A DNA stretch of 64,000 nt, taken from contig NZ_CP120416.1 of assembly GCF_032773895.1 (NCBI RefSeq), positions 1,424,001 through 1,488,000 of the forward strand, written 5' to 3'. The notes beneath the pieces were generated by a model. That model was not told where the DNA came from, did not search any database, and saw only the letters and a list, made by a program, of their open reading frames with translations. This document shows positions 1 to 64,000 of this stretch, piece after piece (position 1 is the stretch's first letter; each line of letters starts with the position of its first letter). Origin of the DNA: Teredinibacter sp. KSP-S5-2. GTDB lineage: Bacteria; Pseudomonadota; Gammaproteobacteria; Pseudomonadales; Cellvibrionaceae. Made by a program: the position numbers and the translations under genes.

Positions 1-1422
1 GAATACGAAACCGGAGCCATTATCTGTTGCAGGAATTGATTGAGGTGCTCCTAGCTGAGCAGCAGCTTCAGTAATAGCGTAGTTTTCGTTCAGTGTTAAC
101 GAGACCGCTTGAGTGTTAGTTGTGCTATCAGCATCACGCTTATCATAGAATCCGTCAGCACAGTCACCAAATACGTTAGTAAATGTAACGTTGGAGTTCA
201 CGATTGTTGTTCCAGGGCCGTCACCGTCTATATCAGAGTCATCAATTCGGTAGCAACCAGTATCAAAGCCTTTCACTGCAGTGTTATATACGCTTACAGT
301 CAAAGAACCACGTAGGCGCATACCAGGCTGTTGACCTTTAGAGTGGGCTGCGTTGTTGTTTACCGGGCCGCCGATAACGGTGATATTGGCAAGTGTTGCT
401 TCTGTTTGAGGTACATACTCGTCATCAGAAGAGTTGGCTTCTACACCACGAGGGTCGTTACTGCCAGTGGGTTCTGTCTTAGTTTGGTTTTTAACAACCA
501 AGCCGTATTGAATATTACCTTTAAAGCCTTCGTCGAAGTCTATGTCGTCATCGTCGTTGTTAGTAAGAACAACATACTTCGCATTAACTGTGCCACCGAA
601 CCACTCTATACCGTCATCAAGGTTATTGTGGACGTGGATGTATTCTACTGTGGTACCGTGGCCAACACCTTGAAGTGTTAAACCGTTAATTTCGTTATTT
701 GGACCAGCAACTAATCCACCTTCAGCGATACGAACATACCGGATGATACCGCTGTTGTCGTCTTCTATGTTGCCGCCGTACACGGCAACTTCAGTACCGC
801 CTTCACCTTCAACGTTACATACTGTGCCAGTACCGTAACATGGGCCTGTGTTACCAGCGCCATATTGAGGAGCAAAACCTTGGATGATAACGCCACCCCA
901 TTCACCTTCACCGTCATAACCGGCATCAAGCGAAGAGAAGGTAATTGGCATTGCTGCTGAGCCATCAGCCATCAATTTTGAGCCGCGGGTAACAAGAAGT
1001 GCACCGTCGTCAAATGCTTTAATGTGAGTGCCTGGCTCAATAGTAAGAGTAACACCCGCTGCTTTGATAGCTGCAACGTCGCCATCGTTTGCAACATTGA
1101 CGTTACCAGAACCGACAGTTACAACGCCATCTAAGCGCCATTCTTTATTCGCTTCCAGTGTGTAATCCTGGTCAACTTTCCCGGCTATCGTATAAATTGC
1201 TGTACCGCTCGAGTCAACGCATGAAACAAAGCTGGGTAAACCTGTTTCACAACTTGATATAACACCACTTGAGCTACTTGAAGAACTGGAGCTGCTGGAT
1301 GAGCTTGAGCTACTTGAGCTACTAGAACCGCCGCTGTTGCTATTGTCGCTGCCGCTGCATGACGCCAAGCCAAAAGCTGCAGAAACAACAAATGCTCCTA
1401 AGGCCAATTTTTCTTTGTTCAT
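1..1422 (-). CDS. poly-Ser-linker surface lipoprotein, beta-helix-like (partial, C-terminus beyond window)
   Basis: The frame is open from an ATG at 1422 to the window edge, 474 codons without a stop. The N-terminus is a lipoprotein signal with lipobox LASC (Cys22). A serine tract follows at about residues 33-52, the kind of linker common in Cellvibrio/Saccharophagus secreted proteins. The body is rich in Gly, Asn and Asp and has repeated short strands and aromatic-Gly turns, suggesting a right-handed beta-helix or related repeat fold. It lies 131 bp downstream of a large TonB-dependent receptor on the same strand, so the pair probably forms an outer-membrane uptake unit. The substrate cannot be read from sequence. 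Short ORFs in other frames here are shadows. Confidence 0.8.
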   Translation of the reverse strand, partial: MNKEKLALGAFVVSAAFGLASCSGSDNSNSGGSSSSSSSSSSSSSSSSSSSSGVISSCETGLPSFVSCVDSSGTAIYTIAGKVDQDYTLEANKEWRLDGVVTVGSGNVNVANDGDVAAIKAAGVTLTIEPGTHIKAFDDGALLVTRGSKLMADGSAAMPITFSSLDAGYDGEGEWGGVIIQGFAPQYGAGNTGPCYGTGTVCNVEGEGGTEVAVYGGNIEDDNSGIIRYVRIAEGGLVAGPNNEINGLTLQGVGHGTTVEYIHVHNNLDDGIEWFGGTVNAKYVVLTNNDDDDIDFDEGFKGNIQYGLVVKNQTKTEPTGSNDPRGVEANSSDDEYVPQTEATLANITVIGGPVNNNAAHSKGQQPGMRLRGSLTVSVYNTAVKGFDTGCYRIDDSDIDGDGPGTTIVNSNVTFTNVFGDCADGFYDKRDADSTTNTQAVSLTLNENYAITEAAAQLGAPQSIPATDNGSGFVF

Positions 1423-1553
1423 TGAGTTGATCCCAATTTTAGTGAATTTAAAATCTTAAGCTGTAAATAGGAAAAAGAATTAAATGACATAATTCCTAAA
1501 TGAATGTCAGCTATGCATTTTTTAACGTTTTTCTGTTTAGTTTTTATGACAAA

Positions 1554-4500
1554 TTACTCAAAGTTGTAAGACAAACTTACAGAAAGAGACGTACCATTTT
1601 TCCAGCTCTCAATGACTCGATCTGATTGTGTGTACTTAACTTTTTCATTTGTTAAATTTTTAATTTTTGTTTTAATTTTTGTTCTTTCACCCAATAAAAT
1701 TTCGTAGTTAAAATCTACAGTTAATTGGGCTGCTTCATAGATAACTTCTTCTGGCGCTCTGGTGGCGACATCGATTCGATCATCAAAGTAATTCAATAAC
1801 AGCGTGACCTTTTGTTCCGTTGGGAAGTGATCAAATCCAAGCTGGATGTTGCCTAACATCGGGGATTGCCCTTGTAGTTCACGTTTGTCATCCAACTGAA
1901 GGCGTGCGCTGTCTTCGCTCAGGATTACCTCTGAATCGATAAATGCCAAGTTGCCGCTTACGAATCCGGAAAAGTTGTCTGTGCTTAAAAATTCGTAGTT
2001 AACGTCTAATTCAATTCCGCTAATACTGGCTTCTTCTTCATTTCTCCAGGTTCTTGCTGAGGAGGCCGATCCCGAACCGTCTGCAACGCTGACTTCTACT
2101 GGGTTATCAATTTGTTTTTCAAAATAGGCTAAAGAGATACTGTTTTGTTCACCAAAATAGTAATCAATACGTAGGTCAGCATTTGAAATTTCGGATTCAA
2201 CCAAGTCCGGGTTGCCAATCCACGCATCTCCCTCGTCGTCATAAAACTTAGACGGAGTCATTTCTGTTACACTCGGGCGAGATAGCGTATTAGATGCCCC
2301 GGCTTTTATTTGCCAGCTGTCAGAAGGTCTATAAGTAATATTTAATGAGGGATATAGATCGTCCGTGGATAAATCAATATCTGGTCTTGGTGCATTCGGG
2401 AGAGAGATGATGTGCTCGTATTCCTCTTGTCTTGCACCGAGAGAAAGCGTGAGTGTTTCTTGATAATGAATATCTGAATTTAGGTAATATGCTGTTGTCT
2501 CAGCATCTCCTTTTGTCATATCTGAATTGGTTGTGGTTGCGTTTAGTCTGAAGGCATCGTTGTCGAAATTTTCTGGTTGTAGAAGGGTTTCCAAGTCTTC
2601 GTTGAGAGAAATTCTATTACTACCTTGACGAATACCGAAACGGACAATTTCGTTCTCACGTTCTTTCTTGTTGTATAACGCTCCTAGCTTGAAGTCAGAT
2701 CTCCAGCTATCATCAAAATCAATAGGTAGTAGGTAATCGAAACCTGCGTCGTATGCGGTTTCATCCAGCTCTGACCACATGCGCTCAACAGTTGAGAAAG
2801 ATAAAAAGTCGCCGAAGTAGGTATACGTTCTTCTGTCTGGAATATCGTTGGTGGTTTTTGAATAGGCAAGACGAATATTTAACTCTTGGGTTTCAGTTAA
2901 ATACACTAGACCAGAAAGCTGTTCTGCAAAAACTTCCCGCTCCTTCCACTCCAAAACGGTTTTGGTATAGTCGTTTTCTTCTTTTTTATTAAAACCGTCT
3001 GTAATAGAGGTTCTCTTATCGGTATCACGGATAAACAGAGTCTTGCTTTCTAGTTTGTTGCCGTTGCTAAGTTCAAATCCTGTAGTGAAATAACCATTGA
3101 AAGCTGTATTTATAGTGTCAGTCGTCTTATCTGCTGATACATCAATATCATCGAGTAGATAATCTGCTTTAGATTGATATTCTTTGTCGAAAGATAAAGA
3201 TAAAAAATTTCCCAATGAGCCAATTGATGTGTCAAGCAATCCACCTAGAGAATAGGAAAGGCCGTGATTAGGGCTGGCTTCAATTTCAGCAGGTATCCAT
3301 TCATTTTCAAGAGTATTCGCTAAGTTTGATGCGTCTTCACGAGAAATGCAGTTAGCTTGTCCTTCAATCTGGCAGATGCTGAAATCAAGCCCGCCGTTTG
3401 ACTGTTGATACAATGCTGGCGTTAGTTCACGGTAGCCATCGTCTATACCAAAGTAGTCAGAATCTCCGCCTTGGTAGGTATAGGTATCTTTTCCTGTCGT
3501 TTCAAAGTTATAGCCAAAGGATGCACCAATTTTATGCTTAAACTGGTCTGGCATACCTTGTGTTTTTATCAATAGACTACCGGCGGTTGAGCTTGCAGGA
3601 AGGTTAGCTGTAAAGCTTTTTTGAATTTCAATTCCGCTAAGAACATCCGCAGGAAAAAGATCAAGTTCTGCATCGCGTTTAAAAGGGTTGGTTGTTGGCA
3701 TTAAGTTGCCATTGAGTGTGGGTGCGACGTAGCGACCTTGTAATCCTCGTACAACGGCGTATTTACCATCGACAATTGATACTCCCACAACTCGTTTTAG
3801 CGCAGAAGCAACGCTTGAATCGCCAAAACGAATAATTTGTTCCATATCAATGGCATCCACTACGGATGTTGCCATGTTTTCAACGGTAAAACTGGATTCA
3901 TTTGTGGGTGTATATTTACCCAGAATTAGTACTTCTTCAATCGGTGCTGCTATGTTCATTTGCGATGATATCGGGGTTGAACCTTTCTCACGCATTTTTA
4001 CGACAGCAGCAGTGCCGATGTTTGCAACGATACGAATATCGTGAAAGGTTTTTTCTGCAAAGTCTGGGTGAGATACAGTTAAATCGTATATACCTCTAGG
4101 CAGTTTAAATGCATAGTTTCCGTTGCTATCTGTTGTTGTGCTTTGGTTGGTATTAGATAACTGAATTTGTGCGCCAGATAACGGATTACCATTTGGGTCT
4201 TGAATTTGCCCGTTTAAAAATCCTATCGCTTTCAGGGCGTTGTCGCCTGTTTTGTATATGTGTATTTGAGGTTCGTTTGTTTTAGAAAGAACCACACTCA
4301 CTTCTACATCTTGTTCGGCACTAAGTTGGAATTCACTGGTTGCTATAGTTTCGCCTTCTCGGACAATCGCAACTTTTTGTTGGCCAGATTCACCAATATA
4401 TGTTGAGGCTTCACCTTCGTTGTTGGTTTTTCCAATTGTCTGTCCATTTATTTCGACATCAATGCCTTGCAGTGGGTTTTGGTCTACAAATACAAAAATA

Positions 4501-4577
4501 TCTGCGTCGCCAGCATGAACCTGGCTAAAGGTAAATAATGATGCTGCGATTGCGGCGCTTAATGCTTTTTGTTTCAT
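1554..4577 (-). CDS. TonB-dependent receptor with N-terminal carboxypeptidase-like regulatory domain
   Basis: Outer-membrane active transporter of about 1007 aa. The start at 4577 gives a clean signal peptide (MKQKALSAAIAASLF...VHA); an ATG 90 bp upstream adds a tail with no secretory character. Two Ig-like/carboxypeptidase regulatory segments occupy roughly residues 20-170. A plug domain follows with the PTTNPFKRDAELDLFP segment, then a long beta-barrel ending in the aromatic terminus SYNFE. This architecture is typical of receptors for complex organic ligands rather than simple siderophores. The poly-Ser lipoprotein downstream may be its surface partner. Ligand unknown. Confidence 0.88.
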   Translation of the reverse strand: MKQKALSAAIAASLFTFSQVHAGDADIFVFVDQNPLQGIDVEINGQTIGKTNNEGEASTYIGESGQQKVAIVREGETIATSEFQLSAEQDVEVSVVLSKTNEPQIHIYKTGDNALKAIGFLNGQIQDPNGNPLSGAQIQLSNTNQSTTTDSNGNYAFKLPRGIYDLTVSHPDFAEKTFHDIRIVANIGTAAVVKMREKGSTPISSQMNIAAPIEEVLILGKYTPTNESSFTVENMATSVVDAIDMEQIIRFGDSSVASALKRVVGVSIVDGKYAVVRGLQGRYVAPTLNGNLMPTTNPFKRDAELDLFPADVLSGIEIQKSFTANLPASSTAGSLLIKTQGMPDQFKHKIGASFGYNFETTGKDTYTYQGGDSDYFGIDDGYRELTPALYQQSNGGLDFSICQIEGQANCISREDASNLANTLENEWIPAEIEASPNHGLSYSLGGLLDTSIGSLGNFLSLSFDKEYQSKADYLLDDIDVSADKTTDTINTAFNGYFTTGFELSNGNKLESKTLFIRDTDKRTSITDGFNKKEENDYTKTVLEWKEREVFAEQLSGLVYLTETQELNIRLAYSKTTNDIPDRRTYTYFGDFLSFSTVERMWSELDETAYDAGFDYLLPIDFDDSWRSDFKLGALYNKKERENEIVRFGIRQGSNRISLNEDLETLLQPENFDNDAFRLNATTTNSDMTKGDAETTAYYLNSDIHYQETLTLSLGARQEEYEHIISLPNAPRPDIDLSTDDLYPSLNITYRPSDSWQIKAGASNTLSRPSVTEMTPSKFYDDEGDAWIGNPDLVESEISNADLRIDYYFGEQNSISLAYFEKQIDNPVEVSVADGSGSASSARTWRNEEEASISGIELDVNYEFLSTDNFSGFVSGNLAFIDSEVILSEDSARLQLDDKRELQGQSPMLGNIQLGFDHFPTEQKVTLLLNYFDDRIDVATRAPEEVIYEAAQLTVDFNYEILLGERTKIKTKIKNLTNEKVKYTQSDRVIESWKNGTSLSVSLSYNFE

Positions 4578-4901
4578 GTTAATAACCCTGTTTACAAAAG
4601 CTAGATAAATTGTCTTATTCAAAGAATTCGAAATACATTTAATATGTATCGATGAATACCGAAACAATGAATTTCGATAACGCGGATTAGCTTATATTGC
4701 ATGTTCGTTAAAGAAATATTACGAAGATGCAAAAAAGCAAAAGATATTTTGGCGTCAGATTGTTTAATTGAGCGGTTAAACCAATGGACGACTATAGGGG
4801 GGGATTGTTAAAGAAAAGTTACAGTTTTATTGGGTTTTGTTTACACAGGAAGGATGATCTTTCTCTTTTGATTTGTTGCGTACTTGGATAAAAGAAAGGG
4901 G

Positions 4902-4926
4902 GGAAGCCTCGGGAGTCTGGGCTTCC
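4902..4926 (-). terminator. intrinsic terminator after the nitroreductase gene
   Basis: On the minus strand a 7-bp stem (GGAAGCC/GGCTTCC) is followed by a C-run and then a T-rich tract, just past the stop codon at 4939. The loop is long (11 nt). The rest of 4578-4938 shows no gene. Confidence 0.5.
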
Positions 4927-4938
4927 GAAAGCGCTACG

Positions 4939-5511
4939 TTATGGCTGCCAGTGAAGAATACGCTCGGTTAAATCTGGACGATTTCTTTCCGACGGTTTTT
5001 CTTTGGTGCTGCCGATATAAATAAAACCAGCAACCTGTTCCTGTGCTTGTAAACCGAGAACATTGTTTACCCGATCATTAAAGGCATACCACTCCGTGAG
5101 CCACTGGGCGGAGTAGCCTAAAAAATGTGCCGCATTTAGTATGTTTTGACACACCGCCCCAGTGGATAGTTGTTGCTCCCATTCAGGGACTTTGGGATGT
5201 TCTTGTGGGGAATAGATAACACCAACCACAATAGGGGCACGTATAAAGCGTTCATTTTCAAACTCAAGTGCTTTATCTGTTGCGTCCGGGTTTTCCTCTG
5301 CAAAGATTTTCTCCAGTTCCTGGCCGAATGCCAGGCGTGCCTCGCCCTGAAAGATAATAAACCGCCACGGGCCTATTTTTCCGTGGTCGGGCACTCTGTG
5401 AGCGCATTTTAATATCGTGTCCAGTTCATTTTGGTTTGGGCCCGGTTCACATAGGTCCCGTGCAACTACTGAGCGTCGTGTTAGCAGCGCTTGAATCTTA
5501 TCTGTCGTCAT
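4939..5511 (-). CDS. nitroreductase family protein (YdjA-like)
   Basis: FMN-dependent oxidoreductase of 190 aa, cytoplasmic, that would use NAD(P)H to reduce nitro, quinone or related electrophiles. The N-terminal RRSVVARDL segment is the family's flavin-phosphate-contacting RRS motif, and HRVPDHGKIGPWRF matches the small YdjA-type branch. The start at 5511 has AAAGAG upstream; an ATG 48 bp earlier adds an atypical hydrophobic tail. It is monocistronic, between divergent genes. The physiological substrate cannot be predicted. Confidence 0.88.
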   Translation of the reverse strand: MTTDKIQALLTRRSVVARDLCEPGPNQNELDTILKCAHRVPDHGKIGPWRFIIFQGEARLAFGQELEKIFAEENPDATDKALEFENERFIRAPIVVGVIYSPQEHPKVPEWEQQLSTGAVCQNILNAAHFLGYSAQWLTEWYAFNDRVNNVLGLQAQEQVAGFIYIGSTKEKPSERNRPDLTERILHWQP

Positions 5512-5657
5512 AATCTCTTTGTCATAGAATGAAATGGAAAAGCTGAAAGATCGTAACAATAAAAAGACACATTTTACACAGTTAGCGTGAGAGTATTGGC
5601 ATAATGTTTATAGGGTTATTGGTTCGAGTGCTACACATTTTAACGGAGGAGAGGGCT

Positions 5658-6287
5658 ATGAACCGAGCTTGCCAAATAGGTGTTGTTGGAGGGGTAATAT
5701 TATTCATATCGTTGGTTTCGTCCGATGTCTATTCTGAAACAGAGAACTTTAAGCGTTTTCGCACGGGCCTATCATTTGCATCCGCGCATGTAGAAATAGA
5801 TAGGTCTCGAATTCAGAGGCTTAGTCAAAATGCATCTGCAATTGATGATGACGGCTTTAGTCTAATCCCGCATGTCAGTTTTTATATTAATCGACATTTT
5901 GGTATAGAGCTTAGCTACCAGAATTTCGAAGATGATAACTTGTTTTTTGGAGATCTATTTGACGGGTGGCTAAGCGAAAACATTGAGTATGAAATGGATG
6001 GCTACAGCCTGTTGGCTCTGGGCGAGGCTATGTCACCATATGGGCTCTTTGTTCGAGGTAAGGCAGGTACTCTCTACGCAAGAAATGAGTTAATTCTAGA
6101 GAGAAATGGTGACGTTGTTAAGGAAGAGTCGTGGTCTGGTTTTTACCCGAAAGCGGCCGTTGAAATGGGATATGCCGTTGGCCATCATAAAAGAGTCTCC
6201 GTCGAATTTGCCATAGGAGCTAGCACTGCCAAGATGGATGATACAGACTTAAATAACTACTACTTCAGTTTCGCTACAAGGTTTTAG
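5658..6287 (+). CDS. small outer-membrane beta-barrel protein
   Basis: 209 aa starting at the ATG at 5658, directly after a strong GGAGGAGAGG ribosome site. It has a signal peptide ending near SDVYSE. The mature part has alternating aromatic/hydrophobic strands, Gly turns and a terminal Phe (YFSFATRF), as in OmpW/OprF-like or general porin-like barrels. It is not close enough to a named family to give a function. It is monocistronic, upstream of gltX. Confidence 0.65.
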   Translation: MNRACQIGVVGGVILFISLVSSDVYSETENFKRFRTGLSFASAHVEIDRSRIQRLSQNASAIDDDGFSLIPHVSFYINRHFGIELSYQNFEDDNLFFGDLFDGWLSENIEYEMDGYSLLALGEAMSPYGLFVRGKAGTLYARNELILERNGDVVKEESWSGFYPKAAVEMGYAVGHHKRVSVEFAIGASTAKMDDTDLNNYYFSFATRF

Positions 6288-6367
6288 CCTTGTGAATGAG
6301 GCTGAGTGAGGTTTGTTTGTTTTTCATACGGTGATACGGGCCAAAACCATCCAAATTCACTGATTGA

Positions 6368-6396
6368 TTAACTCTCTGGCTCAAGGCGCGTATAAT
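6368..6396 (+). promoter_or_regulatory. likely sigma-70 promoter of gltX
   Basis: A consensus TATAAT lies at 6391-6396, 44 bp before the gltX start. A weak -35 (TTAACT) lies 17 bp upstream. Confidence 0.5.
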
Positions 6397-6439
6397 TCGC
6401 GCCTTTGTACTTTTCTATTGGCACGAGAGCAGATTATCC

Positions 6440-7933
6440 ATGACAGTTCGCACCCGTATTGCGCCGTCTCCAACCGGAGACCCCCACGTTGGTACCGCTT
6501 ATATCGCTTTATTTAACATGTGTTTCGCTAAGAAGCATGGTGGGCAGTTTATTCTACGTATTGAAGACACAGACCAAACCCGTTCCACTCCCGAGAGCGA
6601 GCAGGCGATATTGGATTCCCTGCGCTGGCTGGGCTTGGACTGGGATGAAGGCCCGGATAAAGAAGGCGAGTTCGGCCCGTACCGGCAGAGCGAGCGTAAG
6701 GATATTTATGGTAAGTACGTAGACCAGCTACTTGAGAGTGGCCATGCCTTTAAATGCTATCGAACGGCAGAGGAACTGGACACACTTCGTGCAGAACGGA
6801 AAGAGGCGGGGATTCACAGTGCATTGAAAGCATCGGATCTTAAGTTGTCCGACGACGAATTTGCCAAACGCGAAGCTGCTGGTGAGCCCTATGTTGTGCG
6901 TATGGTGGTGCCGGAGGAAGAGGGTGCATGTGAAGTTGACGATATGCTTCGTGGCAAAATGGAGCTGGATTGGGCACTCGTGGATGCTCAGATACTCTTA
7001 AAGTCGGATGGTATGCCTACCTACCACCTCGCCAATGTGGTGGATGATCATTTAATGGGCATTACTCATGTGATCCGTGGTGAAGAGTGGATTAACTCTG
7101 CACCCAAACACCTATTGCTATACAAGTACTTCGGTTGGGATGCGCCCCAGCTTTGTCACCTACCGTTATTGCGTAACCCGGATAAAACCAAACTGAGTAA
7201 GCGTAAAAACCCCACCAGTATTTTGTACTATCAACGAACCGGTTATTTACCTGAAGCCCTGTTGAACTACCTTGGACGTATGGGCTGGTCAATGCCAAAT
7301 GGCGAAGAGAAATTTAGCCTGGAGCAAATGCAGGAAGTGTTCGATATTTCCCGTGTGTCTTTGGGCGGGCCAATCTTCGATGTGGAAAAACTGCGTTGGT
7401 TAAACGGCATGTGGATTCGTGAGGATCTTGATGATCAAGCCCTTGCGACAACGCTGCACGATTGGTTACTGAATCGAGAAAATCTGTTAAAAGTGATTCC
7501 ACATATTAAACAGCGTATGGAAACCTTGGCAGATTTTGTCCCTTCCGTGGCATTTTTGGCCGCTGGTAGTCTACCGTTAAGTGAGCAAAGCTTTGCAAGC
7601 AATAAGCTGGATATTGAGACCCAGAAAAAAGTCCTTCAGTTTGCTTTGTGGCGCCTTGAATCATTACGTTCCTGGGAGCGAGATGAAATATTCTCATCCA
7701 TGAAAGCGTTAGCCGATGCATTGGAAATCAAATTAAAAGATTTTCTGGCACCGTTATTTGTTGCCATCTCGGGTTCGACTGCATCGTTTTCTGTGATGGA
7801 TGCGATGGTACTGTTAGGTTCCGACCTGTCCCGTGCACGTTTACGCGAAGCCGTTGAGGTATTGGGTGGTGCAGGGAAGAAAGTACTCAAACGTTATGAA
7901 AAAGAGTTTGCGGCTTTAAGTTCAGCAGAATAA
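6440..7933 (+). CDS. gltX: glutamate--tRNA ligase
   Basis: Class I aminoacyl-tRNA synthetase of 497 aa that charges tRNA-Glu. The HIGH-type motif appears in [16 protein letters not shown] at the N-terminus and the KMSKS-type motif as KLSKRKNP in the middle. The C-terminal third is the helical anticodon-binding region. Length is normal for a bacterial GluRS. It is a single gene with its own promoter and a terminator directly after the stop, and an ordinary housekeeping gene outside the island. Confidence 0.97.
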
Positions 7934-7943
7934 TTCTTTGCAA

Positions 7944-7974
7944 TTGAAAGCCGCCTCAAAATAGGCGGCTTTCA
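7944..7974. terminator. bidirectional terminator between gltX and the PepSY gene
   Basis: A 13-bp perfect inverted repeat (TTGAAAGCCGCCT / AGGCGGCTTTCAA) with a 5-nt loop lies between two convergent genes, with A/T-rich flanks. Confidence 0.85.
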
Positions 7975-7988
7975 ATAAAATTTTCTAT

Positions 7989-9104
7989 TTACCTAATCAA
8001 GCTAACATTACTTCTTTTCTTGTGAGTGGGATTACGTTTCCACCATAAATAAAAACCAGATAATACAAAGAAGCATGGTAGTAAGCTCAGTACTAACCAG
8101 ATAAAGCGGACCGGCGTACCAGCAAAATCGCCAATATGGAATTTGTATTTGAAGTTCCAGACTCGTGTTGCCCGTGATGCCTTACTCGCATTATGAGTCA
8201 ACAAAACGTTTCCAGACCCACCATCAACCCAAACATAGCTGAATGGGTGAAATTCCCCCGATGTTTTATAGCGTAATACCATGGGTTTGTTTTTGTCTTG
8301 TGGGAAGTAAATCCTTCTTAACTCCGCTTCAGGTAAGGCTTGTTGTCCATTTTTTAGCGCCAGGCCAAACTGATTGGTTCCTCCTATTGGTGCGGTTTTT
8401 GGGGGTGGCGGATAGGACACTTTGCTAAAGCTTAACCATTCAACCAGTTTGTTCACCTCCGGCCAGTTAAACCCTATGCCGGTGTAGGCTATTAAAATAA
8501 GAAAAATGCCAGCGTAAACACCGGATATAAGATGAAGTTGATTTAACCAGGGACGAAAGGGAAGCCCCGTTTTATATTTTAACCGCTTAATTGCACGTTT
8601 TCGTGGTTGTAACCAAAGGCATACCCCTACAATGATTTGCAGAATAAAAAGCAATGCAGCAATTGAAATTATATGCCTGGTCCAGTCACGATACGGCCCC
8701 GCATCCATCAGTAACCAGCGATGGAAAAAAAGTATATAGCTGTAAAAATCCTGTCCAGTAGTAAAGCGGTGAACAATACGGCCAGTAAAGGGGTCAATAT
8801 TCCATTGTGTGCCATTGGCTAAGTTTGCTGTCCAAACAATGCTGTTCTTCTCAGCAATTTTTAACTGTTTAAGCTCACTATTTTCAGCTTCTGCTTGTTG
8901 CTGAAGGCTGCGTACTAATGTGTTAACGGAAAGCGGTGAATTCTGAGCTTCAACTTGCCAGTAATCAGGCCAGATAGTATGTTGAATTTCTTTGCCAAAA
9001 ACGAGCAATGCTCCGCTTACGCTTAACATTAGTAAAAATGCTCCACCAATAAAGGCGAGGTATAGGTGTACTTTTAATACTTTGTTTCTTAGTGCTTTGC
9101 CCAT
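7989..9104 (-). CDS. PepSY-associated transmembrane protein (PiuB-type)
   Basis: Inner-membrane protein of 371 aa with four main hydrophobic helices (near residues 15-38, 145-165, 190-212 and 335-360) and two periplasmic PepSY-like segments. The family accompanies siderophore receptors and is thought to help reduce or release iron from ferric siderophores at the inner membrane. It is directly downstream of a TonB receptor and on the same strand, separated by a terminator-like hairpin, so co-regulation by the Fur-type box is likely. Confidence 0.85.
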   Translation of the reverse strand: MGKALRNKVLKVHLYLAFIGGAFLLMLSVSGALLVFGKEIQHTIWPDYWQVEAQNSPLSVNTLVRSLQQQAEAENSELKQLKIAEKNSIVWTANLANGTQWNIDPFTGRIVHRFTTGQDFYSYILFFHRWLLMDAGPYRDWTRHIISIAALLFILQIIVGVCLWLQPRKRAIKRLKYKTGLPFRPWLNQLHLISGVYAGIFLILIAYTGIGFNWPEVNKLVEWLSFSKVSYPPPPKTAPIGGTNQFGLALKNGQQALPEAELRRIYFPQDKNKPMVLRYKTSGEFHPFSYVWVDGGSGNVLLTHNASKASRATRVWNFKYKFHIGDFAGTPVRFIWLVLSLLPCFFVLSGFYLWWKRNPTHKKRSNVSLIR

Positions 9105-9144
9105 CTGTGTATTTCAAAAATAATTTTTTTCTAGATAATAAAAA

Positions 9145-9166
9145 AGCCTTCTCTTGTGAGAAGGCT
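9145..9166 (-). terminator. terminator between TonB receptor and PepSY gene
   Basis: On the minus strand a 9-bp stem (AGCCTTCTC/GAGAAGGCT) with a 4-nt loop is followed by a run of Ts. It sits just after the receptor stop and may reduce read-through into the PepSY gene. Confidence 0.75.
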
Positions 9167-9193
9167 AAAGGGGTTGCTAACTAACGCTGTAAC

Positions 9194-11311
9194 TTAAAAT
9201 TGGTAGGTTGCACCGAGTGTTAACCATCGGCCTCGGCCTTTAGTATTGTAACCGGAGTAGGTAATCGCTTCAGAAATCGCGGGATAATAGTCTTCGTTAA
9301 ACAGGTTTTCTATACCTACGTATGTACTCCATGCGTTAAATTGGTAACTTGCTCTAAGGTTAATTAAATCAAAACCGGATACGGGGCCTTCATCACCAAC
9401 ATAATTCCCTGCGTCGTCTGGTTGGAATCGATCACGAGAGCCTGAATTCAACCAGTCAACACTTATGTCCAAATTCTCTGATACTTGCCAGTCGATATAG
9501 GCGGTGAATTTGGGGGGTGAAATCTCTCGGCCGGATAAATATTTGCCAGCTTCTTTGTTTTTGCCTTCAATCCAGGTGTAAGTCATTCCGAAAGAAATAT
9601 TATCTGACAGCGTGTAATCAATAGCTGCCTCGTAACCCCAAATATCTTGCGGTGCTCGCACAGGATCGTAATAACCGGTTACTGTGTTAAACACGTTGAC
9701 CGTACCAAGTTCAGAATAGCTTTCGTAGTAAGCAAAGGCGTAGCTCAGCTTATCTATAGAACCACTAAAGCCAACTTCTTTGTTTTCAACAATAGAAGCT
9801 TCTGTTCTGACTTGTTGAATATCGGTTACGGTTGCTGCACGTAGCAGTCGACCTAAGTCTGAAACATCAAACCCTTCTGAATAACTAAAGAATGGATTAA
9901 ATGCTTCAATACCGTTGTAACGGAAACCGAGGTTATAGGTTGTGGCTTCGTATTCAATATCGCCACCGGTGACTGAAACAGACCCGGTACAGACACCAGG
10001 GGCAGAACATCGATTCATGGTTTCGTAATCGGTAACACTAACGTCGATATCTTCCCTGCGTACACCGGCTTTTAATACCCAGTCCTCAGCAAAGACAAAC
10101 TTCGTTTGCAAATAGGGGGCAAAGTTTTCCATTTCCATCTCCGGAACCCAAATTCGACCGTCAACTAAGTCCTGTTTTGTGGTATCACTTATGGCATCCA
10201 CACCGTAAATAATGGTTGTTTCAACATCGGAGAAATTCAGGGAAGTATTAAAGTTAACTCGTAACCCGTCTTTGTCAGAAACAATTCTGGACTGGCCGCC
10301 CTCAAACCCTTGGTCAAAGTCTGCGAGGCGAGTCGAATAGAAAAATACGTTGTTAATCTTCTGTTGATATAAATCGAAAGTAAAATTGGTATTCCCGAAC
10401 CAATCTTCACTAACATACTTCAGAGTGATGTTTTCATTTCCATCCGGGCCTTGTGGCTCACCAGGAATTTTTTCTCCGTTCTTTATTGCGTAGCTCTTAA
10501 CGCCGGAGTTGACACTTCCGTGTACATTCACGTAATCGGTATCTTGTCTGCCTTCGTAATAGTTGTAACTCAAGCTCACAATGTTTTTATCATTAAAATT
10601 AAAACCGAACTTGGTTAAAAGGTTTCTGCTTTCCACATCAGACAAACCATACTGCAAACCAATGACATCGCCTTCCGCGTCACGCTGAACACCGTTGTTT
10701 TCCAGTACGCCGTTAATCAAATAATTGAATTGATCAATACCGCCGTCTACACCCAATTGAATACGTGTGCCCAGAGTATCTTCCGTATTGATCGCAGAGA
10801 AATTTGTGCCGAAAGCCAGCTCACCATTTAGTGAACTATCAGTGCGCGCTTTCTTGGTAATGTAATTGATGACACCACCCGCAGCGCCGTTACCGTAAAC
10901 GGAAGTTGCGCCTTTAATGACCTCAATATTCTCGATAACACCGGCATCAATCGACCGAATACCCAGCTTGCCATTACGTAGTGGGGTGGATTGAGGAACA
11001 CCATCAATCAAAATAAGCGGTGGACGGCCGCGCAAGTTTTGACCAGAGTTGCTACTGGAGCCCGTACTGGCGGACATACCTGGAACGCGTATTCCGAGCA
11101 AAGAACTTAGTTCCGTGTTCACCTTAATGTCTTCCGCGATTTCTGCTGCGGATATCACTGTGACTGAAGCCGGCACTTCATCAATACGCTCCAACACCCG
11201 GCTACCGGTGACAATCATTTCTTCAACATAAGGTGCCTGAACATCGGCTTGTGCGATACTTGCAGAAACCGATAGGGCCAAAGCGCATGGCTTGCTAACA
11301 CGTAAACTCAT
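9194..11311 (-). CDS. TonB-dependent siderophore-type receptor
   Basis: Outer-membrane receptor of 705 aa. The start at 11311 follows GGGGAAGG and gives a signal peptide ending at SIAQA. The plug carries a TonB-box-like EEMIVTGSR, then RGRPPLILIDGVPQ and the NIEVIKGATSVYGNGAAGGVINYITK signature of siderophore receptors. The barrel ends in a terminal Phe (GATYQF). A Fur-type box overlaps the promoter and a PepSY gene follows, so iron uptake is the likely role. Confidence 0.92.
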   Translation of the reverse strand: MSLRVSKPCALALSVSASIAQADVQAPYVEEMIVTGSRVLERIDEVPASVTVISAAEIAEDIKVNTELSSLLGIRVPGMSASTGSSSNSGQNLRGRPPLILIDGVPQSTPLRNGKLGIRSIDAGVIENIEVIKGATSVYGNGAAGGVINYITKKARTDSSLNGELAFGTNFSAINTEDTLGTRIQLGVDGGIDQFNYLINGVLENNGVQRDAEGDVIGLQYGLSDVESRNLLTKFGFNFNDKNIVSLSYNYYEGRQDTDYVNVHGSVNSGVKSYAIKNGEKIPGEPQGPDGNENITLKYVSEDWFGNTNFTFDLYQQKINNVFFYSTRLADFDQGFEGGQSRIVSDKDGLRVNFNTSLNFSDVETTIIYGVDAISDTTKQDLVDGRIWVPEMEMENFAPYLQTKFVFAEDWVLKAGVRREDIDVSVTDYETMNRCSAPGVCTGSVSVTGGDIEYEATTYNLGFRYNGIEAFNPFFSYSEGFDVSDLGRLLRAATVTDIQQVRTEASIVENKEVGFSGSIDKLSYAFAYYESYSELGTVNVFNTVTGYYDPVRAPQDIWGYEAAIDYTLSDNISFGMTYTWIEGKNKEAGKYLSGREISPPKFTAYIDWQVSENLDISVDWLNSGSRDRFQPDDAGNYVGDEGPVSGFDLINLRASYQFNAWSTYVGIENLFNEDYYPAISEAITYSGYNTKGRGRWLTLGATYQF

Positions 11312-11359
11312 TAAAAACCTTCCCCAATAAAAGCGCCTCTCGGCGAAAATAAAAATGCG

Positions 11360-11378
11360 AATGATATAGATTATCATT
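11360..11378. promoter_or_regulatory. Fur-box-like palindrome
   Basis: A perfect 7-5-7 inverted repeat AATGATA-TAGAT-TATCATT lies about 50 bp upstream of the TonB receptor start. Its half-sites resemble the Fur consensus hexamers. Confidence 0.7.
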
Positions 11379-11448
11379 TATGAGTCAATATGTTTATTGG
11401 GGCGAAAGGTTTGGGTTTGATTGAGGTGGTGCAGGTGTTAACAAAAAG

Positions 11449-11476
11449 TTGACACACTCCCACTGGCTGATACAAT
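11449..11476 (+). promoter_or_regulatory. sigma-70 promoter of tRNA-Ala
   Basis: TTGACA, a 16-bp spacer and TACAAT end 15 bp before the tRNA 5' end. Confidence 0.8.
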
Positions 11477-11491
11477 GCGCCTCCTCAATTC

Positions 11492-11567
11492 GGGGCCTTA
11501 GCTCAGCTGGGAGAGCGCAACACTGGCAGTGTTGAGGTCAGCGGTTCGATCCCGCTAGGCTCCACCA
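11492..11567 (+). tRNA. tRNA-Ala (anticodon GGC)
   Basis: Complete 76-nt cloverleaf with encoded CCA. The acceptor stem has the alanine-identity G3-U70 wobble pair. The D arm is GCTC/GAGC, the anticodon stem CAACA/TGTTG frames the loop CTGGCAG, and the T arm is AGCGG-TTCGATC-CCGCT. A promoter precedes it and a terminator follows. It appears to be the integration target of the island to its right. Confidence 0.97.
11523..11540 (+). other. candidate left attachment core inside tRNA-Ala
   Basis: These 18 bases (anticodon loop, 3' anticodon stem and variable region) recur exactly and in the same orientation at 58089-58106. Tyrosine recombinases often use this part of tRNA genes as their core site. 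Confidence 0.55.
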
Positions 11568-11578
11568 AACAAACAAAA

Positions 11579-11606
11579 CCCTCGTCCATCGGACGGGGGT
11601 TTTTTG
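11579..11606 (+). terminator. terminator of tRNA-Ala
   Basis: A 9-bp GC-rich stem (11579-11599) with a 3-nt loop is followed by six Ts. Confidence 0.9.
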
Positions 11607-11650
11607 TTTGTCCTGTAGAAGTTCAGAGAGATGGTTCTTGGCTCAGCGGT

Positions 11651-11699
11651 CGCGGGCAGGAAGCCCGCGTGCCGCGTAGGCATGGATGCCGAGAGCGGC
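11651..11699. repeat. GC-rich double-hairpin element
   Basis: Two adjacent perfect hairpins: CGCGGGC/GCCCGCG (11651-11669), then a nested GCCGC...GCGGC stem enclosing GGCAT/ATGCC (11671-11699). It resembles a REP-type intergenic element and is much GC-richer than its surroundings. It lies between tRNA-Ala and the 20-bp arm repeat. No second copy was noticed in the window. The rest of 11607-11867 holds no gene I can support. Confidence 0.45.
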
Positions 11700-11825
11700 C
11701 CGATCCCAACGCCAAAAACTTAACCTGAAACTTCATTTACTCATAGGTATCGTGTTAATTAGCTGGTCGAAAACTCAGTAATTTTTTCTAACTCTCCCGC
11801 AACGCTTTTTGTTGTCACCGAAGTT

Positions 11826-11845
11826 GCGTGACAAATACGTGACAA
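11826..11845 (+). repeat. 20-bp direct repeat, left copy (candidate integrase arm site)
   Basis: GCGTGACAAATACGTGACAA contains GTGACAA twice at 11-bp spacing, with an inverted TTGTCAC at 11812-11818. The same 20 bases occur at 57954-57973. Arrays of short direct repeats beside a core site are typical of attP arms of tyrosine integrases. Confidence 0.55.
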
Positions 11846-11867
11846 ACCGTTATCTGGCCTTAGAGAG

Positions 11868-12095
11868 TTGAAGAGGGCTCTTTATAAGCAAGCTGTTGAC
11901 CATTACTGGGTGGACGAGGAGCTAGCGTCATATTTAGTCCAATATGACGCCATGGCTGTGTTAAGAATTTTTAATAAGTTGCGGCGTAGAAAGAACTTTT
12001 ATATGGCTCCAGCATTGAAGGCCACCGCTGTAGAAGCATTGAAGAAGCTTAAACGGCCAAAACAGGCAGAGAAGCTACAAAGCTCAACGTTGTAA
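11868..12095 (+). CDS. small basic hypothetical protein
   Basis: A 75-aa reading frame from a TTG codon ends 8 bp before the convergent rtcR stop. It is rich in Lys, Arg, Leu and Ala, predicted helical, with the segment ELASYLVQYDAMAVLRIFNK. I do not recognise it. The non-ATG start and its place beside the putative attachment arm mean it could equally be a remnant of a lost gene. Confidence 0.3.
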   Translation: MKRALYKQAVDHYWVDEELASYLVQYDAMAVLRIFNKLRRRKNFYMAPALKATAVEALKKLKRPKQAEKLQSSTL

Positions 12096-12102
12096 TAGTG
12101 CC

Positions 12103-13695
12103 TCACCGCAACTCATCAAACGAAACGCCATATTTTTCCAGAAGCTGTCGAATGCGATGCGAATCATTGGTCGATTTTTTGGCTGTACGGCTTAAGTTAA
12201 ACAGTGTTCTGCCTGCTTCGGCCATAGAGCTGGAGTTTCTACATACATTTGTAATGCCAGCCAAAATAATTTGGTCGTAAAGGTCGAGTTGGCTAAACCT
12301 TGCATCACCTAACAGTTCTCTTGCCTGTTCAACCTGGTTTTCACCTGCTTGGGTAGAAGTTTTCCATTTTGCTTTTAATCGGCTTATTTCTTCCTTTACC
12401 AAGTTTGCGGTTATGCGCCCGCCATCGGCCAGAGTGCCCATGCGGGTAATACTTGCATTCAGGTCTCTGAAATTGGCGGACCACTTTGCTTCGGGGGATT
12501 GGCTAAATCTTAGGTAGATGTCTCTAGCCGTTTTATTGAAGCTGATTAACTGACCTCTTTTGGTGGCAAATTTCTCAAGCTCATATTCAATGTTGGGTTC
12601 AATATCTTCTGGCCTTTCTCTTAGGGAGGGAAGGCAGTATTCCCATAGGTCTATTCTGGCCAGTAGATCCTCTCTGAATTTGCCTTCGCGGGCAAATTTT
12701 GCTAAATCTCTATTTGTGCCGGCAATAAGCTGAAAATCACTGCTGGTTTCTTTGTCTGCGCCAAACGGAATAAACCTTTTATCTTCTATTGCTCGCAGCA
12801 GCATAGCCTGTTCGTCCAGGCCTAACTCGCCAACTTCATCGAGAAAGAGAAGACCTTGGTCTGCTTCTTTTAATAGTCCGGGTCTGTCAGTGGTTGCGCC
12901 AGTAAATGCCCCCTTTTTATGGCCAAAGAGTGCAGACATGGCATTTTCACCGCGCAATGTTGCGCAGTTAACTGCAACAAGGTTGCCTTCCAGATTGCCT
13001 CTGTGTTTTCTAAGTTCGTATACCCGTTGCGCTAGTTGAGATTTACCTGCCCCAGTTGGGCCTGTTATCAAAATAGGTTCGGTTGAGCGAATGGAGACTT
13101 TCTCTAATTGCTCAATCATTGCGTTGAATTTTTTATTATTGGTTTCAATGCCGCCTTTTAAGTAAGAGGTGCCTTCTGTGTGTTCTTTTTGAAAGCGGGA
13201 AGCAATTTGGTCATATTTTGAAAGATCCAAATCGATAATTTGGTATTCACCCGCATTGCCACTTTCTTTTCTGGGGGGAGAGGTTTGAAGTAATTTGCCG
13301 GGGAGATAGCCAGCTTCCGTCAAAAGGTACAAGCATATTTGGGCAACGTGTGTGCCTGTGGTGATGTGGGTTAGGTACTGTTCTCGGCCAGGTTTAAATG
13401 TGTAGCCTCTGCAAAAATCAAGAAGCTCGCTGTAAACCGTTTCAAAGTCCCACGGGTTTTCAAAATTAACGTAGTGATGAACTACTTTGGTTTCAGGTGA
13501 GGCGTGCTGAACATCTTCTGTTACTTGGTCTGCAAGGCGCTGGTGGTTTTTGTCTAGTACAAGGTCGAGCCTGTCTATCAGTAGGTCATCATGTTGGAAC
13601 ATAGAAACCGTAGGTCGCCATTTGTCCCAACGCTTACTGCGCTTGCCTCGTTTGTCTAGCACGGTGCCGAGTATGCTGATAGCGACAGTTTTCAT
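12103..13695 (-). CDS. rtcR: RtcR, sigma-54-dependent activator of RNA repair genes
   Basis: 530-aa bacterial enhancer-binding protein. The N-terminal ~180 residues are the RtcR CARF-type domain, which in the family senses RNA ends with 2',3'-cyclic phosphate. The AAA+ domain has Walker A GPTGAGKS (about residue 213), the sigma-54-contacting GAFTGA loop (about 263) and Walker B-type LLFLDEVGEL. The C-terminus is a short helical DNA-binding region. The start at 13695 follows AAGGAGAACCC; an in-frame ATG 15 bp upstream is less well placed. It is divergent from rtcB. A fragment matching its last 16 residues lies at 59.5 kb. Confidence 0.95.
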   Translation of the reverse strand: MKTVAISILGTVLDKRGKRSKRWDKWRPTVSMFQHDDLLIDRLDLVLDKNHQRLADQVTEDVQHASPETKVVHHYVNFENPWDFETVYSELLDFCRGYTFKPGREQYLTHITTGTHVAQICLYLLTEAGYLPGKLLQTSPPRKESGNAGEYQIIDLDLSKYDQIASRFQKEHTEGTSYLKGGIETNNKKFNAMIEQLEKVSIRSTEPILITGPTGAGKSQLAQRVYELRKHRGNLEGNLVAVNCATLRGENAMSALFGHKKGAFTGATTDRPGLLKEADQGLLFLDEVGELGLDEQAMLLRAIEDKRFIPFGADKETSSDFQLIAGTNRDLAKFAREGKFREDLLARIDLWEYCLPSLRERPEDIEPNIEYELEKFATKRGQLISFNKTARDIYLRFSQSPEAKWSANFRDLNASITRMGTLADGGRITANLVKEEISRLKAKWKTSTQAGENQVEQARELLGDARFSQLDLYDQIILAGITNVCRNSSSMAEAGRTLFNLSRTAKKSTNDSHRIRQLLEKYGVSFDELR

Positions 13696-13732
13696 GGGTT
13701 CTCCTTGCATGTGTAAGGTATCAAATATATTA

Positions 13733-13742
13733 GATGGCTATC
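13733..13742 (+). promoter_or_regulatory. candidate RtcR upstream activating site (rtcB)
   Basis: GATGGCTATC in the rtcR-rtcB intergenic region, 129 bp upstream of a sigma-54-like promoter. The identical decamer precedes the rsr sigma-54-like promoter by 130 bp. It is a prediction from shared motif and spacing. Confidence 0.5.
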
Positions 13743-13861
13743 GAAAAAGATATATTTGCTTGCTATTTTAAGAGGGTGGATTATGGTCTAATTTTTTGTC
13801 TTTTTAAAAAATATAAGCAAAACAATGAGTTACAGTTTGTTTTGGGGCCTTTATGAAAACT

Positions 13862-13876
13862 TGGCATTGTCTTCGC
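13862..13876 (+). promoter_or_regulatory. sigma-54-like promoter of rtcBA
   Basis: TGGCATTGTCTTCGC has the invariant GG and GC at the correct -24/-12 spacing and ends 21 bp before the rtcB start. It fits activation by RtcR. Confidence 0.65.
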
Positions 13877-13897
13877 TATATGAGAGGCGTGAATTAA

Positions 13898-15145
13898 ATG
13901 AATAAAGAGGAAAAAGCAGTGATTGAACATGCTTATGAAGTAATGCAAGACGGTGGGGTGCCAATTAAGTCGTGGACTAAAGGTGTTTCTTTTGAGTTAG
14001 ACGCAAAACAGCAACTAAAAAATATTGCCCGTCTGCCCTTTATTCATAAGTGGATAGCTGCAATGCCAGATGTTCATTTGGGTAAAGGGGCGACCATTGG
14101 GAGTGTGGTGCCAACTTTAGGTGCTGTAATTCCTGCGGCCGTTGGTGTGGATATCGGTTGTGGAATGATGGCTGTGCGTACCAGCTTAAAGGCTTCTGAT
14201 CTGCCAGATAATTTGGCGGCAATTAGAAATGCGATTGAGCGTGCGGTACCGCATGGACGTTCTGCTCATGCTAGGGGAGGTCGCGATAAAGGTGCTTGGG
14301 CAAATATCCCGGAAGATGTAATGAGAGCATGGGCGCCGCTTTCGGCTCAGTTTGATGTGCTAACTGAAAAGCATCGAGTACTAAAAAGCACAAACAATAT
14401 TAACCATTTGGGGACGTTGGGAACCGGAAACCATTTTATAGAAATGTGCCTGGATGAACACGATAGCGTATGGCTAATGCTGCATAGCGGTTCTCGTGGA
14501 GTGGGTAACCGTATTGGTACGCACTTTATTCAGAAGGCAAAAAGAGATATGGAGCGTTGGCATATTCAGCTTCCAGATTCTGACCTGGCGTATTTGCCTG
14601 AAGGTACTGAGCATTTTGATGAATATGTTGAGGCGGTTGAATGGGCGCAAAGTTTTGCGCGAATTAATCGGGAAGTAATGATGGCGCGTGTTATTGGTGC
14701 GGTTAAAGATACGCTGCATCGAGAGTTTGATGCGCGAATGGAGGCGGTAAATTGCCATCATAACTATGTGTCCCGTGAAAACCATTACGGAAAAAATATT
14801 CTGGTAACCCGTAAGGGTGCTGTTCGTGCTCGCGAAGGTGAGATGGGTATCATTCCAGGAAGTATGGGGGCGAGATCTATCATTGTTCGCGGATTGGGTA
14901 ATGAGGAAAGCTTTTGTAGTTGTAGTCATGGTGCAGGACGAATCATGTCACGAACTAAAGCAAAAAAATTAGTTTCATTGGAAGAGCATCGTCAAGCGAC
15001 CGAGGGAGTGGAATGCCGTAAGGATGAAGGCGTGATTGACGAAACCCCGTCGGCGTATAAGCCAATCGAAAAGGTCATGGAAGCACAAAAGGATTTGGTG
15101 GAAGTGGTTTATACGTTGAAGCAAGTTGTATGTGTTAAGGGGTAA
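13898..15145 (+). CDS. rtcB: RNA-splicing ligase RtcB (first copy)
   Basis: 415-aa GTP/Mn-dependent ligase that joins RNA 3'-phosphate or 2',3'-cyclic phosphate ends to 5'-OH ends. Visible motifs are MPDVHLGKGATIGSV, DIGCGMM (metal-binding Cys near residue 88), the GTGNHFIEM metal motif, MLHSGSRGVG, and near the C-terminus SCSHGAGRIMSR with the His that takes GMP. Length is normal for the short bacterial form. It is first in an rtcB-rtcA operon, downstream of a sigma-54-like promoter and divergent from rtcR. Confidence 0.96.
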   Translation: MNKEEKAVIEHAYEVMQDGGVPIKSWTKGVSFELDAKQQLKNIARLPFIHKWIAAMPDVHLGKGATIGSVVPTLGAVIPAAVGVDIGCGMMAVRTSLKASDLPDNLAAIRNAIERAVPHGRSAHARGGRDKGAWANIPEDVMRAWAPLSAQFDVLTEKHRVLKSTNNINHLGTLGTGNHFIEMCLDEHDSVWLMLHSGSRGVGNRIGTHFIQKAKRDMERWHIQLPDSDLAYLPEGTEHFDEYVEAVEWAQSFARINREVMMARVIGAVKDTLHREFDARMEAVNCHHNYVSRENHYGKNILVTRKGAVRAREGEMGIIPGSMGARSIIVRGLGNEESFCSCSHGAGRIMSRTKAKKLVSLEEHRQATEGVECRKDEGVIDETPSAYKPIEKVMEAQKDLVEVVYTLKQVVCVKG

Positions 15146-15300
15146 GCAGGTTCTTGGTGAGGCAGGATCTAAGTGACAGGAAGTTTCCAGCTGCAAAGTT
15201 GGTTCGGTATTAAAGGGTGATAGGGATATCTTTAATTTTGAAATGAAGTGTTTTAATGGACAAAGAGGCTACGGATGGCTACCTACATTAAGGATATAAA

Positions 15301-16317
15301 ATGAAAATAATAGATGGCTCACAAGGCGAAGGGGGAGGGCAGGTTTTTCGTACCAGTTTAACGCTTTCAATGTGCTTGGGGGAGCCGGTAACAATAAAAA
15401 ATATACGCTCAGGTAGGAAAAAGCCTGGGTTATTACGACAGCATCTAACTTGTTTAAAGGCTGCGCAGGAAATCTGTGATGCAAAAGTGGAAGGGGCGGT
15501 GCTCGGTTCTCAAAGCGTTGTGTTTACTCCTGGTAAGGTGAGGCCGGGAAAATATCACATTGCTGTGGGTTCTGCTGGAAGTACTACGCTGGTATTTCAA
15601 ACGGTGTATTTGCCATTGTTACTGACTGGTGGTGACAGTGAATTATTGCTTGAAGGAGGGACGCATAACGGTATGGCTCCGAGCTTTGACTTTATTCAGA
15701 ACTCCTTTTTTCCCGAGTTAAGCAAGATGGGCGTTTGTATGGAAGCAATATTGGATCGCTACGGGTTTTACCCTGCAGGTGGTGGTGCTTGGAAGGCGCG
15801 CATTACGCCTGTTGGTAGGATTGCTAAATACAAAAATGAAGTGCGTGGTGACCTTTTGTCTGTAAGTGCGGTCGCAACTTCGGCTCAAATTCCTCAGCAT
15901 GTGGTGGATAGAGAGCTGCGGAGTGTTGCTAATCGCTTTTCATTGCAGACTGAGAGTTTGCATAAACGGTTAGTAAAGTCTGTTGGCCCTGGAAATATTC
16001 TCTCTTTACGTGCTGAATATGAAAATATGACAGAAGTGGTTGAAGTGATCGGCGAGCGAGGTGTTTCAGCAGAAAAAGTAGCGGACAAGGCAATATCGGA
16101 AATGGATCGCTACTTAAACTCAAATGCAGTGGTAGGTGAGCATTTGGCGGATCAATTGCTATTACCAATAGTGTTAGGTGGTGGAGGCAGCTTTACTACG
16201 CTTGAGCCCAGTCTGCATCTAAAAACTAATGCTTCTGTTATTCAAGCGTTTATTCGTTGTCAGATTTCCATTACTAAGCGCGATGAAAAGATTTGGCAGG
16301 TGAGTGTCTCTCACTAA
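15301..16317 (+). CDS. rtcA: RNA 3'-terminal phosphate cyclase
   Basis: 338-aa ATP-dependent enzyme converting RNA 3'-phosphate to 2',3'-cyclic phosphate. The N-terminal GSQGEGGGQVFRTSLTLSM and RSGRKKPGLLRQHL are family signatures. GEHLADQLLLP near residue 280 carries the catalytic His that becomes adenylylated, and HLKTNASVIQAF follows. It lies 155 bp after rtcB; that gap holds a GATGGCTACC motif (15274-15283) resembling the proposed RtcR site but no clear promoter. It may prepare ends for RtcB or protect them. Confidence 0.95.
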   Translation: MKIIDGSQGEGGGQVFRTSLTLSMCLGEPVTIKNIRSGRKKPGLLRQHLTCLKAAQEICDAKVEGAVLGSQSVVFTPGKVRPGKYHIAVGSAGSTTLVFQTVYLPLLLTGGDSELLLEGGTHNGMAPSFDFIQNSFFPELSKMGVCMEAILDRYGFYPAGGGAWKARITPVGRIAKYKNEVRGDLLSVSAVATSAQIPQHVVDRELRSVANRFSLQTESLHKRLVKSVGPGNILSLRAEYENMTEVVEVIGERGVSAEKVADKAISEMDRYLNSNAVVGEHLADQLLLPIVLGGGGSFTTLEPSLHLKTNASVIQAFIRCQISITKRDEKIWQVSVSH

Positions 16318-16338
16318 GCTTGCCAATATCCAAGGCGG

Positions 16339-17100
16339 TTACATAACTATTTTCCTGAGTAGTTGTTCGTAATCGCTTTGTTTTCCTTGTCTCTTTCTCT
16401 CTGAAAAACTCTCGGATACCTGCTCGTAGGTTTCTAAGCTGTATTGCCAAAGGTTTTTGGGGATTGCAAAGGCATCTTTCTCTTTTTGCTTGGCTTTATC
16501 TTGAAGTACGATTTTCAGTTCGTTTTTGAGGTTTGTGTCAAGGTAAGTCTTTGTCAAAACTTCAAAAAGAACAGGAGGAGCAGTATTTCTGTCTGCTATC
16601 CAGTTTGCGCACAATAAAGCGCGTAAACCATACAAATAGGCTTTTGCGTTAAATTGGGTCTGAGGTTCAAGAAATTTCCTTTTGGTTAGGGAGATATAGT
16701 GGTAAAACGCCGGTGCGGCGTTGAATTCTTTAGCTGCAAAATCTCTCAATAATGAGTGCTTTTCTTGATTGCTGAAATACACGATGGGGGAGTTTAGCCA
16801 TTCGTGTACAGTCGCGTTTCCTTTGTATAGGAGGCTTAGTGTTTTTCCAATATCCCAGCCTGCAATATCCAGGTCGTCAGTAATGGGGATTTCGATATTG
16901 TCTTTTTTCTCAAAAGGGCTGATGTACCACTCGTGCTCATGGTGATAAATAATCCGGACGTCATAGTCGCTGTCTAGCGAAGGAAAACCCCAGGCTCTGC
17001 TGCCGCTTTCCACCGCGTGAAGAATGGTAATGCCTTTCTCTCGCTCCAGGTTTTGAAGATGGTTTTCAATTTCCTGTAGTTTATCTTTTTTTATTTCCAT
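16339..17100 (-). CDS. RlaP-type (YcgL/PF10127) nucleotidyltransferase, copy A
   Basis: 253-aa DNA-polymerase-beta-fold protein. The signature GSRAWGFPSLDSDYDVRII contains the GS and DxD metal-binding acidic pair, and a third acidic residue lies in DLDIAGWDI. The family (RNA-ligase-associated polymerase, RlaP) is found in RNA repair operons and is thought to add or template nucleotides at damaged RNA ends; that function is predicted rather than read here. It is co-oriented with and 11 bp from a paralogue, and convergent with rtcA (21-bp gap, no clear terminator). Confidence 0.85.
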   Translation of the reverse strand: MEIKKDKLQEIENHLQNLEREKGITILHAVESGSRAWGFPSLDSDYDVRIIYHHEHEWYISPFEKKDNIEIPITDDLDIAGWDIGKTLSLLYKGNATVHEWLNSPIVYFSNQEKHSLLRDFAAKEFNAAPAFYHYISLTKRKFLEPQTQFNAKAYLYGLRALLCANWIADRNTAPPVLFEVLTKTYLDTNLKNELKIVLQDKAKQKEKDAFAIPKNLWQYSLETYEQVSESFSERKRQGKQSDYEQLLRKIVM

Positions 17101-17111
17101 TTTTTTATCTT

Positions 17112-18014
17112 TTATAGAGATAGTGAGCTAACTATCTTCTTGATTTCATTAAGTGCTTTGGTGTTTTTATCCTGAGAGGATATGCAATTCTCTAGTGTGC
17201 CGTAATGCTGTTCAAGGCAGTGTAATAGTAGATCTTTTATTGCGTTGTGGTCAGCTTTGATTGGTAGGGTGCTATTGGTGTATAGAGTTTCCAAAGATTT
17301 CTCTTTTTCGTAAAAATAGGTTTCAATCTGATGTTGGTTCCATTCTCCTCTTCGTATGGCCTTTAGTTGTTCGCTGTTCTTGTCTAGCTCCAAATCGCCT
17401 TCAGCCATAATTTGCTCAATTTCGTTGAGCAGGCGTACCACGTGATAGGCAAACTTTACATCATAGCCGTACTTTTCAATGAGCTTGACTCTATTTCCTT
17501 CGGGCTGCTTAGTTTTCATCTTATGCATCTGAGCATAAGCGTAGCCTTTGAAGGTTGGCCAGCAACCTTTATGCAAAAACAGGTGGCGGTTTTCTCTAAT
17601 AAGCTCACCCAGTGCGGTGCTGTATATCACGCAGCGGCGCGGAACAAAGAGGGTGTCAATGATATTGGGGTTGCAATCCGCAAGCAGTCGAAAGTACTTA
17701 ATGATGGAGTATATGGTGAGGTCGTATTCACGCCCTTTTCCAGCATTGCCAGATGCGTCTTGAATTTTATGTTGTTGAAATTGGTTGAAGGGCTTTAGCT
17801 CTTGATCAAACCCGTGGATATAGCCTTGCAGATGCGGAAACACCGTATCTCTTGGTGGGATAGCAAAGCCATAAATGTCCATATCTGAATTATCGTTAGA
17901 TACTCCATAGGCGATTGACCCCATGATGACTTCGTACTGAACTCCGGTATCCAGGAAGTGGGGTGGGTTAATTAGCAGGTTTTGTTTTTTTAAGTGTCGA
18001 GTTTTGCTTGCCAT
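17112..18014 (-). CDS. RlaP-type nucleotidyltransferase, copy B
   Basis: 300-aa member of the same pol-beta-like family, with GSIAYGVSNDNSDMDIYGF near residues 32-50 as the catalytic signature. It is only distantly similar to copy A, so the two probably act on different ends or substrates. The rest is helical and carries the family-typical Tyr/Lys-rich region near residue 150 (FKGYAYAQMHKMK). It is first gene of a two-gene minus-strand operon and divergent from rsr; the 298-bp gap between them contains the rsr sigma-54-like promoter. Confidence 0.85.
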   Translation of the reverse strand: MASKTRHLKKQNLLINPPHFLDTGVQYEVIMGSIAYGVSNDNSDMDIYGFAIPPRDTVFPHLQGYIHGFDQELKPFNQFQQHKIQDASGNAGKGREYDLTIYSIIKYFRLLADCNPNIIDTLFVPRRCVIYSTALGELIRENRHLFLHKGCWPTFKGYAYAQMHKMKTKQPEGNRVKLIEKYGYDVKFAYHVVRLLNEIEQIMAEGDLELDKNSEQLKAIRRGEWNQHQIETYFYEKEKSLETLYTNSTLPIKADHNAIKDLLLHCLEQHYGTLENCISSQDKNTKALNEIKKIVSSLSL

Positions 18015-18118
18015 GGGTCTGTGGTGATTCTAAGTGTGGATAGGCCTTAGTTTAAAAGCTTAAGTGTTAAATCTCCATAAGTTTGGATATATGATGCATG
18101 GTTTTATAAAGTATCTAT

Positions 18119-18139
18119 AGAGATAGATGGCTATCTATA
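18119..18139. promoter_or_regulatory. candidate RtcR upstream activating site (rsr)
   Basis: A palindromic site GATAG-ATGG-CTATC with flanking complementary bases; the core GATGGCTATC is at 18126-18135. It stands 130 bp upstream of the rsr sigma-54-like element, matching the 129 bp seen at rtcB. Confidence 0.5.
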
Positions 18140-18255
18140 AGGATATAAATTTACTGTAATGATGCTCTTAAATGAATAGGTGAAATTTTGGTGCGTCAAA
18201 ATAAAATCTATAAAAATCAATAGGTTAAAAATTCTTTTATTGTTTTTATCTTTTT

Positions 18256-18270
18256 TGGCACGGTGCTTGT
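18256..18270 (+). promoter_or_regulatory. sigma-54-like promoter of rsr
   Basis: TGGCACGGTGCTTGT fits the -24 consensus perfectly and the -12 element with one change (TTGT for TTGC). It ends 42 bp before the rsr start. In enterobacteria the rsr-yrl-rtcBA operon is likewise driven by RtcR and sigma-54. Confidence 0.6.
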
Positions 18271-18312
18271 AGTGTACCTGGTAACTATTTATGAGATTGA
18301 AGGAATAGAGAA

Positions 18313-19863
18313 ATGGCTAATAAAAATTTGTTCTCTAAAATTCGAGGTATTAAAGCTGATTCGGTAAACGAAGCCGGTGGAAAAGCATATGCTCTTTCTA
18401 ATAAAGAGGCTTTGGCTCAATACGTCGTAACAGGGTGTTTAAATGGTACTTTTTATGCGACTGATGAAAAACAGCTGCAAACAGTTATCGATTTGGCTAA
18501 TAAGGTTGACGCAAGGTTTTTATCTCAGCTTGCGATATATGCACGTAATCATGCGTATATGAAAGATAGTCCCGCATTGTTGCTGGCGGTGTTAAGCATG
18601 AAGGATACCGAATTATTTAAGCGGACTTTTTTTCAGGTTATTGATAACGGGAAGATGTTAAGAAATTTTGTTCAGATTATGCGTTCTGGCGTTGTGGGAA
18701 GAAAATCATTAGGTTCAGCACCTAAGAAGATGGTGGCGGCCTGGCTAAGAAATAAAAAATCGGAGCAGTTGTTGAATGCTTCAGTGGGAAAATCTCCATC
18801 TTTATCTGATGTAATTAAGATGGTTCATCCTGCGCCAGTAGATTTGGAGCAAGAGGCGCTGTTTGCTTACATCGTTAATAAGGAATATAAGTTCGAAAAT
18901 CTACCTAGGTGCGTAAAAGAGTTCGAGAGGTTTAAATCTGGAGTGGCGTCAAAAGTCCCAAATGTAGATTTTCGTTTATTAAGCGGTTTGGAACTGGATG
19001 CAGATACCTGGAAAAGCATTGCTGAAAACGGTGGTTGGCAGATGACACGTATGAACCTGAATACGTTTAATCGACAGGGATGTTTTGATGATAAAAAGCT
19101 AACGATTAAAATGGCTAATCGTTTACGAAATAAAGCATTAATTGAAAAATCTAAGGTATTTCCCTATCAGCTAATGTCCGCATTTAACGCTGCGGTAGAT
19201 GTGCCAAAAGTTATTCGAGATGCTTTGCAAGATGCTATGGAGCATGCTTTGAGTAACGTGCCTGTACTGAAGGGAAAGACTTACGTACTCATTGATGTTT
19301 CCGGTTCGATGCAATCTCCTGTGACGGGGTATCGCCCTGGGGCTACATCGACGGTTCGTTGTATTGATGTCGCCGCCTTGTTTGCCGCGGCATTGTTAAA
19401 AACGGGTCAAGATGTAGAAATTATCCCCTTTGATACCCAAGTTCATAGAGCTAGATTGAATGATCGTGATAGTGTTTTTACGGTCGCACATAATTTAGCA
19501 AAATACGGTGGTGGAGGTACTGCTTGCGGTTTGCCTCTCGAAGAACTAAATATGTGTCGAGCCAAAGCTGACACAGTAATTTATTTTTCCGATAATGAAT
19601 CGTGGGCTGATCGAGGCTACTTTGGCGGCAGAACAAAAATATCTAAGGAATGGGCGGTGTTTAAAAAGCGAAACCCAAATGCAAAATTGGTTTTGACTGA
19701 CTTGCAACCATACGGAACATCTCAGGCGAAATCCAGCCATGATGTGCTTAATATAGGTGGTTTTTCTGACCAAGTGTTTAATGTTATTGCGCAATTTGTT
19801 GACGGTGGTGGAATCCCTAATTATTGGGAAAAGGTAATTTCCGACCAGGTTCAAAGTGCTTAG
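18313..19863 (+). CDS. rsr: Ro60/Rsr-like TROVE domain RNA-binding protein
   Basis: 516 aa. The N-terminal two thirds is the HEAT-like TROVE ring (MKDSPALLLAVLSM, KKMVAAWLRNK). The C-terminal third is a von Willebrand A domain with MIDAS motif DVSGSM near residue 328. Bacterial Ro proteins bind Y RNAs and 3' ends of misfolded or damaged RNA and can tether PNPase for RNA decay. The start follows AAGGAATAG. It is directly followed by two Y-RNA-like genes, strong context for the call. Confidence 0.94.
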   Translation: MANKNLFSKIRGIKADSVNEAGGKAYALSNKEALAQYVVTGCLNGTFYATDEKQLQTVIDLANKVDARFLSQLAIYARNHAYMKDSPALLLAVLSMKDTELFKRTFFQVIDNGKMLRNFVQIMRSGVVGRKSLGSAPKKMVAAWLRNKKSEQLLNASVGKSPSLSDVIKMVHPAPVDLEQEALFAYIVNKEYKFENLPRCVKEFERFKSGVASKVPNVDFRLLSGLELDADTWKSIAENGGWQMTRMNLNTFNRQGCFDDKKLTIKMANRLRNKALIEKSKVFPYQLMSAFNAAVDVPKVIRDALQDAMEHALSNVPVLKGKTYVLIDVSGSMQSPVTGYRPGATSTVRCIDVAALFAAALLKTGQDVEIIPFDTQVHRARLNDRDSVFTVAHNLAKYGGGGTACGLPLEELNMCRAKADTVIYFSDNESWADRGYFGGRTKISKEWAVFKKRNPNAKLVLTDLQPYGTSQAKSSHDVLNIGGFSDQVFNVIAQFVDGGGIPNYWEKVISDQVQSA

Positions 19864-19940
19864 GTTTTGAGGCGAATGCTGATGGAACTACATTTATGGG
19901 AAATATGTTTCATCAATTTTTTGTCGCCTCTCTTTTTGTG

Positions 19941-20104
19941 TTGACTTTTCTTGCACAGGTAAGAAATGCTTGTGGGACTACATCCAGGTTCGGAGGAGTG
20001 GGTTCGACTCCCACCGCTTACCCTTCAGTGGGGGCGTGGCTCATTGGTAGAGTACCGAAAAATGTCTCTCAATAACTTGTTTTTGTCATTGTAAGAAGAG
20101 TCAA
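19941..20104 (+). ncRNA. yrlA: YrlA-like Y RNA, copy 1
   Basis: The ends form a 12-bp basal stem (19941-19952 with 20093-20104, one G-U). An upper stem pairs GGGAC (19974-19978) with GTCTC (20064-20068). Between them is a tRNA-like module in permuted order: T arm GTGGG-TTCGACT-CCCAC (19998-20014), acceptor 3' strand, a short loop, acceptor 5' strand (20030-20036), then a D arm GCTC/GAGT (20039-20053). Bacterial Y RNAs pair a Ro-binding stem with a tRNA-mimicking module, which matches this layout and its position directly after rsr. Its acceptor helix is weaker than that of copy 2 (two G-U pairs and one mismatch). Confidence 0.8.
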
Positions 20105-20112
20105 CCAAATCT

Positions 20113-20262
20113 AAGGTTTTCAAAAGAATGCCTGTGGGACTACATCGACTTTTAATCGGGTGGTCGCGGGTTCGAATCCCGCCGCTTCTAACAGTGGAAG
20201 CGTAGCTCAGTGGTAGAGCACCAAGGCGTCTCACACCCTCTTGTCTTTTGAAAATCTTTTTT
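20113..20262 (+). ncRNA. yrlA: YrlA-like Y RNA, copy 2
   Basis: A 15-bp basal stem joins 20113-20127 to 20244-20258 and is followed by Ts, so it can double as terminator. An 8-bp upper stem pairs TGTGGGAC (20133-20140) with GTCTCACA (20228-20235). The tRNA-like module is permuted: T arm GCGGG-TTCGAAT-CCCGC (20166-20182), a 7-bp acceptor helix (20183-20189 with 20196-20202) closed by loop AACAGT, then a D arm GCTC/GAGC (20205-20219). No anticodon arm or free CCA end exists. The antisense reading frame over this region is a non-coding shadow. Confidence 0.85.
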
Positions 20263-20290
20263 ATCGTTTTGGATTAAAGGAAGTACTGTT

Positions 20291-21610
20291 ATGGAATACA
20301 AAAACAGTGAAGAGAAAAGAATAGCAAAAGATACTTTTGTATCAAAAGGCCGGGAAAAGCAGCTAATTAGTCAGTCGAAAGACTCAAATGGTTATATCAG
20401 AGAAGCGGCTGTTAAGGCGCTATCTTGCTTCCCGTCTGAAGATACGGTAGAGGCACTAATTATAAGAACAAATGATTGGGTGCCTATAATCAGGAGCAGA
20501 GCAAAAGAAATCCTGACAGACATGTTGTCTGAGTCGTCGGCTATATACTATGCAAAAAAATTAAATCGTTTTTATCATTTGCGCCAGTGCGGAAGAAGTG
20601 AGCATTCTAGCTTTGTTAGAGAAATAGAAAAACAGCTTTGTCTATTTCCTGATGCACTTAAGGAAGCCCTTAGGAAAAGCTCTGCTGAGTCAGCATTATA
20701 TTCAGCGAAGCTGTTGGCTAGAGCAGAGCATTTTTCTAAAAAAGCACTTTTCGACCTTTGCCTGGCTAGTCGTTATGTCCGTGTTCGGCAGTTTGGTCTT
20801 TCAAGCCTTGAACAGGTGTCAGAAGTAGATGGTCATATTCTAGGTAAGGTCTCGATATTAGATAAGTCAGCAAGAGTACGAAGTGAAGCATTCCGTCAGT
20901 TGGTGCGCCTTGCTGAAAATGAGTCTCTTCAGGTAGCGAAAGAGCTGATGTTTGACTCGCACACTGGTGTGCGTTCGGCGGCCGTTTTTCAATTGAAGAA
21001 AAGTGGTTTTGATTGTGTTGATGTTTATCTAAAGCAATTAAATACAGAAATGCCTCGTAAACAAAAAATTGCGATATGGGGTTTAATGGAATTGTTCTCG
21101 AAGGCTAGCTTAAGTGAAGTGTTGCCTAAGCTAGACTCAGAATATCCAAGCGTGCGCTTGCAAGCCCTAAGAGCGTGTTATGTTTTTGCTGAAGAGACTG
21201 ATTTAGTTAGTATCTTGAAGAGAATGATGATGGACGACTCACCAAAGATAGTTAAGGAATGTGCCAGGATGCTGGAAAAGAGCAATCTGGTTATATCTTT
21301 GGAAGAGTTTGAAACTATTCTTCTTGGTCAGAAGTCGGTTGGTGTTTATCCTGCCTTGCTTAGAACGACTCATAAAATGAATAAATGGAAACAATTGCTA
21401 TTCTTAAGCAAACTCTCGAAGGCGGCGAATAAAGAACTGGCTTGCTCCATTGAAAAGGTATTGATGCTTTGGGTAGAGAAAATGGCGAACTTTTTTGTTG
21501 ATCCTTCTACGGTGCAGATCGAACAAATAAATAGTCTGGGCAAGTGTGAAAAGAAGTTATGGTCAACTTCTGTCAAACATGTAATAAAATATCGATTCTC
21601 GTTAATCTAA
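20291..21610 (+). CDS. HEAT-repeat protein
   Basis: 439 aa built almost wholly of helical pairs. Repeats recur about every 30-35 residues, for example GYIREAAVKALSCF, PIIRSRAKEILTDM, ARVRSEAFRQLVRL and TGVRSAAVFQLKKSG. There is no catalytic motif or signal peptide, so it is a cytoplasmic scaffold or RNA/protein-binding solenoid. It follows the Y RNA genes and is probably co-transcribed with rsr, suggesting a role as adaptor or regulator of the Ro complex; that role is inference. Confidence 0.8.
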   Translation: MEYKNSEEKRIAKDTFVSKGREKQLISQSKDSNGYIREAAVKALSCFPSEDTVEALIIRTNDWVPIIRSRAKEILTDMLSESSAIYYAKKLNRFYHLRQCGRSEHSSFVREIEKQLCLFPDALKEALRKSSAESALYSAKLLARAEHFSKKALFDLCLASRYVRVRQFGLSSLEQVSEVDGHILGKVSILDKSARVRSEAFRQLVRLAENESLQVAKELMFDSHTGVRSAAVFQLKKSGFDCVDVYLKQLNTEMPRKQKIAIWGLMELFSKASLSEVLPKLDSEYPSVRLQALRACYVFAEETDLVSILKRMMMDDSPKIVKECARMLEKSNLVISLEEFETILLGQKSVGVYPALLRTTHKMNKWKQLLFLSKLSKAANKELACSIEKVLMLWVEKMANFFVDPSTVQIEQINSLGKCEKKLWSTSVKHVIKYRFSLI

Positions 21611-21615
21611 AGTGT

Positions 21616-21644
21616 AAGCCGCGTATAGCGTCTATGCGCGGCTT
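21616..21644 (+). terminator. hairpin after the HEAT-repeat gene
   Basis: An 8-bp GC-rich stem (AAGCCGCG/CGCGGCTT) with an inner 4-bp stem, just past the stop. No T-run follows, so termination may be inefficient. The remaining 21645-22115 shows no gene or clear regulatory site. Confidence 0.45.
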
Positions 21645-22136
21645 CATTGGTTTGGTTGGATATGAGTTCACAATTATTCACTTAATAAAGCTTGAATTAT
21701 ATAAAACGCACACGTACCATAGCGCGCTTCAAATCCACGTTCAATTCTATAGGAGGTTCATTTGTTTACTAATTTGTTATGTTTTAAAAAATGGGCTTCC
21801 CAGTCTACTTACTGCTAACCTTATTGGTTTGTCGTTAACCTGCACCTTTAATTTAGGTGTCAGGTTTATCTTGATTTTGTAAGCCCTTATAAATTAACGC
21901 GTATTCTCCCTGCTGTGTTAGCGGCTAGGGCTGGTATCGCTTTGCGTTAGGAGCGTTTAGGAAACTAAATGTAAGGGCATGTAATCACTGTGTTTTATAC
22001 CTTTTAAAGAACAAGAGAAACATCAATTAGGATTCATCCATTCTACTGAAGTTATTTATTCAGAGCTTCTTGTCGCCTGTTGAAATCGTATTGGGGACAT
22101 TGGAATGGAGGAAAAGTGAATACGGAGTATAGGATT

Positions 22137-22817
22137 ATGAAAAGGTTTAAATACCCAAGAACACCGCATTTACCCTGGTCACCAGGATGGACGCATGACG
22201 ATATCCGAGCATCTTCCGCTGGTGTATTTGGCGGAAAAGAGGTAGTTGTTACTGAGAAATTGGATGGTGAAAACACCACCATGTATTGTGATCATATTCA
22301 TGCACGGTCTATTGATAGCAGGAACCACTCATCAAGAAACTGGGTAAAACGATTACATGCACAAATTCAGTATCAAATACCTGAAGGTTGGCGATTATGC
22401 GGTGAGAATGTTTATGCAAAGCATTCAATACACTATGACAGTTTAAGTACATATTTTTACGTGTTCTCGATTTGGGACAGCAATAACACTTGTCTAAGCT
22501 GGAGCGAAACGATGGAATGGTGTGACTTGCTTGGTTTAGTCACGCCAAAAGTATTCTATAAGGGAGTATGGGATGAAGACTTGGTGAAATCCATTCAGGT
22601 TGATACCAATGAGTGTGAAGGTTATGTAGTTCGATTGGTTGATGCTTTTCCTTACAGGGAGTTTGGGAGCAGTGTTGCAAAGTGGGTGAGAACAAACCAC
22701 GTGAAAACAGATCAGCATTGGATGCATGGTGATGTTGTACCCAACAAGCTAGCTGGCTCTCACGAGAGTTGTGTGAATAGCAATGAGGATACGTATGAGG
22801 AGAGTGACAATGAATAA
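22137..22817 (+). CDS. ATP-dependent RNA ligase family protein (ligase A)
   Basis: 226 aa nucleotidyltransferase-fold ligase. Motif I KLDGEN (AMP-accepting Lys about residue 41) is in VVVTEKLDGENTTMY. Motif III-like VFSIWD, motif IV ECEGYVVRL and motif V KWVRTN follow. The short C-terminus suggests a core Rnl2-like ligase. An in-frame GTG at 22116 with a stronger GGAGG site is an alternative start. It overlaps the HD-Pnk gene by 8 bp, so the two are translationally coupled and probably heal and seal the same breaks. Confidence 0.87.
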   Translation: MKRFKYPRTPHLPWSPGWTHDDIRASSAGVFGGKEVVVTEKLDGENTTMYCDHIHARSIDSRNHSSRNWVKRLHAQIQYQIPEGWRLCGENVYAKHSIHYDSLSTYFYVFSIWDSNNTCLSWSETMEWCDLLGLVTPKVFYKGVWDEDLVKSIQVDTNECEGYVVRLVDAFPYREFGSSVAKWVRTNHVKTDQHWMHGDVVPNKLAGSHESCVNSNEDTYEESDNE

Positions 22818-24114
22818 CAAGTTGAACCTATGGTTATCAGAACTTAAAGGAAGCGCCTCTCCTCGTATTGATGAATGTGTACTAATGCTTAAAGGTATAT
22901 TGCCAAGACTAAGCCAATTAAAAAACACAGAGCAAGACCCGGAGTGGCATGGTGAGGGCGATGTTCATGTTCATACAGGTATGGTGCTGGAAGCGCTTTA
23001 TCAAATATTAAGTACTGCTTATTGCGATATTCACGGTGAGCGCAGGCAAGCCCTAATTCTCGCTGCGTTACTGCACGATATTGGTAAGCCTGTATGTACT
23101 AGGCGTGCGGAAGTTCGTGGAGTTGAGCGTGTGATTTCGCCAGGTCATGAAGATAATGGTCGTTCATACCTTGCCTATAAACTGTGTGCCTTAGAGCGTG
23201 AAGGACTTTCCCATGAAGTCATTTCAAGCATCCTTGGCTTGGTAGGTGAGCATCATATGCCGAAGCTTCTGGTTGTCAGAAATCGGCCAGAGGGCGCTTA
23301 TTTGGCGCTTTCACGCAAGGCAGATTGTGAATTGCTGTACTACCTGGAAGTAGCAGATATGACGGGGCGAAACTGCCCGGACAAAAGCATTCAGCTGGAT
23401 TATTTGGAACAGTTCAAGTTGTTTTGCCAGGAATACAATGTTTGGGGGAGTGACAGCGATGCGTATAAAGAATGGAGGCTTTTTCTTGAATCCGAGGTAA
23501 CGAGTTTTGATGCGCTGACCTGCGATTTTATTTATGCCAAGGCCATTAAAGATAGGGAGGAAGGAGTAATTACAATGCCAGAAGAGGCTATTGCGAAATC
23601 CTTTGAATATCGTGATGACTACAGTCATTTGGTGGTTGTCTGTGCGCCTTCGGGAGCCGGAAAGTCAACTTGGATAAAAAACAGTTTGCCAGATTACAAA
23701 GTGGTTTCTCTTGATGATCTGAGAGAAGAGTTAGGCGGCAACAGGGCAAATCAAAAAATCCAGGGGCAGGTATTGCAGGAAGCCAAAAAGCGCCTGAAAC
23801 AGCATCTATCTCAAGGTCACAAAGTTGTGTGGGATGCAACAAGCCTGAGGTTTGATTTTCGCAAGCAAGTGATCGATATCGGCTGTGCTTACCATGCAAT
23901 GGTGACATTGGTTGTTTTTCAATTGCCAGAGCAGGCTGTTTACGAAGGGAATAAAAGCCGGGAACATGCTGTGCCAGACGAAGTGTTGGCTCGCCAACTG
24001 GAAACGGCACAATGGCCAACACCGAATGAGGCTCACAGGTTTATTGTTATTAATGAAGACTATGAAATTATAAAAACAGAGGGTGTTTTTACCAGTCGTA
24101 AAGCGCTCTTTTAG
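22810..24114 (+). CDS. HD-Pnk: HD-domain phosphoesterase fused to 5'-OH polynucleotide kinase
   Basis: 434 aa. The N-terminal half is an HD domain (HVHTGMVLEAL, LLHDIGKP near residue 88, PGHEDNG). The C-terminal half is a P-loop kinase with Walker A APSGAGKST near residue 280 and WDATSLRFDFR after it. The family, studied in Runella, removes 2',3'-cyclic or 3'-phosphates with the HD part and phosphorylates 5'-OH ends with the kinase part, making ends that classical ligases can join. The start at 22810 follows GAGGAGAG. It sits between two RNA ligase genes. Confidence 0.92.
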   Translation: MNNKLNLWLSELKGSASPRIDECVLMLKGILPRLSQLKNTEQDPEWHGEGDVHVHTGMVLEALYQILSTAYCDIHGERRQALILAALLHDIGKPVCTRRAEVRGVERVISPGHEDNGRSYLAYKLCALEREGLSHEVISSILGLVGEHHMPKLLVVRNRPEGAYLALSRKADCELLYYLEVADMTGRNCPDKSIQLDYLEQFKLFCQEYNVWGSDSDAYKEWRLFLESEVTSFDALTCDFIYAKAIKDREEGVITMPEEAIAKSFEYRDDYSHLVVVCAPSGAGKSTWIKNSLPDYKVVSLDDLREELGGNRANQKIQGQVLQEAKKRLKQHLSQGHKVVWDATSLRFDFRKQVIDIGCAYHAMVTLVVFQLPEQAVYEGNKSREHAVPDEVLARQLETAQWPTPNEAHRFIVINEDYEIIKTEGVFTSRKALF

Positions 24115-24139
24115 TTAGAGCGCTCTGGAGTATAGTGTT

Positions 24140-24934
24140 ATGAATATTTTGACGGATATCGTTACATACCCAAAGACCCATCATATTGATGGGTCGAAAT
24201 TTCGATTTTCTCATGGTCTAAAAAAGGGACTTGAGGAACTTAAACGCATTAAATTATTTGAAGGCAAGAAAGTTAAGTTGCTTATTGAAGAAAAAATGGA
24301 TGGTTCGCAACTCGGTATATTTTTTAAGGGGCCAACTGAGCCAGTTTTCTATTCTAGGGGCTCAATTATTGAGGCGAGTGATGAATTTTCTTTGGCAAAG
24401 CAATGGGTGTACTCCAATATAGAAAAACTATGGGAGCTGTTAGGTCAGCGTTTTATTCTGTTTGGAGAATGGTTGTACCTAAAACACACTATTTTCTACG
24501 ACGCGCTACCTGCGTATTTTATGGAATATGATGTTTATGATCGACGAGTAGAGCAGTTTTTATCTACTGAAGCTCGTCAATCTCTATTCAGGGGGCATGA
24601 TTATATTCATTCGGTTCGAGTTATCGCACACCAAGTGTTTGATAATGCTTCAGAGCTTGAAGCTTTGGTTGGTGCTTCTGCCTTTATATCTTCTGAATCG
24701 CTAGCTAGATTGAAAGCTAATGTAGAAGGAGTGGCAAGCGTTGATTCCGGAAGAGTGCTGGAAGAAACCGACCTAACAGGTTTAATGGAGGGGTTGTATA
24801 TTAAAGTAGAAAAGGATAGCTATGTTCAGGAACGGTATAAATATATTCGTTATGAGTTCTTGAGTAAGATTTTGAGTTCAAATACGCATTGGCGTGCGCG
24901 AGTTCAAGTAACCAATGCAGTGAAGAATCTATGA
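24140..24934 (+). CDS. RNA ligase family protein (ligase B)
   Basis: 264 aa ligase-fold protein, distinct from ligase A. Motif I KMDGSQ (Lys about residue 53), RFILFGEWLYLKHT as motif III region, MEGLYIKVE as motif IV and RYKYIR as motif V are all visible. It is 25 bp downstream of HD-Pnk. Two ligases around one end-healing enzyme suggests specialisation by substrate, for example nicked stems versus loops. Substrates are not predictable from sequence. Confidence 0.87.
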   Translation: MNILTDIVTYPKTHHIDGSKFRFSHGLKKGLEELKRIKLFEGKKVKLLIEEKMDGSQLGIFFKGPTEPVFYSRGSIIEASDEFSLAKQWVYSNIEKLWELLGQRFILFGEWLYLKHTIFYDALPAYFMEYDVYDRRVEQFLSTEARQSLFRGHDYIHSVRVIAHQVFDNASELEALVGASAFISSESLARLKANVEGVASVDSGRVLEETDLTGLMEGLYIKVEKDSYVQERYKYIRYEFLSKILSSNTHWRARVQVTNAVKNL

Positions 24935-24981
24935 CTACTATTCTATTGTATACTTTGCTTTGCATAACATTTCGATGTAAT

Positions 24982-25005
24982 AAAAAGGGCGTATAAGCCC
25001 TTTTT
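24982..25005. terminator. bidirectional terminator
   Basis: A 9-bp stem AAAAAGGGC/GCCCTTTTT with a 6-nt loop lies between two convergent operons. Confidence 0.85.
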
Positions 25006-25038
25006 ACGAGTTCTCTATTGGTAAGCTGAAGACGTTAC

Positions 25039-26061
25039 CTAGATAGCGTTATCTATTACATCTAAACAAGCATCTAGAGCAAGCTTCTGTCTAGCCTGAC
25101 CTTGGCCAAAAACTTCAATAACGGTGCTCGATTTCTCCTTAGATAATACTTCTTTTAAGCGGTTATAAAATTGATGGCTTTCCTTTGGTAAATATCGGAT
25201 GCCGTCTTTAACCCAAGGAATATCAGGGTGGCAGAGTAAGTATAGGTCGTAGTTTGTTTCTTGGCAGAGTTTTACTAGCATGTTTGATGTTTTATTAAAT
25301 AAAAACTCACCCCATACTTGGGAGGCTTTGACACCAGTATCAATTATATGAAACGGAGAGGGACTGGTATCGTGGCATTGTTCACTAACATTTTGTCCCA
25401 GTGCAATACGCTCAATATCTGAATGCTCTAAAGCGGTATTTCTGCTTTCTAAATAGGTGCGGGCATATTCAGAAGTGAGTTGGGCGCTACTGGGTTGCTT
25501 TTGATTAAGTTGCTCCGTGAGCCATTGGCTAAGAGTGGATTTTCCTGTGCTCTCCGGCCCGCACACACATATTCGTTTCTGATAATACTGTTTTACTGGC
25601 AAGCTAAGATATTGCCAATGTTTGTATGGGTTTTGTCTAATTTGAGTTCCAGATGTAGGGTAGCGCTCTCGATTCGGGTCAACAGGAATAAACTCAGCAT
25701 CGAGGCATTTTGCGAGGGGGTTACCGTATGCCTCAGAGGCAAACACATAATCTAAAGGTTCAGATATTATTCTTTTTAAGCTGGATTCCCAAATAGCCCA
25801 GAACTCTGGAGTTTCACTTGGATCTTGGGGGTTTTGATCTTTTAGCTGTAGTATTTCAGCTTTGGGAAATAGCGACGTTAACCAGCTCGCCCGGAGAGCA
25901 ACAGGTAACGTCTCCCTGGGCATTTCTTCAACTACTATGGTTAGCTGGTCGACATACCTGTAAGCAAATTCGATCAAATATTGATGACCCAGGTGGGGTG
26001 GATAAAACTTCCCTAGAACTAAACCATGAGATGATCCTGGTGTTTTTAGTTTTCTATTCAT
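25039..26061 (-). CDS. nadR: NadR-like bifunctional NMN adenylyltransferase / ribosylnicotinamide kinase
   Basis: 340 aa. The N-terminal domain has GKFYPPHLGHQYLI (GxFxPxHxGH) and TSGTQIR (ISxTxxR type) of NMN adenylyltransferases. The C-terminal domain starts near residue 165 with Walker A CGPESTGKST of the nicotinamide-riboside kinase. The HTH repressor domain of enterobacterial NadR is absent. The ATG overlaps the upstream NRPS-like stop by 4 bp, so it is the last gene of a biosynthetic operon rather than of the NAD operons nearby. It may serve NAD salvage, or act on a nucleoside-like product of the operon (inference). Confidence 0.87.
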   Translation of the reverse strand: MNRKLKTPGSSHGLVLGKFYPPHLGHQYLIEFAYRYVDQLTIVVEEMPRETLPVALRASWLTSLFPKAEILQLKDQNPQDPSETPEFWAIWESSLKRIISEPLDYVFASEAYGNPLAKCLDAEFIPVDPNRERYPTSGTQIRQNPYKHWQYLSLPVKQYYQKRICVCGPESTGKSTLSQWLTEQLNQKQPSSAQLTSEYARTYLESRNTALEHSDIERIALGQNVSEQCHDTSPSPFHIIDTGVKASQVWGEFLFNKTSNMLVKLCQETNYDLYLLCHPDIPWVKDGIRYLPKESHQFYNRLKEVLSKEKSSTVIEVFGQGQARQKLALDACLDVIDNAI

Positions 26062-28742
26062 ATTGTTTCTAAATACTGCACCAAATTGGTTGTTGTTACT
26101 GATGGGATGCCAATAGCCAATTTTCTTGCCCAAAGCTGTGCTTCAGAAGTATCTATTAGGGTGTTTGTCATTTTAAAAATGCGAAATGGACTATTGGGTG
26201 ATTCATTCCAAATAGGTCGACTCTGCTCTTTTTGAGTTTTCCAGAGTAAATCACAAGCTCTTTTTACTTTTTTTGCCGTTACCGGAGTGGGATGACAAAT
26301 ATGGTAAATCCCCGACTCCATGTGGTTGCTAACACCGAACATCATTTCTGCTGCGTACTTGAGCGGTGTAAAATCCAAGCTGAAGTAATCTGGTACGGAG
26401 GATAAATCAGGAAGCTTTTTTAATTGAGTTTCAATCCAGTCAATGCTTGTTGAAGGCCTAGTATTCTCTGTCTGTGATATGAGTAGGCCAAAGCGGAAAA
26501 TATTTGCGTAAGGCACTTGCTGAACAAGCTGTTCAGCTAACCATTTGCTCTGGCAGTAGCCTCCGGTATAGATGCCAGTTTTTAGTTGGTTGCTCTCATC
26601 CACATTTTTTGTTCGCCAGTCAGAATCAACGACTAAAGCTAGCGTAGAGGCATAGTGAACTCGCTTTTTTTGCCCTTGCTCTAAAAGTTGAAGTAAATGG
26701 AATGTACCACAAACATTTGTTTCTTCTAACTCATGACATTTTTTTATTAAGCTGGTATCCGCCGCACAGTGGTATATATCGCTCACGTTACTACATAGCT
26801 CTTTCCATTGTATTGGGGTAAGACCAAGTTTGGGTTGTCGAATGTCGCCATCGAGACAAGTTAGGTTGTCAGTATCCAGGGGGAACTCTAAACCCTCATT
26901 TAATCGCGCTGATCCCCCGCGTACCAGGCAATAAGTTCTCCTTCCTGTTGAGGTAATGTGTTTTAAAAGCTCTTTACCTAGTTTGCCATTTGCACCTGTA
27001 ATAAAGATAGCATCTTGGGTGGCGCTTTCTTCCAGATTGCAGTGTAATGGATACTGTTTAAGTATTTTTTTTAGAGTCGGTGCGTCCAACTCCTCCACAG
27101 CGGAACCAGAGTCAATTTCGGTGAGAAGCTGTTCAAAGGGCTTTTCTTGTTGAAGTGTTTCTGGTGTGAAGTAAAGTCCTTGACTGCGAAGGCTGACAAT
27201 AATTTCAAGCCATTGAATGGAATCTGGTGACTTGTCATGCAAACAGTGAGAGTAGGTAAATTCTGGCCAGCTAAGAATGTTTCGAATGGATGCTAATATC
27301 GTATGCTCGTGATTTTCAGAACCATTTTTCGAAGTATTAATTTGCTGGTGATGAAGGCGTTTTATGGCTACTGTATCTGGTTTATTGTGGGTATTCCTTG
27401 GAAGTGAATCAAGTATTAGCCAAATGGATGGTATCATCCAGTGTGGGAATAAACCTTTTAGCAAGGTAGTCATTTCCTCTTGCGTAAGTGAACCGCAAGT
27501 AGCTGCACAAATGCTGCCATTCATCTGATAGACATAGCATTCTGATATGCCCGTGTGTGCCGAAAGAACTTGCTCAACTTCTTCTGGGCAGACTAGTTTT
27601 CCTCTGAACTTAAATTGGCGATCAATACGGCCAATAAACTGGTAACCATATTCCAGTTTTCGCACTAAATCGCCGGTAAAGTAGGCTGGTGCGCTCTCAT
27701 AATATTGAAAACGTTGTTGATTCCCGCTGGAGTTTATGTGGCCTTTTGCTACGCCCTTGCCATAAATAATAAGCTCTCCGATGTTGTTATCGATTTTTTT
27801 TGAATCGCTTTTCTTTAATGCATAATGAAGATGTGCTAAAGGTTTGCCTATGAGACCTGGAGTATTATCGGAGGCATTGAAATGAAACATGCTAGAGCAA
27901 ATGGTGGTTTCAGTGGGGCCGTAGGCAATAATTACGCGTTTGAACTTCGCCCATGACTTTAACGCCAATAGGTCTGAAACCTCACCACCCACTAGAATGC
28001 AATTTAGACAATCCGGCGAGTCTTTGGGATTGAGTAAAGGAAGTAAGGGGGAGGGTAGGTCAATATAGTTAATACCTTGTTCGTTTACTATTCTAAAGAT
28101 GTTTTCAGCTTGAAACGGCTCTTTTGCATAAAGCTCTGCCCCGGCTAAAAGCGAAACCCATACATCGGCAATCGATGCGTCAAAGCTAATGTGGTGCAGC
28201 CACAAACTCTTGGCTTGGGGTTCCAGCTTTACGGTGTGGATTTGTGCGGTTATGACATGCAATAGCCCAGAGAACGTAATTTCTACTCCTTTAGGTGAGC
28301 CACTGGAGCCAGAGGTGAATATTACATAGGCTGTTTGATTGGCTTCGCACAGGTTGAAGTAGGGGAAATAGTGAATTTCTTCGAAGACCGTTATTGGAGG
28401 TACTTGGGTTGCTTCCGCTTCTTTAATTACTTGGTGAGTGAAAATAAACTTACAGTTCGCGATAGCGAGCGTTTGTTTTTTCCGTTGCAGTGGCCAGTCT
28501 GGGGGTAGTGGTAAAAATACAGCACCCAGTAACCAGCATGCTATTTGAGCGATAACAAACTCATTAGACTTTTCCAGATGCAGTGCAACGATATCGCCAG
28601 GTTTTATACCAGCATTTTGCATTTGAATTGCGTTAGTGTGGGCTAGTTGCCATATCTCTGCATAGCTCAGTTTTGTATTATTAATATGTAACGCTGTGGC
28701 ATTGGGTTGCCGCAGTACTTGCTGGTATAAGTGGGATATCAT
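26058..28742 (-). CDS. NRPS-like A-PCP-reductase protein
   Basis: 894 aa single module. The adenylation domain has A3 FTSGSSGSPKGVE, A5 YGPTETT, A7 YFTGDLVRKL, A8 GRIDRQFKFRGK and the A10 Lys in NKPD. A carrier domain follows with Ser in KSPDSIQWLE (about residue 507), a degenerate form of GGDS. The C-terminal thioester-reductase has GANGKLGKELL (about 585) and a YCQSK Tyr/Lys pair. Such proteins activate a carboxylic or amino acid and release it as aldehyde or alcohol, as in Lys2 and carboxylic acid reductases. A PPTase is not seen in the window. It overlaps both neighbours by 4 bp. Substrate unknown. Confidence 0.88.
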   Translation of the reverse strand: MISHLYQQVLRQPNATALHINNTKLSYAEIWQLAHTNAIQMQNAGIKPGDIVALHLEKSNEFVIAQIACWLLGAVFLPLPPDWPLQRKKQTLAIANCKFIFTHQVIKEAEATQVPPITVFEEIHYFPYFNLCEANQTAYVIFTSGSSGSPKGVEITFSGLLHVITAQIHTVKLEPQAKSLWLHHISFDASIADVWVSLLAGAELYAKEPFQAENIFRIVNEQGINYIDLPSPLLPLLNPKDSPDCLNCILVGGEVSDLLALKSWAKFKRVIIAYGPTETTICSSMFHFNASDNTPGLIGKPLAHLHYALKKSDSKKIDNNIGELIIYGKGVAKGHINSSGNQQRFQYYESAPAYFTGDLVRKLEYGYQFIGRIDRQFKFRGKLVCPEEVEQVLSAHTGISECYVYQMNGSICAATCGSLTQEEMTTLLKGLFPHWMIPSIWLILDSLPRNTHNKPDTVAIKRLHHQQINTSKNGSENHEHTILASIRNILSWPEFTYSHCLHDKSPDSIQWLEIIVSLRSQGLYFTPETLQQEKPFEQLLTEIDSGSAVEELDAPTLKKILKQYPLHCNLEESATQDAIFITGANGKLGKELLKHITSTGRRTYCLVRGGSARLNEGLEFPLDTDNLTCLDGDIRQPKLGLTPIQWKELCSNVSDIYHCAADTSLIKKCHELEETNVCGTFHLLQLLEQGQKKRVHYASTLALVVDSDWRTKNVDESNQLKTGIYTGGYCQSKWLAEQLVQQVPYANIFRFGLLISQTENTRPSTSIDWIETQLKKLPDLSSVPDYFSLDFTPLKYAAEMMFGVSNHMESGIYHICHPTPVTAKKVKRACDLLWKTQKEQSRPIWNESPNSPFRIFKMTNTLIDTSEAQLWARKLAIGIPSVTTTNLVQYLETI

Positions 28743-29566
28743 AGGCGAATATAGTCTTTTACTGCACAGCCCCGAGAGCGGTTGTCTGCATTTGGCGCAC
28801 CTATGCCTTGTTGATGATCTCCGAGATGAACGAAACGGTAATCCACACTAAAACGAGTGAGGTCATTAGTTTGTTCTCGGGTTTTATGGAAATGTGCTCC
28901 AGAGAACAGCAGCTGCTCCCCGGTTTTTGCACCAAACTTAACTATCTCTTTAATTGGCACTGTTTCTGTGGCTTCTGGGTAGACTGCAGTTAACCCCGTG
29001 CTCTTTTTCTGCCATCCAATTTTTCTATCGCTACCATTCTCCCGCCATTGGTCAAAATCAAATACCTCGGAGTTATTGGGTACAGATTCTTTGTACCATT
29101 CTGGGTAGATTTCAAAAGTTTGTTCTTCCGTTTGATCATGGAGAGGAATCCAGCCAACAATTAGGCTTTGTCCGTGACTGTACCATGTGTCCCTATGGGG
29201 GTAATACACTGCTTTGGCTCTGGGGTTTAAGTGGCCATTGTGACGAATAGCTCTTAGCCGCAAGGGTTCATATGCGATTTCTCCTTCAGAATAACCCAGT
29301 TCTACTAATACATCAGTAAGAAGTAGGCGGTACTTTTTACCTTCATAAAGGTTTTTTCGAATCGTTTTCATGGCTTGGAAAAAATCGTCTTCATCCAGTT
29401 TTTTGTGCACTTGGGTCAGGTTGTCAAGGGCAAATATTTCTTGTAAAAAACTGTTCACTTCACGCACCAGGTTGATTGTTTTTGGGCTTGGGGAGAGTTT
29501 GTATAACTTACCTTGATAGAGTTGATCCCGCCATGTTTTGGGATCGTTTGGTAGTGATGAAATCAT
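28739..29566 (-). CDS. predicted non-haem Fe(II)/2-oxoglutarate-type oxygenase
   Basis: 275 aa. An HxD motif appears in YYPHRDTWYSHG, followed by GWIPLHD. A distal His lies in LLFSGAHFHKTREQT and a downstream Arg in RFSVDYRFV, the usual order HxD...H...R of the cupin-fold oxygenases (phytanoyl-CoA dioxygenase-like). It probably hydroxylates or desaturates an intermediate of the operon's product. It overlaps the methyltransferase before it and the NRPS-like gene after it by 4 bp each. The family call is moderate because overall similarity is not obvious. Confidence 0.62.
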   Translation of the reverse strand: MISSLPNDPKTWRDQLYQGKLYKLSPSPKTINLVREVNSFLQEIFALDNLTQVHKKLDEDDFFQAMKTIRKNLYEGKKYRLLLTDVLVELGYSEGEIAYEPLRLRAIRHNGHLNPRAKAVYYPHRDTWYSHGQSLIVGWIPLHDQTEEQTFEIYPEWYKESVPNNSEVFDFDQWRENGSDRKIGWQKKSTGLTAVYPEATETVPIKEIVKFGAKTGEQLLFSGAHFHKTREQTNDLTRFSVDYRFVHLGDHQQGIGAPNADNRSRGCAVKDYIRL

Positions 29567-30330
29567 GGCTTTTCTCCCATAACAATACAGCGTGGACTGT
29601 CGAGATTAAGTGGGGCGCCACTTAGGTCGCCAAATAGCTGAATGTTTATAAATCCCACTTTGGAGAGTAGCGTGATCAATTGAGCTGGTGAGTATAATTT
29701 TACTTCGCTTTGACGTGTAATAGGTGCTTGTCCTTCAATTGAGTAATTCCAATCTTTCAGGAGTACGTCTCTTTTAAAGTCAATCGAGCTTATTCGCTCT
29801 AATGTTATTGTCTTACCATTTTTGATGATGGAATTTACCATGCTTGGTTGAAAGTGCCGGTGTAGTCCTGGTACGTTCATAAAGTCAATAACAAAACGCC
29901 CTCCTGGTTTTAAGCTCGTATACGCTCGTTGTAGCATTCTACTATTGGTAGCATCATCTTCAGCATAGCCAAAGCTTGTCCACCAGTTTATAGCAATATC
30001 TACGGGTATTTCGGTAGAGAACTGCATGGCGTCTGCACAAAATAGATCTGCTTTTACTTCGTGCTTCTTTAGCTTTTTTTCTGCTAGTACAATGTACTCT
30101 GGTATTAGGTCTACACCTATGACATTGTGTTTTTTTGCGAGTAAGGCTGTTAGGCGACCGGTACCGCAGCACTGGTCAAACACGCTATCTCCCGCTTTCA
30201 TTTTTGCGTAATTCTCTAAAAATAGTAGCGTGTTTTCCGCGTCTTCCGTAGACGCATTCTCCATTAGGATGTCTGCAAGATTTTGGTCGTAAAGTGTTTT
30301 CCACCAGGGGGGCTCTATATATGATGTCAT
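29563..30330 (-). CDS. class I SAM-dependent methyltransferase
   Basis: 255 aa Rossmann methyltransferase. Motif I is VFDQCCGTGRLTALL, the acidic end of strand 2 is VIGVDLIPEY, motif II-like VDIAINWWTSFGY, and LKPGGRFVIDF is the post-II signature. It belongs to the small-molecule branch rather than the rRNA or tRNA families. It is within the biosynthetic operon, between the asparagine-synthetase-like and oxygenase genes. Target unknown. Confidence 0.85.
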   Translation of the reverse strand: MTSYIEPPWWKTLYDQNLADILMENASTEDAENTLLFLENYAKMKAGDSVFDQCCGTGRLTALLAKKHNVIGVDLIPEYIVLAEKKLKKHEVKADLFCADAMQFSTEIPVDIAINWWTSFGYAEDDATNSRMLQRAYTSLKPGGRFVIDFMNVPGLHRHFQPSMVNSIIKNGKTITLERISSIDFKRDVLLKDWNYSIEGQAPITRQSEVKLYSPAQLITLLSKVGFINIQLFGDLSGAPLNLDSPRCIVMGEKP

Positions 30331-30343
30331 GAGATAATATGGA

Positions 30344-32230
30344 TTAGTCTATGTGGTTTAGCGAAAAATGTTTATTGAGAGCACTAAAAGATAAGAGCGT
30401 CATTAGTACTGGATCCATAGTCTTTTGGACTTCAGGGGTGGCGTGTCTCCATTGTTGCAACCATTGCTGAGTTTTTTCTGGGCAGAATACAGGGTTGTAC
30501 CGGAATGTTTGCGTGGAAAGTTGGTCAAAAATCTTTTCCATTAAGTTGGTTGAAATTCCTCCCGATATCGGAGGTGCAATAAACGGGTGCTTCTCTCTAT
30601 TGACAATATTATGTGGCAACTTGTTCTTTAAACACTCTCTAAGTGCTTTTTTTGTCGTTTTTCTATCTAGCTTCTGTTGAGTGTCTAGCTTGATGCCTAG
30701 CTCAAATACCGTATGGTCTAGGAAAGGGAGCCTGCCTTCTATAGAAAATGCCATTTCCATCCCGTCGCCTAACGTTTTTAATATGTAATTGCTTAACACC
30801 ATTTCTGTCCATAGCTTATTTGATTTTTGAACGGGAGTGAGTAAAGGAGAGCTTGTCGGACTGTCTAGCTTGTTGAGTAATTCTTGCTTGGCTTTTGCCT
30901 GTTGAAACAGTTGGTTAAACTCTTCTTTGAATAAAGGTGGAAATTGTTGACAGAATTGAAACTTGGCAGCTAAAAAACTGGGAATAAACACAGAATCATT
31001 TTTTTTGTTAGTGCTCAGCATAAGTCCTTTCTGCAGCTGATGTACTTGACCGATATGTGTTAGCGCTTGTTGTTGTGCCTCGCCTGTAAGTTCTGAGTTT
31101 GCATAATCCTGTAATAAATGTGCGTACCCCATAAAGGCTTCGTCTGCACCTTCTCCTGATAAAATAACTTGGTGGCCATTTTTAGCGATAGCTTTATTTA
31201 GCAAGAATTTACCAACATATTGTCCGTTGCTCGCTAGTCCTTCACAAAAGTACGCGGCTTTATCAATATGCTCAATAAGATCACTGCGGGATACATTAAC
31301 TTTATGATGAGTATATCCCATTGCGCTTGTATAGCTCTTTGCCTGAGGATATTCATCAAATCTACTTTCATCAAAAGAAACGCTGTAGCAAACTGCTGGT
31401 CTGTTCAAATACTTGGAGGCTAAGGCAACCGTAGCACTGGAATCCAGGCCACCGCTTAAACTAAATACACACTGTTTGTTTTGGGAAAGGCGAATACGAA
31501 TAGCTTCATTCAGGCACTCTAGAATTTCGTCCGGAGTAACAATAGGTGATTGACCTGATTGGGAGAAGGTCATCTCCCAATAGCGAGTGACTCTAGCCGT
31601 TCCGTTACTTAGCTTTAGCATATGAGCCGGAGGAAGCTGCTGTAGGCCACCAAATAGACTTTCAGCCGGGGATAGGTATTGATAGCTTAAGCATTGAGCA
31701 AGCCCTGGTAAGCTCCAGCTTGCATTAAACCCGGCAGCAAATAGACTTTTTGCTTCTGAGCCAAAATACCAGCGACCTTTTTGTTGGCCGTAGACTAAAG
31801 GCTTTATTCCGAATCGGTCACGCACAACCAGCAGTTCTTGCTTAAGTGTGTCCCACAGTAGGATAACAAACTCACCCCTTAAATGTAGAACAAAGTCTTC
31901 ACCGTATTTCAGGTAGAGTGCTAGCGCGATTTCACTGTCGCTTTGTGTTTGAAAAGTGTAACCCTGTTGCAATAGTTGTTGATGGAGTTCTCTATGTGGA
32001 TAGAGCTCTCCGTTCACTGCAATGGTGTATCGACCACACACACTGGTAATAGGTTGTTTATCACCTTCGGCGCTCTCAATGGCTAAACGGCTGTGACAAA
32101 GTAATGCACCAGGCTCCGCATAGTAGTGTTCATCGTCCGGTCCACGGTGTTGCATACTATGGAAAATAGACGGCAAAATACTTAGGTCAATAGGCCTGTT
32201 TTGATCAATAAGCGCAACTAATCCGCACAT
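30344..32230 (-). CDS. asparagine synthase (glutamine-hydrolysing) family amidotransferase
   Basis: 628 aa. Cys2 of MCGLVALID is the class II glutaminase nucleophile, with the HRGPDD loop following. The synthetase half has the PP-loop SLSGGLDSSATVAL near residue 258, which adenylates a carboxylate before amidation. Within this operon it more likely forms an amide in a secondary metabolite than supplies asparagine (inference). It overlaps the dehydrogenase gene by 13 bp. Confidence 0.88.
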   Translation of the reverse strand: MCGLVALIDQNRPIDLSILPSIFHSMQHRGPDDEHYYAEPGALLCHSRLAIESAEGDKQPITSVCGRYTIAVNGELYPHRELHQQLLQQGYTFQTQSDSEIALALYLKYGEDFVLHLRGEFVILLWDTLKQELLVVRDRFGIKPLVYGQQKGRWYFGSEAKSLFAAGFNASWSLPGLAQCLSYQYLSPAESLFGGLQQLPPAHMLKLSNGTARVTRYWEMTFSQSGQSPIVTPDEILECLNEAIRIRLSQNKQCVFSLSGGLDSSATVALASKYLNRPAVCYSVSFDESRFDEYPQAKSYTSAMGYTHHKVNVSRSDLIEHIDKAAYFCEGLASNGQYVGKFLLNKAIAKNGHQVILSGEGADEAFMGYAHLLQDYANSELTGEAQQQALTHIGQVHQLQKGLMLSTNKKNDSVFIPSFLAAKFQFCQQFPPLFKEEFNQLFQQAKAKQELLNKLDSPTSSPLLTPVQKSNKLWTEMVLSNYILKTLGDGMEMAFSIEGRLPFLDHTVFELGIKLDTQQKLDRKTTKKALRECLKNKLPHNIVNREKHPFIAPPISGGISTNLMEKIFDQLSTQTFRYNPVFCPEKTQQWLQQWRHATPEVQKTMDPVLMTLLSFSALNKHFSLNHID

Positions 32231-33120
32231 AGGTTAAGGAATGCTTTTTTGTTGTCATCCGCAGAAAATGCACACTTAAACTGTGCCAGCGGGTAATGGT
32301 TGCCAATAAATTGAGTCATGTCTTCCTGATACGCCTGAATGAAATCCAGAGCTTGGGAAAAGGGGGCGTAGTTAACACCTCTTATGGTTATTCTTTTCTG
32401 TACCACAGTGGAATAAGGAATACTCAATTTAGAGGGTGCTCTACTTTTGACAATAATCTGGCCTCCGGTTTTTAAACTTTCAACTGGAAGAGACTCTGTG
32501 GGCGATATAACAATTAGGAAGTCAATATTTTCTGTTTCTGATTGTTCCAGTATTTGAATACCTTGGGTAGATAGAATAAATGCACAAAGCTTTGCGATTC
32601 TTCCGTGCCCTAGAACTACAACTTTGTCTTTTGGTCGGATATTACAGTTCAAAATCGACAGCATGGCTGCAACAGGTTCTGCATAGGCTGCTATGGAAGG
32701 CGCCAAGTTTGCTGGCACGCGGTAGCATTGATTGCGATGAACCTTGCAATACTTTGCAAATGCACCGGGCTGGCTAACCCCTAATAGTTGAGTGTTACCA
32801 CAAAGGTGCGGGAGTTGTTTATGACAGTCACTACATGTACCACAGGGAATGATTGGGTTGACTGCGACAGTCTCGTTGATAGTTAGGGGGCAATTTGCTC
32901 CTTTTGCTACAACACGGCCGCTAAATTCATGACCAAATGCTTGTCCTGCTACATTGGGAAGTTTGCCTTGGGCTACGAGTAGATCTGTGAGGCAGATACC
33001 TGCCAACTCAACCTGAACGATGACTTCATCCGGGTGTTCAATTTGTGGAGTTGGAATTTGGGTCAGCTCAGGGCCGTGTTTTTTTACGATTAACCCTGGC
33101 ATTGTTTTGTCTAACTTCAT
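32218..33120 (-). CDS. zinc-type medium-chain dehydrogenase/reductase
   Basis: 300 aa, shorter than the usual ~340. It shows the catalytic zinc motif GHEFSG, the structural zinc cysteines in CGTCSDCHKQLPHLC, and the Rossmann motif VVLGHGRIAKL (GxGxxx; second Gly retained). It would oxidise or reduce an alcohol/aldehyde with NAD(P). Its place as first gene of an operon ending in an aldehyde-releasing NRPS-like enzyme suggests it handles that product. The distal coenzyme domain looks trimmed. Confidence 0.82.
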   Translation of the reverse strand: MKLDKTMPGLIVKKHGPELTQIPTPQIEHPDEVIVQVELAGICLTDLLVAQGKLPNVAGQAFGHEFSGRVVAKGANCPLTINETVAVNPIIPCGTCSDCHKQLPHLCGNTQLLGVSQPGAFAKYCKVHRNQCYRVPANLAPSIAAYAEPVAAMLSILNCNIRPKDKVVVLGHGRIAKLCAFILSTQGIQILEQSETENIDFLIVISPTESLPVESLKTGGQIIVKSRAPSKLSIPYSTVVQKRITIRGVNYAPFSQALDFIQAYQEDMTQFIGNHYPLAQFKCAFSADDNKKAFLNLCAD

Positions 33121-33219
33121 TTTAACTCTATAAAGAATCAGTTTTTGTTGAACTTTAACTAATATTGTGGTGGTGCACTAATTGGCATAGTTTAAATAAT
33201 CATAGTTCTTATCACAGCT

Positions 33220-33804
33220 TTAGAAAGCATGAGAGCTAACTTTTGAGAGTAACCAGTATCCAGCTGTAACCAAAGAAGCAGTATTAAATTCGTTATTTGT
33301 TACTTTGTTCAAGAAATCCTGAGTTCCCATTTTTACAACGCGAATATCTTCATTTTCTGAGTCCAATCCGTGCACGCCTTCAATTGTCGAGGCATCCACA
33401 TGTGCGTAATAAATCGTTGTGGTTTCTGTACTTCCTCCAGCAGAATTGAAATAGCTGGTAATCAGTTCAAGGTTTTCTATTTGAGCGCCACATTCTTCTT
33501 CTGCTTCACGAATGGCAACGTCTTCCGGTAACTCTCCTGGCTCAACTATGCCTGCTACCAACTCTATCAGCCATGGGTTTTCCGAATGAATGGCACCAAT
33601 ACGGAACTGCTCTATAAGGACTATTTGGTCTAGCTGCGGATCATGAAGCAGTACAGCAACGGCATGCCCGCGTTCGAGTACTTCTCGGGTATATGCTTGT
33701 GATAAGCCTCCTTGAAAGAGGCTGTGTTGGATTGTGTGACTAATGAGTTTAAAGAACCCGTTATACGTCGTGTTGCTTTCCAGTATTGTGAATTTTTTAT
33801 CCAT
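33220..33804 (-). CDS. Nudix hydrolase, ADP-ribose pyrophosphatase-like
   Basis: 194 aa. The full Nudix box is present in GIVEPGELPEDVAIREAEEECGA, and the fold resembles NudF-type ADP-ribose pyrophosphatases (FRIGAIHSENPWLIELVAG). It would split ADP-ribose to AMP and ribose-5-phosphate, cleaning up after the NAD-consuming and de-ADP-ribosylating enzymes of the island. It overlaps the NrtR gene by 8 bp in a nadD-nrtR-Nudix operon. Confidence 0.88.
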   Translation of the reverse strand: MDKKFTILESNTTYNGFFKLISHTIQHSLFQGGLSQAYTREVLERGHAVAVLLHDPQLDQIVLIEQFRIGAIHSENPWLIELVAGIVEPGELPEDVAIREAEEECGAQIENLELITSYFNSAGGSTETTTIYYAHVDASTIEGVHGLDSENEDIRVVKMGTQDFLNKVTNNEFNTASLVTAGYWLLSKVSSHAF

Positions 33805-34501
33805 TACTAGGTGCTACTCCTTTAATTATCCCAGGGAAAATATATGCGCCACCACGGTTTATTTTTCTATATAAAGGGGAGGGGCGATTTCTTCCCGCTT
33901 CTCTTTCGCCGGTATCTTCGAAAATTCCAGCGGAATCCATGCGTTTGGCAAAACTTTGTCGGGTAATGCTTATGCCAAGTATTTTCTCATAGGCTTCTTT
34001 GAGCATTGGGTAGGTAAAAGTCTCCGGCATAAAGTTAACGGGTAAATCAGTGTAGAGTGATTTGTCTCTTAATCTATTGAAGGCATCTTTAATTATCTGT
34101 TCATGCCAAAAGGCCATCTCGCATTTTGTGCCAACATCAGAAATGGGTTTCCAGCGAATAATTTCACTGCCTTCCATATTGTTAATATCAAACTCACCTT
34201 CGTGCGCTAATGCTAAATACGCAGTGGTTACAGACCATCCTCTCGGGTCCATGGAGTCAGAGCCGTAAGTGGAAAGTTGCTCAAAGAAAATATTCTCGAT
34301 ACCTGTTTTTCTTTTTAACTTAGCCAATAGGGCGGAGTCCAGGTCTGGGCAGTTGTCTTTATCTACTCGACCTCCGGGCAATGCCCACAAACCTTTTTCA
34401 GGTTCGGAGCTTCGCTTAACTAGAAGGACACAGAGCTCACCTTTGTGAAAAGTAAAAATTACGGGGTCGACGCTATATAAAACCCAATCAATCTTATTCA
34501 T
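33797..34501 (-). CDS. nrtR: NrtR-type transcriptional regulator of NAD metabolism (first copy)
   Basis: 234 aa. A Nudix-like domain (ALPGGRVDKDN) has lost the catalytic REUxEE residues (LAKLKRKTGI instead), as expected for the ADP-ribose-sensing domain of NrtR. A winged-helix C-terminal half (SITRQSFAKRMDSAGIFEDTGER) follows. The family represses NAD biosynthesis genes and is released by ADP-ribose. It lies beside nadD and divergent from pncA-pncB-nadE, its obvious targets. Confidence 0.9.
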   Translation of the reverse strand: MNKIDWVLYSVDPVIFTFHKGELCVLLVKRSSEPEKGLWALPGGRVDKDNCPDLDSALLAKLKRKTGIENIFFEQLSTYGSDSMDPRGWSVTTAYLALAHEGEFDINNMEGSEIIRWKPISDVGTKCEMAFWHEQIIKDAFNRLRDKSLYTDLPVNFMPETFTYPMLKEAYEKILGISITRQSFAKRMDSAGIFEDTGEREAGRNRPSPLYRKINRGGAYIFPGIIKGVAPSNG

Positions 34502-34506
34502 TGCTT

Positions 34507-35055
34507 TTATATTTGCTCTATATATGTATTGGTTAGTTGAGTAATCACAAACTCACAACATTCTTCATTACTGGGGGCGCTTCCTTTGTCCAACTTTTCC
34601 CTGATCATCGTGCTTCGTACTTTAATGCGTTCTTCAGCTGCCCAAATATTCCACCTGGTTAGAATTTCATCTGCGTTATAAAACCGTTTCCATGTGCTGG
34701 GGGAGGCATTATCTGGGCCGACTACGAAGGTAAGGTTTTGGGTGTTATATACCTTTTCCAGCTCACTGAGTACGTCAAAAGTATACACTGGTCTATCTTC
34801 TGGGTGAGTATCTGCGATGTCATGCTCAATACGTGAGACTAGAGTATTTTCATTCAACCCCATCTCGGCAACCATACCTTTAACCAATCCCACTCGAAAC
34901 TCAAAGGGCATCATCTTCTTACCAAAAGCATGATTGTAGCTAGGGACGAGAACAAGCTTATCTGTATGTTCCAGTATTTGATGGATTACGTCTTCATGCC
35001 CTCTATGAGGCGGGTTAAAGGCTGAACCAAATACTGCAATTTGGTCTTTTTTCAT
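34507..35055 (-). CDS. nadD: nicotinate-nucleotide adenylyltransferase-like
   Basis: 182 aa, short for NadD (~210). It shows GSAFNPPHRGHEDVI as the (H/T)xGH nucleotidyltransferase motif and VRSTMIREKL as the ISxTxxR motif. It converts nicotinate mononucleotide to deamido-NAD, the step between PncB and NadE. It is 5 bp upstream of nrtR and divergent from pncA. Confidence 0.9.
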   Translation of the reverse strand: MKKDQIAVFGSAFNPPHRGHEDVIHQILEHTDKLVLVPSYNHAFGKKMMPFEFRVGLVKGMVAEMGLNENTLVSRIEHDIADTHPEDRPVYTFDVLSELEKVYNTQNLTFVVGPDNASPSTWKRFYNADEILTRWNIWAAEERIKVRSTMIREKLDKGSAPSNEECCEFVITQLTNTYIEQI

Positions 35056-35077
35056 AAAAATATCTCTTAAGGGGGTT

Positions 35078-35109
35078 TACATCGCAATGTATGGTTGCTA
35101 TCTTAGCAA
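35078..35109. promoter_or_regulatory. candidate NrtR operator in the nadD-pncA divergent promoter
   Basis: Two palindromes lie side by side: TACAT-CGCA-ATGTA (35078-35091) and TTGCTA-TCT-TAGCAA (35095-35109). Position between two NAD operons suggests NrtR binding. They do not resemble the palindromes upstream of the second NrtR gene. Confidence 0.45.
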
Positions 35110-35158
35110 TTAAAGGTTGCGAAGTAAAGAGAGAAATCGAGAGTAAGGAGAAGTAAAC

Positions 35159-35797
35159 ATGAAAGTGAACAAGGCCAAAACTGCCAGTTTTGATATTGAT
35201 CCCCAGAATGGCTTTACCCCAGTGTGCCCAGACGAATTACCCGTTGAGGGCGGGCATCAAATCGCACCCTTCCTGAACGCGCAAGCAGAGTTTGCTCGAA
35301 TTCGAGTGGTATCCCAGGATGCTCACACCCCACACTCTATATGGAAGACGGATGATGAAAACCCAAGTTTTAGTCCTGTTGATGGGCAGAACGTTGATAT
35401 ACGCTGGAATATGCACTGTGTGCCAGGTACCAAAGGCTTTGAGCTAATCGATGGACTTCCCAAGCCAACAGATTACGACTTTATTGTATATAAAGGGGTT
35501 GCCCCAGATATGCATCCTTACGGAGCGTGTTACCACGACCTTGGAGATACTCTGTCCACCGGCGTGATTGAATACCTTAAGCAGAATGAGATAGAGACAG
35601 TGATATGTGGTGGTTTGGCAACGGATTACTGCGTAAAGCTGACAGTGCTGCAACTGTTAAAGGCGGGGTTTGAGGTGGTGGTAAACCTTGAAGCTTGCCG
35701 GGGAATTGCAGAAGAAACAATTACTCAAGCGTTGAATGAAATGGCCACCCAGGGCGCGATACTTATTCAAAGTGCGACAGAACTTACAAATAATTAA
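35159..35797 (+). CDS. pncA: nicotinamidase
   Basis: 212 aa isochorismatase-fold hydrolase. The catalytic triad is visible as Asp in SFDIDPQNGF, Lys in YKGVAPDMHPY and Cys in GLATDYCVK; DAHTPHSIW gives the metal-binding Asp/His/His. It converts nicotinamide, released by NAD-consuming enzymes, to nicotinate. The start follows AAGGAGAAG. It begins a plus-strand operon of seven genes. Confidence 0.93.
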   Translation: MKVNKAKTASFDIDPQNGFTPVCPDELPVEGGHQIAPFLNAQAEFARIRVVSQDAHTPHSIWKTDDENPSFSPVDGQNVDIRWNMHCVPGTKGFELIDGLPKPTDYDFIVYKGVAPDMHPYGACYHDLGDTLSTGVIEYLKQNEIETVICGGLATDYCVKLTVLQLLKAGFEVVVNLEACRGIAEETITQALNEMATQGAILIQSATELTNN

Positions 35798-35814
35798 TTA
35801 CAGGAAGCGGTTCA

Positions 35815-37005
35815 ATGAGAGATGAAGGAAAGCCAATTTTTACGAGTTTACTGGATACCGACAAATACAAATTCAGTATGCAGCAAGTGAACTTTCACCA
35901 GTATCCAGGTGCAATGGCAAAGTACAGGTTCAAATGCCGTAACAAGGATATTGACCTTAGACCTTTGATTCCTGCTATTCGAGAGCAGTTGGCAATGGTT
36001 GCTGAACTTCGCTTTACAGACAGCGAGCTGCGTTACCTTAGCCAGGAACCTCATTTGACGTCGGATTACATTGATTTTCTAAGCGATTTCAGTGTAGATG
36101 CAAGCCAGATTTTTGTACGTGAAGCAAATGGTGGGATAGATATATTTGCCGAAGGGCCAATGTTGAAAACCAGCCCTTGGGAGTTGTATGTACTGCCAAT
36201 TGTTAATGAACTTTGGTTCCGTCATTCTATACCAGAGCCTGATTATGATGAAGGGCGTCGTCGTCTAGCCAATAAAATTAAGTTCATAAAAGAGCAGGGT
36301 AAGCTTGAAGGGTTTAACTTTACTGATTTTGGAACGCGCCGACGATTCAGTAAAGAATGGCAGGCTGAAGTTCTGCGTACAATTCGCTTGGAGCTGCCCG
36401 AATATTTTGTTGGTACCTCTAACTATTATTTTGCCAGAGAGCATGGGCTAAAACCCATTGGCACTATGGCCCATGAATATTTACAAGCATGGCAAGCACT
36501 TGCTCACCCGCTAGATGCTCAAAAAGCAGCACTGAATGCCTGGGCACAAGAATTTAGGGGGAGTTTGGGAGATGCACTAACCGATGTGATTGGTATGGAT
36601 AGCTTCTGCAATGTATTGGATTTGTATTTTGCCAAGCAATTTGATGGTTTCAGGCATGACTCTGGTGACCCCGCTATTTGGTGCAACAAACTGATTAATC
36701 GCTTAACGGAGCTAGGTTTAGACCCAAGAACTAAACGGGCTATTTGGAGCGATGGTTTGGACTTTGAGAAAATGGTTGAACTATATCGTCAATTTAACCC
36801 ATGTATTCAAACAGGTTTTGGTATAGGAACAAACCTTACTAACGACCTCGGATATAAAGCACTGAATATTGTGATGAAAGTGGTGGAAGTGAACGGCAGA
36901 CCTGTTGCCAAGCTTTCTGATAGCGCCGGTAAAACCATGTGTGAAAACCCGGATTATGTGGCCTGGTTAGCAGGAGCATATGGAAGGAAAGAGGAATTTG
37001 TGTAA
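35815..37005 (+). CDS. pncB: nicotinate phosphoribosyltransferase
   Basis: 396 aa, close to the E. coli PncB length. It shows SLLDTDKYKFSMQQ at the N-terminus, the ligand-binding TDFGTRRRFS segment, the phosphorylated-His region GTMAHEYLQAWQ, and FDGFRHDSGDP. It makes nicotinate mononucleotide from nicotinate and PRPP. The stop overlaps the nadE start by one base. Confidence 0.96.
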   Translation: MRDEGKPIFTSLLDTDKYKFSMQQVNFHQYPGAMAKYRFKCRNKDIDLRPLIPAIREQLAMVAELRFTDSELRYLSQEPHLTSDYIDFLSDFSVDASQIFVREANGGIDIFAEGPMLKTSPWELYVLPIVNELWFRHSIPEPDYDEGRRRLANKIKFIKEQGKLEGFNFTDFGTRRRFSKEWQAEVLRTIRLELPEYFVGTSNYYFAREHGLKPIGTMAHEYLQAWQALAHPLDAQKAALNAWAQEFRGSLGDALTDVIGMDSFCNVLDLYFAKQFDGFRHDSGDPAIWCNKLINRLTELGLDPRTKRAIWSDGLDFEKMVELYRQFNPCIQTGFGIGTNLTNDLGYKALNIVMKVVEVNGRPVAKLSDSAGKTMCENPDYVAWLAGAYGRKEEFV

Positions 37006-38663
37006 TGAAAATAGTAACAGCACAACTAAACTATACCATTGGTGATTTTCAGGGTAATACCGAAAAGATCTTGGATGTAATTAAGAATAAAGGGAATGAT
37101 GCTGACCTTATCGTTTTCTCTGAGCTATGTGTAACCGGTTACTACCCAAAAGACTTGCTTCAAAGAAAAGGGTTTATAGAGAAACAAAACCGAGCGGTAG
37201 CGAAAATTAGAGAAGCAACAAAAAATATTCACGCTGCGGTGGTGATAGGTACTGTTCAAGAAAACCCATTTAATGGAAAGGCGTTTTTAAACGCATTGGA
37301 GTTTATTGAGAATGGAGAGACTCGCTTTAATTACCACAAACAACTTTTGCCAACTTATGGTGTATTTGATGAGGCAAGACATTTTGAACCGGGCAATTTG
37401 CCTGCAACCTTTCTGTGGAAGGGGAGGCGTTTAGGTTTTTTGATCTGCGAAGATGCCTGGGAAGATGGAGAGCGGCCATTATACAAGCGTGATCCGGTTA
37501 AGTTGTTGGAAAAAAGCCAGCTTGATTTGATCGTTAGCATTAATGCTTCTCCTTACAGTATATATAAACGCACTACTCGACATGGGTTGGTTAAAACTAT
37601 TGCGACTAGGTGTAATGCACCTGTGGTGTATGTCAATCAAGTGGGGGCAATTGATGAGCTTGTATTCGATGGTAACTCGCTTGTGTATTCAGAAAAAGCA
37701 GAATGCCTTTTTGATGGCGTGCTGTTTAAGGAAGAGGTTGCTGAAGTAAACCTTGCTCAAGAGCAGCCAGTTGTAATAGAAGCGCTGAATGATATGGAAA
37801 TTATTACCAACCAACTGGTTACCGGCTTGAAGGATTATTGCGATAAGTCTGGATTTGAAAAAGTCGTAATAGGTTCAAGTGGTGGCATAGACAGTGCGGT
37901 AACCATAGCCATTGCTGCTCTGGCAATGGGGTCGCAGAATGTTATTGCCGTGACTATGCCATCCAAATATAGTTCTGCCGGTTCCGTTGATGACTCTGTT
38001 GCCCTGTGTGATGCGCTTGAAGTTGAGTTAATTAATGCGCCTATTAAGGCAACTTTTGATACGGAAGTTCAGGCTTATACTGAGGCGTTTGGTAGTCCGC
38101 CAAGTGGCTTGGCACAAGAAAACCTACAGGCGAGAATTCGTGGCCAGCGTCTAATGACCTATTCAAACACAACAGGAGCGATGGTCGTTTCTACAGGGAA
38201 CAAAACGGAAATGTCTGTTGGCTACTGTACCTTGTATGGTGATATGGCTGGAGGTGTTTCCTTGCTTGCAGACTTATACAAGCTCCAGGTATACGCCTTG
38301 GCAAAATACTTAAATAACGAAGTGTTTAAAAAGGAAGTCATTCCGCAAATAATTATTGATAAGGAACCGTCTGCAGAGCTAGCACCGGATCAGAAAGACA
38401 GTGATGCTTTGCCTCCTTATGACCAGTTAGATGCGTTTTTACATTTGCTGCTTGAGCATGATTTGTTAGAGCCAGAAGAGATAGAAAAACACAGTAAAAC
38501 TGCAAGTATGATGAGAGAGGAAGATAAAGCGAAAGTCAAAAGGCTATTAGATAGAAACGAATATAAACGACGTCAGGCTGCGCCAGTTATTCGTATCAAT
38601 CGCCGTTCTTTCGGCGCAGATAGGCAAATACCATTGACTGCAAAAGTGACCGAAGTTCAATAA
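37005..38663 (+). CDS. nadE: glutamine-dependent NAD synthetase
   Basis: 552 aa two-domain enzyme. The N-terminal nitrilase-type glutaminase has FSELCVTGYYPKDLL (Glu), NYHKQLLPTYGVFDE (Lys) and FLICEDAWED (Cys). The C-terminal synthetase has the PP-loop VIGSSGGIDSAVTIA near residue 290 and the NAD-binding GDMAGGVSLLADLYK. It amidates deamido-NAD to NAD. With pncA, pncB and nadD it completes a Preiss-Handler salvage route inside the island. Confidence 0.97.
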   Translation: MKIVTAQLNYTIGDFQGNTEKILDVIKNKGNDADLIVFSELCVTGYYPKDLLQRKGFIEKQNRAVAKIREATKNIHAAVVIGTVQENPFNGKAFLNALEFIENGETRFNYHKQLLPTYGVFDEARHFEPGNLPATFLWKGRRLGFLICEDAWEDGERPLYKRDPVKLLEKSQLDLIVSINASPYSIYKRTTRHGLVKTIATRCNAPVVYVNQVGAIDELVFDGNSLVYSEKAECLFDGVLFKEEVAEVNLAQEQPVVIEALNDMEIITNQLVTGLKDYCDKSGFEKVVIGSSGGIDSAVTIAIAALAMGSQNVIAVTMPSKYSSAGSVDDSVALCDALEVELINAPIKATFDTEVQAYTEAFGSPPSGLAQENLQARIRGQRLMTYSNTTGAMVVSTGNKTEMSVGYCTLYGDMAGGVSLLADLYKLQVYALAKYLNNEVFKKEVIPQIIIDKEPSAELAPDQKDSDALPPYDQLDAFLHLLLEHDLLEPEEIEKHSKTASMMREEDKAKVKRLLDRNEYKRRQAAPVIRINRRSFGADRQIPLTAKVTEVQ

Positions 38664-38684
38664 AAGTGAAAAGGAGAAAGAGGC

Positions 38685-39074
38685 ATGACCAGAGTATTAA
38701 AGGTGGGTATAGATATTCATGGCGTTATTGATACTTTCCCCGAAAAGTTCAAGCTTCTTTCTTCTGCGTTAGTTCAGGCTGGGGCAGAAGTGCACATCGT
38801 TACTGGGTCAAAACGCTGTGAGAGAATTGATAATATGCTGGCAAATGCTGGTATCCAGTTTACTCACTATTTCTCAATCGTTGATCATCTTGAACAAACC
38901 AGTGTAGATGTTCAGTGGAGAAAGGGATTGCCATATGCCGATGAAAATGCCTGGAATATTGCAAAGAGCCAATACTGTGAGGCACAAGATATTGACTTGA
39001 TGTTTGATGATTCGGAAATTTACAAAAGTACATTTCATGGTATTGAAACCACTTTTTTACATGTTATTGGTTAG
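38685..39074 (+). CDS. small HAD-like phosphatase
   Basis: 129 aa, less than a typical HAD enzyme. It has a motif I-like VGIDIHGVIDTF (first catalytic Asp present), motif II-like VHIVTGSK and motif IV-like LMFDDSEIYKS. There is no visible cap domain, so it could act on polymer ends or small phosphates. Because it is embedded between nadE and an ADP-ribosylglycohydrolase, a role on RNA 3'-phosphates or nucleotide phosphates is plausible but unproven. Confidence 0.65.
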   Translation: MTRVLKVGIDIHGVIDTFPEKFKLLSSALVQAGAEVHIVTGSKRCERIDNMLANAGIQFTHYFSIVDHLEQTSVDVQWRKGLPYADENAWNIAKSQYCEAQDIDLMFDDSEIYKSTFHGIETTFLHVIG

Positions 39075-39097
39075 GCTGAAACATTGAGGGAATAATT

Positions 39098-39940
39098 ATG
39101 CTGCTTTATCTAGCTATTGGTGATGCATATGGCGCTGGCTTTGAATTTGCTTCAGAAGAAAAAGTCAAAAATCATAATAACCTTAAAATGTACTATGAGC
39201 ATGGTCTAGGAATCAAAGCTGGAAACTATACAGATGATACTCAGATGTCTCTTGCTTTGGCGGAGCTTCTTATAGAAGGTGAAGATTGGATAAGAGAAAA
39301 TATTGCGCATAAGTTTGTAGAATGCTTTAAGAGAGACCAGAGACTAGGGTACTCAGAAGGGTTCTATCAGTTACTTTGTTCCATAAAAAATGGTTCAGAG
39401 TTATTGAATAAAATCAATCCATATAGTACACGTAACGGTGCCGCTATGCGGGCAACGCCGATCGGATATATAAAAGATATACCATTGTTATTATCACATT
39501 CTGCTATTCAGGCTGCGATAACCCACGATACAGAAATTGGAATAAAGTCTGCTCAGGCGGTAGCCCTTATATGCCACTATTTTATATACAATCTGGGACC
39601 AAAAGAACAGTTGTTAGACTTTGTAAAAGAATACTCCGAGTTTAAATGGAGTGATCAGTGGTCTGGGCCTGTTGCATGCTGTGGAAAACAGACCGTGAAT
39701 GCCATATTGACTGTGCTTAGTACACAAAATAGTTTAGCCGGAGTATTGAGGGAAAGTGTTGAATTCTGCGGGGATGTTGATACGGTAGCTGCTGTTGCTT
39801 TAGCTGCTGCCAGTCGAAGTCAGTTTTTTGTTAACGATCTACCTTCTCATCTCATTGATTCATTAGAAAATGAAGAGTTTGGTCTCGACTATTTAAAAAA
39901 GTCTAGTCGGCTTCTCGAAGAATATTACCTTTCATTATGA
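39098..39940 (+). CDS. ADP-ribosylglycohydrolase family protein (first copy)
   Basis: 280 aa DraG/ARH-fold enzyme. Metal-binding motifs are YTDDTQMSLAL near residue 45 and GDVDTVAAVALAA near residue 225. The family removes ADP-ribose from arginine, serine or other acceptors. It overlaps the DUF99 gene by 4 bp. A second, only distantly related copy is at 52.1 kb, suggesting different acceptors. Confidence 0.9.
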   Translation: MLLYLAIGDAYGAGFEFASEEKVKNHNNLKMYYEHGLGIKAGNYTDDTQMSLALAELLIEGEDWIRENIAHKFVECFKRDQRLGYSEGFYQLLCSIKNGSELLNKINPYSTRNGAAMRATPIGYIKDIPLLLSHSAIQAAITHDTEIGIKSAQAVALICHYFIYNLGPKEQLLDFVKEYSEFKWSDQWSGPVACCGKQTVNAILTVLSTQNSLAGVLRESVEFCGDVDTVAAVALAAASRSQFFVNDLPSHLIDSLENEEFGLDYLKKSSRLLEEYYLSL

Positions 39941-40521
39941 CACTACATAAAAAGCTCAATCAGAAAAAACAAATCAGAGTTATTGGCTTTGATGACGCCC
40001 CCTTTCCAAAAAATGGGCATGGCAAGGTAAATGTCTCGGGAATTGTCTGCTCAAATACTCGGTTTGAAGGCATGTTATGGGGGGAGGTAGATAAAGATGG
40101 TTTTGATGCAACGCACAAGTTATCCTCAATGATATGCAATAGTAAGTTCCATCAACAGCTCGATGCTGTATTGTTAGACGGGATTGCAGTTGCTGGGTTT
40201 AATATTATAAATTTGAAGGAAATGCATGAACTCACTGGTTTACCCTCTATCGCTGTAATGCGGCGAATGCCAGACCTGCCATCAATATACTCTGCGTTGG
40301 GTAACCTTAATAAATCTGAGTTGCGAATCAAAATTCTGGAAGAGGCTGGAGAAATTCACCATTTGGGTGGTTTCTTTTTCCAGGTTATCGGTTGTGATGC
40401 GGCCTGTGCCGCTGAAGTGTTGAAAGCGGTGACCGATAACGGAAAAGTACCAGAGCCTCTACGGTTGGCCCATCTTATTGGAGCAGCAATAATGGGCGGA
40501 GAAAGTAGCAACAGAGCTTAG
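39937..40521 (+). CDS. DUF99 family protein (endonuclease V-like fold)
   Basis: 194 aa. Signature segments are VIGFDDAPFPK at the N-terminus and LLDGIAVAGFNIINL in the middle, both typical of DUF99. The family is common in archaea and related in fold to endonuclease V (RNase H-like). It is therefore a predicted nuclease or nucleic-acid repair factor. It stands between ADP-ribosylglycohydrolase and RNase Z genes. Activity has not been inferred beyond fold. Confidence 0.8.
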   Translation: MTLHKKLNQKKQIRVIGFDDAPFPKNGHGKVNVSGIVCSNTRFEGMLWGEVDKDGFDATHKLSSMICNSKFHQQLDAVLLDGIAVAGFNIINLKEMHELTGLPSIAVMRRMPDLPSIYSALGNLNKSELRIKILEEAGEIHHLGGFFFQVIGCDAACAAEVLKAVTDNGKVPEPLRLAHLIGAAIMGGESSNRA

Positions 40522-40534
40522 TGGAAAAAATCGA

Positions 40535-41545
40535 ATGGAACTTACTTTTTTAGGAACGTCTTCGGGTACACCAACCAAAACAAGAAATGTATCTGGTGCA
40601 GCTGTAAGCTTGCGGGATTCAAAGAAGTGGTGTTTGGTTGACTGCGGAGAGGGGACACAACATCAAATATCGCTAACCCGGTATTCATTAATTCATCTTC
40701 AAGCGATTTTTATAAGCCATGTTCATGGAGATCATTGCTACGGCTTGCCTGGATTGTTGGCTAGTGCTGCCATGGCAGGAAGAGATGCCCCTCTGAAAAT
40801 TATTTGTCCTGCTGGAGTAAGAAATTTTATGCAGTCAATAATAGCAGAGACTGAGATGCATCTTTCCTATGAACTCGAGTACATTGATGTAGCAGTAAAA
40901 AGTCTCTCTGTTGCTTTGGACGAGGTGGTCGTTGAAGTAATCCCTCTCTCTCATAGAGTGCCTTCATTTGGCTTTCGATTTTCTGAGGTTGTTGAGCGAA
41001 AGAAAAAGTTGAATACAAAAAAACTGATTTCGGAAGGTATTGCAAAAGGTGAGTTGTGGGGGCGAATTCAAAAGGGAGAGGATGTTTCTCTAGAAGATGG
41101 GCGGCAGCTTAAATCGGCAGAATTTTTAACGGAAGTTGAGCGTTCCCCGAAATTGATCGTCTGTGGAGATAACGATAGTCCTGAATTGTTGAAGCCCTAT
41201 ATGGAAGGTGTAGATATAGTTGTACATGAGGCAACCTATACGGAAGATGTAGCCGCAAAAGTGGGGAATGTCCCTCAACATAGTTATGCAAAAAAGGTGG
41301 CTGCTTTTGCTCAGGAGGTGGGGTTGAAAAATCTAATTCTGACGCATTTCAGTCCGCGCTATACCGATGATATCGATCGCTTCCCCAGTGTATTAAATAT
41401 TGAGGACGAAGCTAAATCTGTTTTCGTTGGAAATATTTTTCTGGCTAAAGACTTGGATTGTTACTGGATGAATAATAAAGGTGAAGTGAGCCTGAATAAG
41501 GTAGAAAATAAGATGAAACCGGAGGCAGTGCCTCCGGCTTTCTAA
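40535..41545 (+). CDS. rnz: ribonuclease Z-type metallo-beta-lactamase protein
   Basis: 336 aa. The zinc motif SHVHGDHCYGLPGLL, PLSHRVPSFGF, VCGDND and LTHFSPRYTDD match tRNase Z, with the proximal HEATY segment before the last motifs. The enzyme cuts tRNA precursors 3' of the discriminator base. As part of this island it may trim 3' ends of repaired tRNAs. It is the last gene of the pncA operon, and its stop lies next to a terminator hairpin. Confidence 0.9.
   Translation: MELTFLGTSSGTPTKTRNVSGAAVSLRDSKKWCLVDCGEGTQHQISLTRYSLIHLQAIFISHVHGDHCYGLPGLLASAAMAGRDAPLKIICPAGVRNFMQSIIAETEMHLSYELEYIDVAVKSLSVALDEVVVEVIPLSHRVPSFGFRFSEVVERKKKLNTKKLISEGIAKGELWGRIQKGEDVSLEDGRQLKSAEFLTEVERSPKLIVCGDNDSPELLKPYMEGVDIVVHEATYTEDVAAKVGNVPQHSYAKKVAAFAQEVGLKNLILTHFSPRYTDDIDRFPSVLNIEDEAKSVFVGNIFLAKDLDCYWMNNKGEVSLNKVENKMKPEAVPPAF
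41519..41537. terminator. terminator hairpin between rnz and tuf-like gene
   Basis: An 8-bp stem CCGGAGGC/GCCTCCGG with a 3-nt loop overlaps the last codons of rnz, followed by CTTTCT. It separates two convergent operons. Confidence 0.7.
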
Positions 41546-41565
41546 CGAGTATTTCTACTCAAGAA

Positions 41566-42756
41566 TTACTCAATGACTTCAGTAACCACACCGGCACCCA
41601 CAGTTTTTCCACCTTCGCGAATCGCAAAGCGAATGCCTTCTTCCAAACCAACTGGCTTCAATAGCTCAAAATTAATTTGACCCTGAGCACCAGGGTGTAG
41701 CTGAGCAGTGTCATTTTCAACGTTCACAATACCAGTTACATCGGTCGTGCCGAAGAAGAACTGCGGGCGGTAGCCGGAGCTGAACGCAGTGTGGCGACCC
41801 CCTTCCTCTTTGCTCAACACGAATATGGTTGCTTGAGCTTTAGTGTAGGGTTTCACCGCACCGGGTATAGTAATTACCTGGCCGCGTTGTACTTCGTCGC
41901 GCTTAACTCCGCGAAGAAGCAAGCCGACGTTCATACCCGCACGGGCTTCGTCTACGTCTTTGTGGAAAGCTTGAGTACCGGTTACCACAACGGCTTCGTT
42001 GTGTTGACTGTCCAAACCAACAATTTCCACAGTGTCGCCCACTTTAATTACACCACGGTCAACACGACCTGTTACCACGGTTCCACGACCACCAATAGTG
42101 TGAACGTCTTCGATTGGCATCATAAATGGGCTGTCGTAATCCCTGACTGGGTCAGGTATTTCGGTGTCCAGCGCCTTTACCAATTCATCGATGCACTGGG
42201 TAGCTTCAGTATTAAGATTGCCTTCGGCAACATCGTTAAGTGCCATTAGCGCACTACCAAAAATAAACTTCACATCGGTATAACCTTGCGAGGAAAGCTG
42301 GTCTTCCAAGTCCATTTGAACAAGGTCTGCCATTTCCTCTCTCTCGTCGTCGGCCAGCATGTCCATTTTGTTAACAAATACTACAAGGTTTTCGACATTC
42401 ACCTGACGAGCTAAAAGGATATGCTCGATGGTTTGCTTGGCAGCACCCTCTGTGCCGTCAACCAACAAAATTGCACCGTCCATTTGAGATGCGCCGGTAA
42501 TCATGTTTTTGATATAGTCAGCGTGCCCCGGGCAGTCAATGTGCGCATAGTGACGATTATCAGACTCATACTCCACATGGGAAGTATTAATCGTAATACC
42601 GCGCTCTTTTTCTTCTTTGGCGTTGTCGATCTGGTCAAAAGACCAAGCGGTACCACCAAACTTTAATGCCTGGTGTTGGGTAATAGCCGCTGTCAAAGTG
42701 GTTTTACCATGATCAACGTGACCAATTGTTCCTACGTTTAAATGCAATTTATCCAT
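41566..42756 (-). CDS. tuf: divergent elongation factor Tu paralogue
   Basis: 396 aa complete EF-Tu. G1 [10 protein letters not shown]2 region [13 protein letters not shown]3 DCPGHAD (catalytic His kept), G4 NKMDM (usually NKCDM) and G5-like GSALMAL are present. The usual basic N-terminal tail (KEKFERTKPH) is shortened, the DGPMPQT loop is replaced by EGAAKQT, and RPQFYFRT reads RPQFFFGT. It is therefore a functional-looking but non-housekeeping copy. It follows a fusA paralogue in the same order as the str operon. It may serve translation when normal factors are attacked (inference). Confidence 0.9.
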
Positions 42757-42884
42757 CGGACTTCTCCTATTAAAGGTTAAATAACCCTCCTGTTTAATTT
42801 GTGCCCTCTATGGGCGTTTAAATACGAGTACTACTAATATGTTGCTATAAATAAGTAGCACTCGTAATTCTGTATTCAGCAGAA

Positions 42885-44927
42885 TTAACTCTGCTTCAAA
42901 ACTCCTGCCGTTATATTTGCAGGAACCTGTTGGTACTGGTCAAATACCATGGAAAAGTTTCCACGGCCCGCACTTAGGGAGCGTAAGTCACCAATGTAGC
43001 CAAACATATTGGCCAGTGGTGCTCTTGCCTGAATTACTACGCTGTTCCCTCTATGGGTTTGTTCCAATATTTCACTGCGCCTGCGAACCAAGTCGCCAAT
43101 GCAGTCACCTACATGTTCCTGCGGTAGTACAATCTCGACCTTCATTACCGGCTCTAACAAAGTACAAGCAGCTTTTTGAGCGGCTTGTTGGAAAGCCTTC
43201 GTGCCGGCAATTTCAAATGCTAACTGCGAAGAATCCTGTGCGTGGTAACTACCATCTAACAAAATTGCATTGAATCCCGAACATGGGTAGCCACCTAACA
43301 CGCCACTTTGGGCGGCTGAGCGTATTCCCTTTTCAACGGAACCAATAAACTCATTGGGTATGGCTCCGCCGGTAATCCGGTTTTCAAATTCAATTTGGTT
43401 GTTGTCAATTACCTCAAATACCAAATTAACTTCTGCAAATTGGCCGGGGCCTCCGTCTTGCTTTTTATACCGAACATTTATTTCTGTGTTCTGCGTAAAA
43501 GCTTCTTGCCATGCAACTTGAGGTTTACCCGTTTTGGCTTGTACGCCGAAATCCGTATCCAAACGTTTTAGAACGACTTCAAGATGAAGCTCGCCCATAC
43601 CGGCCAATATCATTTCCTGACTGTTATTGGTCGAGAAATGTAGGCTAGGGTCTTCCTTGGTTATTTGCCTGAGCGCATCAGTCAATTTTGTTTGCTCAGC
43701 CTTATTCTTTGCTTCAACAGCAAGTTCGATCACTGGTTTAGACGCTGTAATCGTTTCCAGTTGAACAACACAGTTTTCATTACAAAGAGTGTCACCCGTG
43801 CTTGTGTGTTTTAGGCCTTGTACCGCAACAATATCGCCGGCTTGTATTGTGTCTACAGGTTGCTTTTGGTTCGCCTGCATCACAAACATTCGACCGATGC
43901 GTTCCGTTTTGTTGTGACTGGCATTCACGACTTTTTCGCCTGCTTCCAGTTCTCCGCTGTACACTCGAAGGTAGGTTAATGTGCCGTGTTTGTCCGTTGT
44001 CACTTTAAAAGCCAAAGCACAGAAGTCTTCATTTATGTCGACCTTAAGAATCACCTGTTCGCTGTTTTGGGTTTTTGCTTCAATTACTTGTCTCTCTTTA
44101 GGGGAGGGCAAGTAATCAACAACTGCATTAAGCAGAAGCTCTACGCCTTTGTTTTTGTATGCAGATGCACATAAAACAGGAACAAATTTTCCTTCAATGG
44201 TGCCTTTGCGTATTGCAGTTCGTATTTGTATTTCTGTTATCTCCTCTTCGTTTAGAATGGCTTCCATAACGCTCTGGTCGTGTTCCGCCAATTCGTATAA
44301 AAGTGCTTCTCTATAATGTTCAACAGAAGCTTCAAGTTCTGCAGGAATATTAATAGTTTCTGCACTGGTACATTCTTCCTTCCAGATATAAGCCTGTTTG
44401 GAAGCTAGGTCTACCATTCCCTTAAATTCAGCTTCAGAACCAATAGGTAACTGGGTTACCAGAGGTTGAGCACCTAATTGTTTTTGTATGGCGTTAACTA
44501 CGGAAAAATAGTCCGCGCCAGTTCTGTCCATCTTATTTACCAAGCAAATTCTTGGCACGCCGTATTGGTCTGCCAGTCGCCAGTTGGTTTCTGATTGAGG
44601 TTCAACACCTGCTACAGAATCAAATACAACTACTGCACCGTCTAATACTCTAAGAGAACGTTTTACTTCGATATTGAAGTCAATGTGGCCTGGAGTATCA
44701 ATAATATTGATACGGTGGTTATTCCAGTTCACATTTACCGCTGCACTGCCAATGGTGATGCCCATTTGCCTTTCCTGAACAGAAGAGTCTGTTCGGGTGT
44801 TTCCATCGTGAACATCGCCCATGGAATGGGTTTCGCCGGCATAAAATAAAACTCTTTCGGTTAAGGTAGTTTTGCCTGCATCTACATGAGCAATAATGCC
44901 TATGTTTCTCAAATTTAAATTAGTCAT
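42885..44927 (-). CDS. fusA: divergent elongation factor G paralogue
   Basis: 680 aa, slightly shorter than housekeeping EF-G. G1 AHVDAGKTT, switch region RQMGITIGSAAV, G3 DTPGHIDF, G4 NKMDR, and domain IV segment GGPGQFAEV are intact. The start at 44927 has GGAAAAA upstream; an ATG at 44939 is embedded in the terminator tail. A hairpin with a U-run lies immediately upstream, and two short ORFs lie further up, suggesting attenuation. It is followed after 128 bp by a divergent tuf. Confidence 0.92.
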   Translation of the reverse strand: MTNLNLRNIGIIAHVDAGKTTLTERVLFYAGETHSMGDVHDGNTRTDSSVQERQMGITIGSAAVNVNWNNHRINIIDTPGHIDFNIEVKRSLRVLDGAVVVFDSVAGVEPQSETNWRLADQYGVPRICLVNKMDRTGADYFSVVNAIQKQLGAQPLVTQLPIGSEAEFKGMVDLASKQAYIWKEECTSAETINIPAELEASVEHYREALLYELAEHDQSVMEAILNEEEITEIQIRTAIRKGTIEGKFVPVLCASAYKNKGVELLLNAVVDYLPSPKERQVIEAKTQNSEQVILKVDINEDFCALAFKVTTDKHGTLTYLRVYSGELEAGEKVVNASHNKTERIGRMFVMQANQKQPVDTIQAGDIVAVQGLKHTSTGDTLCNENCVVQLETITASKPVIELAVEAKNKAEQTKLTDALRQITKEDPSLHFSTNNSQEMILAGMGELHLEVVLKRLDTDFGVQAKTGKPQVAWQEAFTQNTEINVRYKKQDGGPGQFAEVNLVFEVIDNNQIEFENRITGGAIPNEFIGSVEKGIRSAAQSGVLGGYPCSGFNAILLDGSYHAQDSSQLAFEIAGTKAFQQAAQKAACTLLEPVMKVEIVLPQEHVGDCIGDLVRRRSEILEQTHRGNSVVIQARAPLANMFGYIGDLRSLSAGRGNFSMVFDQYQQVPANITAGVLKQS

Positions 44928-44939
44928 GATTTTTTCCAT

Positions 44940-44973
44940 AAAAAAGCCTGTTAAGTTTTCACCTAACAGGCTT
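44940..44973 (-). terminator. attenuator-like terminator directly before fusA
   Basis: On the minus strand a perfect 10-bp stem AAGCCTGTTA/TAACAGGCTT with a 10-nt loop is followed by Ts. It ends about 12 bp before the fusA start. A terminator between promoter and start codon implies regulated read-through. Confidence 0.7.
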
Positions 44974-45024
44974 ATTGTGAGTACCTGTCAGGCGTATAGC
45001 CTTCCAGGTTTTATCTATGGAGGG

Positions 45025-45186
45025 CTAATATTCTGTCTCGACTTTCTCCAATACACGTACACTAGATACTACTTCAGTAACATATCGAGTCGTGTTTACA
45101 CCAAGTAAAAGGCGCGAGCTGTCCTTTCCCTGGCGAATGGAAATTGCGTCTATGTTCTTGCCGTTAATTCTGTAATTAAGTCTCAT
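45025..45186 (-). CDS. 53-aa small ORF in the fusA leader
   Basis: An ATG at 45186 opens a 53-codon frame ending in TAG 52 bp before the attenuator hairpin. The product is Arg/Val/Ser-rich and mixed alpha/beta in character, with segments ISIRQGKDSS and RYVTEVVSS. I do not recognise it. It may be a leader peptide whose translation controls the downstream hairpin, or a small independent protein. The ribosome site is weak (AAGCGAG). Confidence 0.4.
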   Translation of the reverse strand: MRLNYRINGKNIDAISIRQGKDSSRLLLGVNTTRYVTEVVSSVRVLEKVETEY

Positions 45187-45228
45187 AATTCGCTCGCTTA
45201 GCCATGTAAATAGCTGTCAAACAGGCAT

Positions 45229-45266
45229 AAAAAAACCCTGGTTTGCTTTAGGCCTACCAGGGTTTT
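45229..45266 (-). terminator. first terminator-like hairpin in the fusA leader
   Basis: On the minus strand an 11-bp perfect stem (45232-45242 with 45256-45266, AAAACCCTGGT/ACCAGGGTTTT) is followed by at least four more Ts. A smaller GGAGGC/GCCTCC hairpin lies at 45277-45292. Confidence 0.75.
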
Positions 45267-45306
45267 AAATTTCGCTGGAGGCCTTAGCCTCCTGTATATT
45301 TTGAGG

Positions 45307-45411
45307 CTAACGTATTGATTCTTCTGATGAAAATGCTTCAGACGCACATGCAAAAGCAGCAGGTAAAAACCCGTAACCGAATGCAGAAGCTGTAGTGAAT
45401 GAAGTTGTCAT
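45307..45411 (-). CDS. 34-aa leader-peptide candidate
   Basis: ATG at 45411 preceded by AGGACTTTC; 34 codons, Ser/Ala/Phe-rich (MTTSFTTASAFGYGFLPAAF is the N-terminal part). It stops 15 bp before a small hairpin and about 40 bp before the first strong terminator. Position and size fit a translated leader controlling attenuation. Confidence 0.4.
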   Translation of the reverse strand: MTTSFTTASAFGYGFLPAAFACASEAFSSEESIR

Positions 45412-45507
45412 TTGAAAGTCCTAAATTAATTGCTGCGCATCCTACCAGCGGGAAAAGTTTAGTTCAAGTGATAGAATCAAATATTTGAAGGGCTAAATAA
45501 GGGGGTG

Positions 45508-47103
45508 TTACTCTGGCCGCCAGTTCCATACACTGGGTTTACCTGTAGTTTCGGTCAGTAAGCTGCCATCCAGTTTGTTTGGATATACATATTTGGCTTT
45601 AAACAGTACTTTTCCACTCCGTTCAAGCCTCCACACGAGTCCTTCGGGTGCATCCTCTGAGCCATGGTGACCTTCGTCAAGAATAGCCAGCGCTTTTTCA
45701 AGAGAGCAGGGTGCCCCTATATGAATAAGTTTGGGGGTCACAAATTTTTGAGCGTTTGCTTTGTTTTTCATTTGTAGGTATTCCATTTCCCGGTTTTCTT
45801 GATTAAAAATATCAAATAAAACAAATGGTTCATGATGAAGCTTATAGCGTGTCCCATGTGCCATGGCGAGCCACTCTCCTACGGCTCGTTCACCAGGTTG
45901 GAGTAAAGCAAGAAAACGCTCAGTATTTTTCTCAACCCAGTTAGCCCAGAGCCTTCGAGACTCATTTGGAGATAAGTATGCCAAGTCTCCGTCTCGTCCA
46001 AGAGCAAGAATGTCATCACCTTGGCGATATGCACATACACACGAGCCGTCCAACTTTTCTTGTATCACAACTTTATCTGAAGGTTGTTTGGTTTCAATAG
46101 TTAGTATGTGTTGTTTATTGATATCAATACTTCGTTCAGATGGTCCGAGTCTTGAACCTTTTATGTGCTGAATTGTTCGGTAGGCTTTATAGGGAAGTAC
46201 TCGAACCTTTCGTGATAAAGTTTTTAGTTTTTTTCTTGCTTCATCGCATTCCATTTCTCTTAACAGATTTACTCGGTACTCAATTACTTCCGTTAGGGTC
46301 AATAAGGTGCCATCGTTTTCTAGATTGAGAATAGGCATAAAATACCCTTGTAGGTAATTCAATACATCCGATAGATCCATGAATTCTTTAGCGTGAAACT
46401 TTTTGAAATCGCTTTTCCAATTCCGCTTGGACTGCTTGCTTTGACCAAAATCTCCGTAAACGAAACGTTTTAGAATCTCTAACGGGTCTAACCTACTAGA
46501 GAAAGCAAGCTTAATGGCCTCTAGTAGGTGTGTCTTGTTCAAAGAGTTATAACGGCAAAATAGGTATAAGTCCCATAAGGTTTTGGATTGCCAAGGGCCA
46601 TTCAAATGCTCAAACAGACCATGCAGTTTCCAAGCTGTGGCAATTTCCAGGGTTACGGTTTGTATAGGAAAAAAGTCGAAAAACTGAGTATCAAATTTTA
46701 TTTCTATTGGTGGTTGAGATAATGGATCACCCACTGCTATATCTACTTGTAATTCATTTATCTCTTCCTTAATAGAGAAGGGTACGATTAAGCGAATACC
46801 TGGAGATATGCTGTCTTCCCAAATGTTTTGGGTATCAATTTTATTAATGTCTAAGGTTAGCCCATATTTGGATGAGCTTTTAAGTAGTTCTTTGAAAATG
46901 TCTACCAGCCCATCAATATGATTTTGTCTGGTATAGAGAAAATCCAAGTCGTGAAATGGACGAGCATGCTCGCCCATCCAGTCTCGCGTACTGACACTTC
47001 CCCGTACTACAAAGTGTTCATAATGGCGGGACTCCGAAAGGGTCTTTAATATCGCCTCTACTGCGTAACGTATTGGATTTACGTTCATATTTTTTATAAC
47101 CAT
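45508..47103 (-). CDS. fusion: AbiEii-like nucleotidyltransferase + RNA ligase
   Basis: 531 aa. The N-terminal ~230 residues resemble pol-beta-type AbiEii/MNT nucleotidyltransferases: FVVRGSVSTRDWM, FHDLDFLY with the DxD-like acidic pair, and LQVDIAVGD. From about residue 340 there is an RNA ligase domain with motif I EKLDGSCVCAY (Lys ~351), GEWLAMAHGTRYKL, EGLVWRLER and FKAKYV as motifs III-V. Joining an end-modifying domain to a ligase in one chain suggests add-and-seal repair. It overlaps the gene before it by 10 bp. Confidence 0.8.
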   Translation of the reverse strand: MVIKNMNVNPIRYAVEAILKTLSESRHYEHFVVRGSVSTRDWMGEHARPFHDLDFLYTRQNHIDGLVDIFKELLKSSSKYGLTLDINKIDTQNIWEDSISPGIRLIVPFSIKEEINELQVDIAVGDPLSQPPIEIKFDTQFFDFFPIQTVTLEIATAWKLHGLFEHLNGPWQSKTLWDLYLFCRYNSLNKTHLLEAIKLAFSSRLDPLEILKRFVYGDFGQSKQSKRNWKSDFKKFHAKEFMDLSDVLNYLQGYFMPILNLENDGTLLTLTEVIEYRVNLLREMECDEARKKLKTLSRKVRVLPYKAYRTIQHIKGSRLGPSERSIDINKQHILTIETKQPSDKVVIQEKLDGSCVCAYRQGDDILALGRDGDLAYLSPNESRRLWANWVEKNTERFLALLQPGERAVGEWLAMAHGTRYKLHHEPFVLFDIFNQENREMEYLQMKNKANAQKFVTPKLIHIGAPCSLEKALAILDEGHHGSEDAPEGLVWRLERSGKVLFKAKYVYPNKLDGSLLTETTGKPSVWNWRPE

Positions 47104-47738
47104 CCTGCATCCAGATCCTTATTACTATCATAGATATTGAATTCACGAATTACCTTGCATGCGGGTATATTTTTCTCAGAAAGAAACCCCAATAGCTCCT
47201 GTAGCTTTGCCCCAGCATTATATTTCCCTATGTCATCAAATCTCTGAGTCGCAAAGCGATATTGATTTTCTTTATTTACCGTTAATGCATTATTAGAAAG
47301 GTGAGCGTTGTATTTTTTCAGCTGCATGCGTATGTCATCCAGGTTCGCATCTAAACGAAGTTGCATTTTTACATGGTGCTCAAAGTAACAGGTGTCTGGA
47401 AGACTTCTGTTCTCATCATCTAGCAGCGGAATATTTTTGTTTTCCAGGCCTGCTTCTACCTTTACTCGTAATATTCTGTAGCGCACTTTTAAAACATTAT
47501 ATAGGTGCAATATCTGCTCGTAAGTTTCGCCCTCGTATGGAGAAATGATTTTTCCTAGCATTGGTTGAACAGGGGTGTGTCCGTTGCTTAATTCTATAAC
47601 AGTGGCGTCACCTCCTAGGTGTTGGCAGAAGTGGCAAAAGGCTTCTACCTCACTGGGTTGAATGTCTACGGTTATGTGGCATTCATGGACACCTTCAAAA
47701 TAGCCTAAACGTTGTTTTAACGTTTCAAATCCATTCAT
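47094..47738 (-). CDS. conserved protein of unknown function, operon partner of the ligase fusion
   Basis: 214 aa, soluble, no signal or membrane segment. Notable segments are ECHITVDI near residue 19, GHTPVQPMLGK near 53, YFEHHVKMQLRL near 117 and REFNIYDSN near the C-terminus. The two His-x-[T/K] elements recall 2H phosphoesterases, but spacing and second motif are not convincing. I do not recognise the family with confidence. Tight coupling to a nucleotidyltransferase-ligase fusion and a Mut7-C nuclease suggests RNA end processing. Confidence 0.6.
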   Translation of the reverse strand: MNGFETLKQRLGYFEGVHECHITVDIQPSEVEAFCHFCQHLGGDATVIELSNGHTPVQPMLGKIISPYEGETYEQILHLYNVLKVRYRILRVKVEAGLENKNIPLLDDENRSLPDTCYFEHHVKMQLRLDANLDDIRMQLKKYNAHLSNNALTVNKENQYRFATQRFDDIGKYNAGAKLQELLGFLSEKNIPACKVIREFNIYDSNKDLDAGWL

Positions 47739-47752
47739 TTTTCGTCTCCTTT

Positions 47753-48802
47753 CTATTCTGCCTGCAGCAAAATATTTTTAATCTTGTCGTAGTGTGAGCC
47801 TTTCCAATACACTTGGTTACAATGGGCGCATTGCTTAAAGGATTCCTGTGATTCAAAAATTTGTCCTGGTACTGCAGGTTTTATACTTTCTTTGTTTATT
47901 GGTTGTATATCACCGTTACATTTTACACAGCGGCTAAAAGGCTTAAATTTATCGAGTAAGTCGTAATAGTCTACAATCTCTTTAAATTGTGCCTGCGGTT
48001 CGGTATTCCTTATCCAGCGAGCATGTTTGACATTACCACGTTTTAATAGACCTATGTCCCGTGTTAGTAATATATAGTCGTTGGTTTGTGAAAGATGTGC
48101 CAGTAACTCGTCACCAATGTCTTTTGACTCGTGCAGACAATCAAAGCCTGCCATGCGTAAATAACGCGTGAGCTTGGCTAAATGCACATCCAAAAGAAAT
48201 GTACTCTTTCTTTCTGGTTTATAAGGTAACAGACCGGTTTCATATGGATGAGGGTAGACTTCTACTTCACGGGCATCTTCAAGTAAGTAGTTGAAGTCCA
48301 CATCAGTTCCATCAATCGTTATGCCTCCAACTTCTGGATGAGGCACACCTATGGCTTCAATGGCATCTTTAACCGACGGGCGGTCATCAAACTTGTAGTC
48401 GACCCACTTATCTTCTGTTGCCTGGTTTAAAAAATCCAGGCAGGTACCGTGAAATTTAAATTTGCAGGTGTATAGCTTTTCCTTTAAATGCTTGTGCGGA
48501 GCCAAATAAGTTGGCCAGAGAATGTGTAGCAAATTCTTTGCTTGAATTTCATTGATAGATCCAAGTTTCGCAAGCCTTTTAACCCACTGTAGGTAGGCAT
48601 TAATGACAGTTTGCTCGTTTATTGGTGTTAGTGAGCTTGGGGTTTCATGAGTTTTTTTAAGATAATCGTGTTGATTTTCAAAGCCATATAGCTTGCAAAG
48701 CAGTATGCGGGCCTGATGGCTTTTAATTTCCGCAAAAGGCCAGTTTTTTACGACGAGCTTAACTTGTTGCTTAAGGGTGTTTTGAGAAATATAGAAGGGC
48801 AT
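47753..48802 (-). CDS. Mut7-C family PIN-like RNase with ubiquitin-like domain and zinc ribbon
   Basis: 349 aa. A helical N-terminus (~1-105) of unknown type is followed by a ubiquitin-like Mut7-C N-domain (about 110-185, IEAIGVPHPEVGGITIDG). The Mut7-C PIN-like nuclease has FLLDVHLAKLTRYLRMAGFD and ILLTRDIGLLKRG with its acidic residues. A zinc ribbon CVKCN...CAHCN ends the protein. It is predicted to cut RNA. It is first gene of a three-gene operon with the unknown protein and the ligase fusion, and divergent from rtcB2. Confidence 0.85.
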   Translation of the reverse strand: MPFYISQNTLKQQVKLVVKNWPFAEIKSHQARILLCKLYGFENQHDYLKKTHETPSSLTPINEQTVINAYLQWVKRLAKLGSINEIQAKNLLHILWPTYLAPHKHLKEKLYTCKFKFHGTCLDFLNQATEDKWVDYKFDDRPSVKDAIEAIGVPHPEVGGITIDGTDVDFNYLLEDAREVEVYPHPYETGLLPYKPERKSTFLLDVHLAKLTRYLRMAGFDCLHESKDIGDELLAHLSQTNDYILLTRDIGLLKRGNVKHARWIRNTEPQAQFKEIVDYYDLLDKFKPFSRCVKCNGDIQPINKESIKPAVPGQIFESQESFKQCAHCNQVYWKGSHYDKIKNILLQAE

Positions 48803-48946
48803 AACATGTTCTCCGCCTAATACCTCGACACGGTCACCGTCCCACTCTAGAACCCGTGTCTATAAGACAAAGTTTGCTATGTAAATAAGAAGTATCACGT
48901 CTTCACGGCTTATGGGCCTTTTCTTGTGGGAAGATGGGATGTGAAG

Positions 48947-49062
48947 TAACCCGAGCGACTTAGGTTACCTCAAGTTTAGTGGGAGAGTAAACCCTGTGGA
49001 GTACTTAATCTACAATTTGTCTCAATTTTACGCTTGCACGGATTATTTCCTTTCAGTATAGT
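48947..49062 (+). promoter_or_regulatory. sigma-70 promoter of second rtcB, with upstream palindrome
   Basis: TTGCAC (49034-49039), a 17-bp spacer and TATAGT (49057-49062) form a near-consensus promoter. An inverted repeat GTAACC/GGTTAC lies upstream at 48947-48968 and could be an operator. No sigma-54 element with proper spacing is present. The other parts of 48803-49188 hold no gene. Confidence 0.6.
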
Positions 49063-49188
49063 GCCGCCCAAATTGCAAGAGATACCTTTCTGGCTGCTGA
49101 CTCTTGCTCGATGGTCGCGTTAATCGTGACCGCTTTTTCGTTTCTCAAAATTTTGAGAGCGTATTTCTATCGAGCAAACGGAGGCAGT

Positions 49189-50613
49189 ATGAGTACTTCG
49201 CTCAAACGTCTTACAAAATTATTTAAAAAGCAGAACTTAGCTGTATCCAAAGATGGGGCTGTGTACCGAATCCAAAATATTGGAGTGCCTGGCGCGCCTA
49301 TATCTGAGGTGCTTTTGCCTGAGCGCTATAATCTGGATCTAAAGGCTGTAAAACAACTTATGTCTTTCGCTGGAGTGGCTCATCCTAACGGTGGCGAAGT
49401 AAGAGCTGCAGTAGCGACTCCAGATTTTCATGCCGGTTCTAGTGTTCCTGTTGGTGCGGTTGTGGCAACATCCAGAGATATGATTATTCCTCAAGCCATA
49501 GGTACAGATATTCACTGTGGCATGAGGTTACATGCTATGGATATTGATATTACGGACTGGCAAAGCAAAAAAACAGAGTTGGTGGAAAAACTGCGAGGTG
49601 ATTTACTGCTAGGGACTAGGAATTTACCAATGCAACCTCGCAGTTTTCATGAGCTATTTAATAATGGCTTAGCTGGCTGGGTTAGATCTGCAAAGTTAAA
49701 ACCTATGGGTGATTTTATAGAAACGGATTTTGTTCAACTGGAAAACGAGCTTGGTTGTGTCTATTCCGGAGGTTCAGAAGAGGGGCATGCTAAATGGGCT
49801 CCAGAATCATTGGTGAACCTTGAGCGAAGCGTTATTCGTGATAGCTCATTAGCAACCATTGGTGGTGGTAACCATTTTGTAGAGTTTCAAATCGTTGATG
49901 AAATTCTGGATCGGAAGAGGGCTTTTCAGTTAGGGGTTAAAAAGGGTCAGATTTCAATAATGATTCACACAGGCTCTAGAGCAGTGGGTATGCATGTAGG
50001 AAACTATTGGATAGATAAAGCAAGGGAAAATTGGCCGAGTACCTATAAATACCCAAGTTCAAAAATATTCCCGTTATATGGGAATAGGGCAACGGAGTAT
50101 TTAGAAGCAATGAATACGGCCGCTAATTATGCCAACCTTAACCGACTGCTTTTGGCTGAGTTGGTGCGCAAGCGTGTAAGGGAGGTATTTGGTAAGGGTA
50201 TTGAGATGCCTCTAATTCATGACGCACCTCATAATATCGTTACTGAAGAGTCGGGCTGCTTTATTCACCGTAAAGGCGCGACACCAGCGCATTTCGGAGA
50301 GCCGGTATTGATACCAGGTTCTATGGGGCATCCTTCCTACTTAATGATGGGGTTGGGCAACCAACGCTTTCTTAATTCTGCGTCTCATGGTGCTGGGAGA
50401 GATAAATCCCGGCATGATATGTTTTGTAGAAATAAAGCTGGCGAGGACTTGGGGTTAACCTGTGTGGACTGTATTACGCTCAAGGAGGATCGTCGAATCG
50501 AAGAAGCTCCAGCGGCTTACAAGGATATCGACGAGGTTGTGGAGGTACAGGTTCAAAACAAAATTGTTAGCCCTGTAGCTAAATTAAAACCAATGTTGAC
50601 TTTTAAAGGTTAG
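49189..50613 (+). CDS. second RtcB-family RNA ligase
   Basis: 474 aa RtcB of a longer, clearly different subfamily. The start at 49189 follows GGAGG; an upstream ATG adds a hydrophobic tail that is surely leader. Conserved elements are TPDFHAGSSVPVGAVV, GTDIHCGMRL (metal Cys), GGGNHFVEFQ, IHTGSRAVGMHVG and SASHGAGRDKS with the guanylylated His. Having a constitutive-type promoter instead of sigma-54 implies basal or differently induced use. It may be specialised for a particular damaged RNA. Confidence 0.92.
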   Translation: MSTSLKRLTKLFKKQNLAVSKDGAVYRIQNIGVPGAPISEVLLPERYNLDLKAVKQLMSFAGVAHPNGGEVRAAVATPDFHAGSSVPVGAVVATSRDMIIPQAIGTDIHCGMRLHAMDIDITDWQSKKTELVEKLRGDLLLGTRNLPMQPRSFHELFNNGLAGWVRSAKLKPMGDFIETDFVQLENELGCVYSGGSEEGHAKWAPESLVNLERSVIRDSSLATIGGGNHFVEFQIVDEILDRKRAFQLGVKKGQISIMIHTGSRAVGMHVGNYWIDKARENWPSTYKYPSSKIFPLYGNRATEYLEAMNTAANYANLNRLLLAELVRKRVREVFGKGIEMPLIHDAPHNIVTEESGCFIHRKGATPAHFGEPVLIPGSMGHPSYLMMGLGNQRFLNSASHGAGRDKSRHDMFCRNKAGEDLGLTCVDCITLKEDRRIEEAPAAYKDIDEVVEVQVQNKIVSPVAKLKPMLTFKG

Positions 50614-50625
50614 TTGTTGGTTTTA

Positions 50626-51198
50626 TTAAGGCTCAACTGGCGTAGTTTGTAATTGGCTCCTTACCTCCATTAAGGCGTACCCCAATAGATTCAGCCCCTT
50701 CCATTTGAAGGGGTTGTCTATGTGTGGTGAATCCTGAGCGAGCCCGATACCCCATATCTTATCTACGGGGCTTGCTTCTACCAGAATTCTATCTCCAGTA
50801 TTGAGTAGAAACTCTTGGAGTGAAGGGTTCTGCCTAAACTTAGCAAGGTTGGCCTGTACGACTATATTAAATCGTTTTTCATTCCAAAGTGATTCGGAAA
50901 AGTTGGCGACAGACCTTCCCAGAGCTTTTGCTTCGCCCGGATTTGAAGCTGCAATTATTTTACTTTCTAACTTAGCGTCACCAAATAGTCTGGCTTTTTC
51001 TGCCATCATAAAGTGCTCAGCTGTTTGATACTTTACCCTTTCAATTTCAAAAGAAGATTCATACCATTGGCTAAAGCAGCTCTTGGTAACCTTTCCGGAG
51101 GTCTCTTGATGACCCCAGAAGAATATATATTTTGCTTTATTCTTGGTTGCTACAAATTGTTGTAGTTGTTCATTATTTCTAATATCTGTTATTTTCAT
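50626..51198 (-). CDS. NADAR (YbiA/DUF1768) family protein, copy 1
   Basis: 190 aa. The family core is visible in FFWGHQE, YQTAEHFMMAEKARLFGD, NPGEAKALGR, WNEKRFNIVVQANLAKFRQNP, LVEASPVDKIWGIGL and WKGLNLLG. Members hydrolyse N-glycosidic bonds of ADP-ribosylated or riboflavin-pathway compounds; some remove ADP-ribose from guanine. It is last gene of a five-gene minus-strand operon of ADP-ribose enzymes. It differs clearly from the second copy at 57.1 kb. Confidence 0.9.
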   Translation of the reverse strand: MKITDIRNNEQLQQFVATKNKAKYIFFWGHQETSGKVTKSCFSQWYESSFEIERVKYQTAEHFMMAEKARLFGDAKLESKIIAASNPGEAKALGRSVANFSESLWNEKRFNIVVQANLAKFRQNPSLQEFLLNTGDRILVEASPVDKIWGIGLAQDSPHIDNPFKWKGLNLLGYALMEVRSQLQTTPVEP

Positions 51199-51211
51199 CT
51201 TTGTTTCTAAC

Positions 51212-52072
51212 TTAGGAGTTGCTCACATAATCAGTGTCAACTGGCTCGAGTATCTCCTTAAATGCAGTATAGGTGTTGGTATTTTCTGATCTATCGAATA
51301 CAGAAAATCTTACTCTCTCGAAACTATTATGGAATCGTCCTTCCTTACTAAGTGAGTGACAGAAGTATGCCGCGATTCTGTACGGGTCGTTTCTAAATAC
51401 ACCACAGCCCCAGGCACCCAATACCAGGTTTTTATATTCATGCTCATATGCAATAGCTAAAACCATATCAATACGTTCTCGCATAACTGTTTCGGCTTGT
51501 TCTTTTTCATTCTCCTTTAGCGCACCATAGTTCACTGCTGGAGCGGTGATAATAGATGTGCTCCAAGGTGCTTCAATAAGTTCATCCATTTCATCTCTAA
51601 ACACAGGTACATCTGGCGAATAGATTATATGATTTCGATACAAGCAGCTTTTATATGTCCGGTTATCTATATACATGTCCATATATTGAGAAAGGCAGTC
51701 ATAGAGCCCACTTGCTCTTGTCAAAGCCTCTTCTTGTGCTTGGCTGCCTCCAATAAAGCCGCCACCAGGGTTTTTAGCTGAGGCAAAATTGAGGCAGAGG
51801 ACTTTGCCATTACCCTGATTTAACAGGGTTTTTGCCCCCGCAAACGTTGTTTCGTTTATTACTTCAATTTGAGTTTCAGTATTTCCGGTTGGGTCTATTT
51901 CACCCAGAAGTATATCAAGCGTTTCTGGCGTGTAATGAATAGAGCCGTCTACGCATTTACTGAGTTGACTGCTAATATCAGTCTTTACTCCATTAGGTGT
52001 CAGGTATTTCTTTGCTTCCAGAATCTCTAGAGTATTATGTGCGATTTTGGATCGCTGATTCCTATTTGTCAT
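51212..52072 (-). CDS. PARG-like macrodomain protein (TIGR02452/DUF2263 family)
   Basis: 286 aa. Segments GNGKVLCLNFASAKNPGGGFIGGSQAQEEALTRAS and LGAWGCGVFRNDP (given by key residues GGGFIGG, QEE and GCGVFRND) match the microbial PARG-type macrodomain, whose QEE pair is catalytic in poly(ADP-ribose) glycohydrolases. It would release ADP-ribose from modified macromolecules. It is between NADAR and ADP-ribosylglycohydrolase genes. Confidence 0.88.
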   Translation of the reverse strand: MTNRNQRSKIAHNTLEILEAKKYLTPNGVKTDISSQLSKCVDGSIHYTPETLDILLGEIDPTGNTETQIEVINETTFAGAKTLLNQGNGKVLCLNFASAKNPGGGFIGGSQAQEEALTRASGLYDCLSQYMDMYIDNRTYKSCLYRNHIIYSPDVPVFRDEMDELIEAPWSTSIITAPAVNYGALKENEKEQAETVMRERIDMVLAIAYEHEYKNLVLGAWGCGVFRNDPYRIAAYFCHSLSKEGRFHNSFERVRFSVFDRSENTNTYTAFKEILEPVDTDYVSNS

Positions 52073-52094
52073 TTTTCATTCCTTGTTCGTCTCT

Positions 52095-52991
52095 TTACGA
52101 GTTCCCGAGCATTAGGGAAATCGCAAAGCTTTCAATGTCTTGTTTGTAGGTAATTTTATTTCGCCAGCTCTCTGGTATGTTGTTGTAACCGTAAAACGCC
52201 CCGGCTATTTGGCCGCATATTGCTGCCGTTGTGTCGGCATCTTCTCCAAGGTTTGCTGCCGTTAATACTGCTTCTTGATAGTTATCAGTGTTATAAAAGC
52301 ACCACAGAGCAGCTTCCAGACTTTCTATTACGTAACCTGAACCACGAATCTGTGTACTATGTTTACACTTGAACTCTCCAGAGTTTATAAGCTTTATTTT
52401 CTCTGTGTACGGGGTGTAAACGGTTTGGTTTAGCATTTCATCTTTACTTGTACCATTTAGTGCCAAATAAAGCAGGGCTCCTAAATATCTACAAGCATCT
52501 ATACACTCTGCTGCACCATGTGTGGTTCTGGAACTTTCTCCACAATAGTGAATAACATCACCAAGGTTTGGGTTGAAGTACATAGCTACAGGGGCTAGGC
52601 GCATTATCGACCCGTTACCAGCGGTGTTCGGGTCTTGTGAACCAGAAAATGGTTCTCCCGTTTTTTTATAAGCGTCCAGTGCTGCAACGACAGTATTGCC
52701 AATGTCAAAACACCGACCGTTACTACTCATATAGCCCCATTTAAACCAGTTACAGTAGCGACCCATTTGATCATTTGCGTCAAAGCCTTGTTTCTCTATC
52801 AATGATTCGGCTAAACACAGGGCCATGGATGTGTCATCTGTCCATTGGCCTGGCTCCAGCTCAAAAGGGCCTCCACCAATCATATCGATAATTGGTGTAA
52901 AGCTTCCTCTGGGAGAAAATTCGAGGGTGGTGCCTAGAGCATCACCTACAGCCAAGCCTACCAAGCAACCGAGGTTTTTATTTTCGTCCAT
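52095..52991 (-). CDS. ADP-ribosylglycohydrolase family protein (second copy)
   Basis: 298 aa DraG/ARH-like enzyme. LVGLAVGDALGTTLEF, WTDDTSMALCLAESL and GEDADTTAAICGQIAGAFYG carry the metal ligands. The form resembles typical bacterial ARH-family proteins more closely than the copy at 39.1 kb. Its start overlaps the DUF4291 stop by one base. Confidence 0.92.
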   Translation of the reverse strand: MDENKNLGCLVGLAVGDALGTTLEFSPRGSFTPIIDMIGGGPFELEPGQWTDDTSMALCLAESLIEKQGFDANDQMGRYCNWFKWGYMSSNGRCFDIGNTVVAALDAYKKTGEPFSGSQDPNTAGNGSIMRLAPVAMYFNPNLGDVIHYCGESSRTTHGAAECIDACRYLGALLYLALNGTSKDEMLNQTVYTPYTEKIKLINSGEFKCKHSTQIRGSGYVIESLEAALWCFYNTDNYQEAVLTAANLGEDADTTAAICGQIAGAFYGYNNIPESWRNKITYKQDIESFAISLMLGNS

Positions 52992-53632
52992 TACATATCC
53001 TTTTCGTATTTCATTCCTAGCGCTTGCATTGCATCATTACTCACTGGATAAACCTGTTCTTTGGGTGTGATTAACTTATCTAATTGTTTACTTTCGACAA
53101 ATCTACTTTGTTCTCTCACAAAATCTGTAATATCTTCAATTTTGTTTATACCTTCACCTTTAAATGGAAGCAAAAACTCATTTCTTAAACCTAGTTGAAC
53201 GGCCCGCCGTTCCTCTTTGTTTCCATATGGGTCGTGGTCTGGATCCCATTGCAGTCGAACATTGCTAGACGCCGTTTTGCTATTCCATTCTTCTTTGGAT
53301 AAGTCTAAGGTATTCGAAGAAGGGAAGGCAGAAGTAAGTATGTTTTCGAAAAACGTTCTTTTGAGATGTATTGCTAATACAACTTCCTGACCTTCTTTTG
53401 AAGCCCAACCACAGCGGTACATCATCCAAAGAAAATTTGGCTTTATCCAGCTCATGCGTGTATAGCTAAAGGAGCCGCCAAAAAAACCGTTTTTTGCGGC
53501 AAACTCTCCAATAGCTGGTCGATAGGCTTGATAAACAACAACGGACTCATTGTCGAATTGAGCCATTATGTGTTTGCCTTTATCTGGCCAGTGTTGTTTT
53601 TGATGTATATAGTTTTCTAATATAAGTTCCAT
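52991..53632 (-). CDS. DUF4291 family protein
   Basis: 213 aa. VVVYQAYRPAIGEFA near residue 32, SFSYTRMSWIKPNFLWMMYRCGWA near 55, and RLQWDPDHDPYG and RRAVQLGLRNEFL later are hallmarks of DUF4291. The family occurs near ADP-ribose and NAD enzymes and has been suggested to have an ADP-ribosyltransferase-like role, which is unproven. If so it would write a mark the neighbouring hydrolases erase. Confidence 0.82.
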   Translation of the reverse strand: MELILENYIHQKQHWPDKGKHIMAQFDNESVVVYQAYRPAIGEFAAKNGFFGGSFSYTRMSWIKPNFLWMMYRCGWASKEGQEVVLAIHLKRTFFENILTSAFPSSNTLDLSKEEWNSKTASSNVRLQWDPDHDPYGNKEERRAVQLGLRNEFLLPFKGEGINKIEDITDFVREQSRFVESKQLDKLITPKEQVYPVSNDAMQALGMKYEKDM

Positions 53633-53668
53633 AATATTTCCTTAAGTGTTCTCTCCTTCTATGAAGGG

Positions 53669-54418
53669 CTAGTTCCTGGGGCCTTCAATAATTCGGGTAA
53701 AGAAAAACTGTTCCCCATTAGGACTTGTTCTGTAGAGTTTCGCAGGGCGATTGCTTCCCCTGCGCATATTTCCAGTTTCTTCTATACATCCAGAATCTAA
53801 CATACGTTTTCTAAATGATTTTTTCTCGATTTCTGTGCCCAGAATAATCTCAAAGGTATTTTGTAAATCTGTTAACGTAAACTCCTCTGGGAGTAGATTT
53901 ACCGGTAATGACGTGTACAGAACCTTCGATTTCAGCCTTTCATGGCATGTGCGTAAGATTTCATTATGATCGAACGCTAATTTGTATTTCTCGATGGCTT
54001 CCTCTACTGGTACCCAGGCAATGTCTTCGGTTGTTTTACTGAGTGATAAGCCAATATCCTCAGATGATATAAGAGCCAAATAGGCAACAGTGACCGACCA
54101 ACCCCTAGGGTCTCGTTTCTTACTGCCAAAAGTACCTATTTGCTCCAAATATGGAGTGTTAACCCCAGTTTTTTCGTTGAGTTTTCTGTGAGCTGTTTCA
54201 TCTAAATTATTGTCTTTTTTAAGATCAATAAAACCACCTGGTAGTGCCCACTTCCCTTTTGCAGGGAAGTTCGCTCGTTTAATTAAAAGAACGCAGAGTT
54301 CATCTTCTCTTAAAGAAAAAATTCCCATATCTACCGTCGTAAGGGGAATATCAAACCGGTGTATATCGTAGTGTTCCAGGAACTCTTTTTCGGATTGGTA
54401 GTTTTCTTCTTTGTTCAT
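53669..54418 (-). CDS. NrtR-like Nudix/winged-helix regulator (second copy)
   Basis: 249 aa. The Nudix-like half shows ALPGGFIDLKKDNNLDETAHRKL with degenerate catalytic residues, and PRGWSVTVAYLAL as in NrtR. The C-terminal winged helix contains KKSFRKRMLDSGCIEETGN. It heads the ADP-ribose operon and is divergent from kptA, with two strong palindromes between. It probably senses ADP-ribose or a relative and controls both directions. Confidence 0.85.
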   Translation of the reverse strand: MNKEENYQSEKEFLEHYDIHRFDIPLTTVDMGIFSLREDELCVLLIKRANFPAKGKWALPGGFIDLKKDNNLDETAHRKLNEKTGVNTPYLEQIGTFGSKKRDPRGWSVTVAYLALISSEDIGLSLSKTTEDIAWVPVEEAIEKYKLAFDHNEILRTCHERLKSKVLYTSLPVNLLPEEFTLTDLQNTFEIILGTEIEKKSFRKRMLDSGCIEETGNMRRGSNRPAKLYRTSPNGEQFFFTRIIEGPRN

Positions 54419-54438
54419 AAATGAAAAAATTCAGTTGA

Positions 54439-54482
54439 CATAGTGTTTGTATGACACTATGTTAGTGACATATAGACACTAA
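54439..54482. promoter_or_regulatory. tandem operators for the second NrtR
   Basis: CATAGTGT-N7-ACACTATG (54439-54461) and TTAGTG-N9-CACTAA (54462-54482) are adjacent palindromes sharing the half-site TAGTG. They lie between the divergent nrtR2 and kptA starts. Confidence 0.65.
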
Positions 54483-54521
54483 GTCAACGTGATAATTGAT
54501 TTGATAGTAGGAAATCACAAG

Positions 54522-55067
54522 ATGGAAGACAAAAAATTGAAAAAAGGAAGCAAATTCCTGAGTTACGTACTAAGACATAAGCCGGATGAAATAGGTTTGG
54601 AATTAGATGCTCAGGGGTGGGCTTTGGTGAGTGATCTTATAGTGCTTACAAAAGACAGAAAGCCTCAGCTAACCCGAAAGTTGATTGAGGAGATCGTTGC
54701 AGGATGTGAGAAGCAACGTTTCACTCTTAATGATTCTGGTAACAAAATCCGTGCAAACCAGGGCCACTCCATCGAGGTGGATCTTGAACTTGCGCCGCAA
54801 GAGCCACCAGAAGTGTTGTATCACGGAACAGCTTCTCGCTATTTGGGAGAAATTCTTTCCAAAGGTTTAGTTAAAAGAAACCGCCACCACGTACACTTAA
54901 CCAAAGATAAAAGTACAGCTTCTAATGTTGGTCAGCGTCACGGTAAGGTGGTGATTTTAAAAGTGGATGCACTGGGAATGTACAACAGTGGTTATAGCTT
55001 CTACGTATCTAAGAATGGTGTGTGGTTAACGGATGAAGTGCCCGTTGAATTTATGGAGGTTATGTAG
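54522..55067 (+). CDS. kptA: RNA 2'-phosphotransferase (Tpt1/KptA)
   Basis: 181 aa, normal length. The start at 54522 (MEDKKLKKGSKFLSYVLRHK) is preferred to an ATG 33 bp upstream. Motifs SYVLRHKPDEIGL, YHGTASRYLGEI, RHHVHLTKD and VPVEFMEVM are those of Tpt1, which transfers an RNA 2'-phosphate to NAD, releasing nicotinamide and ADP-ribose cyclic phosphate. It thus links ligation scars to the NAD and ADP-ribose enzymes nearby. It heads the plus-strand operon. Confidence 0.93.
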   Translation: MEDKKLKKGSKFLSYVLRHKPDEIGLELDAQGWALVSDLIVLTKDRKPQLTRKLIEEIVAGCEKQRFTLNDSGNKIRANQGHSIEVDLELAPQEPPEVLYHGTASRYLGEILSKGLVKRNRHHVHLTKDKSTASNVGQRHGKVVILKVDALGMYNSGYSFYVSKNGVWLTDEVPVEFMEVM

Positions 55068-55068
55068 C

Positions 55069-56088
55069 ATGTTTGGTTTTAAATATATTAAATCGGAACC
55101 CACTACCTACTTGATGCAGTTCTCCCGTGGGAAACTCAAAAGGAAAGGGGCTGGGTTAGCTTTCTGGTACTTTTCACCTTCCGTATCAATGGTTGCTATT
55201 CCAATGGGGTCGGTTGATCAGCCTTTTATGTTTAAGGAGTCAACCAAGGACTTTCAAGAGGTCAACGTGCAGGGGCAGATCGTTTTTCGTATTGTGGAGC
55301 CTGAGAAGCTTGCGTCCATAATGAACTATTCGCTTAAACCAGGTGGAGCTGGTTATGTTTCGGAGGATCCGGAGAAGCTAAAGAATAGGGTGGTGAGCCT
55401 GGTCCAAGTCATTATGCGGTCTCGCTTGGAGCAACTTGAGTTACGAGAAGCTATTTCCGCTTCGAAGGACTTAGTCAGCGGAGTTAAGAGTGCTTTGATG
55501 ACCTCTGATGTTTTAAGTGCTTTAGGTGTGGAAGTCCTGGATTTTGCAATTTTGGCAATTAAACCTAATCCAGAGACTGCACGAGCACTTGAAGCCTCTG
55601 TACGAGAGCAGCTTTTAGAAGAAGCTGATGAAGCTATCTACAAACGTAGAAATGCTTCTATTGATCAGGAACGACTTGTTAAGGAAAACGAGTTAAAGAC
55701 GGAACTTGCTGTTGAACAGAAACAACAGATAATCAAGGAAGAGAAGCTCAAGGCCGAGCGACAGCTGGCTGAACAACGTAGGCAGATGAAAAAGGAAGCG
55801 CTGGAAGCGGAAATCGAGCAGGAAGAAAAACGCAAGGAGTTTGTTGAGCTTTCCACAGAGAACTCAAGGAAACAAGCGGACGCAAAAGCCTATGATATTT
55901 CTGAAACCATGCAGGCGTTAGCTGGGGTAGATGTTCGAGTGTTGGAAGCACTTGTTATGTCTAACCTTAAACCCGAGCAAATGCTGGCTCAAGGAATAAG
56001 AGAGCTTGCAGGGAATTCAGAAAAAATCGGCCAGCTCAATTTCTCTCCAGATCTACTTCAGGCAATGGCAGGAGCTGTGCAACGTTAA
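55069..56088 (+). CDS. SPFH/Band 7 domain protein
   Basis: 339 aa. A Band 7 domain (about residues 15-195; FQEVNVQGQIVFRIVEPEKL) is followed by a long charged coiled coil (about 195-280, rich in Glu, Lys and Gln). There is no N-terminal transmembrane segment, unlike flotillins. The start at 55069 follows GGAGG, one base after the kptA stop. Such proteins form ring scaffolds; here it may organise the following NAD-kinase-like protein. That role is inference. Confidence 0.85.
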   Translation: MFGFKYIKSEPTTYLMQFSRGKLKRKGAGLAFWYFSPSVSMVAIPMGSVDQPFMFKESTKDFQEVNVQGQIVFRIVEPEKLASIMNYSLKPGGAGYVSEDPEKLKNRVVSLVQVIMRSRLEQLELREAISASKDLVSGVKSALMTSDVLSALGVEVLDFAILAIKPNPETARALEASVREQLLEEADEAIYKRRNASIDQERLVKENELKTELAVEQKQQIIKEEKLKAERQLAEQRRQMKKEALEAEIEQEEKRKEFVELSTENSRKQADAKAYDISETMQALAGVDVRVLEALVMSNLKPEQMLAQGIRELAGNSEKIGQLNFSPDLLQAMAGAVQR

Positions 56089-56100
56089 GGGCATGCAGTT

Positions 56101-57018
56101 ATGAAGAAGCTGGAGAGAAAAATCGTCGTTGTGACTCGCAAGACAAGGTTGGCTGAATTGGTGGCACAGTACAACACCAAGGCTCAAGCTAAGTTTGTTA
56201 TTGAGAGTCGCAACGGCGACTTTTCGGATTATGAGGTAGAGCATGAAGTATATTGCAATGCACTCAAACAAGTAGAAAATGTACTGAAAGACTTGGCTCG
56301 GGTGCAGTTTCTGGACAGAGAGTTTCTGCCGAATTACCTATTTGGAGAAGAAGATATTGTCTTAGTTATTGGTCAGGATGGCTTAGTCGCAAATACTTTG
56401 AAGTACCTGAGCCGTCAGCCTGTAGTTGCTATCAATCCGGATATGCATCGGTACGATGGGGTGCTTCTGCCTTTTTCCGTAGATGATGTAAAAGTCATTG
56501 TCACTGAAGTACTCAATAAACGTTATTCTTCTAAAAATATTACTATGGCTCAAGCCAATTTGAATGATGGCCAAAGCCTGTTGGCCGTAAATGACTTGTT
56601 TATTGGTCCAAAACTGCAGATTTCTGCGAGATACCAATTACACATTGATGGAAAATCTGAACATCAAAGTTCCAGTGGTGTATTGGTTTCAACAGGGCTA
56701 GGCTCAACAGGTTGGCTAAAGAGTGTTATTGCTGGGGCTCAAGGAGTCGTCCCTGGTTCATCCTGTGAACATCAACCCATTCCTTGGGATGCGAATTACT
56801 TGTCCTATGCTGTCCGTGAACCGTTTGTTAGCCAGATTACTGGCGCTGAGTGTATTTTTGGAAGAGTTAACCGCGGGGAAAAGCTCACCATTGAATCACA
56901 AATGACAAACCATGGTGTGATTTTTAGTGATGGTATGGTCGACGATTTTATAGAGTTCAATAGTGGAGCCGTAGTTGATATAAAGGTATCGAGTAGGCAA
57001 GGGAATCTAGTGGTATAA
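56101..57018 (+). CDS. NAD kinase-like protein
   Basis: 305 aa. It shows a variant GGDGT motif as IGQDGLVANTLKYL (catalytic Asp kept), NPDMHRYDG, NDLFIGPK where NAD kinases have NE/ND, and LVSTGLGSTGWLKS for TPTGSTAY. The fold is therefore NAD kinase or a close relative, but two hallmark positions differ, so a different nucleotide substrate is possible. It is 12 bp after the SPFH gene. Confidence 0.8.
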   Translation: MKKLERKIVVVTRKTRLAELVAQYNTKAQAKFVIESRNGDFSDYEVEHEVYCNALKQVENVLKDLARVQFLDREFLPNYLFGEEDIVLVIGQDGLVANTLKYLSRQPVVAINPDMHRYDGVLLPFSVDDVKVIVTEVLNKRYSSKNITMAQANLNDGQSLLAVNDLFIGPKLQISARYQLHIDGKSEHQSSSGVLVSTGLGSTGWLKSVIAGAQGVVPGSSCEHQPIPWDANYLSYAVREPFVSQITGAECIFGRVNRGEKLTIESQMTNHGVIFSDGMVDDFIEFNSGAVVDIKVSSRQGNLVV

Positions 57019-57111
57019 ATCAAAGAGCATAAATTAATGGAAGAAATGGCCATCATTCTTATTGGAAGTGAGCACCAATTGGCTACGGATTTTGATCATT
57101 GAGGAACAGTT

Positions 57112-57594
57112 ATGAGAGAAACAGAGGAGTTTTACTTCTTTTGGAAACATCAGTTTGGTCAGTGGACTAAGAGGGATATTGTAGATCCAGAGGGGGTAAA
57201 GTATAACTGTTGTGAACAATACATGATGTATAAAAAGGCTCTTCTATTTGGGGATATGGAGACTGCAAGTAAAATTTTAAGTGAGCCAGAGCCAGCCGTA
57301 CAACAAAAATTGGGACGAGAGGTTAAAAGATTTCAGTCTGGGTTGTGGAACCTGAATAAGATTGGAATTGTATGGTATGGAAACTATTTGAAGTTTTCTC
57401 AGCATGCGGATTTGTCTAGTAGATTAATTGATACAGGTAGCAAGGTGTTAGCCGAAGCATCTCCATACGACCTTGTATGGGGCGTTGGATTTTCGGCTGA
57501 TGATGATTTAATACTTGATGAGAAAAACTGGCGAGGGAAGAATCTTTTGGGGAAGGTACTTATGTCTGTACGTGACGCAATTAAGCTAGCTTGA
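57112..57594 (+). CDS. NADAR (YbiA/DUF1768) family protein, copy 2
   Basis: 160 aa, nearer to the E. coli YbiA size. FYFFWKHQFGQW, YNCCEQYMMYKKALLFGD, GREVKRFQSGLWN, LAEASPYDLVWGVGF and WRGKNLLGKVLM are family motifs. It is last in the kptA operon. The unlike partner at 50.6 kb suggests two different ADP-ribosylated substrates. Confidence 0.9.
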   Translation: MRETEEFYFFWKHQFGQWTKRDIVDPEGVKYNCCEQYMMYKKALLFGDMETASKILSEPEPAVQQKLGREVKRFQSGLWNLNKIGIVWYGNYLKFSQHADLSSRLIDTGSKVLAEASPYDLVWGVGFSADDDLILDEKNWRGKNLLGKVLMSVRDAIKLA

Positions 57595-57645
57595 ACATAA
57601 TACTTTCTCCAACAATGAGTTATTCTCAGAGCTAATATAGGGAAA

Positions 57646-57852
57646 CTACAGTTCTATTGTTAGGTTCACATCAAGTATCCTTTTAACTATCTTATCTGCA
57701 CCAATGCTCGAAGGCGCAATGGGGGATAGCTCTGAGAAGTCCTCTTCAATGGTGCAGATCTCTCTGAGATCAATAACTGAAACCTTTCCTTTAATCGCCT
57801 TTCCTAACATGACTTCATTAAAGAGCTCAAGTGCGGTATTTGCTCCATGCAA
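57646..57852 (-). pseudogene. short protein-like remnant at island edge
   Basis: A 68-aa frame with balanced composition (ANTALELFNEVMLGKAIKG, IGADKIVKRILDVNLTIEL). The frame stays open upstream of its ATG but without a good start site. It may be the 3' end of a decayed gene. I do not recognise it. Apart from this and the repeats listed below, 57595-58282 has no supportable gene. Confidence 0.3.
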
Positions 57853-57953
57853 AGCTCAGGGGAATAGAAAGAGCAGGTTGCTTCTGGTTACGAAGGGTAT
57901 GAGTGCGATAGCTGGTTCAAATCAGGTTCAAACCTGTAGATGGCTAGTTGTTC

Positions 57954-57973
57954 GCGTGACAAATACGTGACAA
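57954..57973 (+). repeat. 20-bp direct repeat, right copy
   Basis: Exact, same-orientation copy of 11826-11845, with the internal GTGACAA pair at 11-bp spacing. Confidence 0.55.
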
Positions 57974-58088
57974 CACTTCTGAGTTGATGTGATCAAACCT
58001 GCATTAAGCTGAATGGGTGCACGAAAGCCAGCTTGTTAAGTTATTGAAATTTAAGGAAAAAATATGTCTGAGTTCGTGCGAAATGCCT

Positions 58089-58106
58089 CTGGCAGTGTTG
58101 AGGTCA
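58089..58106 (+). other. candidate right attachment core (tRNA-Ala fragment)
   Basis: 18 bases identical to positions 11523-11540 of tRNA-Ala, after which similarity to the tRNA 3' half largely stops. Together with the adjacent 20-bp repeat it marks the probable right end of the island. Confidence 0.5.
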
Positions 58107-58282
58107 TCGATTTACTAATTCGCCATGAACAAACTCACTCGCCTAATCCATGAGGCTAGCCTTTTAGGTCGCTACACTAATCCATCTCATACAAACTTCC
58201 GGGTGTTTTACCAGAGTATCGCCAATTCCCGATATAATCCCCACATCAAACCCAATAATCACACAAGAAAGCAGAACAAAGA

Positions 58283-59209
58283 ATGGCCATACAATGGTAC
58301 CCGGGGCACATGCACAAAGCCCAAAAAGAGATAAAAGAGGCATTGCCAAAGGTCGATGTTGTTATTGAGGTGGTGGATGCGCGTATTCCGTATAGTAGTA
58401 CCAACCCTGCTGTGGCAGAAATTATTGCCAAGGAGCATCAGAAGAAGCCGGTTATACGGTTACTTAATAAAAGTGACTTAGCTGACCCGGAAACCACAAG
58501 GTTATGGTGTGAGTATTTTGAAAGCCTGGACGATTCGAAAGCTATACCCGTGACCAGTAAGAAGCCTGAGCAGATAAAAAAGCTTTTGAAGTTATGTCAT
58601 GAGCTGGTTCCAGAACGTAATACGAGCCTGAAACCGATTAACGCCATGATTATGGGCATACCCAATGTGGGAAAATCCACTATCATCAATATTCTTTCTG
58701 GCCGAAAGCTTGCCACTGTGGGGAATGAACCTGCGGTTACCAAGCGCCAACAAAAAATACATTTGGATAGCAACATTGTTTTGCATGACACCCCAGGGTT
58801 TTTGTGGCCGAAAATTCATAATAAAAATAGCAGTTACCGTTTAGCCGTTACGGGTGCGATTAAAGATACGGTTATTGAGTATGACGACATTGCTTATTAT
58901 GCGGCAGAATATTTACTACAAGCTTACCCTGAGAAACTAAAAGAGAATTTTAAATTAGATTCTTTGCCTGATGATGTTACAGAGTTACTGGAAAGCATCG
59001 GTAGAAGAAGAGGGTGTATAACCGGGGGGAAACGAGTTGATATTGATAGGGTGTGCAAAATACTGATTCATGAATTTAGAGATTGCACTATAGGGCCGAT
59101 TAGCTTAGAAACACCAACTATGATTGAGCAAGAGCTAATTGAAGTGGAAGAGGCTATTCGTAAAAAAGCCGAAAAAGATGCTGCTAGGAAAAAGAGGAGA
59201 AAGAAATAA
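58283..59209 (+). CDS. ylqF: YlqF/RbgA-type ribosome-biogenesis GTPase
   Basis: 308 aa circularly permuted GTPase. Order is G4 NKSDL, G5-like VTSKK, G1 GIPNVGKST, G3 DTPG, typical of the family, and the N-terminal WYPGHMHKAQKEI is its signature. The C-terminal tail is strongly basic (RKKAEKDAARKKRRKK). It assists assembly of the large ribosomal subunit. It is probably a normal chromosomal gene just outside the island. Confidence 0.93.
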   Translation: MAIQWYPGHMHKAQKEIKEALPKVDVVIEVVDARIPYSSTNPAVAEIIAKEHQKKPVIRLLNKSDLADPETTRLWCEYFESLDDSKAIPVTSKKPEQIKKLLKLCHELVPERNTSLKPINAMIMGIPNVGKSTIINILSGRKLATVGNEPAVTKRQQKIHLDSNIVLHDTPGFLWPKIHNKNSSYRLAVTGAIKDTVIEYDDIAYYAAEYLLQAYPEKLKENFKLDSLPDDVTELLESIGRRRGCITGGKRVDIDRVCKILIHEFRDCTIGPISLETPTMIEQELIEVEEAIRKKAEKDAARKKRRKK

Positions 59210-59482
59210 GACGAGCTTGTCTGCTATTGATAATTTGGGCAGACTCCATTTCATCGCCGTCTATTTGTAAGTATGCCAGTTCTCTAAAAATCTATCGCAA
59301 CCCACAACATCCTATGTCAGATACAACCCCCCCCCCAGAAAACCAGTTCCATTCAAAAGCGGTAGATTCAAACCAGCCCGGTATTCATGAACGGCTGGAA
59401 TAAACGGTGTTAAAGCATATTAGCACCCCGTATCGGAAGCCTTACCGTGACCACCTTTGAGTGTTTAATGAACTCCCGTTTT

Positions 59483-59533
59483 TCAGCGCAACGCATAAAA
59501 CGAAACCCCATGCTTTTCTAAAAGCTGCCGACT
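59483..59533 (-). pseudogene. remnant of an rtcR C-terminus
   Basis: Read on the minus strand, the codons give SRQLLEKHGVSFYALR and a stop; the intact RtcR ends IRQLLEKYGVSFDELR. Nucleotides also match well over about 45 bp. A TGA in frame two codons upstream ends the similarity. The rest of 59210-59640 contains a C10 tract at 59327-59336 but no gene. Confidence 0.75.
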
Positions 59534-59640
59534 TGCTCAAAAAACCGTCAAGCCGTCATTTTCGGGTGAACTGTAGCATGCCGTTTTGGCTCATCTCCTG
59601 TAAAATGGGCCCCAAATTAGTATGAAACCAGGAATTAGCA

Positions 59641-60357
59641 ATGGGTAGAGCCTTCCAAAACCGAAAAGAATCCATGGCAAAAACCTCGGATCAGAAATCC
59701 AAGGTATACAGTAAATACGGCCGGGAAATATATGTATGCGCCAAATCAGGTGGTACTGACCCTGATAGTAATCTAAGCCTTCGAGCGTTGATTGATCGAG
59801 CAAAAAAAGATCAAGTACCCACCCATGTTATTGAAAAGGCCATAAAGAAAGCGGAAGGTGGTGGAGGAGAGAACTTCGATGCAGCCAGATACGAGGGGTT
59901 TGGCCCAGGTAACTGTATGGTGATTGTAGATTGCCTTACAGACAACCCAAATCGCACCTTCGGTGATCTGCGCACCTGTTTTAACAAGGCAAAGGCCAAA
60001 ATCGGTACACAAGGCAGTGTCAGCCACATGTTTGATCATTGCGCCATTCTCGCGCTTAAAGGGCAGGAAGAAGACGCTGTGCTGGAAGTTTTAATGGAGG
60101 CCGATGTCGACGTTACTGACATTGAAAACGAAGATGATATGGTCACAGTCTTTGCACCACACACAGAATACTTCAAAGCTAAACAAGCCCTTACAGATGC
60201 CTTTGAAGGTGTGGAGCTGGAAGTGGATTCTATTCAGTTCGTGCCACAAGTAACGACCGATATTTCTGGTGATGATGTGGCAATAATGGAGCGCTTTCTA
60301 GATATGCTTAATGATTGCGATGACGTACAGAGGGTTTATCACAACGCCATTTATTAA
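59641..60357 (+). CDS. YebC/YeeN family DNA-binding regulator
   Basis: 238 aa. The N-terminus [15 protein letters not shown] and [18 protein letters not shown] belong to the YeeN branch of the YebC/PmpR family. [19 protein letters not shown] and [12 protein letters not shown] follow. YebC proteins were described as transcription regulators; recent work on homologues indicates action on ribosomes stalled at proline motifs. It is monocistronic with a terminator. Confidence 0.92.
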
Positions 60358-60378
60358 TAACTCACTCCACTAAAAATG

Positions 60379-60405
60379 AAGGGAGCATCTCGCTCCTTTC
60401 TTTTT
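60379..60405 (+). terminator. terminator after the YebC-family gene
   Basis: An 8-bp stem AAGGGAGC/GCTCCTTT (60379-60399) is followed by a T-rich tract. Confidence 0.8.
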
Positions 60406-60461
60406 ATATAACTCCTGCTTTTTACATTACTCCCGAGCTTTTTTAAGTTTCGCTCCTGCTG

Positions 60462-60536
60462 TTATCTCCAAGGTAAGCCAATTTGGTAACTGAACCTATA
60501 CATGATGGAGACTAAACTTACCGAAGTTGGAGATAA
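60462..60536. repeat. 75-nt stem-loop / inverted repeat
   Basis: TTATCTCCAA/TTGGAGATAA (10 bp) continues inward to GGTAAG/CTTACC (6 bp) with a 4-nt bulge. No T-run follows, so it is not a simple terminator. It could be a small RNA or a MITE-like insertion. Other parts of 60406-60774 show nothing. Confidence 0.45.
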
Positions 60537-60774
60537 AAAACTGGATTAGTCTCTTGTAAACCCGTTTTTTACTTGGTTGATTTGAATGTGAAGGGATAGT
60601 AAGTCCTCTTTAGTCGTAATTAAAACTTCAGTTTTTAAAGTCTGTGCTTCTACTGAGCTTCGTTTTGGCAATATGGGCTGACAAGCTTAACAACCAAATA
60701 CTTTCTTTGAGAGACGGATAAGAACGAACGTATATTTCTCTGTATATGCTGCTGTGCTTGAAAGGGTGTATGGC

Positions 60775-61518
60775 TTATTCATTATTCATGGATACCATAC
60801 TGGCGAGTTTATCGATATCGGCTAAGAAAATAAGCTTCTTATCCACTTTTATTAAATTAAATTTTTGGAGTCGTGATAGTACACGGCTGACAGTCTCAAT
60901 TGTTATTCCTAAATAATTTCCAATATCCGTCCGAGACATGGGTAAGAAAAATTCCTTTGCCGATAAGCCTCGAGACGAATAACGCCTGGATAAGTTTAAC
61001 AACAAAAATATAACGCGCTCTTGCGCTTGTTGTGTGTTGATTAACGTCATGAGTTGCTGTTCGTGTATGATACTTTTACTGAGTACCTGGAAAAACCATC
61101 GTTGGATATCGGGATTGTCTGAACTGATTTTTTCCAATCGAGAAAACGGAATGATAGATACAGTCGAACGTTCAAGTGCGATGGCGGAGTTACTGTGATG
61201 ATTGGATGCTAATCCGTCCACGCCAACTATTTCTCCTGGAAAGTAGAACCCAGTTACTCGTTCATGGCCTTTGTGTGTATTTTTAACTGTTTTTATCGCA
61301 CCCGTTTTGAGTAAAAAAACTGATTTGAACTCTTTGCTGGCTTGGTAGAGATATTCACCTTTATCAATGGGGCGATGCTGTTCGACTATCTGATCAAATT
61401 TGTCCAGATCTTGTTTGCTCAAGCGGCTTAGAAGCTGCACTGAAGATTGTCCAGCGGGTAGCATCTGTCTTGCTGGACGGGTTTCGTAGTAAAAAGAGCG
61501 TTTAGCGAGCATATCCAT
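60775..61518 (-). CDS. Crp/Fnr family transcription regulator without Fe-S cysteines
   Basis: 247 aa from the ATG at 61518; earlier ATGs add a poorly plausible tail. A cyclic-nucleotide-type sensor domain (GEYLYQASKEFKSVFLLKTGAIKTV) precedes an HTH with ITIETVSRVLSRLQ, where E, S and R match the FNR DNA-contact residues. No cysteine is visible in the region that binds the Fe-S cluster in FNR. It therefore likely recognises FNR-type sites but senses something else. Confidence 0.88.
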   Translation of the reverse strand: MDMLAKRSFYYETRPARQMLPAGQSSVQLLSRLSKQDLDKFDQIVEQHRPIDKGEYLYQASKEFKSVFLLKTGAIKTVKNTHKGHERVTGFYFPGEIVGVDGLASNHHSNSAIALERSTVSIIPFSRLEKISSDNPDIQRWFFQVLSKSIIHEQQLMTLINTQQAQERVIFLLLNLSRRYSSRGLSAKEFFLPMSRTDIGNYLGITIETVSRVLSRLQKFNLIKVDKKLIFLADIDKLASMVSMNNE

Positions 61519-62159
61519 ATTGGAGAAAACCACCATCAATATAAGGATTAGAATTTTTAGACTGAAAGCTTCTTTATTGATCGTGTTGAAGAAACAATAG
61601 TCAGAGTGAAGTGTTTGCCTGCGTTTTTGACAGTGTAGCAAAGTGTTGGGAAATGTTGATTGATTTGATGACAAAGAGCAAGAAAAACTAGTAGGCAAAT
61701 CAATCTTGTTTTTTGGGTGTTAAAAATTAACAACACTAGTTTGTGTAAGTCTTTTCTTTATCTTCACAAGAAATTATGTCCGTGACTGTTGTGAGTAGAT
61801 GAGTATTTCTTCGAGCTTTGTAAGAGATAGAAAATACTGATGTTGTTTATCCCTTGAAAGGATGATGTCATACGTTTCAGATACGAATATCCTTCAGAGT
61901 AGGTTAGCCTGCAAAGCAGGTTTCGATTTTAAGAAAACTAGTAATCGAGTTCGATTGTGATACTTCGTATTATCTAGGGTTATTAAAAACTCCCCTTATA
62001 TTTTGATGTTTGACGCAGAATTCTTTTTATTGGAATAGCAACGTTTGCGGCGTCTTTTTAATCGTTTTTTCATCTAATAAACCGCTTCAAATAGATAGGA
62101 ATACGTCTAGGCTTGTTACATACCATACCTATTCAGTAGTAGTTGGCAGGAATATGTGG
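61519..62159. other. 641-bp intergenic region between divergent genes
   Basis: Contains the promoters of the Crp/Fnr-type gene and the small Cys-motif gene. AT-rich. I see no convincing ORF, tRNA, strong palindrome or consensus FNR site. Confidence 0.4.
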
Positions 62160-62534
62160 ATGACTATCGATAAGCGATTTGAATTGGATTCCAAAGAGCT
62201 TCACGCTTCGCTGGTGTATGAATGGATTGAAGATGAAATCTTCCTTACTCCGATAGGGGAGCGAGGTTTTGTCCAAGAGAAAACGCAGGTATATCACGAA
62301 AGTGATTATATTCGTGATAATTGTGTTAGCTGCCCTATGAACTGCGATGCGGCACGAGCATTAATGGAAGCCCATATTCAAAAAGTATATTCTTCACCTG
62401 GGCTGCGGGAATCGATTTTACGCGCTGATCGAAATGCGCTGGAAAAACTGGATGAATTTGTGGAGCGTTGCGATCAGTGGGTTCGCAGTAAAAAACGCGA
62501 TATCAATGAGTTGTATTCTATCCGTCCAGACTAA
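62160..62534 (+). CDS. small cysteine-motif protein of unknown function
   Basis: 124 aa, from the ATG at 62160 (AGG at 9-bp spacing; ATG at 62154 is an alternative). The core DNCVSCPMNCDAARALMEAH has Cys-x2-Cys-x3-Cys, suggesting metal or cluster binding. The remainder is charged and helical. No signal peptide. Divergent from the Crp/Fnr-type regulator, which may control it. I do not recognise the family. Confidence 0.6.
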   Translation: MTIDKRFELDSKELHASLVYEWIEDEIFLTPIGERGFVQEKTQVYHESDYIRDNCVSCPMNCDAARALMEAHIQKVYSSPGLRESILRADRNALEKLDEFVERCDQWVRSKKRDINELYSIRPD

Positions 62535-62599
62535 AAAGTGAATACTCCTTTCCGATTTTAATTCTCCCATGAGTTAATCTGATTTATATCGTTTGTCAG

Positions 62600-62634
62600 A
62601 ACAAGCCCGGAACTATCCGGGCTTGTTTTATTTT
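62600..62634. terminator. bidirectional terminator
   Basis: An 11-bp perfect stem AACAAGCCCGG/CCGGGCTTGTT with a 6-nt loop is followed by TTTATTTT, between convergent genes. Confidence 0.88.
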
Positions 62635-62649
62635 CAAACTGTCAGTCGA

Positions 62650-63316
62650 TTATTCCCATAGCTTGTTAAAGTTACCTTTCATTATTGAAGTGTATCGGGT
62701 GGTTTTGCCATTTACATGGTTGATGACCAGATTGTCTTTCTGACGATAAGTTCGAATTTTCTCTCCTCGTAAACCAATGCCAATTTGTTCAGTACGAATA
62801 GTATTTATATCCATATTCTGGCTGGCTTTAGCCGCATTGAATAAACGTCTTTCTAAAGCTTCCAACGCTAACTTTTTATTGGTTTCTCTGTTCCGTCCCT
62901 GGTGGCTTTCAACCATTCCCGTCGATGTGTGAATAACACGGCAGCAGTTTTGGGTTTTATTTCGATGTTGGCCGCCTGCACCGGTACCACTAAACCATTC
63001 AATTCTGACATCCTGGTTAGACAGTTCTTCAAGATCTCTTTTTATTGAGGCATCGTAAACTGCAACAGTGACACTGCTGGTATGGACTCGACCGCGTTTT
63101 TCTGTTGGAGGGATACGTTGAATTCGATGTCCGCCGGCTTCTTGTAACAAGGCATCTACGCCTTTGCCAGAAACATCAAGTGTGAGGGGGCTAAAGGCGA
63201 GTGGTCTTCCAGTTTTGAGCTTCTGCTAACCGAATGTAAGCGTTAGCAAGATCCTGGGCAAATAGTTTACTATCATCGCCACCTTCAGCGGCTCTGATTT
63301 CTAATCTGAGTTTCAT
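62650..63316 (-). pseudogene. release-factor-like (GGQ) protein gene with frame disruption
   Basis: A gene start is clear at 63316: AAGGAG, then [20 protein letters not shown], matching the middle domain of class I release factors. That frame stops at 63191. The next frame continues the similarity (LTLDVSGKGVDALLQEAGGHRIQRIPPTEK, then GTGAGGQHRNKT with the GGQ motif) to 62650. The frames overlap at 63194-63228, near an A4 run. The product would lack the release factor N-terminal domain, as in ribosome-rescue-type RF homologues. The cause may be mutation, sequencing error or a programmed shift. Confidence 0.75.
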
Positions 63317-63609
63317 ATAAATCTCCTTAAGAAGTAAAAATATTCACATGCTATGAATACATAGGTCGTTGTGTGACCGGTGGCCATAGTAATGGCTTTT
63401 CTTTAGAGAATAAAGCCGATTTTAATCGTTAGTGTTTTTAGCTGTTTCGAGCCAATTGATTCAGATGCCCAGGGTGTGATTGAATGCGGTATAAGTTATT
63501 AGAGAAAAGGCCGATATTCCATGGTTTGTGTGGGCTTTTATGTTGAGCTTCTGTATTAGTTGCATTGTCATATCTATGTGAATAGGGTGTTCCTGGAAGG
63601 GGAAATAAG

Positions 63610-64000
63610 ATGAGTATTGTACGAAGAGTTTTATTGAGCTTTTCTTTTTTGATTGCCAGCATTAGTTATGCTGATGTGACCAATATTTATCAAACCCATT
63701 GTTCAGGGTGTCACGGTAAAAATCTATCTGGGGGTTCAGGCAGTTCCTTGATTGATAATGAGTGGAAGTATGGTGGTCGTGATGAGGATATTGCTCAGGT
63801 AATCAAATATGGCGCGCCTGATATGGGGATGCCTGCGTGGGGAAAAATACTGACAGATGAAGACGTGCGTAGTCTGGTGATTTTAATTCGAGAAGAAACC
63901 AAGGCCGCATCGTTAACACAGATGCAGGCAGAGCTTGCACCTGAAAATGGTGTTATCGAAGCTTCGGGGCACAAGTATTCGTTGACCACACTGGCGGAAC
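63610..64000 (+). CDS. c-type cytochrome domain protein (partial)
   Basis: ATG at 63610 after GGAAGGGG opens a frame running off the window (130 codons). A signal peptide ends at SISYA. The haem motif CSGCH and distal Met in MGMPAWGKIL define a class I cytochrome c of about 90 residues. The sequence continues (SGHKYSLTTLAE) like proteins where a cytochrome is fused to a periplasmic dehydrogenase, which cannot be confirmed here. 63317-63609 upstream has no gene. Confidence 0.85.
   Translation, partial: MSIVRRVLLSFSFLIASISYADVTNIYQTHCSGCHGKNLSGGSGSSLIDNEWKYGGRDEDIAQVIKYGAPDMGMPAWGKILTDEDVRSLVILIREETKAASLTQMQAELAPENGVIEASGHKYSLTTLAE

Follow-up and report, generated by a model that had tools for sequence, protein, structure and literature searches.

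The window analysed here is a 64,000-nucleotide stretch of the genome of Teredinibacter sp. KSP-S5-2 (contig NZ_CP120416.1, positions 1,424,001 to 1,488,000). Near its right-hand end, a gap of 431 bp separates two genes that are both on the plus strand: a GTPase gene at 58283–59209 (Pfam MMR_HSR1), which we take to be of the YlqF type and call ylqF, and a YebC-type gene at 59641–60357 (Pfam TACO1/YebC; here, yebC). In this gap, at 59483–59533 on the minus strand, lie 51 bases that read SRQLLEKHGVSFYALR and then a TGA stop. They correspond to the last 16 codons and the stop of a second rtcR, an assignment based on blastn, on translation and on the stretch being closest to the genome's own rtcR among 38 such genes of the family. 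The relic points toward ylqF, so that the two are convergent, and the start of yebC lies 108 bp past it.

The intact rtcR of the window, predicted to encode a sigma-54 activator of the RNA-repair operon, occupies 12103–13710 on the minus strand (Pfam RtcR, PF06956, E 8.5e-82; Sigma54_activat). Divergent from it, on the plus strand, are rtcB and rtcA at 13898–16317 (Pfam RtcB and RTC). An excerpt of one published account describes rtcR as encoded divergently from rtcBA and transcribed away from it (PMC7790460). This arrangement places the rtcR 3′ end at the outer edge of the cluster and the 5′ end in its interior.

The intact RtcR ends in IRQLLEKYGVSFDELR followed by TGA. Read in the same frame, the relic is identical to the last 16 residues of this protein at 12 positions, and a base-by-base comparison with the gene end gives 41 identical bases out of 51. 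When the ylqF–yebC gap was searched against the window by blastn, it matched the 3′ end of the intact rtcR (12103–12151, minus strand) at 40 of 49 bases in the same orientation, with an E value of 8e-8; this pair was also the best match in a comparison of 10000–20300 with 56000–64000. The match begins exactly at the rtcR stop codon; blastn did not extend it into the 3′ flank or farther upstream in the gene. The longest identical run is 9 bases. The match has an ungapped score of 31; the highest among 300 shuffles of the gap in two-base blocks was 13, and among 100 gene-end queries, taken from 50 window genes in either orientation, the next best scored 11. These values confirm the sequence-only reading that 16 codons and a stop match the end of RtcR; the match is in frame and beyond chance. 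The relic shares with RtcR its frame, the position of the stop and 12 of 16 C-terminal residues, but differs from it in holding only 16 of ~535 codons, with the sensor domain and the ATPase domain absent. It is not a gene, and no present function was detected for it.

The present island, which contains the intact rtcR–rtcBA cluster, is bounded by marks of another kind. A tRNA-Ala(GGC) gene at 11492–11567 (plus strand; ARAGORN, Rfam) stands at its left edge. An exact 20-bp direct repeat on the plus strand has its left copy at 11826–11845 and its right copy at 57954–57973, and occurs at only these two places in the 5.03-Mb genome, with up to 2 mismatches allowed. A partial copy of the tRNA-Ala anticodon region, matching at 22 of 24 positions, lies at 58089–58112 (plus strand), 170 bp upstream of ylqF. 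The repeat pair and the partial tRNA-Ala copy mark the ends of the island. The relic lies outside them, beyond ylqF, 1.5 kb past the right 20-bp repeat and 1.4 kb past the partial tRNA-Ala copy, much as previously placed (1.4 kb beyond a right attachment core and past ylqF). Pfam detected no integrase family among the 50 window proteins scanned, a few smaller frames being outside the scan. A check for other decayed island genes between ylqF and yebC, proposed along with the original observation, found none in the gap, and the interval from the relic to yebC yielded no trace of rtcB or rtcA. Pfam matched none of five short open frames that lie next to the relic and at the ends of the island. 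By eye, the open frame at 57649–57855 on the minus strand is similar to the end of an alcohol dehydrogenase; it has no Pfam match and is perhaps a decayed gene at the right edge of the island.

The stretch from 12103 to 57594 gathers RNA-repair and related genes, encoding RtcA, two RtcB (the second, at 49111–50613, assigned by tblastn likeness only), two RlaP-type proteins and KptA, as well as three proteins with an RNA-ligase domain, a Ro60-like protein and a Mut7-C RNase. NAD-synthesis and ADP-ribose-removing enzymes are also encoded there, together with EF-Tu- and EF-G-type genes. After the Ro60-like gene, a YrlA-type Y RNA is predicted at 20121–20253, with an Rfam score of 69.5 against a gathering threshold of 69.

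To place the relic among the rtcR genes of the family, we compared it with the corresponding 51 bases of 38 of them (its own genome's and those of 37 other loci). It is closest to its own rtcR (41/51), followed by the rtcR of genome G014 (37/51), and the other 36 reach at most 27/51. With G014 as outgroup, and over a handful of sites, six changes fall on the relic branch: four change an amino acid and two are silent, where random change would be expected to give 24% silent. Both of the two alignable changes on the branch of the own rtcR are silent, and one site is left undecided; a third change on this branch was left out, as it falls at codon 16, where G014 carries an extra codon. Few as the sites are, the changes on the relic branch suggest neutral decay. 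At two sites the relic agrees with G014 and differs from the own rtcR, and is thus no recent copy of that gene. At four alignable sites it agrees instead with the own rtcR, as it does in ending without the extra codon of G014. On these small numbers the pattern of sites would fit an old, separate copy of the same rtcR lineage that later drifted. A stretch of sixteen codons is too short for a tree. The reading that we regard as most likely from these comparisons is that the relic is what remains of a separate, older rtcR copy.

Full-length rtcR is patchy in the family, with 38 of 144 genomes matching at an E value of 1e-45 or better. These 144 genomes were also searched with a profile of the last 48 RtcR residues, built from 38 sequences. 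It detected seven rtcR tails lacking the remainder of the gene, all at E <1e-5, in six genomes (two in G003 and one each in G022, G040, G106, G108 and G148); rows at E 5.9e-4 and above were left out of this count. The search does not detect the window's own 16-codon relic, and equally short relics elsewhere would escape it.

Comparison of flanks settles two of the seven tails, those of G022 and G106. G022 was compared with G151, a genome of the same genus, in which the corresponding stretch runs in the opposite direction: G022 7500–10332 aligns to G151 13383–10568 at 90.7%, and G022 10473–13500 to G151 6188–3161 at 93.6%. Missing from G022 are 4.4 kb present in G151, comprising rtcA, rtcB and ~430 codons of rtcR, with 140 bp of other sequence in their stead, and 106 rtcR codons and the stop are kept in an open frame (L226 10011–10331, compared with L182 of G151). 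In G106, compared with G123 (L227 and L166), the left flank at 8150–9352 is followed by 25 bp and then by the last 99 rtcR codons and stop at 9378–9677, still in an open frame; some 4 kb largely unlike G123 come next, and then the right flank at 13666–15426. This locus is without rtcA, rtcB and the front of rtcR, and rtcA is present on another G106 contig. Of the protein, each frame would encode no more than the C-terminal end. As judged from the aligned flanks, the two tails sit where relatives keep an intact rtcR–rtcBA cluster, and they show loss in place that left an rtcR tail behind.

Besides the window genome, G003 and G108 have a tail together with an intact rtcR. The two decayed tails of G003 lie ~13 kb apart on one strand (L071 6885–7511; L076 138–969, contig G003:C1) and adjoin sequences that flank the intact cluster of G122 on either side, while the intact G003 rtcR is on another contig; decayed tails with an intact rtcR elsewhere resemble the situation in the window. 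G108 carries, on the same strand as its intact rtcR and ~5.1 kb downstream of it, a decayed 3′ end of 130 bp at 85%. No integrase family was found in the 6 proteins between the G108 copies or in the 10 between the G003 tails, 15 of these 16 proteins matching no Pfam family. By eye, a short frame of G108 (L225 7018–7356) resembles the beginning of a REP-associated transposase. In many relatives, tRNA or tRNA-like genes, some with odd anticodons, occur near rtcBA (L170 14505–16362, L070 9664–10832, L191 12451–12594 and others).

Scraps of the other end of the gene were sought in the 144 genomes with the RtcR N-terminal family PF06956 (43 matched); the count omits six rows in open frames of 208–532 codons, one of which (G148) is over the family's cut-off. 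Three matches were possible N-terminal scraps. The piece in G061 was rejected, the gene being cut by a contig end beside rtcB, and that in G016 is unconfirmed as a scrap. The third, in G122, is a candidate with 33% identity over 60 residues and one stop in the profile match. Eight tails (the relic in the window and the seven others) thus stand against one candidate N-terminal scrap, a rough comparison given the different lengths of the profiles. A search for rtcA relics found partial rtcA in four genomes that retain rtcR (G089, G111, G113 and G127); G022, G040 and G148 showed none.

We consider it probable that the relic was left by deletion of an earlier rtcR–rtcBA cluster that once stood beyond ylqF and before yebC. 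The older rtcR would have been read toward ylqF, in a cluster in which it was divergent from rtcBA. One deletion, or a series, would have taken rtcB, rtcA and the whole of rtcR except its last 16 codons, coming from the operon side and halting inside rtcR, short of the convergent neighbour ylqF; the remnant would then have drifted as non-coding DNA. If the present tRNA-Ala island with its own rtcR was kept, or had already been gained, the loss may have cost little. Because rtcR has its 3′ end outermost in the cluster, a cluster deletion that spared the convergent neighbour would leave an rtcR tail, and this geometry is enough to explain why tails outnumber N-terminal pieces. That this mode of loss acted at the window site, and the order of loss and gain, we infer by analogy with the relatives. 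Of the earlier proposal that an rtcR-containing segment had existed here, from a previous insertion or from recombination between rtcR copies, the segment itself finds support in the stop-exact match, the decay-like substitutions and the equivalent relics; neither route is shown, and in relatives the one best documented is loss in place.

Gene order around the site bears on a different history, in which a rearrangement broke a former rtcR, bringing ylqF and the rtcR 3′ end up to yebC, and the gene body was lost. Neither ylqF nor yebC was found near rtcR at any of 37 family rtcR loci (4–20 kb per locus), so no relative shows an intact ancestral cluster at this site. Nor were ylqF and yebC adjacent at any of the relatives' 25 ylqF loci (flanks of up to 1.5 kb), and in G011 they are 12 kb apart. 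As the two genes are not neighbours in relatives, the site itself may be rearranged, as this history would have it, but gene order is in any case poorly kept at family distance. Another genome of the window's genus is absent among the matches listed. At one of the 25 ylqF loci, in G009, the opposite strand carries a tRNA-Ala(GGC) ~340 bp upstream of ylqF (L056 2662–2737), without yebC there, which hints that tRNA-Ala and ylqF may once have been neighbours; synteny across relatives recovered no ancestral order of ylqF, yebC and tRNA-Ala. Also against a rearrangement, profile searches, which miss very short pieces, found no other fragment of an old rtcR in the genome itself. We regard this history as unlikely.

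Attachment sites of integrative elements often lie at gene 3′ ends, and the relic could be read in these terms, with the rtcR 3′ end as an attachment-type site and 12103–12151 and 59483–59531 as the ends of an element spanning the island and ylqF. The two rtcR ends do form a direct repeat, located near an island and with its start exactly at the stop codon, and the intact rtcR of G108 with a second, decayed 3′ end downstream has the right geometry for insertion there. In the window the geometry is wrong for an element that entered a resident rtcR at its 3′ end: the gene body, expected outside such an element, lies complete between the two copies. The copies are 82% identical and share no run longer than 9 bases, and the island already has other marks, the 20-bp repeat pair (two copies in the genome) and the partial tRNA-Ala copy. 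Likewise, no recombinase gene was found in the element; the absence of an integrase family covers 50 window, 6 G108 and 10 G003 proteins, and for G108 and G003 it argues weakly, 15 of those 16 proteins being without a family. An attachment-type site at the relic is therefore improbable in our judgement, and deletion of an older cluster in place is the reading that we retain.

A broader proposition would be that the RNA-repair clusters of the family turn over by a process that halts preferentially inside the 3′ end of rtcR, the tails marking the homes of lost clusters. If true, the rtcR tail would be a preferred end point, such as a shared end for recombination or integration, rather than simply the cluster's outer edge. 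We hold this to be unlikely.

At the DNA level, searches with the ylqF–yebC gap returned one plasmid record and 31 phage records; the 20 phage matches listed all involve one 26-base stretch that lies outside the relic, with E values of 2 or more. The relic itself, searched against the 144 family genomes, gave two weak matches outside its own genome (G008 and G040), which we set aside as chance, as they lie inside genes that by eye resemble those for a histidine kinase and TrmB; this search is insensitive at 80% identity and also missed the known rtcR match in the relic's own genome. A DNA pattern scan of genome contigs yielded four loci, in records whose titles name unrelated organisms. That the match is chance, or a functional element resembling a gene end (a terminator, an antisense RNA to the rtcR mRNA or a mobile repeat), is very improbable, for although the plus strand of the relic would be antisense to the end of that mRNA, shuffles reach 13 against 31 for the match, 59150–59700 contains no terminator- or promoter-like site and no unusual folding (z −0.79 and −0.48), the changes on the relic branch look unconstrained, and the plasmid and listed phage matches of the gap fall outside the relic. 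The absence of a terminator-like site and of an unusual fold, with database matches lying outside the relic, also gives no support to the terminator-like mobile repeat against which the sequence-only reading had cautioned.

As a gene relic, the stretch is ordinary, but its kind recurs. Like other remnants of accessory operons lost in place, it would be a single gene end that survived at the edge of the lost stretch and drifted, as the pair G022 and G151 illustrates; it differs from them in that no relative with the undeleted site was found and in that an intact system lies ~46 kb away in the same genome. Among the matches listed, titles and abstract openings on rtcR, rtcBA, pseudogenes, RNA repair and genomic islands described no rtcR-tail relics. 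Taken with the relatives, the relic shows that the family lost rtcR–rtcBA clusters more than once and that scars remain, and through such rtcR tails some former carriers are recognisable even where the genes are gone. For this lineage, the relic indicates that its RNA-repair system had an earlier home next to the present island.
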